DNA of 34,329 nt from positions 1 to 34,329 of the forward strand of contig DVJR01000169.1 of assembly GCA_018716575.1 (NCBI GenBank), given 5' to 3'. Source of the DNA: Candidatus Scatomonas merdavium (GTDB lineage: Bacteria; Bacillota; Clostridia; Lachnospirales; Lachnospiraceae). The translations under genes and the position numbers were made by a program. The notes beneath the pieces were generated by a model. The model made no database searches, had not been told where the DNA came from, and saw only the letters and a list, made by a program, of their open reading frames with translations. Below are positions 1-34,329 of this stretch, in pieces (the first letter of the stretch is position 1; the number at the start of each line of letters is the position of its first letter).

Positions 1-537
1 GAAGGGAATGGTCTCTCTGTAGAGATAAGGATCGAAAAATTTGATAAATCCCGGAATGCCCGGCTCCAGCGGATACCGCCTGGGCTCGCCCGTCAGATTT
101 CCCGCCCCGAAGGAAGAGCCGTGATAGCTTCTGTAGCGGGAGAAAATCTTGTTCCTCCCGGTATACATCCGGGCTATCTTGATGGCGTTTTCATTGGCGT
201 CCGCTCCCGCGTTGGTGAAGAACACCTTTCCGAAGGTATCCGGCAGCAGATCGATAATCATCTTCCCCAACTCCGCCCTGGAGGCGTCCCCGTAGGAGGG
301 GCCGATATAAGCGTACTGATCCAGCTTGTTTTTGATCGCTTCCGAAATATCCTTATTGCCGTATCCCAGGTTCACATTCACCTGCTGGGACGACATATCC
401 GCATACCGTTTTCCGTCGTAGTCATAGAAATAGATGCCCTCCGCCTTCTGCACCGGTATGGGCTTCAGGCCCTTCTGCTTCGACCAGGACTGCAGCACAT
501 AGGATGCCTGCGTCGCTGAGATTTCTCTGCCTTCCAT
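1..537 (-). CDS. class-III pyridoxal-phosphate aminotransferase (aspartate aminotransferase family), N-terminal part, cut by window edge
   Basis: Reverse-strand reading gives MEGREISATQASYVLQSWSKQKGLKPIPVQKAEGIYFYDYDGKRYADMSSQQVNVNLGYG...FFTNAGADANENAIKIARMYTGRNKIFSRYRSYHGSSFGAGNLTGEPRRYPLEPGIPGF; the FTNxGADANENAIKIAR and YRSYHGSS motifs are typical of class-III aminotransferases. RBS aggaggt lies just upstream. Not in the ORF track because it runs off the edge. Confidence 0.9.
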   Translation of the reverse strand, partial: MEGREISATQASYVLQSWSKQKGLKPIPVQKAEGIYFYDYDGKRYADMSSQQVNVNLGYGNKDISEAIKNKLDQYAYIGPSYGDASRAELGKMIIDLLPDTFGKVFFTNAGADANENAIKIARMYTGRNKIFSRYRSYHGSSFGAGNLTGEPRRYPLEPGIPGFIKFFDPYLYRETIPF

Positions 538-560
538 TTTACCGACCTCCTGTCCTTTTC

Positions 561-600
561 AAAAAAAACAGCAAGGGCGCGGCGCTGCCGGCTCCCTTGC
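561..600 (-). terminator. intrinsic terminator-like hairpin plus T8 in the aminotransferase 5' leader (possible attenuator)
   Basis: On the minus strand GCAAGGG(agccggcagcgccgcg)CCCTTGC, with an inner CGGC/GCCG stem, then tgTTTTTTTT, ending about 24 nt before the aminotransferase ATG. Confidence 0.65.
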
Positions 601-620
601 CTGCTGTAAATTTAGTCCCT

Positions 621-649
621 ATTATAGCGGGGGCTCTGAGAGATTGCAA
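621..649 (-). promoter_or_regulatory. SigA-type promoter for the aminotransferase
   Basis: Minus strand TTGCAA (644-649), 17 nt spacer, TATAAT (621-626). Confidence 0.6.
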
Positions 650-672
650 TAGGCCCCCGCCTAATTTTTTTT
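627..672 (+). terminator. intrinsic terminator upstream of nadA
   Basis: GCGGGGGC (627-634) and GCCCCCGC (653-660) form a perfect 8-bp stem, followed by ctaaTTTTTTTT (665-672). Confidence 0.65.
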
Positions 673-702
673 GTGCTGTGACACAACCCTTCGGGTCTTT
701 AT

Positions 703-748
703 GTGACAAGACACCTGTATTGACAGATGCGCTTTTTCGTGGCAAAAT
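703..748 (+). promoter_or_regulatory. nadABC promoter with an overlapping NiaR-type operator
   Basis: GTGACAAGACACCTGTATTGACAGATGC (703-730) resembles the NiaR/YrxA motif; TTGACA (720-725), 17 nt, CAAAAT (743-748). niaR is the fourth gene of the operon. Confidence 0.6.
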
Positions 749-781
749 GTTCAGGTGCATATCATATTTCAGGAGAGATCA

Positions 782-1708
782 ATGATGGATAAAAAAGAAA
801 AACTCAATGAGCTGAAACGCCGGCATAACGCCGTGATTCTGGCGCACTACTACGCTCCCGCGGACGTGCAGGAGGCCGCCGATTATATCGGAGACTCCTT
901 TCTCTTAAGCCAGACCGCCGCCCGGCTGGACAACCCGGTGATCTGCTTCGCCGGCGTCCGCTTCATGGGCGAGAGCGCCAAAATTCTCTGTCCGGATAAA
1001 ACTGTCCTGCTGCCCGAGGCGGGCGCGGACTGTCCCATGGCCCATATGGCCGACCCGGAGGAAATCGCGGCCCTGCGGGAGCGGGTGGAGGATCTGGCCG
1101 TCGTCTGCTATATCAATTCCACGGCGGAGCTCAAGTGCTGCGCCGATGTGTGCGTCACCAGCTCCAACGCCCTGAAGATCGTCCGTTCCCTTCCAAATAA
1201 GAATATCTGCTTTATCCCGGACCGCCATCTGGGGCAGCACATCGCCGCCAGCCTTCCGGAAAAGCGCTTTTTCTTCTTCGACGGCTGCTGTCACGTACAT
1301 ACGGGCATCACGCCGGAGCAGGTGCGCGCCGTCAGAAAGGCCCACCCCGGCATCCCGGTTCTGGCTCACCCGGAATGCCGGCCCGAGGTGCTGGAGCTGG
1401 CCGACTATATCGGCAGCACCTCCGGCATCATCGGCCGCGCATCATCCTGCAGCGCCGGAGAACTGCTGATCTGCACGGAACAGGGCGTTCTCCGGGAGCT
1501 GCGGAAAAACTGTCCCGGAAAGACCTTCTATTTTCCCGGAGAGAACTGCGTCTGTCCGGACATGAAGCAGATCACGCTGGATAAAGTGATCCGCTCTCTG
1601 GAAACGCTCTCGCCGGAGGTCACCGTCAGCGAAGAGATCCGCCGGAAAGCATGGCCCCCGCTGGCCCGTATGCTGGAGCTGGGCGGCAGAAAGGAGAGCG
1701 CCCAATGA
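782..1708 (+). CDS. nadA: quinolinate synthase A
   Basis: MMDKKEKLNELKRRHNAVILAHYYAPADVQEAADYIGDSFLLS...; conserved Cys residues; aggaga RBS before ATG 782. The ORF-track GTG at 755 sits at the predicted transcription start, so 782 is preferred. Confidence 0.95.
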   Translation: MMDKKEKLNELKRRHNAVILAHYYAPADVQEAADYIGDSFLLSQTAARLDNPVICFAGVRFMGESAKILCPDKTVLLPEAGADCPMAHMADPEEIAALRERVEDLAVVCYINSTAELKCCADVCVTSSNALKIVRSLPNKNICFIPDRHLGQHIAASLPEKRFFFFDGCCHVHTGITPEQVRAVRKAHPGIPVLAHPECRPEVLELADYIGSTSGIIGRASSCSAGELLICTEQGVLRELRKNCPGKTFYFPGENCVCPDMKQITLDKVIRSLETLSPEVTVSEEIRRKAWPPLARMLELGGRKESAQ

Positions 1709-3009
1709 ACAGCTATGACGTCATCATCGCCGGCACAGGGGCCGCGGGGCTGTTCGCCGCTCTTCACCTTCCCCCGGACTTCCGGGTTCTGCTTCTGACC
1801 AAGGATGATCTGGAAAACAGCGATTCCTATCTGGCCCAGGGCGGCATCTGCACGCTCTTGAATCCGGAGGACTTCCCGTGTTATTATGAGGATACCCTCA
1901 AAGCCGGAAGATACGAAAACAGCCCGGAGGCAGTGACGGCCATGATCCGTTCCTCCGGCCACATCATACGGGAGCTGATCCGTTTCGGCGTGAATTTTGA
2001 CCGGAATGCGGACGGAACTCTTTCCTATACCAGAGAAGGCGGCCACACCCTTCCCCGCATCCTCCATCACCAGGACGTAACCGGCCAGGAGATCGTCACC
2101 TGCCTGATTCAGCGGGTGAAGGAGCGGGACAATATCGAAATTCTGGAGCACACCGCCATGGTGGATCTGCTGGAAGTGAACGGCTCCTGCCGGGGCATTC
2201 TGGCCCGCAGCGCGGACGGAACGGCGTACCCTCTGGAAGCCGGGGCGGTGATCCTGGCCACCGGAGGCCTGGGCGGCCTGTTCCGCCACTCCACCAATTT
2301 CCCCCACATCGCCGGGGACAGCTTCGCCATCGCGCTCCGCCGCGGCATCCGTCTGGAGAATCTGCATTATATCCAGATCCATCCCACGGTTCTTTACTCC
2401 AGCCGCCCCGGACGCCGTTTTCTCATCTCGGAATCAGTGCGCGGTGAAGGGGCAAAGCTGCTGAATGCAGAGGGCAAACGTTTCGTGGACGAGCTTCTGC
2501 CCAGGGATGTGGTGGCCGAGGCCATCCGTCAGGAAATGGCCAGGACCGGCACCGACCATGTCTGGCTGTCCTTTGCAGATATTTCAGAAGAAGAGATTCT
2601 GCGGCACTTCCCGCACATTTACCGGCGCTGTCTGGAGGAGGGCCGGGATATCACCCGGGAGCCCATACCTGTCACGCCGGCCCAGCACTATCTGATGGGC
2701 GGCATCCGGGCGGATATCTGCGGGCGTACCTCCATGGCAAATCTGTACGCCGTGGGGGAAACCGCCTGCAACGGCGTTCACGGCGCCAATCGGCTGGCCA
2801 GCAATTCCCTGCTGGAGAGCCTGGTATTTTCCGAAAACGCGGCCCATGTCATCCGGAGTACCGTAACCGCCGGACGGTGCCGGGAGCTGCCCGCGCGTCT
2901 GCCCCAGGTGCCGCCGCCCGAAGAGTGGGCCGCGGAGAACCGGAGGCTGGTGCTGAACGAAATCAAGAGAAAGGGAAATGACTTTTATGAACGATGGAGT
3001 AACATTTAA
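1705..3009 (+). CDS. nadB: L-aspartate oxidase
   Basis: MNSYDVIIAGTGAAGLFAALHLPP...; FAD-binding GxGxxG motif, SYLAQGG, HGANRLASNSLLESLVF; ATGA overlap with nadA. Confidence 0.94.
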   Translation: MNSYDVIIAGTGAAGLFAALHLPPDFRVLLLTKDDLENSDSYLAQGGICTLLNPEDFPCYYEDTLKAGRYENSPEAVTAMIRSSGHIIRELIRFGVNFDRNADGTLSYTREGGHTLPRILHHQDVTGQEIVTCLIQRVKERDNIEILEHTAMVDLLEVNGSCRGILARSADGTAYPLEAGAVILATGGLGGLFRHSTNFPHIAGDSFAIALRRGIRLENLHYIQIHPTVLYSSRPGRRFLISESVRGEGAKLLNAEGKRFVDELLPRDVVAEAIRQEMARTGTDHVWLSFADISEEEILRHFPHIYRRCLEEGRDITREPIPVTPAQHYLMGGIRADICGRTSMANLYAVGETACNGVHGANRLASNSLLESLVFSENAAHVIRSTVTAGRCRELPARLPQVPPPEEWAAENRRLVLNEIKRKGNDFYERWSNI

Positions 3010-3856
3010 ACTGAACATAGACGACTACCTTCTGCACGCCCTGAAGGAGGATATTACCAGCGAGGACGTGTCCACCAACGCCGTGATGCCCTCGGCCGTC
3101 AGGGGAACCGCGCAGCTTCTTGCCAAGGAGGACGGCATCCTCTGCGGCCTGCAGGTATTCGAGCGAGTCTTTCATCTGCTGGATTCCGGCACGGTATTCG
3201 AAACGGATTTCCACGACGGCGACGCTGTGACCTCCGGAACCTGCGTCGGCACTCTGACCGGAGATATCCGCGTTCTTCTGTCCGGTGAACGCACAGCTCT
3301 CAATTACCTGCAGCGCATGAGCGGCATCGCCACCTTCACAAAAGGCTTTGCCGACGAGCTGCGGGGCACGCGCACCCGCCTTCTGGACACCAGGAAAACC
3401 ACGCCCAACATGCGGCCCTTTGAAAAATACGCCGTCACCGTGGGCGGCGGGTACAACCACCGCTACAACCTGTCCGACGGCGTGCTGCTGAAGGATAACC
3501 ACATCGGCGCCGCCGGCAGCGTCCGCCGGGCTGTGGCGATGGCCCGGAAATACGCGCCCTTCGTGCGGAAGGTCGAGGTCGAGGTGGAAACTCTGGAAAT
3601 GGTGCAGGAGGCTCTTGACGCCGGAGCCGACATCATCATGCTGGACAACATGGACACGGAAACCATGGCGGAGGCCGTCCGGATGATCGGCGGCAGAGCC
3701 CTCACCGAATGCTCCGGCAACGTCACCAGAGAACGGCTGCGGGAAATCGCCGCCCTGGGCGTGGATTACGTGTCCAGCGGAGCCCTGACCCATTCCGCTC
3801 CGATCCTGGACCTTTCCCTGAAAAATCTGAAACCCCTGCCCTCTGCGCAGGCCTGA
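2978..3856 (+). CDS. nadC: nicotinate-nucleotide diphosphorylase (carboxylating); ATG 2987 is an alternative start
   Basis: DTRKTTPNMRPFEKYAVTVGGGYNHRYNLSDGVLLKDNHI motif. Confidence 0.95.
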   Translation: MTFMNDGVTFKLNIDDYLLHALKEDITSEDVSTNAVMPSAVRGTAQLLAKEDGILCGLQVFERVFHLLDSGTVFETDFHDGDAVTSGTCVGTLTGDIRVLLSGERTALNYLQRMSGIATFTKGFADELRGTRTRLLDTRKTTPNMRPFEKYAVTVGGGYNHRYNLSDGVLLKDNHIGAAGSVRRAVAMARKYAPFVRKVEVEVETLEMVQEALDAGADIIMLDNMDTETMAEAVRMIGGRALTECSGNVTRERLREIAALGVDYVSSGALTHSAPILDLSLKNLKPLPSAQA

Positions 3857-3873
3857 GAAATGAGGTGAAAAAC

Positions 3874-4401
3874 GTGGCCGGAAAAACCGACGGCGCCCAG
3901 CGCAGGCTGCGCCTTCTTCAGATACTGGAAAACAGCTCCCTCCCCGTCTCCGGGGCTTCTCTGGCGAAGTCCCTGCGCGTCAGCCGCCAGGTCATCGTCC
4001 AGGACATCGCCCTTCTGCGGGCCTCCGATGAGGAAATCCTCTCCACACCCAGGGGCTACCAGCTGTACCGCCGTCCGGCGGCGCCGGCCCTCCGACGCGT
4101 CCGCGTCTCCCACACCGGAGATCAGATAGAGCAGGAGCTGAATCTCATCGTGGACAGCGGCGCGCGTGTGCTGGACGTGATTGTGGAACATCCCGTCTAC
4201 GGGGAAATCAGCGGCAGGCTCCCCCTGGCCAGCCGCAGGGATGTGCAGAGCTTTCTCCGGAAAATCCGCTCCCAGGAGGGCACGCCCCTGCTGGAGATTT
4301 CCCGGGGCGTTCACATGCACACCCTGCAGGCCGATCAGGAAGAGGTACTGGACGCGGCTGAGGAAGCCCTGCGGCAGGCAGGTTTCCTGCTGGAAGCCTG
4401 A
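3874..4401 (+). CDS. niaR: niacin-responsive transcriptional repressor (HTH + 3H domain)
   Basis: VAGKTDGAQRRLRLLQILENSSLPVSGASLAKSLRVSRQVIVQDIALLRA (HTH_11) then 3H domain (HPVYGEI, GVHMHTL). GTG start with a gaggtg RBS; position in the nad operon. Confidence 0.9.
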   Translation: MAGKTDGAQRRLRLLQILENSSLPVSGASLAKSLRVSRQVIVQDIALLRASDEEILSTPRGYQLYRRPAAPALRRVRVSHTGDQIEQELNLIVDSGARVLDVIVEHPVYGEISGRLPLASRRDVQSFLRKIRSQEGTPLLEISRGVHMHTLQADQEEVLDAAEEALRQAGFLLEA

Positions 4402-4426
4402 CAGGCCTGCCGGAAAGGAGAACAGT

Positions 4427-5656
4427 ATGTACGCTCAGATTGAAAAAATGGCCGCCGCCCTGGCCCCGAAGCTGACCGCCTGGCGCAGGCACCTGCACAC
4501 GATCCCGGAAACAGCCTGGAACGAACGGGAGACCAGCGCTTTTCTGGCCTCCGAGCTGAAGAGGATGGGCTATGAGGTCATTACCGGAAATCCCGTGGCC
4601 GGCCATGACACGGGGCTTGTGGCAGAACTGCGCTGCGGCGGGGCAGACCAGCCGGTGTTCGCCCTGCGCTTCGATATCGATGGTCTGCCCGTAGAGGAAG
4701 CCTCCGATCCGGAGCATCTGCCTCTGTCCCTGGGATTTCAATCCCGCCATGCAGGCTGCATGCACGCCTGCGGCCACGACGGCCACGCCGCCATCGGCCT
4801 GGGCTGCGCCCGGCTGCTGCAAAAGCTGCGCCATCATCTCTCGGGCACCGTGCGGCTGATCTTCCAGCCCGCCGAAGAAGGCGCCCGGGGCGCGGCGCCT
4901 GTCGTGGAAAAGGGCTGGCTTTCCGACGCTTCCTATTTTCTGGCCGGCCATATCACGGGCCGGGATTACGGAGGATCCGAAGAGCCGGACGCCGTGCCCG
5001 TCTGCTCCTCTCTGGCCACCACCAAATTCGACGCCGTCTTTCACGGCCGTTCCTGCCACGGCGCCCAGCCCGAGGAGGGCGCGTCCGCCATCTCGGCCCT
5101 GTCCGCCGCCGTTCTGGCCCTGAACGCCATCCCCCGGCACAGCCAGGGCGCCACTTTTCTGAATGTGGGGCGCATCACAGCCGGAGAGGGCCGGAATGTC
5201 ATCGCCGGATTCGGCCGCATGGAGGCCGAGGTTCGGGGAGCGTCCACAGAGCTGAACCATTATATGGAAGAACAGGCCTTTCGGATCATCCGGCACTGCG
5301 CCGCCATGTACGGCTGCACAGCCGATATTCTCCCGCAGGGACACGCGCCCTCTCTGGAGAGCTCGCCGGATTTCTGCCGGGAGCTTGCGGAGATATGCGG
5401 AAAAGGCCTGTCCTCCGTGCGGTTCGCAGAAAAACCGGAGGTCTTTCGCGCCAGCGAGGATGCTGCGGCCATGCTCCGGACGGTCCGGGAGGCCGGCGGA
5501 AAAGGAGCATTTCTGCTCTTTCCCACCCACACTGCCGCGCCTTTGCACAGCTGCCGGTACGACTTCGACGAGACAATCCTTCCTAAGGCCGTCTCCATAT
5601 TCACAGCTGCCGTTTTCCACTGGTGCGGCGGCAGTCTTTCCCAGCCTCCCCTCTGA
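4427..5656 (+). CDS. M20 family amidohydrolase (AbgA/hippurate hydrolase-like)
   Basis: MYAQIEKMAAALAPKLTAWRRHLHTIPETAWNERETSAFLASELKRMGYEV...; GCMHACGHDGHAA and FQPAEEGARGA motifs; aaaggag RBS; 25 nt after niaR. Confidence 0.87.
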   Translation: MYAQIEKMAAALAPKLTAWRRHLHTIPETAWNERETSAFLASELKRMGYEVITGNPVAGHDTGLVAELRCGGADQPVFALRFDIDGLPVEEASDPEHLPLSLGFQSRHAGCMHACGHDGHAAIGLGCARLLQKLRHHLSGTVRLIFQPAEEGARGAAPVVEKGWLSDASYFLAGHITGRDYGGSEEPDAVPVCSSLATTKFDAVFHGRSCHGAQPEEGASAISALSAAVLALNAIPRHSQGATFLNVGRITAGEGRNVIAGFGRMEAEVRGASTELNHYMEEQAFRIIRHCAAMYGCTADILPQGHAPSLESSPDFCRELAEICGKGLSSVRFAEKPEVFRASEDAAAMLRTVREAGGKGAFLLFPTHTAAPLHSCRYDFDETILPKAVSIFTAAVFHWCGGSLSQPPL

Positions 5657-5664
5657 AAATCGCA

Positions 5665-5693
5665 TTGTATTTGCCCGGCATTTATTGTATAAT
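5665..5693 (+). promoter_or_regulatory. SigA-type promoter for degV-family gene
   Basis: TTGTAT (5665-5670), 17 nt, TATAAT (5688-5693); ATG at 5726. Confidence 0.55.
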
Positions 5694-5725
5694 CAGGGCA
5701 TGAGTGAACACACGGAGGAAATTAT

Positions 5726-6595
5726 ATGAAATCAATTGCAGTAGTAACAGACAGCAACTGCGGTATGTCCATGAAGCAGGCGGAAGAGCTCGGCATTCAC
5801 ATGCTCCCCATGCCCTTCTTCATGAACGGACAGGAATATCTCGAAGAAATCGATATGACACAGGAGGAATTTTTCCGCCGTCTGGCCGAGAATCCCGGGA
5901 CAAAGGTATCGACCTCTCAGCCATCTGTGGAATCCATCACCGGCCTCTGGGACAGACTGCTGAAGGATCACGACGAAATCGTACATATCCCCATGTCCAG
6001 CGGCCTGTCCAGCTCCTGCCAGACAGCTTCCATGCTGTCCGAAGATTATGACGGCCGTGTCCGGGTGGTCAATAATCAGCGCATCTCGGGAACACTCCGC
6101 TATTCCGCCATGGAAGCCGTGCAGCAGGCAAAAAACGGCCTCTCCGCTTCAGAAATCGGAGACTGGCTGGAGGAAACCCGTTTCGATTCCAGCATCTATA
6201 TCACCGTAGCCACCCTGAAGTACCTGAAGCAGGGAGGACGCATTACTCCGGCAGCGGCTGCCATCGGCACCATGCTGAAATTAAAGCCCGTGCTGCAGAT
6301 TCAGGGGGAGAAGCTGGATGCCTTTGCCAAGGCCCGTACCATGACCCAGGCCAAGAAAATTATGACCCAGGCCATTAAAGACGATATCGCTAACCGCTTC
6401 GGTGAAAATATTTACCTGGATGTCATTCATTCGGCTAATCTGGAGGCAGCCGAGGAATTCCGCAGGGAAGCTCTGGCGACCTTCCCCAGCGTAAAGGAGG
6501 TCAATATCTTCCCTCTTTCCTTAAGCGTCTCCTGTCATATCGGACCGGGTTCCCTGGCGTTTACGTGTTCGAAAATTCACGAAGAGATCTGGTAA
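5726..6595 (+). CDS. DegV family (fatty-acid-binding) protein
   Basis: MKSIAVVTDSNCGMSMKQAEELGIHMLPMPFFMNGQEYLEEIDMTQEEFFRRL...TSQPSVE...PMSSGLSSSCQTA...LKYLKQGGRITPAAAAIGTMLKLKPVLQI. Confidence 0.93.
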   Translation: MKSIAVVTDSNCGMSMKQAEELGIHMLPMPFFMNGQEYLEEIDMTQEEFFRRLAENPGTKVSTSQPSVESITGLWDRLLKDHDEIVHIPMSSGLSSSCQTASMLSEDYDGRVRVVNNQRISGTLRYSAMEAVQQAKNGLSASEIGDWLEETRFDSSIYITVATLKYLKQGGRITPAAAAIGTMLKLKPVLQIQGEKLDAFAKARTMTQAKKIMTQAIKDDIANRFGENIYLDVIHSANLEAAEEFRREALATFPSVKEVNIFPLSLSVSCHIGPGSLAFTCSKIHEEIW

Positions 6596-6618
6596 GCCTC
6601 TCCGGTTCCTGTGGGGTT

Positions 6619-6737
6619 GCCGCAGAAGGCCGGCTGAGAGTGCGGTAAGCCGCCAGATATACCCGCAGAGCATGTATTACGGTGTGTCCTGCGGGTATAT
6701 CTGGCGGCTGTTTGCACTTCAAAATCGCTTCTGCGGC
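6619..6737. repeat. nested inverted repeat between convergent degV and spoIIIAH
   Basis: Inner arms AGCCGCCAGATATACCCGCAG (6648-6668) and CTGCGGGTATATCTGGCGGCT (6689-6709), 21 bp perfect; outer arms GCCGCAGAAG (6619-6628) and CTTCTGCGGC (6728-6737), 10 bp perfect. Confidence 0.9.
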
Positions 6738-6754
6738 GGCCGTCTCTTTGTCTC

Positions 6755-7510
6755 TTATTCTTCGCCCATAGGCGTAATCACAATATTCTGAATCTCCACT
6801 CCCGTCTTCCGGGTGACAATATCCTCGATCTGGGCTCTCTGCTCATCGCCCAGCTCCGCCGACGGCACCAGCACATCCGCCGTCTCCCCTGTCAGATTCA
6901 CTACCACGCTGTCGAAGCCTCTGGCCTCCAGCAGAAGTTCCGCAGCCGCTTCCTTCTCGATGGCATCTGTCAGCTCCACCATGCTCTGCACGGCGTTCTG
7001 CCGTTCCTCATCAGAGAGGTTTTCATTGTTGATAATCCCCAGCAGGCTTTCCTTCGTCTGAGAGCGCATCTGTTCCCTGTCGATCCTGGCCTGAGCCATG
7101 TATGTAGAGGCTGTGGTCAGAACTGCTTCTCCCGGCGTATCCGAGGCTGTCTCTTCTCCGTTTTCCCCGGCGTTTTCTCCTTCCGTTCCATCGCCGGAGG
7201 ATGTCTGGCTTTCTGTCTGCACCTCTCCGGCATCTTCTCCGGCCGCCTGGGCGGTTTCCTCTGCGGAAGCAGTCTCCCCGGCGTCAGCTGTCTCATCTGT
7301 CAGGTCCTGATCCAGGCTCTCAATATCCTGCAGAATCGTATTTTCATCCAGAACCGCTGTGGACTCATCTCCTGCTTCCGCAGCCGCTCCGGTACTTTCC
7401 GTTTCCCTGTTCATGGTGGAATCCGCGTAATTAATGTAGCCGGCAATGGCGATCAGCACCGCCAGCGCTGTAATGATGATCTGATTTTTCTTAAAAAATC
7501 TCTTCTTCAA
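6755..7510 (-). CDS. spoIIIAH: stage III sporulation protein AH
   Basis: MKKRFFKKNQIIITALAVLIAIAGYINYAD..., C-terminal YscJ/FliF-like region; last gene of the spoIIIA cluster. Confidence 0.92.
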   Translation of the reverse strand: MKKRFFKKNQIIITALAVLIAIAGYINYADSTMNRETESTGAAAEAGDESTAVLDENTILQDIESLDQDLTDETADAGETASAEETAQAAGEDAGEVQTESQTSSGDGTEGENAGENGEETASDTPGEAVLTTASTYMAQARIDREQMRSQTKESLLGIINNENLSDEERQNAVQSMVELTDAIEKEAAAELLLEARGFDSVVVNLTGETADVLVPSAELGDEQRAQIEDIVTRKTGVEIQNIVITPMGEE

Positions 7511-7523
7511 TTCGCCTTCTCCT

Positions 7524-8138
7524 TCACTTCATTTTCATTACTTTTATTTTATGGGCATCCACCCGGAATAATGCCATAACCGCCTCCTGAATCTGCTGAA
7601 CAATGACCGGATCGCCGCCGCCCTGGGCGATTACCAGAACGCCCCGGACCTCAGGATAATTTTCCCGTATCACGTAGGGCGTTTCCGTACCGTCGCTGCC
7701 CCGCTGGTAGACGGTGCTTTCTTCCGTACCGGACGCAGAAGAGGATGTGCTTCCATCCGATCCGGAGCTGGACTGAGTGCTGGAGGAAGTAGGAATATCC
7801 TTCTCCACCACCTTCTCATTGGTAGACTCCAGCGACAGCACAACCCGCACCTGTCCCACGCCTTCCACCTGGGCCAGAGCCTCCTCCAGACTGGCGGCCA
7901 TCTGCGCCTCTTTCCCTGCAGCTGTCTCCGTCTCTGCAGAACTGCCGCTTATATCATTTCCAACGCTTTCCCCCGCTTCCTGCCCCGTCCGGCTTCCCTC
8001 TCCGCCGGAGCTTCCGGATTCTCCGCCCTCCCGGTTCACCGGAATGGCAATCACCACCAGCAGCGCCGCCAGCAGCAGATAGACGATCCACTGTTCTTTT
8101 TTCAAACCTTTCAGATACGTAACAACCTTATTTTTCAT
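7524..8138 (-). CDS. spoIIIAG: stage III sporulation protein AG
   Basis: MKNKVVTYLKGLKKEQWIVYLLLAALLVVIAIP...LEEALAQVEGVGQVRVVLSLEST...; position in operon. Confidence 0.92.
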   Translation of the reverse strand: MKNKVVTYLKGLKKEQWIVYLLLAALLVVIAIPVNREGGESGSSGGEGSRTGQEAGESVGNDISGSSAETETAAGKEAQMAASLEEALAQVEGVGQVRVVLSLESTNEKVVEKDIPTSSSTQSSSGSDGSTSSSASGTEESTVYQRGSDGTETPYVIRENYPEVRGVLVIAQGGGDPVIVQQIQEAVMALFRVDAHKIKVMKMK

Positions 8139-8142
8139 GCTC

Positions 8143-8700
8143 CTACCTCTGTATCGTTACATCTATATGTTCCGCATCCACCTGATAGACCTCGGAAAGC
8201 TCTCTTTTTACTGTCTCCGCCGTTTCTTCAAGCTCTCTGACTTTTTCTTTCTTCTCTGACTCATAGAGGATGTCTGCCGTATCCGCGGAAATGATCAGGC
8301 GAATGTCGGATACTTCCATTTTGTCCCTATCCAGCCGCACTTCTGTCTCCACCGGAACAATACCCCTCTCCTGCAGAAACGCATGTATCTGATCCGCGAT
8401 CTCGGATTCATACCCCCGGAGCAGATACTCTTCCTGTACATCCCCCATCTCCAGCCGGTCCCCCAGTCCTCTCGCTTCTATCTCCAGCATTTCCCTGCTT
8501 ACCACATCCTCCAGAGTCTCGTCCAGATGCAGAAATTCCGTTAACGGACGGGCCAGAACAATAATCACCAGCATTCCCAGAAAGAAGCGTACATATTTCC
8601 GGTAGCGGTTATCGGGCAGACAGTTCAGCACCGCCGTCATGAAAATAAAGAAAAAGGCCAGATTTTTCATCCAGCCGTAAATCATTTCCATCATATTCAT
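8143..8700 (-). CDS. spoIIIAF: stage III sporulation protein AF
   Basis: MNMMEMIYGWMKNLAFFFIFMTAVLNCLPDNRYRKYVRFFLGMLVIIVLARPL...; start 8700 chosen because of the ATGA overlap with spoIIIAE. Confidence 0.9.
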   Translation of the reverse strand: MNMMEMIYGWMKNLAFFFIFMTAVLNCLPDNRYRKYVRFFLGMLVIIVLARPLTEFLHLDETLEDVVSREMLEIEARGLGDRLEMGDVQEEYLLRGYESEIADQIHAFLQERGIVPVETEVRLDRDKMEVSDIRLIISADTADILYESEKKEKVRELEETAETVKRELSEVYQVDAEHIDVTIQR

Positions 8701-9911
8701 CCTCCCGCAGCCAGAATAGCCACTGTTACCATGAACAGCACCTCCGTAGTCAGCAAAAGCTTCAGGAGCAGGCTGCAGCCTTCTCCCATGGTGGTCAGAC
8801 AGCCCACCATCCGTTTGTCCGACACAGGCTGGGTAAAGGCAGCCAGCAGCCGGTAGGTGAGGCCCGTCACCGCAAACTGAATCAGGGGAATCACCCCGCA
8901 CAGGAACAGGATCACCAGGGCCACCGCGCCCAGGCAGTTCCGTATCAGCACGGCAGAGCCGATAACCATCTCCGTCACGGAGTCAATAGCATTCCCCACT
9001 CCGGGAATAGCGCTGGCCGTCTTTCCGATGATCGTCCTCCGCAGGGAATCCAGGGCAGGCGAAATCAGATTTCTGGTAATCTGCATGCCGATCACCAGCC
9101 CCAGAGCCGTCTTCATCACCCAGGAAATGCAGGTTTTCAGAAGCTCCGCCATGCGGGACAGAAAATCCTCTCTGGAAAGCTGGTTCACCAGGGAAATCAG
9201 CACGTAGATCTGGATACCCGGCAGAATCAGATAGATCAGGAGCCTCTCCACCAGGGTGATGACAAACAGCACGATCTGGTAGAACATAGCTGCCGACGAA
9301 GCTCCGGTAGCCGTGGCCACAGCGATATAGTAAGCGGGTACCAGCACGTTCATAAAATTCAGGATGCCTTCCAGCGCCGCGGAAAGCTGGCTGCTCAGCG
9401 CCTGAAAATTCCGCAGCAGCAGCGCGAACACCAGGAGATAGATCATATAAAAGCCCATCTCACCCATCTGGCTGCTCTCAAAGAGAGAAGCAAAATTGGA
9501 CAGAAGCGCGGCCGCCAGCACCAGAATCAGAATCCGCATCCAGATCTCCCGCTGGCCGGAGAAGGCTTCCGTAACCAGCGACAGTACATTGCCCGCCATA
9601 TCTGTGCCTGTAAAAATATCCTCTCCGCTCATTAACCGCAAAACAGAATCAGAAACGGAAAAATCATCTTTTCCAAGCAGCTCGTCCACCGCCTGCTGTA
9701 TCTCTTCCATATCCATTTCAGACATCAGGGAATCGTCGATCTCCAGCGTCAGCTCGTCCTCTCCGGACGCCTCCTCGCCCGCGTATCCGGCTCCCGTCTT
9801 CACCGCCGCCCCCTCTTCCGCGCCTGCGGCTCCGTACGCCGGCAGCGCCGCCGCCGCTGTCAGAAAGAAAAAAAGCAGGATTCCCGGTCCCGCGCGTCTT
9901 TTTCTTTTCAT
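8697..9911 (-). CDS. spoIIIAE: stage III sporulation protein AE
   Basis: 404 aa multi-pass membrane protein with signal peptide; order within spoIIIA. Confidence 0.92.
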   Translation of the reverse strand: MKRKRRAGPGILLFFFLTAAAALPAYGAAGAEEGAAVKTGAGYAGEEASGEDELTLEIDDSLMSEMDMEEIQQAVDELLGKDDFSVSDSVLRLMSGEDIFTGTDMAGNVLSLVTEAFSGQREIWMRILILVLAAALLSNFASLFESSQMGEMGFYMIYLLVFALLLRNFQALSSQLSAALEGILNFMNVLVPAYYIAVATATGASSAAMFYQIVLFVITLVERLLIYLILPGIQIYVLISLVNQLSREDFLSRMAELLKTCISWVMKTALGLVIGMQITRNLISPALDSLRRTIIGKTASAIPGVGNAIDSVTEMVIGSAVLIRNCLGAVALVILFLCGVIPLIQFAVTGLTYRLLAAFTQPVSDKRMVGCLTTMGEGCSLLLKLLLTTEVLFMVTVAILAAGG

Positions 9912-10294
9912 GCCAGAAACTCCTGTATTGTCTCCATCAGCCCGGTCAGAATCGGCATACTGATAACGAGAATGGACAGCTTTGCAAAAATCTCAATCTG
10001 CCCCGCGATGGAGGAATATCCTGCGTCCCGGCAGATTCCGGCGGAAAACTGCCCTACATAAGTGATGCCGATCATCTTCAGCAGAGCGTTCAAATAGGTG
10101 GCGTCGATAGGAACGTAGGACTTCAGATTACCGATCATTTCCATCAGATACGTGAGCTTTCCGGTAGCCAGCACCAGGATGCAGATTCCGGTGGCCAGGC
10201 TCACATAAAGAGCGTACTCCGGCTTCGTCTCTTTGACAAAAATACAGATCATCAGGCCGGCAATGCCCAGCACGGCGATTTTTATCACATCCAT
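9908..10294 (-). CDS. spoIIIAD: stage III sporulation protein AD
   Basis: MDVIKIAVLGIAGLMICIFVKETKPEYALYVSLATGICILVLATGKL...; order within operon. Confidence 0.92.
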   Translation of the reverse strand: MDVIKIAVLGIAGLMICIFVKETKPEYALYVSLATGICILVLATGKLTYLMEMIGNLKSYVPIDATYLNALLKMIGITYVGQFSAGICRDAGYSSIAGQIEIFAKLSILVISMPILTGLMETIQEFLA

Positions 10295-10305
10295 GGACTG
10301 CTCCT

Positions 10306-10500
10306 TTACAGGGTAAAGAGATTTCGGATGGTTTCAAACAGATCGGATATATAAGGCAGCAACCAGAACAGTACCACAATCAGACCGGCCAGGCTGGTCA
10401 GGAACGCCTGCTCCTCCCGGCCGCTGTGCTTTAAGACCTGTCCCAGAACGGAAACCAGAATGCCCACAGCGCCGATTTTAAAAATAACCCCGATTTCCAA
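10306..10500 (-). CDS. spoIIIAC: stage III sporulation protein AC
   Basis: 64 aa, MEIGVIFKIGAVGILVSVLGQVLKHSGREEQAFLTSLAGLIVVLFWL. Confidence 0.92.
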   Translation of the reverse strand: MEIGVIFKIGAVGILVSVLGQVLKHSGREEQAFLTSLAGLIVVLFWLLPYISDLFETIRNLFTL

Positions 10501-10530
10501 CTGCGGCCACCTCCTTCCTCTCCGTTCTTT

Positions 10531-11049
10531 CTATATAAATAAAATAGCCAGAAAAAGACCGCCCATAATTCCCAGGCTCTGGCAGAGCTTTTTTCTTACA
10601 GGCAGTCCTTTTGTCAGTTCTTCTATTGTCATATCCAGCTCCCGGCCATAGGCTTCCAGATTGGCCAGCTGCATGGCCTTGTCCAGATAGCCCAGACTCC
10701 GGCCCAGCTCGCTGAACCGATCCCGGTCCTCCCGGGTCAGCTTCGTATCTTTTAAATGGCACTCCACATTTTCCGCAAACACCTCTCCGAAGGAGCCCCC
10801 GCCATACCGGTTCAGATCCTCGGACAGCTCCCGCAGAAACTCCCGGAAAGGCTCTTCCACCTTTCCGGCAATGTTCCACAGGGCATCCGGCAGCGGCGTC
10901 CGCGCGCAGGAAATTTCCCCGTGCAGGAACATCTCAATTCGCTTCAGAGTCTTAAGCTGCGAAAGCCGCCGGCTTAAACCCATGCTTTTCAGAAAACCCA
11001 GGCTGACACAGGAACCTGTCATGATACACAGCGCGATGATACGCAGCAA
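10531..11049 (-). CDS. spoIIIAB: stage III sporulation protein AB
   Basis: MLRIIALCIMTGSCVSLGFLKSMGLSRRLSQLKTLKRIEMFLHGEISCARTPLPDAL... Confidence 0.92.
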   Translation of the reverse strand: MLRIIALCIMTGSCVSLGFLKSMGLSRRLSQLKTLKRIEMFLHGEISCARTPLPDALWNIAGKVEEPFREFLRELSEDLNRYGGGSFGEVFAENVECHLKDTKLTREDRDRFSELGRSLGYLDKAMQLANLEAYGRELDMTIEELTKGLPVRKKLCQSLGIMGGLFLAILFI

Positions 11050-12005
11050 GCTCCCACTCCTTTCTGATACAGGCTGGTGCCGCGTCCGTCGAATATGGCC
11101 TGGACGGTGCCCGGCGCTTCCCTTCCGGAAAGCAGAATATACCGCTCGAACACATGACGGTCCACCAGATCTCCCAGCAATGGTTTTTTCCGCACGTCCT
11201 CCATGGAATTTCCGTGAACTGTAGCCAGCACCTTGCAGCCGCAGTTCAGCACAGATTCCAGGGCGCGCAGATCCTCCTGAGTGCCAATCTCGTCCACAGC
11301 CACCACATCCGGAGACATGGAACGGATCAGCATCATCATTCCCTCCGCCTTGGGGCAGCCGTCCAGCACATCGGTGCGAATGCCCACAGGATTCTGCGCC
11401 ACACCCATGTAGGAGCCCGCAATCTCTGACCGCTCATCCACCACTCCCACCGTCAGGCCCTGATACCGGGCATTTCCGTCGGACAGCTGCCGGATCACAT
11501 CCCGCAGCAGGGTGGTTTTCCCGCACCGCGGGGCGGAGATGATCAGTGTATGACAGAACTCTCCCTCCCTTCTGAGATAGGGCATAACCAGATCCGCGCA
11601 GCCCTCTACACTGTGGGAAATCCGCAGGTTGATGCAGGAAATATGACTGATCCCCTTCACTTTCCCGTCTTCCATCACTGTCTTACCGGCAATTCCCACT
11701 CTGTGGCCGCCCTGAACCGTCAGAAAGCCCTGGCGTATCTCTTCTTCATAAGCATAGAGGGAATAATTTCCTATGTATTCCATGGTTTCCCGCAGATCCC
11801 GCTCCGTCATCCGCACGCCCTGGGCGGGATCCCTGCGGGCTCTCCCGTGTTCGTCCGGAAAATACTCTCCCTTCTGGCAGATCAGCTGCAGCGGAGCGCC
11901 TGTCCGCATTCTTATCTCATGTACTTTCCCGAAATCCAGATCCAGCCGTTCGAGAATCAGCCGTACCCTTCCGGAAAACAGACGTATAATCTCTTCTTTT
12001 CTCAT
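11019..12005 (-). CDS. spoIIIAA: stage III sporulation protein AA (ATPase)
   Basis: MRKEEIIRLFSGRVRLILERLDLDFGKVHEIRMRTGAPL...SAPRCGKTTLLRDV...VAVDEIGTQEDLRAL; start 12005 with aaagaggtg RBS (the ORF-track start at 12530 reads into the upstream gene). Confidence 0.92.
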   Translation of the reverse strand: MRKEEIIRLFSGRVRLILERLDLDFGKVHEIRMRTGAPLQLICQKGEYFPDEHGRARRDPAQGVRMTERDLRETMEYIGNYSLYAYEEEIRQGFLTVQGGHRVGIAGKTVMEDGKVKGISHISCINLRISHSVEGCADLVMPYLRREGEFCHTLIISAPRCGKTTLLRDVIRQLSDGNARYQGLTVGVVDERSEIAGSYMGVAQNPVGIRTDVLDGCPKAEGMMMLIRSMSPDVVAVDEIGTQEDLRALESVLNCGCKVLATVHGNSMEDVRKKPLLGDLVDRHVFERYILLSGREAPGTVQAIFDGRGTSLYQKGVGACCVSSRCVS

Positions 12006-12027
12006 CGTTCTGCACCTCTTTAAGACA

Positions 12028-12056
12028 AGTATATGTGCAGAATTCCGAATTATGCC
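12028..12056 (-). promoter_or_regulatory. SigE-type sporulation promoter for spoIIIAA-AH
   Basis: Minus strand GGCATAAT (12049-12056), 13 nt, CATATACT (12028-12035); close to the SigE consensus (-35 kmATATT, -10 CATAcaHT). Confidence 0.65.
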
Positions 12057-12177
12057 CGCTGTTTTTTCTTTTCCTGCCCGTCCCCGGACACGGCGCGTCC
12101 CGGCGGCTTCCCCGCCGCCGGCCACAGCGCGGCGTACCCCGACAGCTCTCCCTCCGCCGCCGGCCGGGACCGGTCGT

Positions 12178-12873
12178 TCAGTCCACTCCCCGGATCTCCA
12201 CCTGTCCGATACTCCGCAGCAAAAGCTCCCGGAACCGCTCCAGCTGTTCTCGGGAATAGCCGCTGAACACCGGCTGCAGCACGAACTCTGATTCTCTGTA
12301 GTTCTGCAGGCAGTACTTCCTGCACCCGGCCAGCCATTTTCCGATCCTTTCAAACTCTGCCCGCCCGTGCAGCTCCCGGGCCACCGTGGTTCTGAACTCA
12401 TAGTCCACCGCTCCGCACATGAGGAACTCCACAGATTCCTGAATCCGCAGCACATCCAGATCAGCCAGGCCCGCTGTCTCGCCATAACGGTCGGGAGAAT
12501 TCTTGATATCCATGGCCACATAATCCACAAGGCCAGCCTCTGCCAGGCTCTTTAACACCTCCGGCCGGTAACCGTTGGTATCCAGCTTAATCCGGTATCC
12601 CATTTCCCGGACTTTTCCAAGAAAATCCGGAAGCTCCGACTCCAGTGTAGGCTCACCGCCTGTTATACATACCCCGTCCAGAAGCCCCTTTCTTTTCTCC
12701 AGATGAGAGAATACCGTCTCCTCATCGATCAGCGGCTCACGCTCCGGATGCAGTACCAGATTGCCGTTCTGACAAAAAGGACACCGGAAATTGCAGTGTC
12801 CCAGAAAAACCGTACAGGCCACAACCCCCGGATAATCCAGAAGGGTCAGGGTCTGAAAACCGTATATGTTCAT
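12178..12873 (-). CDS. anaerobic ribonucleoside-triphosphate reductase activating protein-like radical SAM enzyme
   Basis: MNIYGFQTLTLLDYPGVVACTVFLGHCNFRCPFCQNG (CX3CX2C), CITGGEPTL, KLDTNG. Confidence 0.87.
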   Translation of the reverse strand: MNIYGFQTLTLLDYPGVVACTVFLGHCNFRCPFCQNGNLVLHPEREPLIDEETVFSHLEKRKGLLDGVCITGGEPTLESELPDFLGKVREMGYRIKLDTNGYRPEVLKSLAEAGLVDYVAMDIKNSPDRYGETAGLADLDVLRIQESVEFLMCGAVDYEFRTTVARELHGRAEFERIGKWLAGCRKYCLQNYRESEFVLQPVFSGYSREQLERFRELLLRSIGQVEIRGVD

Positions 12874-13553
12874 GATAACCTCACTTTCCCGGAGTGAATA
12901 TCCAGAAATTCTTTCAGCAGCGGATACAGCCTCTCGCTGTGCACCACGTAGCTTCCGTGGCTTTCTCCCGGCAGAATCTGCAGGGTGCTGTGCGGGATGC
13001 TCTCTGCAATCAGGCGGGTATGCTCTTCCCGGATCAGATCCTTTTCTCCTGCCAGTACCAGCACCGGAATCTGTATATTCCCAAGGGATTCCGGGGAAAT
13101 ATCCGGCTCCCGCAGCATCAGTTTTATCTTTTTGTCCCGTTTTCTGAGGTATTCCAGCCGCATCATCCAGTGAAAGAGCGTCTTCAGTCCGCCGGGATTC
13201 AGATTGGCCCCGCTGACCGCGAGGGCGGACAGCAGCTCCGGCCGTTCCAGAGCCGTCAGAAGGCCCACGATTCCGCCGTCGCTGAAGCCGTACAGCGCTG
13301 CTCCCCGCAGCCCCAGGCTCTCGATCAGCGCTTCCACATCCGAAGCCATGATTTCATAAGACAGCTTCTCCATCCGGCTGCTCCGTCCGTGATCCCGGCT
13401 GTCCACGGCATAGACCGTGTAGTGTTCCCCCAGCCGGGCTGCCAGCTCGTCAAATATGGTATGATCTTCCCCGTTCCCATGCAGCAGGATCAGAGGCTTT
13501 CCCTGCCCCCGCACCTCATACCAGAGAGTAATTCCGTTTACTTCCGCCTTCAT
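12870..13553 (-). CDS. alpha/beta hydrolase
   Basis: MKAEVNGITLWYEVRGQGKPLILLHGNGEDHTIF...AVDSRDHGRS...ALYGFSDGG nucleophile elbow; ATGA overlap with the next gene. Confidence 0.88.
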   Translation of the reverse strand: MKAEVNGITLWYEVRGQGKPLILLHGNGEDHTIFDELAARLGEHYTVYAVDSRDHGRSSRMEKLSYEIMASDVEALIESLGLRGAALYGFSDGGIVGLLTALERPELLSALAVSGANLNPGGLKTLFHWMMRLEYLRKRDKKIKLMLREPDISPESLGNIQIPVLVLAGEKDLIREEHTRLIAESIPHSTLQILPGESHGSYVVHSERLYPLLKEFLDIHSGKVRLS

Positions 13554-13581
13554 GCGCCTTCTCCTTTCTCCGCTGTGTGGG

Positions 13582-14421
13582 TTACTGTCTTTCGGGGATT
13601 CCCAGAATCTCCCGGATGCCCCAGGCCACGCCGTCCTCCTGGTTGGACCTTGTCCGGAAAGCCGCCGCCCGCAGGCACCCCTCGCTGGCGTTTGCCACGG
13701 CGATCCCCCACCGCACAGCCTTCAGCATGTCCATATCGTTATCCGCATCTCCAAAAGCCGCCGTTTCCTCCGGAGAAATACCCAGCCTTTTCAGAAGAAA
13801 CAGAAGGCCCGATGCCTTTCCCGCTTCCGGGCTGGACAGCTCGATCCTGTTCCGGACAGAGGAGGTGATATAGAGCCTTTCTCCACAGCCTGCCAGCGCT
13901 TCCCGAAGGCCACAGCGTTTCTCATCCTCCGGAATGATCAGATCCACGCCGTCCAGGCGGTCGCTGTTCTCCAGGATAAACTGCCGGATATCCCCGACCT
14001 TCCGGCGGGTGGTCTGAATATATTCCACCGCATAGGGCGCAGCCCCGAACCGGACGGGATCCTCCACATAGTCTGCCTGTCCGTAGGGAATGCCGTCCAC
14101 GAAGGCCTCACAGGTGACGCCTCCGCCGCCGGTCAGCGCAAGCACCGCCTCCACCGCCCTCCGCTCCAGGGTCACCCGGCGCAGGCAGGCCCGGTCCTGC
14201 AGCCGGTAAACCGCAGCGCCGTTGGAGGTCACCGCATACTCAATACAATCCATGGCCTTCACCGCATCCGGAATGGAATCCACCGTCCGGCCGCTGGCCA
14301 CAACTATGCAGACGCCTCCGGCGGCGGCGTCCTCCAGAGCTTCTCTGTTGGCTTCGCTGACCGTTTTCGCATCCGTCAGCGTGGTTCCATCCAGATCCAG
14401 AGCGATACAACGCACTTTCAT
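13582..14421 (-). CDS. Cof-type HAD-IIB hydrolase
   Basis: MKVRCIALDLDGTTLTDAKTVSEANREAL...VVASGR...AFGDADNDMDML motifs; start moved to 14421. Confidence 0.9.
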   Translation of the reverse strand: MKVRCIALDLDGTTLTDAKTVSEANREALEDAAAGGVCIVVASGRTVDSIPDAVKAMDCIEYAVTSNGAAVYRLQDRACLRRVTLERRAVEAVLALTGGGGVTCEAFVDGIPYGQADYVEDPVRFGAAPYAVEYIQTTRRKVGDIRQFILENSDRLDGVDLIIPEDEKRCGLREALAGCGERLYITSSVRNRIELSSPEAGKASGLLFLLKRLGISPEETAAFGDADNDMDMLKAVRWGIAVANASEGCLRAAAFRTRSNQEDGVAWGIREILGIPERQ

Positions 14422-14519
14422 CCTTTTCTTCCTCTCCTGCATCCTGAAGCACCCATGTCCGCAGCCCTTTCTTACGGGCTGCAGACGATTTCTCTCAGTT
14501 TCTCTTTTGCCCGGCTGTC

Positions 14520-14867
14520 TCACAGATACTCCGCGCCGTGGTCTTTCAGCCATTTCCGGCGTTCCCGGTAATCCGGCAGAACCTTCTCCACCTCCGCCCA
14601 GAAGCGGGGAGAATGATTCATCTCTTTTCTGTGCGCCAGCTCATGAACTACCACGTAGTCCAGGATGGCCGGCGGCATCAGCACCAGCTTCCAGTGAAAA
14701 TTCAGATTTCCCAGACTGCTGCAGCTTCCCCAGCGGGTTTTCGTATTTTTGATGGCAATCCGGCCAAAGGTCACGCCCATAATTTTACTGTAATAGGCGG
14801 CCTGCCTGGTGCAGACCAGCCGTGCCTGCTCCCGGAACATCTTCTCCTGTCTCTCCGTATACTTCAT
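14520..14867 (-). CDS. YgjP-like (DUF45/M48-type) metal-dependent hydrolase; ORF extends to 14885
   Basis: TRWGSCSSLGNLNFHWKLVLMPPAILDYVVVHELAHRKEMNHSPRFW (HELAH motif). Confidence 0.87.
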   Translation of the reverse strand: MKYTERQEKMFREQARLVCTRQAAYYSKIMGVTFGRIAIKNTKTRWGSCSSLGNLNFHWKLVLMPPAILDYVVVHELAHRKEMNHSPRFWAEVEKVLPDYRERRKWLKDHGAEYL

Positions 14868-14920
14868 ATTCCCATCTCCCTGCACACGCTTTCCGGGAAA
14901 ACAGCTGACATCCTCCGCCG

Positions 14921-16000
14921 CTACATCAGAAAATCGTGCAGCATCTCCATATTTTCGGGGCAGTATTCGATTTCCTTGGAATACAGTTTGGCCGTAAAGA
15001 TCCGGTCTGCTTCCGTATAGTCTCCCCGTTCCAGCCAGATCTCCGTATCCAGAAGCTGAATCACCAGAAGACTGGCAGCCGCAAACCGCACCGGCGGCAG
15101 CACGCAGCCGTCGAACAGAGCTTCCATGAAATAACGATACAGAAAATACACCGCCAGATGCTCATACTCGCACTCCCGCTCCCGGTATTCCGCCAGAAAA
15201 TCCCTCCTGGCTTCCAGAAGCTCCGGAAGGCGTTTCAGCAGCTTTTCCATCCGTCCGCCCCAGGTTCCGTCCAGAGACTCCAGGACACGGTACTGTTCCA
15301 GCAGCTTCCGTACCTCTGCCTCTTCAAAATATTTTTCACAGCACTGCCTCCGCAGCCACCGAATCGATCCTTCCCCGGCCAGCGCTTCGATGCCTTCCGC
15401 ATCCTCAGCCTGCAAATGCGCGTCCAGTTCCTCTGCCCAGGCCAGCAGCGCACGGATCCTCTGATCCATGGAACAATTCCTGGACTGAGCAATAGCAAAG
15501 GCTGTCTCCCGGGCTTTCAGCAATGGCTCCAGCAGGAAATCCTCTTCCAGCTCCCCGGGACTGTCATCTTCCCTGTCTTCCTCTTCATCATACAGCATTT
15601 CAAAGCGTAAAGGCTCTTTCCTTCTGAAGAGCAAACGGCAGACCTCTTCACAGCAAAGGCCCAGCCCCGCTTCCGTATAATCTCCAAACCACTGGTAAAA
15701 CCGGGGATGCTCCCGGCAGATGTCACAGAGCCACTCCTCTCCAAGCGCAATTATGATCTCGCAGAGGTTGTCCCCGTTCAAAAACGGACAGCGCCGTTCC
15801 TCCGTCAGCCGGAAACAGCTTTCTTCTTCGTCATTTTCCATCTCCGCCCTGAGGCGCTCTCCAATTTTTCCGCCAGCTGACCGGTATTTTTCTGCCGTTT
15901 CCCCGTCAATCTCAATTTCCCAGCCCGCACAGCAGGTATCCCCGCAGGCGCCGCCGATACACGAAAAATCCCTGTAAAAGTCAGGCCGCCGAAGCCTCAT
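14921..16000 (-). CDS. FliB-like (flagellin) lysine N-methylase family protein
   Basis: MRLRRPDFYRDFSCIGGACGDTCCAGWEIEIDGET...CPFLNGDNLCEIIIALGEEWLCDICREHPRF; Cys-cluster pattern of the FliB family; ATGA overlap with the PPTase stop. Confidence 0.8.
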   Translation of the reverse strand: MRLRRPDFYRDFSCIGGACGDTCCAGWEIEIDGETAEKYRSAGGKIGERLRAEMENDEEESCFRLTEERRCPFLNGDNLCEIIIALGEEWLCDICREHPRFYQWFGDYTEAGLGLCCEEVCRLLFRRKEPLRFEMLYDEEEDREDDSPGELEEDFLLEPLLKARETAFAIAQSRNCSMDQRIRALLAWAEELDAHLQAEDAEGIEALAGEGSIRWLRRQCCEKYFEEAEVRKLLEQYRVLESLDGTWGGRMEKLLKRLPELLEARRDFLAEYRERECEYEHLAVYFLYRYFMEALFDGCVLPPVRFAAASLLVIQLLDTEIWLERGDYTEADRIFTAKLYSKEIEYCPENMEMLHDFLM

Positions 16001-16791
16001 ATCTGTCTCTCCTCTCCCGCGGATCCCGCGCCGAAGCGCAAGGGCCCGGACATCCACTTCAGTTCCGGAAATACCGGCGCTGCGCAGCATACGCACAGCG
16101 TGTATTCGCCCTCCGCCCGCACAGACGCTTCCGCAAACCAGACGCCGCCGGCCGTCCATCTCCGGAATGTCAGGGGCTGTCCATCAGCCGGGGCGCGCCG
16201 GGCTTTTTCTTCCTCTGGTTTCCCCGATGCCTCCCGCTGCCAGTCCGAATTCTCCCGGCTGACATCTGATAGCTCCGGCAGGCAGCTTTCCGGTTTCCAT
16301 TTCTCAGGAATCACGCAAAACTCCCCGAAAGAATCGTCAATTCCCTGTCCGGTGTATTTGACATACGCCTCCTTGGCCGCCCAGATACGAAAAAAGCGCC
16401 GGAAGGAATCCCCCTCCAGCACGTAGGCCGCCTCTCGTTTATGAAAAAAGCGGACGGCCATTTTCCTGTAACGCGTTTCTGCCTGCCTGCGGCTCTCCCC
16501 TGCCCGGATCACATGCTCCTGCAGATCAATCCCCAGCTCTCCCTCCGCCAGAGCGCAGAACCAGAAAGGACCGCTGTGGGTGATGGACAGGCCGATACCC
16601 GGTATATCCCGGAAATACGGCTTTCCTCTTCCGCTACGAATAATCGTCCCATCACTTTCTGCCGCCAGAAGTCCCCATTCCGGACTTTCCGCAGTCCGCA
16701 TCCAGTCTTTCACAGCTTCCTTAAGACGGCTCTCCGACGTTTTACCATCCTTCAGGTCGAAACAGTAAATTCCTACGCTCCGGTGCTCCAT
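15997..16791 (-). CDS. Sfp-type 4'-phosphopantetheinyl transferase
   Basis: MEHRSVGIYCFDLKDG...GKPYFRDIPGIGLSITHSGPFWFCALAEGELGIDLQEH...FFRIWAAKEAYVKYTGQGI (GIDL and WAAKEAYVK motifs). Confidence 0.9.
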   Translation of the reverse strand: MEHRSVGIYCFDLKDGKTSESRLKEAVKDWMRTAESPEWGLLAAESDGTIIRSGRGKPYFRDIPGIGLSITHSGPFWFCALAEGELGIDLQEHVIRAGESRRQAETRYRKMAVRFFHKREAAYVLEGDSFRRFFRIWAAKEAYVKYTGQGIDDSFGEFCVIPEKWKPESCLPELSDVSRENSDWQREASGKPEEEKARRAPADGQPLTFRRWTAGGVWFAEASVRAEGEYTLCVCCAAPVFPELKWMSGPLRFGAGSAGEERQI

Positions 16792-16792
16792 C

Positions 16793-17035
16793 TCATCCCA
16801 CCGTAATCCCTTTCTTTTCCATATATGTAATGACATCCTGCACCTGATGAAGCTGCCAGACATCCCTTGTGGGAATTTCCGTATCAAACTCCTCCTCAAA
16901 GGCGCATACGATGTTCATAATATCAAAAGAGCTCAATCCCAGATCCTGCACGAAATCCGTATCGTAAGTCAGGTTTTTTCTTCCCGTCACCTCATATACA
17001 ATTTTCTGTATCAGCTCCAAGAACGGATCTTTCAT
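16793..17035 (-). CDS. free-standing acyl/peptidyl carrier protein
   Basis: 80 aa MKDPFLELIQKIVYEVTGRKNLTYDTDFVQDLGLSSFDIMNIVCAFEEEFDTEIP; phosphopantetheine Ser in LGLSSFD. Confidence 0.92.
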   Translation of the reverse strand: MKDPFLELIQKIVYEVTGRKNLTYDTDFVQDLGLSSFDIMNIVCAFEEEFDTEIPTRDVWQLHQVQDVITYMEKKGITVG

Positions 17036-17050
17036 TTTATACTCCCTCTT

Positions 17051-18715
17051 TTATACCGTATGCCTCTTTATCTTCTGTAATGACGTTTTTTCAAATCTCT
17101 GCTCGCGGATATTCACCATCTGGATCTGCTGATAGAGCGGAAGGCCGTCATTAATCTGATCCACTGCCTGCTGCAGCTCCTCCAGAATCTCATAGGACGT
17201 CATCATCCCGGCCTGCTCCGGATCCGGATAAATACTGGCAGCCAGCTTCACATCATCCGCAGCTTTCCCGCTCTCCGCTCCGTAAACCATTACATCTTTC
17301 ACCAGCGGAATCTGGCGCAGCCGCATCTCCAGTCCTTCCGGAGAAATCTTTTTTCCATTTTTGAATACTACCAGATTCTTTCTCCGTCCGGTGATATACA
17401 GAAAACCGTCCTTATCCAGTTTTCCCAAATCACCGGTATGGAACCATCCGTCCCTTACTGCGGCAGCTGACTCATCCGGCATCCCGTAATAACCGCTCAT
17501 AAGCATGCTTCCCCGGACAAGTATCTCATCATCTTCTATTTTCACCTGGCAGCTTGGCAGAATCCGGCCTACAGAACCCTGCCTGTTCCATTCGGCTCCA
17601 TTTACAGAAACCAGCGGCCCACATTCCGTAATACCGTACCCCTCCAGTACAGTCAGACCCAGATGCCGGAATTCTTCCGCACATTTTTCATTCATATGCG
17701 CTCCCCCGAAAAGGATCACGCGCAGGGTGCCGAAATGCTTCCGCCGCAGCTCTTCCAAAGCGCGACAGGGCTTTTTCATACCAAATCTTCCCCGGAACTT
17801 CATTTTTTTCAGCAGCCCTCGCAGCTTCTCTGCTTCTCCATGGCGCTCCGCCTCCAGCCAGATCTGTGAATGCAACGCCTCGCCCATCAATGGCACTGCC
17901 AGCATAGAATATGCCCCTGACAGGCGCATATCCCGGATAGCAGTTTTCAGATTCCCATTAAAGCACAGCTCCGCACCCCTGGCAAACGTAGCCAGAACAG
18001 CACAGGTCATTCCGTATGCATGACAGAATGGAAGCGCAGAAAAAGCCTTTATCCCTCCGTCCACATAGCAGTTGCTTTCGCTGGCATTGTTCAGAAGTGC
18101 TCTCTGGCTCAACATCACAGGTTTACTCTCACCGGTCGTTCCTGAGGTAAATACTATCGCAGCCGGCGCTTCCGGATCCAGTTCCACCGGAAATCCGGTC
18201 TTCCCGCCGCACTGTTCCAGAAGCCTGCTGCCTTCCCGGCAGAGACGCCCGACAGCCATCTCCTCCTGTTCCGTCTGGCTGTTCAGCGAAAAAATCCCCA
18301 TCATCTCCGGTCTTTTTTCCAACACCGGCCCGCAGACCCCGGAACAGCCTGTCGAAGCAAAGACAGCAGAAACGTCTGCCTGCAGGAGCATGGCCCGAAT
18401 TACTTCGTCCGGCTGCTCCGGATCAATACAGACCGCCGCAGCGCCGCAGAGGGTACACGCCAGATAGGTTACCAGCCAGTAATAACAGTTCTCTCCCACA
18501 AGCGCTATATGTTTTCCCGCCAGCTTCCGGGCACACAGGCTTTCCCGCAAACCTTCCACATCGCGAATCAGTTCGTCATAAGTCCGGCTTTGCTCCTCCT
18601 TTTTCCGGGTAAACCAGGACAGCGCCCTTCTCCCCCGGTAATGGCTTCCGATCTCCGTTATAAATTCTCCGAAATCTCTGTAATACCGCACAGTATTCTG
18701 TGAGAATTTTTTCAC
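17051..18715 (-). CDS. AMP-binding fatty acyl-ACP/acyl-CoA ligase-like enzyme
   Basis: IVFTSGTTGESKPVMLSQRAL, YGITECGP, DGWFHTGDLGKLDKDGFLYITGRRKNLVVFKNGKKISPE. Confidence 0.9.
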   Translation of the reverse strand: MKKFSQNTVRYYRDFGEFITEIGSHYRGRRALSWFTRKKEEQSRTYDELIRDVEGLRESLCARKLAGKHIALVGENCYYWLVTYLACTLCGAAAVCIDPEQPDEVIRAMLLQADVSAVFASTGCSGVCGPVLEKRPEMMGIFSLNSQTEQEEMAVGRLCREGSRLLEQCGGKTGFPVELDPEAPAAIVFTSGTTGESKPVMLSQRALLNNASESNCYVDGGIKAFSALPFCHAYGMTCAVLATFARGAELCFNGNLKTAIRDMRLSGAYSMLAVPLMGEALHSQIWLEAERHGEAEKLRGLLKKMKFRGRFGMKKPCRALEELRRKHFGTLRVILFGGAHMNEKCAEEFRHLGLTVLEGYGITECGPLVSVNGAEWNRQGSVGRILPSCQVKIEDDEILVRGSMLMSGYYGMPDESAAAVRDGWFHTGDLGKLDKDGFLYITGRRKNLVVFKNGKKISPEGLEMRLRQIPLVKDVMVYGAESGKAADDVKLAASIYPDPEQAGMMTSYEILEELQQAVDQINDGLPLYQQIQMVNIREQRFEKTSLQKIKRHTV

Positions 18716-19758
18716 TCCTTCATTCCTCCCTGGCAGTTATAAAGTTCCCTGAGTTCCCGGCCTTTTTCCGCGTCACAAAACAGCATCACAAACATTTCCG
18801 CAAGTACCGGATCGAACTGTCTTCCGCGTTCTTCCAGAAGTATCTGCATCGCCTGCTCACAGGTTCTTCCAGGCCTGTACTGACGATTGGAAACGATGGC
18901 ATCGAAGGCATCTGCTATGGCAATAATCCTGGCTCCATCAGGTATCTCATTCCCTGGCAAACCGTCCGGGTATCCACGCCCGTCATATCGTTCGTGATGT
19001 CCTCTTACAATGGGAAGAATGTCCTGCATCCTACTGATCCCGGACAAAATCTTTTCTCCCGTTTCCGGATGCTTTTTTATCTCCGCATACTCTTCTTCCG
19101 TCAGGCGGTCAGGCTTCAGAAGGATTCTGTCCGGCACACCGATTTTTCCAATATCATGGAACAGCCCTGCCAGCCGAAGCCGCTTTATCCCTTCATCCGG
19201 CAGTCCCGCAGCCGCACCCAGAGCTGCTGCGAGCTGAGCCACCCTGTCCGAATGACCCTTTGTCTCCTCGTCTCTGGCCTCTACAATATAGCGCAGCGTG
19301 GTTACTGTCTCCAGGTATCCCGTTTCCATGGTTTTCTGATACTCCCGGATTGTCCGCATCTGCCGGATAGACTTGACACAGGATTCCACCAGAAGCTCAA
19401 GCTGGTCAAACCGGTCACTTTTTTCATAGTATCCCTGAATATCCAGTTCTCGGATAGATTTGACAGGCGGCGCCATGCTCTTGTGCCCGGTCAGAAGAAT
19501 AATAAAAACATCTGTATTAAATTTTCTGATTTCCTCTACTACCTGATCGCCACAGATCGGGCTCATAAGAAAATCCAGAAGCAGAATATCGTATTCGCTC
19601 TCCCTGACCCGTTCAATAGCTCTGCAGGGATTATTTTCCACATCCACCCGATACCCGTTTCTCTGGAAATATGCCTGAATGGCGGAAGTCATCAACGGAT
19701 CATCATCCACCGTTAAAATTTTGAACTGGCTCTCTGCCACCGCTTTATGTTTTCGCAT
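18712..19758 (-). CDS. response regulator: receiver + HD-GYP domain
   Basis: ILTVDDDPLM...ILLLDFLMSP receiver; GLFHDIGKIGVPD and HHERYDGRGYPDGLPG HD-GYP signatures. Confidence 0.92.
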   Translation of the reverse strand: MRKHKAVAESQFKILTVDDDPLMTSAIQAYFQRNGYRVDVENNPCRAIERVRESEYDILLLDFLMSPICGDQVVEEIRKFNTDVFIILLTGHKSMAPPVKSIRELDIQGYYEKSDRFDQLELLVESCVKSIRQMRTIREYQKTMETGYLETVTTLRYIVEARDEETKGHSDRVAQLAAALGAAAGLPDEGIKRLRLAGLFHDIGKIGVPDRILLKPDRLTEEEYAEIKKHPETGEKILSGISRMQDILPIVRGHHERYDGRGYPDGLPGNEIPDGARIIAIADAFDAIVSNRQYRPGRTCEQAMQILLEERGRQFDPVLAEMFVMLFCDAEKGRELRELYNCQGGMKE

Positions 19759-21637
19759 CTGATGTTCCTCCCTTTGTGCCTTCCATATCTTTCAGCATAA
19801 CATATTCCATCGGTATAGAAATCCCAAAAATGGAACCGCCGTCCGGATTGTCTTCCATCCACATCTTTCCTCCGAATTTTCCCCGGATTACCGTATTACT
19901 GATATACAGTCCCAGCCCGGTTCCCATGGCCCCTTTACTGGTTACCATGGCTCTAAACAGCTTTTCCTTCACTTTTTCGCTGACTCCCGTACCTGTATCG
20001 GCTACAGAAATCTTCAGATTCTCCGGATCACACTCTACCCTTAGTGTGATCTCACCGCCACCTACCTGCTGCTGGGCGTAAACTGCATTCGACAGCAGAT
20101 TTGTCAACACCTGAACCAGATTGTTGACGTCACCCTTCAGCGCAATATCTCCCGGCTTATCGCATATGACATTCAGGCGGCACTGACCCGCCATCAGTTC
20201 ATGACGCATCAGCATGACACAGCGTTTTACTGTCTCGTCTATGGTAAACACAGAATCTTCTACGGTGACTGCCCCCGCCGCCTGCCCTTTGATCGCCGTG
20301 ATAATATCCGACATATAGGCTGTAGCCTCCCGACCTTTCTGAAACCAATCTCTTATTTCGTTGTAGATTTCCCGATAGTCCGCTTCCGTAACGTCCGGAT
20401 CTCCCAGGCTTTCTTCACATTCGTCCACCAGGGCTTCCATAGCTGAAATGCTGCCGGAAATTCCCATAATGGGGGTTTTCAGGTTATGCGCCAGCCCGCC
20501 TATCATCTGCCCCAAAAACGCCAGCCGTTCCTGTTCCATCATCCGTTCCCTGCTGTCCTGAAGCTGCTGCATACTCTCCCTGATCTGGGTAATATCCTTG
20601 AAAATAACTACAAATCCACTTATTTTTTCATGTACGGACAGCGGCGACACTTCGGTTACATAATAACCTCTTCGGACAAAACTGCCTTTTGTCATGGTTA
20701 CCGCCTGCTCATAGGAAATGACCGTATTTGCCTTTTTACATTCCTCCACAGCAGTAATCATATTGTAAATAGCCGTCTTGCCGGACACATCCTCATCTTT
20801 CACACAGTCCCTCAGATACTTGTTTCCCGAAATTCCGTATTCCGAACCAAACACCCGCTCAAACTGCCGGTTGTAACTGATCACCAGGCCCTGATCGCTC
20901 AAGACCAGATAACAGTCCGAAATCCAGTCCAGAACGTGCTGGGTAGCCATAGGACGGATATCCAGCAGATGCATCTGGTAAATAGCCAGGCCATTCAGTA
21001 TCATTGGTACGATAAAGCTCATAGGCGTTGCGGCAATATCCAGATTCATACCGGAAAATGTAGACATCATGCTCACAATCAGCGGACAGATCCCGCTGCC
21101 GGCCAGCAGCAGGCACTGTTTAAAATAAAGCTGGCTTCTGTTTCGCAGCGCAAACCGCAGCGGTATAATGATAGTCAGAAGCAGACAGAAATAATTGTAC
21201 AGCCCTGAAACCATAACATAAGGGCCGAATTCAATATCACTGCGTATTACAGAAAACACCTGGTACTGCAGATGATGCAGCGGGTTTGTCCACGTTACGG
21301 CAATGGTGACCAGCGGCATCACAAAAAGCAGCCACAGCCGGCGCGGCATATGCTCCAGGCTGCGTACGAACGCCAGCACAATACACAGAAAGATAACCGG
21401 AGCAAATGAGCCTCCCGGCGTAGTCATACAGTCCAGTATAAAAGCCTCTGTCCCGTTGGGTGACCGCAGAAAGCGCATCAGGATAATCGGAATAACCCAT
21501 GTGGCATAACACACAGTCAGTGCCAGGTACAGCTTGTGAAGCAGATACAGCTTCGGCGCACGGATGCACCAGATAATAAATACCAATATGACAATCAGTG
21601 CAATGCTGAAAATAAGAATCGAACCATCCGTTACCAT
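19745..21637 (-). CDS. histidine kinase with N-terminal 7TM region and PAS domain
   Basis: Multiple N-terminal TM segments; PAS (HVLDWISDCYLVLSDQGLVISYNRQFERVFG...); H-box GGLAHNLKTPIMGISG; HATPase VADTGTGVSEKVKEKLF...GTGLGLYIS. Confidence 0.9.
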   Translation of the reverse strand: MVTDGSILIFSIALIVILVFIIWCIRAPKLYLLHKLYLALTVCYATWVIPIILMRFLRSPNGTEAFILDCMTTPGGSFAPVIFLCIVLAFVRSLEHMPRRLWLLFVMPLVTIAVTWTNPLHHLQYQVFSVIRSDIEFGPYVMVSGLYNYFCLLLTIIIPLRFALRNRSQLYFKQCLLLAGSGICPLIVSMMSTFSGMNLDIAATPMSFIVPMILNGLAIYQMHLLDIRPMATQHVLDWISDCYLVLSDQGLVISYNRQFERVFGSEYGISGNKYLRDCVKDEDVSGKTAIYNMITAVEECKKANTVISYEQAVTMTKGSFVRRGYYVTEVSPLSVHEKISGFVVIFKDITQIRESMQQLQDSRERMMEQERLAFLGQMIGGLAHNLKTPIMGISGSISAMEALVDECEESLGDPDVTEADYREIYNEIRDWFQKGREATAYMSDIITAIKGQAAGAVTVEDSVFTIDETVKRCVMLMRHELMAGQCRLNVICDKPGDIALKGDVNNLVQVLTNLLSNAVYAQQQVGGGEITLRVECDPENLKISVADTGTGVSEKVKEKLFRAMVTSKGAMGTGLGLYISNTVIRGKFGGKMWMEDNPDGGSIFGISIPMEYVMLKDMEGTKGGTSDAKT

Positions 21638-21640
21638 GGA

Positions 21641-24600
21641 CTACTCCTCTTCTGCCGGCCAGGTTTCCTGCATCGTAAAGCTCTCCAGCAGCTCACCCGG
21701 CGATGGAATGTCAAACCGGAATCCTGCCCGGGCCAGGCTGTCCTTTGTCTGTTCTCCGGACACCTGAATCACCGGCGGCTTCAGGCGGATATGATACCAA
21801 TAATCAATCAGGACGGATACCTGCTCCCGGGCCGGACCCACAGCCGTCCTGGACAGCAGCTCCGTAAATTCCCCGTCCGAAACGATACGGATTCCCGCCT
21901 GCAGCTCCTCCGCCACCTGTCCGGTAGTCGGCGGATCCGGATGGATAATATGGAACACCGTACCCGGACCGTCTTTCAGGGCAAGAACGGCTTCCGCCGC
22001 ATAATCCACAGGGGTCAGATCCACAGAGGTTTCCGCGATGGTACGCGGAACAGCGCCTACCCGATAAAAAGCCCGCATCAGCAGATAAAACGCATTTGTA
22101 TCCGGATTTTTCTGAAATACTCCGTCAGAGGCCCGGCCTACCAGCCGGCCCAGCCGGAAAATTTTCGTCTCCATCCCGCTTTCCCGTGCTTCCAGCACAA
22201 GCCCCTCTGCCAGGTATTTGCTCTTTACATATATGTTGTCTTCCCAGATCTGCCCGATATCATAGTCATTTTCCGTAAATACAGCCCCCGGCCTGCCATC
22301 CTTAAGCTGCTCACCGCTGACGCTGCAGGTAGACATATGATACAGCCTGGCTCCGCTCCTCCGGGCAAGCTCCAGGATACAGCGCGTTCCCTCCACATTG
22401 GTTCGGAGAAAGGCTTCTTCGTCCGCCGCGTAATGGCGCACATCCGCCGCCGCATGATAAATCTCTCCCACATTTCCCGCCAGGCGCGCGTAGTCCTGTT
22501 CCTCCAGTCCAAGGCGCTCCTTCGTCAGATCTCCATCTATAACGGTCAGCCTTTTCCGGCTCCGCATGGCAAAGCCACTGCCGAAATACCATGTCAGACA
22601 CTCCAGAAGCCTGCGTTCGCCTCCACGCACCAGGCAGATTATGCCGCTCTCTCCTTTATCCAGCAGAGCCTTCAGCAGATGGACACCGAAAAATCCGGTC
22701 GCTCCCGTAAGCATGATACCCTTTTTCCGGCCCTGCCGTTTTTCGGCCTCAGGCTCTTCCCATATGGGTTCTTCCGGCGGTACCAGGACATGCTGCCGCT
22801 TTTCCGCACAGGCTCCTGCCGCCTCTGTACGATATCCCGCATCTGCCGCAATTTTTCCAGACGCTGTCTCCCGGATCTCTCCTGCAGCGGCGGCATCTGC
22901 AAGCTTCTCTTCCGTCTCATCCGTTTCTGACAGGTTCAGCCCCAGCAGCTCCGCCTGACGGCGCGCCTCCGGATATTCATAAAACTGTGACAGAGACATC
23001 TCCAGCCCGTGGTTGAAATACAGGCTCAGCACACTCAATGCCTCCAGAGAAGTGCCTCCCTGTTCAAAAAACGACTGCTCCGGATCCAGCTCCTGCTTCG
23101 TCAGCACCTGTCCCCAGATATCCAGTACAAATCGAACGCCGTCTGCAGAAGCCGCTTTCTCCTGTTTTTTCGGAGCAGGGGACGGCTCAGCCCTCCTGAT
23201 TTCTGTATCCCGCACCGGTGCAGCGTCCTGTTCTGCCGCAGTTTCCGCCTGCGCCGCAGCCTTCTCCGGTACAGCCTTCACCGGTTCTGCAGCAGAGACA
23301 CGATGGGCTTCATCCTCCTTAAGCGCATGGCGGATACCCTCCGTAGCCATGGCTGTCAGCGCCCGGAGATCAATCTTGCTGCTGGCTGTCAGCGGCATAT
23401 TCTCAATAGGAAGTACCCTGGATGGCACCATATATACAGGAAGTACTTTGCGAATTCTCTCCATCAGGCAGCTCTGGCAGTTTTCCACCCGGCTGTCCGG
23501 CTGATAGAAGGAACACAGTTCCATGGATCCGTCTTCCTTGCGGATAGCCACAGTAGCCGCCTGCTTTGCACAGCCGGATTCCAGGATCGCACCGGTAATT
23601 TCATCCAGCTCCACCCTCTGGCCGTTCAGCTTGACCTGGGAATCCCTGCGCCCGAGGAAATCATAAGACCCGTCCAGGCGCAGCCTTCCCATATCCCCGC
23701 TTTTATACATTCTCTCTCCCGGAACAAACGGGTCAGGCAAAAAAGCCTGCTCCGTCAGATCCGGTCTGGAAATATAGCCTCTGGCCAGACATTCACCGGC
23801 CATATATAATTCTCCGCAGCCCGTCGGCATTACAGGGCGCATCTTTTCATCCAGGACATAAATACGGCCATTATACAGCGGCCTTCCAATCGTAATGTGG
23901 TCGCCTGGCTTTACATCGATCATCGTCATGTAAACCGTAGCTTCTGTAGGGCCGTACATATTCACGCTGACAGCGTCTGTCGCTTTATGCAGCTTGTCCA
24001 GAAGCTGCGGCGTCAGCACCTCGCCTCCCAGCAGCACCAGCTTCAGGGAAGCGGCAGCGCGGCAGAAGGCTTCATTTCCCAGACACATCTGCAATCTCGC
24101 CGGCGTCACCTGGAAAATCTCAGCTCCGCTCTCTTCTATAATAGCCGCCAGCTTCCAGGGCAGCATCATCTCTTCTTCGTCCGTCAGCACCACTGTTTTG
24201 CCCATAGCCAGCGGGAACAGGCTTTCTCCGATAAAGCTGTCGAACACCACGTTGGTCGTGCACAGGATCGGGCCCGCCGCCCGCGAGAGCAGCTCCCGTA
24301 TGCTGACAAACAGGCTGGACACGGCGCGGTGGCGCAGCATTACCCCTTTTGGCTTTCCTGTAGAGCCTGATGTAAACATTACATTAACCAGATCCTCATC
24401 TTTTACAGCGGCATCCTCGAAGCCGTCTTCCAGACGCTCTGCCGCTTCAAACACCCTGCAGGGCAGCCCTTCCGGCAGACGCGCCGCCGTCTTCCTGTCA
24501 CAGAGCACATACTCTGCTCCTGCAGTCTCCAGCATATAGGCAAGCCGTTCCTTCGGGAAGGAAGGCAGAAGCGGCACATAGGCGCAGCCATTTTTCAAAA

Positions 24601-27600
24601 TAGCGATCATAGCCGCAATCAGATCCGGCGTCCTTCCGAATCCCAGCCCCACGCACTGGCCCGGCTGTACTCCCGCTTCCCGCAGAAGCGCCGCCAGCCC
24701 GCAGGCACGGCGTTCCAGCATATCCCTTGTCATAACCTGGCCGTGGAATACGATAGCCGGCGCATCCGGCCCGGCCTTTACCTTCTGCTCAATAAACCGG
24801 TGAATGGGCAGATTGACAAAAGGCGTAGCCGCATAGCGCGGCGCCTCCACATACGTTTCATAATCAGCCGGGCACAGCGGTGATATTTCATCCAGCGTCA
24901 GCGCTCTCCCCGACAGGATCTCCCGCAGAATCTGACGCAGACAGCGTCCGTAAAAACGAATGGTATTTTCTTCAAACAGGCTGGACGCGCTTGCCATCTG
25001 GAAGCTGTAGCAGCTTCCCTGCCGCGCCGTCTCCACTGTCATATCCATTTTCACCGTTCCTGTGATGACCGGCAGAAATTCCATCGGTTTTCCATCCAGA
25101 ACAAAAGCCGCCGTATCCACAGGACTCTGCGAAAACATAACCTGATACAAGGGATTCTGGGCGCTCCGCGGCAGCTTCAGCAGTGCCAGAAGCTCTTCCA
25201 GAGAAATTTCCTGATGATCCAGCAGCCCCGTAACCTCGCTGCGCACCTCCTGGAGGTACGCCTCCGTCCGCCTGCCGCCCTCCGGTCGGAGACGCAGAGG
25301 CAGCGTATTGATAAACGGCCCGCAGATCGCGCCTGTTCCCGGATGAAGCCTTCCCGCTACCGGCGTTCCGATCAGGAAATCTTCCCGTCCGGAAAGCTTC
25401 GACACCAGAATTCCATAGACCCCCAGAAACAGCATAAAGCTGGTAATGCCGTGGTCACGGCAGTATTCATCACAGGCCGCGCTCTCTTTTTCTGTCAACG
25501 ACCAGCGGTATTCACTGCCTTTAAAATCAAAGGTATGCGGGCGTGGGAAATCAGAGGGCAGCGTCAGAAGTTCCGGCAGGTTTTCCAGATGCCTGCACCA
25601 ATAATCCTTCTCTCTCTCCCTTCCTCGTTCCGGCTCCTCCTCCAGGTATACGGAATAATCCGTATAAGAAAGAGGCACCTGCAGCTCCAGGCCGCAATAT
25701 GCTTCGTTCAGCCGCTTCAGTACCAGCGGAGTGCTCATACCGTCGCCTATGATGTGATGGCTGTCTATAAAAAGAATTCTGTTCCCGTCCGGTTCCTGCC
25801 AGATAGCTGCCCGCAGCAGCGGAGCGCAGCCCAGATCAAAGGGCCGCAGAAATTTTCCGGACACTTCCGCAAAATCCGCCCCCTCCAGCCACTCCAGGGC
25901 AAAAGGCACCGTCTCTGCCACACGGGCGCTGATGCGTCCCTTTTCCTGCACAAAAGCCGTACGGAACACCTCGTCCGCACGAATCAGAGCGCGGAAGGCC
26001 TCCTGAAGCTTCGCCGCGTCCGCCTCCTTCGGCAGACGGAATGCTCCGGGCATATTATAGGCGATTCCCGTAGGATCCAGCCACGACTGGACATAGATCC
26101 CCTGCTGCATTGGAGAAAGCGGATAGCTTTCCCGCCGCTCTGCCTTCCGGATCATCCGAAGCGGCTCAGCCCCGCTGTCCTGGCTTCCCTCCCCTCCGTC
26201 TTTCTGCAGATGGCGCGCCAGGCGCACAGCCGTACGGCATGCATACAGATCGGCAACCCGCACAGAGCAGCCGAAGGCTGCCTCCAGCCCGGCAATAGCT
26301 TCCATAGCATTCAGAGAGTTCCCGCCAGACAGAAAATAATCACTGTTTCCGTCCAGATCTTCCCTTCCCAGCACAGAACGGAAAATATCCAGCACCTTTC
26401 CTGCGGATGCCGTGATATGCCCTGCCGAACCCGTGCCTGCCTGCTTCCGCAGTACAGGTTCAGGCAGGCGCCGTTCATCAATCTTTCCGCCCGCAGTCAC
26501 CGGCAGTTCATCCAGCCGCATGATGCAGGATGGTATCATGTAATAGGGCAGATAAGTGGCTGCAAAGGAAAGAAGCTCTGTCTCCTCCAGCACAGTATCA
26601 GAGCAGTAATAGGCAGTCAGCACCGGCTGGCTCTCCACCTGGCAGACACGCGCAGCAGCTGCACGGACACCGGGATATTCGGCAATACAGGCCGCCACTT
26701 CACTGGGCTCGATCCGCAGCCCCCGCAGCTTCACCTGATCATCCAGCCTTCCGGCCAGCACAATCTCCCCGTCGTCTGTCCAGCATGCAGAGTCTCCGGT
26801 ATCATACATTTTCTCTTTATCTTCGAAAGGATTTTCCACAAAGCTCTTTTCTGTCAGCTCCGGCGCATTGCGGTAGCCGCGCCCGACACAGAGCCCGCCC
26901 ACGTACAGTCGTCCGAACACACCGGTGGGCAGCGGATTCAGCCATTTATCCAGCACATAAAGGCGGCAGTTGTCCATTGGACGCCCGGCTGTAATCTGCT
27001 TGGCATGGGACAACTCTTTTAAGCTTACGCCCACCGTTGTCTCAGAGGGTCCGTATTGATTATAGAGCTTCGCTCCCGTAATATTTTTCAGCTTCTTCAG
27101 CAGGCTGGCCGGAAACGCCTCTCCGCCGCAGAGTATCCCTTCCATATGACGGACCGCTCCGCAGAACTCCGGCTCCTTCAGAAAAGCCTCCAGGCGGGAC
27201 GGGGTCAGCGAACAGAATCCCACCGCGTAGCCGCGGATCAGCGCCGCCAGCCTTTTCGGGGATTCCTGTTCTTCTCCATCCGCAATCACAATTGTTTTTC
27301 CATTTAACAGAGGGACGATACTCTCCAGCATAAACGCATCAAAGCCCACGCTACAGATAGAAAGCACCGCTCCCTTCCCGTAGATATTCTCCATGGCCTG
27401 AGCCAGGTTCAGAAGGTTCTTCTGCGTAATCTCCACGCCCTTTGGAGTCCCTGTGCTTCCCGATGTATACACCACATAAGCCAGGCTGTCCGGCTTCACC
27501 GGAACCTGGGGCACCTGCCCGGTATTCTGTTCCACCTCTTCTGCAAATACTACCGGAATATCCGGCTCTCCCAGTCCGCTGCGCTCCAGGATCTCACGGG

Positions 27601-29296
27601 CCGTTACCAGAAGGCCTGCGCCGCTCTGCGTCAGAATTCTCCGGATTCTGCCCGCAGGAAGATCCGGGGACAAAAGCATCCAGGCACATCCGGCACGCAG
27701 CACGCCGGCCATAGTCTCCAGCAGTTCAAATCCCCTGGGCAGCAGCACCGCCACCAGCGCCTGATCCCCTCCGGAAGCAGACAGCACCGCCCCTGAAATA
27801 TCAAACGCCCGCATCAGCAGGGCCTGGTACGTCAGTCTTTCCCCCCGGAAAATAGCGGCAACCCGCCTCGGATATTCATCCGAAGAGGTTTCCAGCGCAT
27901 CAAAGACCGACCGCTCCTCCAGATAGCGGCCTGTCCGGTTAAAGGTATATAAGACACGTTCCCTTTCATCTGTCGTCAGCACGGAAAGCTGGCGTATGGG
28001 CTTCTCCGGATTTGCCAGAGCCTCCAGCAGAATGTTGCAGATAGTATGATGCAGCCGTTCAATCTCTTCCCTGGCAAAAAACTGGGTCAGATAATCATAA
28101 TCTATGGAATAGCATTTGCTGTCTGCCATGTTTGTCACATGGATGCAGAGCTGCTCCGCCTGATAGCCGCTGTAATGCCATCGTCCGGAAATCAGCACGG
28201 ACGCATCCCGGCTCTCTACAGCCTGGCTGTTCTGGTAGGACAGGGCAATATTGAACAGACGCCCCTCCCCTTTGTTCCTGCTCTGATAAATTTTCTCGAT
28301 ATGGGAATACGGAAACCTCTGGTGCTTGAGCAGATCGAACCACGCTCCTGTCAGTTCCCGGTTAAACTCATTCCAGCTCCAGCTGTCGTCAATCCGGTTA
28401 AAAAACGGCAGAGTTGTCACGAACATGCCCGTAGTCCGCTTAAAAACATAGTTGGTGCGGTTCATAATCGGTACGCCGATCGTAAAGCGGTCTGCGCCCC
28501 CGATCCGTTTAAAATAAATGGCCAGAGCCATATAAAAGACAGCAAAAGGAGCCACGCGGTTTTCCGTACAGAACCGGTACACCGCATGGTTGAGCACCTG
28601 AGGCAGGTCAAAAGAAACCCGGCTGCCGAGAGGGCTCACAACTGCGCTGCTGACAGCCTTCAGCACCGACGGCTCACCGGATTCTTCCAGGATCTGCTCC
28701 CAGTATTTTCTGTCCTTCTCATAAGCCCTGGAACTGAGATAGTTTTGTTCTTCTTTTATATGTAATTCATAGCTGGGAGATTTCTCAAGCCCTGCAGGCT
28801 TCCCGTCCAGCAGGTTCAGATACGTCTGTGCGATCCGGTTGCAGACCATCAGCTGCGCCCACCCGTCAGAAATGATGTGGTGCATCTTCACCAGCACGCC
28901 TCCGGAATTTTCTCCTGCCCGGAACAGGATAAACCGATACAGCGGTCCGTCAAACACAGGAATCGGCTCTCTGGTCATCGCTGCCTCCCAGCTCTCGATC
29001 CCTTCTCTGCTGGTATGGGACAGATCATAGACCGGAAATTCCTCTTTCACAAACGGTGCATGATACTGCACCGGATCTCCGCCGGCACTCTGTTCGATCC
29101 GCGCCCGCAGAGAATCGTCCGCCTCCAGAACCATCTGTATGCTTTTCTGAAGCAGTACAAAATCCACACGCCCTTCTACCTGAATCGTAGCGCTCAGATT
29201 GTTAACAGAAGTTCCTTTCAGAGAACATTCCAGATTCCAGATATTTTTCTGACTTAAAGACAGCGGAAAACGCTGTCCGTAATCTTTCGTTTCCAT
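21641..29296 (-). CDS. two-module NRPS, C-A-PCP-C-A-PCP-R (reductive release); ORF track start is 29377 (TTG)
   Basis: C1 MHHIISDG; A1 VYTSGSTGTPKG...YDTGD (around 27930-26450); PCP1 FLSGGNSLNA; C2 SHHIIGDG; A2 MFTSGSTGKPKG...YKSGD (around 24800-23370); PCP2 FEQGGTSLEA; R domain MLTGATGFFGVHLL with YVKSK (YxxxK) (around 22720-21650). Confidence 0.95.
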   Translation of the reverse strand: METKDYGQRFPLSLSQKNIWNLECSLKGTSVNNLSATIQVEGRVDFVLLQKSIQMVLEADDSLRARIEQSAGGDPVQYHAPFVKEEFPVYDLSHTSREGIESWEAAMTREPIPVFDGPLYRFILFRAGENSGGVLVKMHHIISDGWAQLMVCNRIAQTYLNLLDGKPAGLEKSPSYELHIKEEQNYLSSRAYEKDRKYWEQILEESGEPSVLKAVSSAVVSPLGSRVSFDLPQVLNHAVYRFCTENRVAPFAVFYMALAIYFKRIGGADRFTIGVPIMNRTNYVFKRTTGMFVTTLPFFNRIDDSWSWNEFNRELTGAWFDLLKHQRFPYSHIEKIYQSRNKGEGRLFNIALSYQNSQAVESRDASVLISGRWHYSGYQAEQLCIHVTNMADSKCYSIDYDYLTQFFAREEIERLHHTICNILLEALANPEKPIRQLSVLTTDERERVLYTFNRTGRYLEERSVFDALETSSDEYPRRVAAIFRGERLTYQALLMRAFDISGAVLSASGGDQALVAVLLPRGFELLETMAGVLRAGCAWMLLSPDLPAGRIRRILTQSGAGLLVTAREILERSGLGEPDIPVVFAEEVEQNTGQVPQVPVKPDSLAYVVYTSGSTGTPKGVEITQKNLLNLAQAMENIYGKGAVLSICSVGFDAFMLESIVPLLNGKTIVIADGEEQESPKRLAALIRGYAVGFCSLTPSRLEAFLKEPEFCGAVRHMEGILCGGEAFPASLLKKLKNITGAKLYNQYGPSETTVGVSLKELSHAKQITAGRPMDNCRLYVLDKWLNPLPTGVFGRLYVGGLCVGRGYRNAPELTEKSFVENPFEDKEKMYDTGDSACWTDDGEIVLAGRLDDQVKLRGLRIEPSEVAACIAEYPGVRAAAARVCQVESQPVLTAYYCSDTVLEETELLSFAATYLPYYMIPSCIMRLDELPVTAGGKIDERRLPEPVLRKQAGTGSAGHITASAGKVLDIFRSVLGREDLDGNSDYFLSGGNSLNAMEAIAGLEAAFGCSVRVADLYACRTAVRLARHLQKDGGEGSQDSGAEPLRMIRKAERRESYPLSPMQQGIYVQSWLDPTGIAYNMPGAFRLPKEADAAKLQEAFRALIRADEVFRTAFVQEKGRISARVAETVPFALEWLEGADFAEVSGKFLRPFDLGCAPLLRAAIWQEPDGNRILFIDSHHIIGDGMSTPLVLKRLNEAYCGLELQVPLSYTDYSVYLEEEPERGREREKDYWCRHLENLPELLTLPSDFPRPHTFDFKGSEYRWSLTEKESAACDEYCRDHGITSFMLFLGVYGILVSKLSGREDFLIGTPVAGRLHPGTGAICGPFINTLPLRLRPEGGRRTEAYLQEVRSEVTGLLDHQEISLEELLALLKLPRSAQNPLYQVMFSQSPVDTAAFVLDGKPMEFLPVITGTVKMDMTVETARQGSCYSFQMASASSLFEENTIRFYGRCLRQILREILSGRALTLDEISPLCPADYETYVEAPRYAATPFVNLPIHRFIEQKVKAGPDAPAIVFHGQVMTRDMLERRACGLAALLREAGVQPGQCVGLGFGRTPDLIAAMIAILKNGCAYVPLLPSFPKERLAYMLETAGAEYVLCDRKTAARLPEGLPCRVFEAAERLEDGFEDAAVKDEDLVNVMFTSGSTGKPKGVMLRHRAVSSLFVSIRELLSRAAGPILCTTNVVFDSFIGESLFPLAMGKTVVLTDEEEMMLPWKLAAIIEESGAEIFQVTPARLQMCLGNEAFCRAAASLKLVLLGGEVLTPQLLDKLHKATDAVSVNMYGPTEATVYMTMIDVKPGDHITIGRPLYNGRIYVLDEKMRPVMPTGCGELYMAGECLARGYISRPDLTEQAFLPDPFVPGERMYKSGDMGRLRLDGSYDFLGRRDSQVKLNGQRVELDEITGAILESGCAKQAATVAIRKEDGSMELCSFYQPDSRVENCQSCLMERIRKVLPVYMVPSRVLPIENMPLTASSKIDLRALTAMATEGIRHALKEDEAHRVSAAEPVKAVPEKAAAQAETAAEQDAAPVRDTEIRRAEPSPAPKKQEKAASADGVRFVLDIWGQVLTKQELDPEQSFFEQGGTSLEALSVLSLYFNHGLEMSLSQFYEYPEARRQAELLGLNLSETDETEEKLADAAAAGEIRETASGKIAADAGYRTEAAGACAEKRQHVLVPPEEPIWEEPEAEKRQGRKKGIMLTGATGFFGVHLLKALLDKGESGIICLVRGGERRLLECLTWYFGSGFAMRSRKRLTVIDGDLTKERLGLEEQDYARLAGNVGEIYHAAADVRHYAADEEAFLRTNVEGTRCILELARRSGARLYHMSTCSVSGEQLKDGRPGAVFTENDYDIGQIWEDNIYVKSKYLAEGLVLEARESGMETKIFRLGRLVGRASDGVFQKNPDTNAFYLLMRAFYRVGAVPRTIAETSVDLTPVDYAAEAVLALKDGPGTVFHIIHPDPPTTGQVAEELQAGIRIVSDGEFTELLSRTAVGPAREQVSVLIDYWYHIRLKPPVIQVSGEQTKDSLARAGFRFDIPSPGELLESFTMQETWPAEEE

Positions 29297-29348
29297 ATTG
29301 CCCGTCAAACCCCTATGTTTTCCGTCAGATACAGTATACTCATCTATA

Positions 29349-29377
29349 TTTATACCCTTTTTTTTATCCAAAATCAA
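29349..29377 (-). promoter_or_regulatory. SigA-type promoter of the NRPS operon
   Basis: Minus strand TTGATT (29372-29377), 17 nt including A8, TATAAA (29349-29354). Confidence 0.6.
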
Positions 29378-29529
29378 CCTTTTCTTCAGTTTCAGACACC
29401 CGATCCAGGCCTTTTCATACTTTCCCCAAAAATATTGGAATATTTATCCATTTTCCGCGGTTTTTCCTCTCCTGTGCCCCCTCTTTTCCGGCGTTGTATG
29501 CCTGGCCTTCCGTACCATTCCTTCCGGGT

Positions 29530-29558
29530 TTGACAGCCGTATTTGAATCCTTTATAAT
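29530..29558 (+). promoter_or_regulatory. consensus SigA promoter for the ABC transporter
   Basis: TTGACA (29530-29535), 17 nt, TATAAT (29553-29558): perfect consensus. Confidence 0.75.
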
Positions 29559-29593
29559 GAATCCTGATTATTTATACTGTGAATACTTTTCTG

Positions 29594-29619
29594 AAAAAAC
29601 GGCCCGTCGGAGGCGGGCC
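29594..29619 (-). terminator. intrinsic terminator on the minus strand inside the ABC transporter 5' region
   Basis: Minus strand GGCCCG(cctccga)CGGGCC followed by gTTTTTT (stem bases at 29601-29606 and 29614-29619). Confidence 0.6.
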
Positions 29620-29705
29620 TGACACGGCAAAATGAGGGGGAAGCAGGCCGGAAGCCTGACAGACATATCACTGTTTTCTGACAGAATAAAAAGGAGTAAT
29701 GGCAT

Positions 29706-32700
29706 ATGCTTCAGATCATGCACATCTGCAAAACCTATAAAACCGGCAATCTGGTGCAAAAGGCACTGGATGACGTATCTCTGTGCCTGCGCGAAAATGA
29801 GTTCGTGGCGATTCTGGGCCCCAGCGGTTCCGGCAAAACCACACTTCTGAACATCATCGGAGGCCTGGATCGGTACGACAGCGGCGACCTGGTCATAAAC
29901 GGCATTTCCACCCGGAAATACCGGGACCGGGACCGGGATTCCTACCGGAACCATACCATCGGCTTTGTTTTCCAGAGCTATAACCTGATTCCTCACCAGA
30001 CCATACTGGCCAATGTGGAACTGGCGCTGACCATTTCCGGCGTTTCCAAAACTGAACGCAGAAAACGGGCCTGCCGCGCTCTGGAGCAGGTAGGTCTGGG
30101 AGATCAGCTGCACAAAAGACCCAGCCAGCTCTCCGGAGGACAGATGCAGCGTGTAGCTATTGCCCGGGCGCTGGTCAATGATCCCGACGTGCTGCTGGCC
30201 GACGAGCCCACCGGAGCCCTCGACAGCGAAACCAGTGTTCAGGTCATGGAGCTTCTGAAAGAGGTGGCCCGGGACCGGCTGGTGGTTATGGTCACTCACA
30301 ACCCGGAGCTGGCCGAAGCCTACGCTACCAGGATCGTCCATCTGAAGGACGGAAAAATCCGTTCCGACACCCATCCCTTCCGCCCGGACGGCGGCCTGCC
30401 CGCTGCACCTGTGCATAAAAATATGGGAAAAGCCTCTATGTCTTTCCTGACCGCGCTGTCCCTGAGCTTTAATAATCTCCGGACGAAAAAGGCAAGAACA
30501 CTTCTTACTTCCTTTGCCGGCTCCATCGGCATCATCGGAATCGCCCTGATTCTGTCACTGTCCAACGGAGTAAATACCTATATCAAATCCGTGGAGGAGG
30601 ACACGCTCTCTGAATATCCGCTGGAGCTTCAGAGTACGGAGATGGACTTTGCCTCCATGATGTCCGGCATGGGCAGCACCAGCGACTCTTCCGGTGAAGG
30701 TGAGGTCACGATTCTGGAGATGGTCACAAATATGTTTTCTACGGTCAACGCCAACGATCTGGCAGCCTTCAAGGAATACCTGGACAGCGGAGAAAGCGGC
30801 ATCGAACAATACGCCAACGCCATCGAATATGTATACAATGTGGCTCCGCAGATTTACCGGAGCAATGCTGACGGTACCGTCCGTCAGGTCAACCCGGACA
30901 GCTCTTTTTCTGCTCTTGGTCTGGGCTCCTCCGCCAGCTCCAGCAGCCTTATGTCCTCTATGATGAGCACAGACGTCTTCTATGAGATGCCTGAAAACAC
31001 AGCGCTGTTTGAGGATCAGTACGAGGTGAAGGCCGGCCGCTGGCCGGAAGCCTGGAACGAATGCGTGCTCGTCCTCTCCCCCCGCGGCAGCATCAGTGAT
31101 TTTATGCTGTACACGCTGGGTCTGCGGGATTCCGTGGAGCTGGACAAAATGGTGGAAGAATTTCTGGCGGAGGAACCGGTAGAAGTCCCCGATAACATCC
31201 GTTCCTATTCCTATGACGAATTTCTGGGAATCTCCTTTAAGCTGGTGAACAGCTCCGACTATTACGAATACGATGAAGAATACGGAATCTGGCGGGATAA
31301 AACCGACGATGACAGCTATATGCAGAATCTGGTGGCAGACGGCGAAGACCTGACCATCGTCGGAGTCGTGCAGCAGGCAGAGGGGGTAGCCGCCGGAATG
31401 CTGGAAACCGGCATCGGCTATCCCGCTGACCTGACCCGCCATGTAATGGGCGCAGCTGCCGAAAGCCCCATTGTGCAGGAGCAGCTGGCTGATCCCGATA
31501 CGAATGTCCTTACCGGAACTGCCTTTGGGACAGACAGTCAGAACAGCTTCGACCTGGAATCCCTGTTTTCCATCGATGAAGAGGCGCTGCAGAACGCTTT
31601 TCAGTTCGATGAAAACACTCTGTCAGCAAGCGCTCCGGATTCCGGCTCTTTCGGCATTGATGCCGGCTCCCTGGATGCAGGCTCTGTGGATCTGTCCTCT
31701 ATGGTTGATCCGGACAGCCTGTCTGTAGACATGCCGGAGCTGTCGGGGCTGGATATGGAAAGCCTGCTGTCCGGACTCGACCTGTCCATCTCCCCTGAAG
31801 GCCTGCAAAGTCTGGCATCCGGCCTTTTTGAAGGTTATCAGGACTATGCGGCTTCACACCCCGAGGCGGATTATTCCGGCCTGGGCGATTCCTTCCTGGC
31901 CTATCTTCAGACAGATGCAGCCCGTCAGACTCTGTCGGACTGTCTGGAACAGATCCTGGCCGACACCGAGGTCACCGTTTCCACCGATGCTCTGAAACAG
32001 CTGATCCGGGATTTGATGGACGGATATCAGCAGTACGCTGCTGACAACGGACTGACTGACCCGGATCGCTTCGACGAATACCTTGCCATGTATCTGGAGA
32101 CAGATGAAGCCCGGCAGATCATTGCCGACGGTGCCTCCGGAGTCGTTCAGATTTCCGGCGAACCGGATCTCTCCTCTGAGCAGCTTCAGGCCTGCGCCAG
32201 CGCTCTGCTGAACGGGTACCAGCAGTATGCCGTGGAAAACGGACTTCCCGATCCTTCAAAAATGGGAGAACATTTTTCCGCCTATCTGGCGACACCGGAA
32301 GGCAGCAGCCGCCTTACCGAAGGGCTCCGGAATACCATCAATATGGATGTGCTGCAGCAGCAGATCGGTTCTGCCATGCAGGAATACATGGCATCTGCCG
32401 CAGACGCCTATTCCTCTGCCGTGGCCCAGCTTCTGCAAAGCCAGATCACTTCCGTGATGCAGCAGGTCATCAGCCAGATCAGTCAGAGCATGGCTGCCGC
32501 CATGGAAGAATACATGGGACAGATGAGCGCCGGGCTGGAGGATGCTTTCACAGTCGATCAGGACGCCTTTGCTTCAGCTATCACCGTCAATATGGATCAG
32601 GAAGAGCTGACGGAGCTGCTGGTATCCCTGATGTCAGCGGAGAATACCACTTATGACAGCGTGCTTCAGGATCTGGGCTACGCCGATCCGGACGATCCCG

Positions 32701-33272
32701 GTGCCATCAATATTTATCCGGTGGATTTTGAAAGCAAAGGCCGCATCACAGATATTCTGGATGCCTACAACAGCCTGATGGAAGCCCAGGGCAAAGAAGA
32801 CCAGGTCATTAAATATACCGATATGGTGGGGACGCTGATGTCTTCCGTTACGGATATCGTCAACGTGATCAGCTACGTACTGGTGGCCTTTGTGGCGATT
32901 TCCCTGATCGTCTCGTCCATCATGATCGGCGTCATCACCTATATCAGCGTGCTGGAACGCCGGAAGGAAATCGGAATCCTCCGGGCCATCGGAGCTTCGA
33001 AACGGAATGTGGCGCAGGTTTTTAACGCAGAAACGGTCATTATCGGCTTCTGTGCAGGCGCTATGGGAATTATTATCACCCTGATTCTGCTGATCCCGGC
33101 CAATTTCCTGATTCACACCATCGCCGGCCAGCCCGGCATCAGTGCCGCCCTTCCCGTAGTTCCGGCCATAGTACTGATCCTGCTGAGCGTTCTGCTGACG
33201 CTGATCGGCGGGCTGATTCCCTCGCGGAAGGCCGCCAAAAGCGATCCGGTTACGGCGCTTCGGACGGAATAA
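29706..33272 (+). CDS. MacB/FtsX-type ABC transporter, fused ATPase and permease with large extracytoplasmic domain
   Basis: [16 protein letters not shown] Walker [16 protein letters not shown] signature, [11 protein letters not shown] Walker B; FtsX core [28 protein letters not shown] near the C-terminus; 1188 aa. Confidence 0.93.
31786..32345 (+). repeat. three tandem protein repeats (about 58 aa each) within the ABC transporter ectodomain
   Basis: [46 protein letters not shown] / [46 protein letters not shown] / [46 protein letters not shown]. Confidence 0.85.
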
Positions 33273-33316
33273 GCCTTCTTCCTCTCGCCCGGTTACGGCG
33301 CTGCAGACAGTTTTGG

Positions 33317-33711
33317 TTATCGCTGCGCCGCGGGCCCGAAAATCTGCCTTTCTGCATCATCCGCGAAACGATTCCACAGGCGGCGTACCATTTCACAGGG
33401 CGCCGCCTGTTCCCGTAACCGGAGAACAGCTTTATAACGGCAAAACGCCAGGTCCAAAAGGGGCCCGTAATAGAGCTTCACCTTCTCCTTCAATGCTTTT
33501 CGCGTCCCCGGCTTTCTCTGTATGCTCTGCAGAAGCTTCCAGGCTTCCTCATAGCAGCCGAAAGAGCAGAGTGCATAGACGCCATAGACCTGCGCGGCAG
33601 GAACCGGATACTGCGTCTGCCATCCGACGGTTTCACAGTAACAGATCAGGCACCAGGGTGCCTCGCCCCATGGCCTTCCTCCAGCATTCCCTTCAGTTCT
33701 GCCCTTGCCAT
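33317..33711 (-). pseudogene. frameshifted small hypothetical gene
   Basis: Minus strand: agaggtgg RBS, ATG 33711 MARAELKGMLEEG..., early stop in frame; the adjacent frame continues PWGEAPWCLICYCETVGWQTQYPVPAAQVYGVYALCSFGCYEEAWKLLQSIQRKPGTRKALKEKVKLYYGPLLDLAFCRYKAVL...FGPAAQR* to TAA at 33317. The shift falls near 33668-33676. Confidence 0.55.
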
Positions 33712-33802
33712 AGTGCCGCCACCTCTCTTCCTGAAATTCAGGGCTATATACTCCACCTGAAAGCGCAATTTTTCACACGATACCCCGCGCCCACTACCCG
33801 CC

Positions 33803-33844
33803 GTTCGATTTGCAGGGTCTTAAAAAGCCCTATCACTATCGAAC
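33803..33844. repeat. nested inverted repeat upstream of the toxin-antitoxin operon
   Basis: GTTCGAT (33803-33809) / ATCGAAC (33838-33844) enclosing AGGG (33814-33817) / CCCT (33828-33831). Confidence 0.6.
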
Positions 33845-33867
33845 ATTTTATGTCGTACGTTAATATA

Positions 33868-33896
33868 TTGATATTTTCGTCCGATTTGTGTATAAT
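33868..33896 (+). promoter_or_regulatory. SigA promoter for the toxin-antitoxin operon
   Basis: TTGATA (33868-33873), 17 nt, TATAAT (33891-33896); ATG at 33938 after aaaggaggg. Confidence 0.65.
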
Positions 33897-33937
33897 AACA
33901 CTATATAAAGTACACCCCAAACAAAGGAGGGATTCGT

Positions 33938-34159
33938 ATGATCGTTACCGCAACAGAATTTAAAAACAATCTCGGAAAATATCTGGAAATGGCAACGTCA
34001 CAGGATATTTTCATTACCAAGAACGGGAAAAGCATTGCCCGTCTCACAAGCCCCGCTGTCGATAAGCTGGCGCTTCTGGACGACCTCGCAGGGATTGTTC
34101 CGGAAGATCAGGCAATGGATGAAAATACCATACGAGAGGAGCGGCTGTCCAGACAATGA
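33938..34159 (+). CDS. type II antitoxin, Phd/YefM family
   Basis: MIVTATEFKNNLGKYLEMATSQDIFITKNGKSIARLTSP is a typical Phd/YefM N-terminus; overlaps a PIN gene. Confidence 0.9.
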   Translation: MIVTATEFKNNLGKYLEMATSQDIFITKNGKSIARLTSPAVDKLALLDDLAGIVPEDQAMDENTIREERLSRQ

Positions 34160-34329
34160 GAATACTGATTGATACCAATGTCATTCTGGATATTGTCCAG
34201 AAACGTGAACCATTCTTCGCGGATTCCTACCAGGCTCTCCGCAGGGCTATTGAAGCCGATGCGGAATGTCTGATCTCCGCATCCGCCGCCACGGATATTT
34301 TCTATATGCTCCGCAAGGCGTTCCAGTCC
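34156..34329 (+). CDS. PIN domain toxin (VapC-like), N-terminal part, cut by window edge
   Basis: MRILIDTNVILDIVQKREPFFADSYQALRRAIEADAECLISASAATDIFYMLRKAFQS; DTNVxLD motif; ATGA overlap with the antitoxin. Confidence 0.9.
   Translation, partial: MRILIDTNVILDIVQKREPFFADSYQALRRAIEADAECLISASAATDIFYMLRKAFQS

Follow-up and report, generated by a model that had tools for sequence, protein, structure and literature searches.

A FliB-family gene beside the phosphopantetheinyl transferase gene of a Lachnospiraceae genus without flagellin

Introduction

What does a relative of the flagellin methylase FliB modify when its gene lies at the end of a run of NRPS genes? The question is raised by a stretch of 34,329 nucleotides from Candidatus Scatomonas merdavium (Lachnospiraceae), analysed here as a whole and referred to as the window. 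A gene encoding a FliB-family protein of 359 aa (14921..16000, minus strand) overlaps in this window the gene encoding a 264-aa Sfp-type 4'-phosphopantetheinyl transferase, or PPTase (15997..16791, minus strand). A first-pass annotation of the same sequence described both genes and their ATGA overlap, interpreted the overlap as translational coupling and proposed the NRPS or a carrier protein as a possible substrate of the methylase. The two genes, their coordinates and the overlap are confirmed here, the FliB-family protein by the model NF038110 and the PPTase by PF01648. The reading that we favour, and regard as reasonably probable, is that the gene encodes a FliB-type [4Fe-4S]/SAM-dependent protein-lysine N-methylase that would act on a non-flagellin protein, and that its position next to a housekeeping-like PPTase is a feature of the genus.

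A complete FliB-family protein

By its sequence, the window gene is a member of the FliB family. Its product matches NF038110 (Lys_methyl_FliB) with 264.2 bits for a cut-off of 85, over model positions 1-372 of 373. A complete iron-sulfur motif CX4CX3CC is found near the N-terminus at residues 14-24 (C14, C19, C23 and C24), together with the further invariant cysteines C71, C80, C95 and C117. All eight cysteines are invariant in the collected FliB-like proteins (85/85) and stand among the invariant columns of the FliB alignment A1. In Salmonella FliB, the CX4CX3CC motif binds a [4Fe-4S] cluster and eight cysteines are highly conserved (PMC8598068). The window protein resembles the Salmonella enterica enzyme in its full-length NF038110 match, its motif and its eight conserved cysteines, the comparison being made with the published motif and cysteine count rather than with the Salmonella sequence itself, so that the agreement is one of number (PMC8598068). 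Viral contigs contained no relative when searched with the single protein and one, located at a contig edge, when searched with the FliB alignment. Phage records gave five FliB matches, mostly in unannotated faecal records.

The strongest doubt is whether such divergent FliB homologues are lysine methylases at all. Enterobacterial FliB proteins align with the N-terminal cysteine region only (about 30% over residues 1-140), and the C-terminal part is divergent. No relative of the protein was found in the PDB and the single-sequence structure prediction (pLDDT 39) left the SAM site without structural support. The protein could have kept the FliB fold and cluster but serve a different function as a relative of the CxxCxxCC family (PF03692), binding an iron-sulfur cluster or a metal. 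The confinement of the enterobacterial alignment to the cysteine region is in favour of this alternative, as is the fact that the FliB family is not tied to flagellin (see below). It is opposed by the match over the whole NF038110 model and the retention of all eight cysteines, and no PF03692 match to the protein was found. Altogether, it appears rather unlikely.

Conservation of the PPTase-FliB pair

The first-pass annotation suggested that the conservation of the pairing be examined. The pair does hold within the genus, with one FliB decayed, but it does not extend beyond. It is retained in two other genomes, G001 and G002, and the gene order at the relatives' loci L049 and L050 is PPTase-FliB-(YgjP)-HAD-activase. 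In the third, G003, the PPTase is intact and FliB is decayed (locus L052), which indicates that FliB is dispensable. Three of the genus's four genomes thus have an intact FliB that retains every cysteine. The remnant in G003, a small genome, is a roughly full-length pseudogene at about 13600-15000 of L052, adjoining the PPTase gene. Outside the genus, a PPTase was found within the fetched stretch at only two of the 80 FliB loci: 66 bases downstream of FliB in L129 and several kb off in L099. Because the pairing is limited to the genus and is not tied to an NRPS cluster, the window enzyme probably represents an ordinary relative of FliB.

In the window, FliB is followed by a YgjP-like metallohydrolase-domain gene (14520..14885, minus strand, PF01863), which also adjoins FliB in L050, a Cof-type HAD hydrolase gene (13582..14553, minus strand, PF08282), an alpha/beta hydrolase gene, a radical-SAM activase-like gene of the NrdG-activase type (12178..12873, minus strand, PF04055) and then SpoIIIA genes. 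The activase-like gene is conserved in the genus (69-73% identity in L049, L050 and L052). The HAD gene also comes after FliB in L049 and L050. It does so as well in the sister lineage G054 (L111), where no PPTase adjoins FliB, so the link with the HAD gene extends further than the link with the PPTase. Within the genus, FliB and the PPTase are neighbours, along with the YgjP-like, HAD and activase-like genes. Two further arrangements of these families were encountered. In G011, a PPTase and a HAD hydrolase, members of the two families found on either side of FliB in the window, share one open frame (L185, 944-2584). In G149 (L186, 2701-3986), a PPTase gene is close to a YgjP gene, and the stretch that was fetched has no FliB between the two.

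The junction between the two genes was read directly in the sequence (15997..16000, minus strand): the FliB start codon, ATG at 16000-15998, shares the four bases ATGA with the TGA stop codon of the PPTase. A Shine-Dalgarno-like sequence, GGAGAGGAG, lies directly upstream of this ATG. As FliB has such a sequence of its own, translational coupling with the PPTase is possible and not required. Other four-base overlaps occur in the same run, at the response regulator/ligase and abhydrolase/NrdG-activase-like junctions, and also at SpoIIIAD/AE. The overlap is not conserved in the relatives, where PPTase and FliB are separated by about 10 bases in L049 and by 222 in L050. A significance of the ATGA overlap as a coupling device was rejected on both grounds. 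The four-base overlap proposed as translational coupling is real but ordinary. The junctions from the NRPS through FliB range from -14 to +15 bases. By this spacing, it is plausible that FliB and the NRPS are co-transcribed in this genome, as a consequence of where FliB is located.

FliB and flagella in the genus and the family

Neither flagellin (PF00669) nor FlhA (PF00771) was detected in the genus (0/4 genomes for each, controls as expected), the sample consisting of three genomes that are 96-98% complete and of the window's own genome, which is 79.7% complete. The earlier remark that no flagellar gene is visible in the window stands, since the scan of window genes brought up none, and for flagellin and FlhA the four genomes extend it to the genus. 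As both are absent, flagellin cannot be the substrate of FliB in this genus. The protein would be an active lysine methylase with some other abundant or surface protein as its target. Enterobacterial fliB genes sit in flagellin methylation islands, in the fliDCAZ region (PMC4875605). The window gene, unlike that of Salmonella, belongs to a genus without flagellin or FlhA and is surrounded by PPTase, YgjP, HAD and activase-like genes. A gene of Clostridium strain CFSA-TJ-E, likewise from the Clostridia and of the same family by annotation, lies inside a flagellar glycosylation island (PMC13317340), whereas the window gene lies outside any such island.

At the level of the family, FliB and flagellin were compared in 250 Lachnospiraceae genomes. 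FliB was above cut-off in 117 and flagellin was present in 124; both were found in 54 genomes, FliB only in 63, flagellin only in 70 and neither in 63. The odds ratio of the association is 0.77 (p = 0.31), the genomes being counted as independent although they are related. The FliB-positive, flagellin-negative set includes the single-contig genomes G033, G178 and G216. At the 80 FliB loci outside the genus, flagellated hosts included, no flagellin gene was found within about 7 kb of FliB, some contigs ending before 7 kb; in the control for this search, the same queries recovered ten of ten flagellin loci. No recurrent neighbour of FliB was obvious over the family. In a FliB tree of 85 rows, flagellated and non-flagellated hosts are intermixed and no fewer than 19 switches between hosts with and without flagellin are required, compared with a mean of 26.7 and a minimum of 21 in 200 shuffles. 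Host flagellin status does therefore track FliB relatedness to some extent. Additionally, G001 and G002 each encode a second, distant FliB paralogue of about 31% identity (L048, 8753-9907; L051, around 9580-10659). These paralogues belong to another FliB clade and have no PPTase adjoining.

The window gene could also be a relic of a flagellated ancestor, a former flagellin methylase now left without its substrate and on its way out. The decayed copy of G003 and the presence of flagellin in half of the family would fit such a history. The intact copies in the rest of the genus, with every cysteine in place, do not, nor does the finding that FliB-positive genomes without flagellin are as common as those with it, single-contig genomes included. 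FliB also lies away from the flagellin genes even in flagellated genomes, and this alternative is considered very unlikely.

Beyond the favoured reading of a methylase with a non-flagellin target in this genus, a wider and more tentative proposal, possible rather than probable, is that the FliB-type iron-sulfur methylases of Lachnospiraceae are mainly non-flagellar and have a widespread substrate of their own, the methylation of flagellin in Salmonella being a special case. The coupling itself is ordinary; of modest interest is the widespread non-flagellar FliB family. It bears on annotation: NF038110 is curated as an equivalog and genome pipelines label such proteins 'flagellin lysine-N-methylase', a name that is wrong for at least one non-flagellated genus and unsupported in about half of the FliB-bearing family genomes sampled. 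If these proteins are active methylases, they would represent a common protein modification of gut bacteria, and non-motile species would offer a clean background for finding its target.

The PPTase and the NRPS cassette

The PPTase matches PF01648 with 46.6 bits for a cut-off of 25. In all four genomes of the genus (G000-G003, loci L133-L136), PF01648 has a single match, which is the PPTase beside FliB. TIGR00516 (AcpS) did not match the window PPTase and was not detected in the genomes of the genus. The PPTase beside FliB is, on this sequence evidence, probably the housekeeping PPTase of the genus. With one PPTase and no AcpS per genome, the genus is predicted to resemble systems in which a single Sfp-type PPTase acts on primary and secondary carrier proteins; the enzyme, apparently the sole one, would serve both the fatty-acid ACP and the NRPS. 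AcpS was above cut-off in only eight of the sampled genomes of the family, so that the use of Sfp-type enzymes in primary metabolism may be widespread in Lachnospiraceae.

Upstream of the PPTase, the cassette continues on the minus strand with an acyl carrier protein (16793..17035, PF00550), which is conserved in the cassettes, an acyl-AMP ligase (17051..18715, PF00501), a response regulator with an HD (HD-GYP-like) output domain (18712..19758, PF00072 and PF13487), a histidine kinase with a 7TM sensor (19745..21637, PF16927 and PF02518) and the NRPS itself (21641..29377). The latter has the architecture C-A-T-C-A-T-reductase, ending in a thioester reductase (two PF00668, two PF00501, two PF00550 and one PF07993). 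Ruminopeptins are dipeptide aldehydes produced from gut NRPS clusters (PMC12327764). In its architecture, by which the two were compared, the window NRPS resembles the gut clusters for dipeptide aldehydes, of which ruminopeptin is the published example (PMC12327764). An aldehyde release is expected from this arrangement. The gene content of the cassette (15997-29377, minus strand) suggests a pathway to an N-acyl dipeptide aldehyde, equipped with a two-component system of its own. The base composition does not mark the cassette as foreign.

A search with the ligase recovered eleven related cassettes, with ligases of 47-56% identity, in Lachnospiraceae, Oscillospiraceae and other Clostridia, including Eisenbergiella porci. 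The order NRPS-histidine kinase-response regulator-ligase-ACP-PPTase was found again as far as the contigs reach, the PPTase being the last gene in the ten whose contigs extend to it. FliB stood beside none of these ten PPTase-bearing cassettes, for which the downstream coverage ranges from less than 1 kb to about 9 kb, and FliB is not part of the window-type cassette elsewhere. Reciprocally, the window NRPS was absent from the other three genomes of the genus, G001 and G002 having distant NRPS-like matches only. L049 and L050 contain the PPTase-FliB pair without the cassette and have a PHP-helicase gene directly upstream of the PPTase instead. The cassette ACP was found at none of the FliB loci examined outside the genus. 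The cassette is directly upstream of the pair in this genome only, which would put FliB distally on the cassette transcript.

Methylation of the NRPS or of its carrier protein was rejected as the leading idea on these grounds: FliB is missing from the cassettes elsewhere, and in the genus the pair occurs where the cassette does not. The first-pass proposal of such a substrate finds no support in the ten cassettes without FliB or in the three genomes without the cassette; the annotation had itself counted it against this idea if NRPS operons were not consistently linked to the pair, and no such linkage was found. The other half of its argument, methylation confined to flagellin, cannot apply in a genus that has none. 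The least probable explanation is accordingly that FliB serves the NRPS system as a tailoring or regulatory methylase, its translation being coupled to that of the PPTase to this end and its target being a lysine in the peptide product, the NRPS or the ACP. Its place in the same apparent operon, its four-base overlap with the PPTase and the end of the cassette directly at the PPTase are outweighed by the distribution of both partners and by the absence of the overlap in the relatives. A tempting link between FliB and NRPS biosynthesis is thereby removed.

Two histories of the window PPTase can be envisaged. In a tree, the genus PPTases group with those of the cassettes, apart from four other PPTases of the family (100/98), and a clade uniting the window PPTase with those of the genus is neither upheld nor rejected (p-AU 0.348). 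The cassette may have arrived beside a resident PPTase, or the relatives may have lost the cassette and retained its PPTase, the same p-AU applying to this choice.

On the other side of the NRPS gene, a MacB/FtsX-type ABC transporter is encoded divergently (29706-33272, plus strand) and is possibly an exporter of the NRPS product. A perfect sigma-70 consensus (12/12, with a 17-base spacer) is located upstream of this transporter at 29530-29558 of the plus strand.
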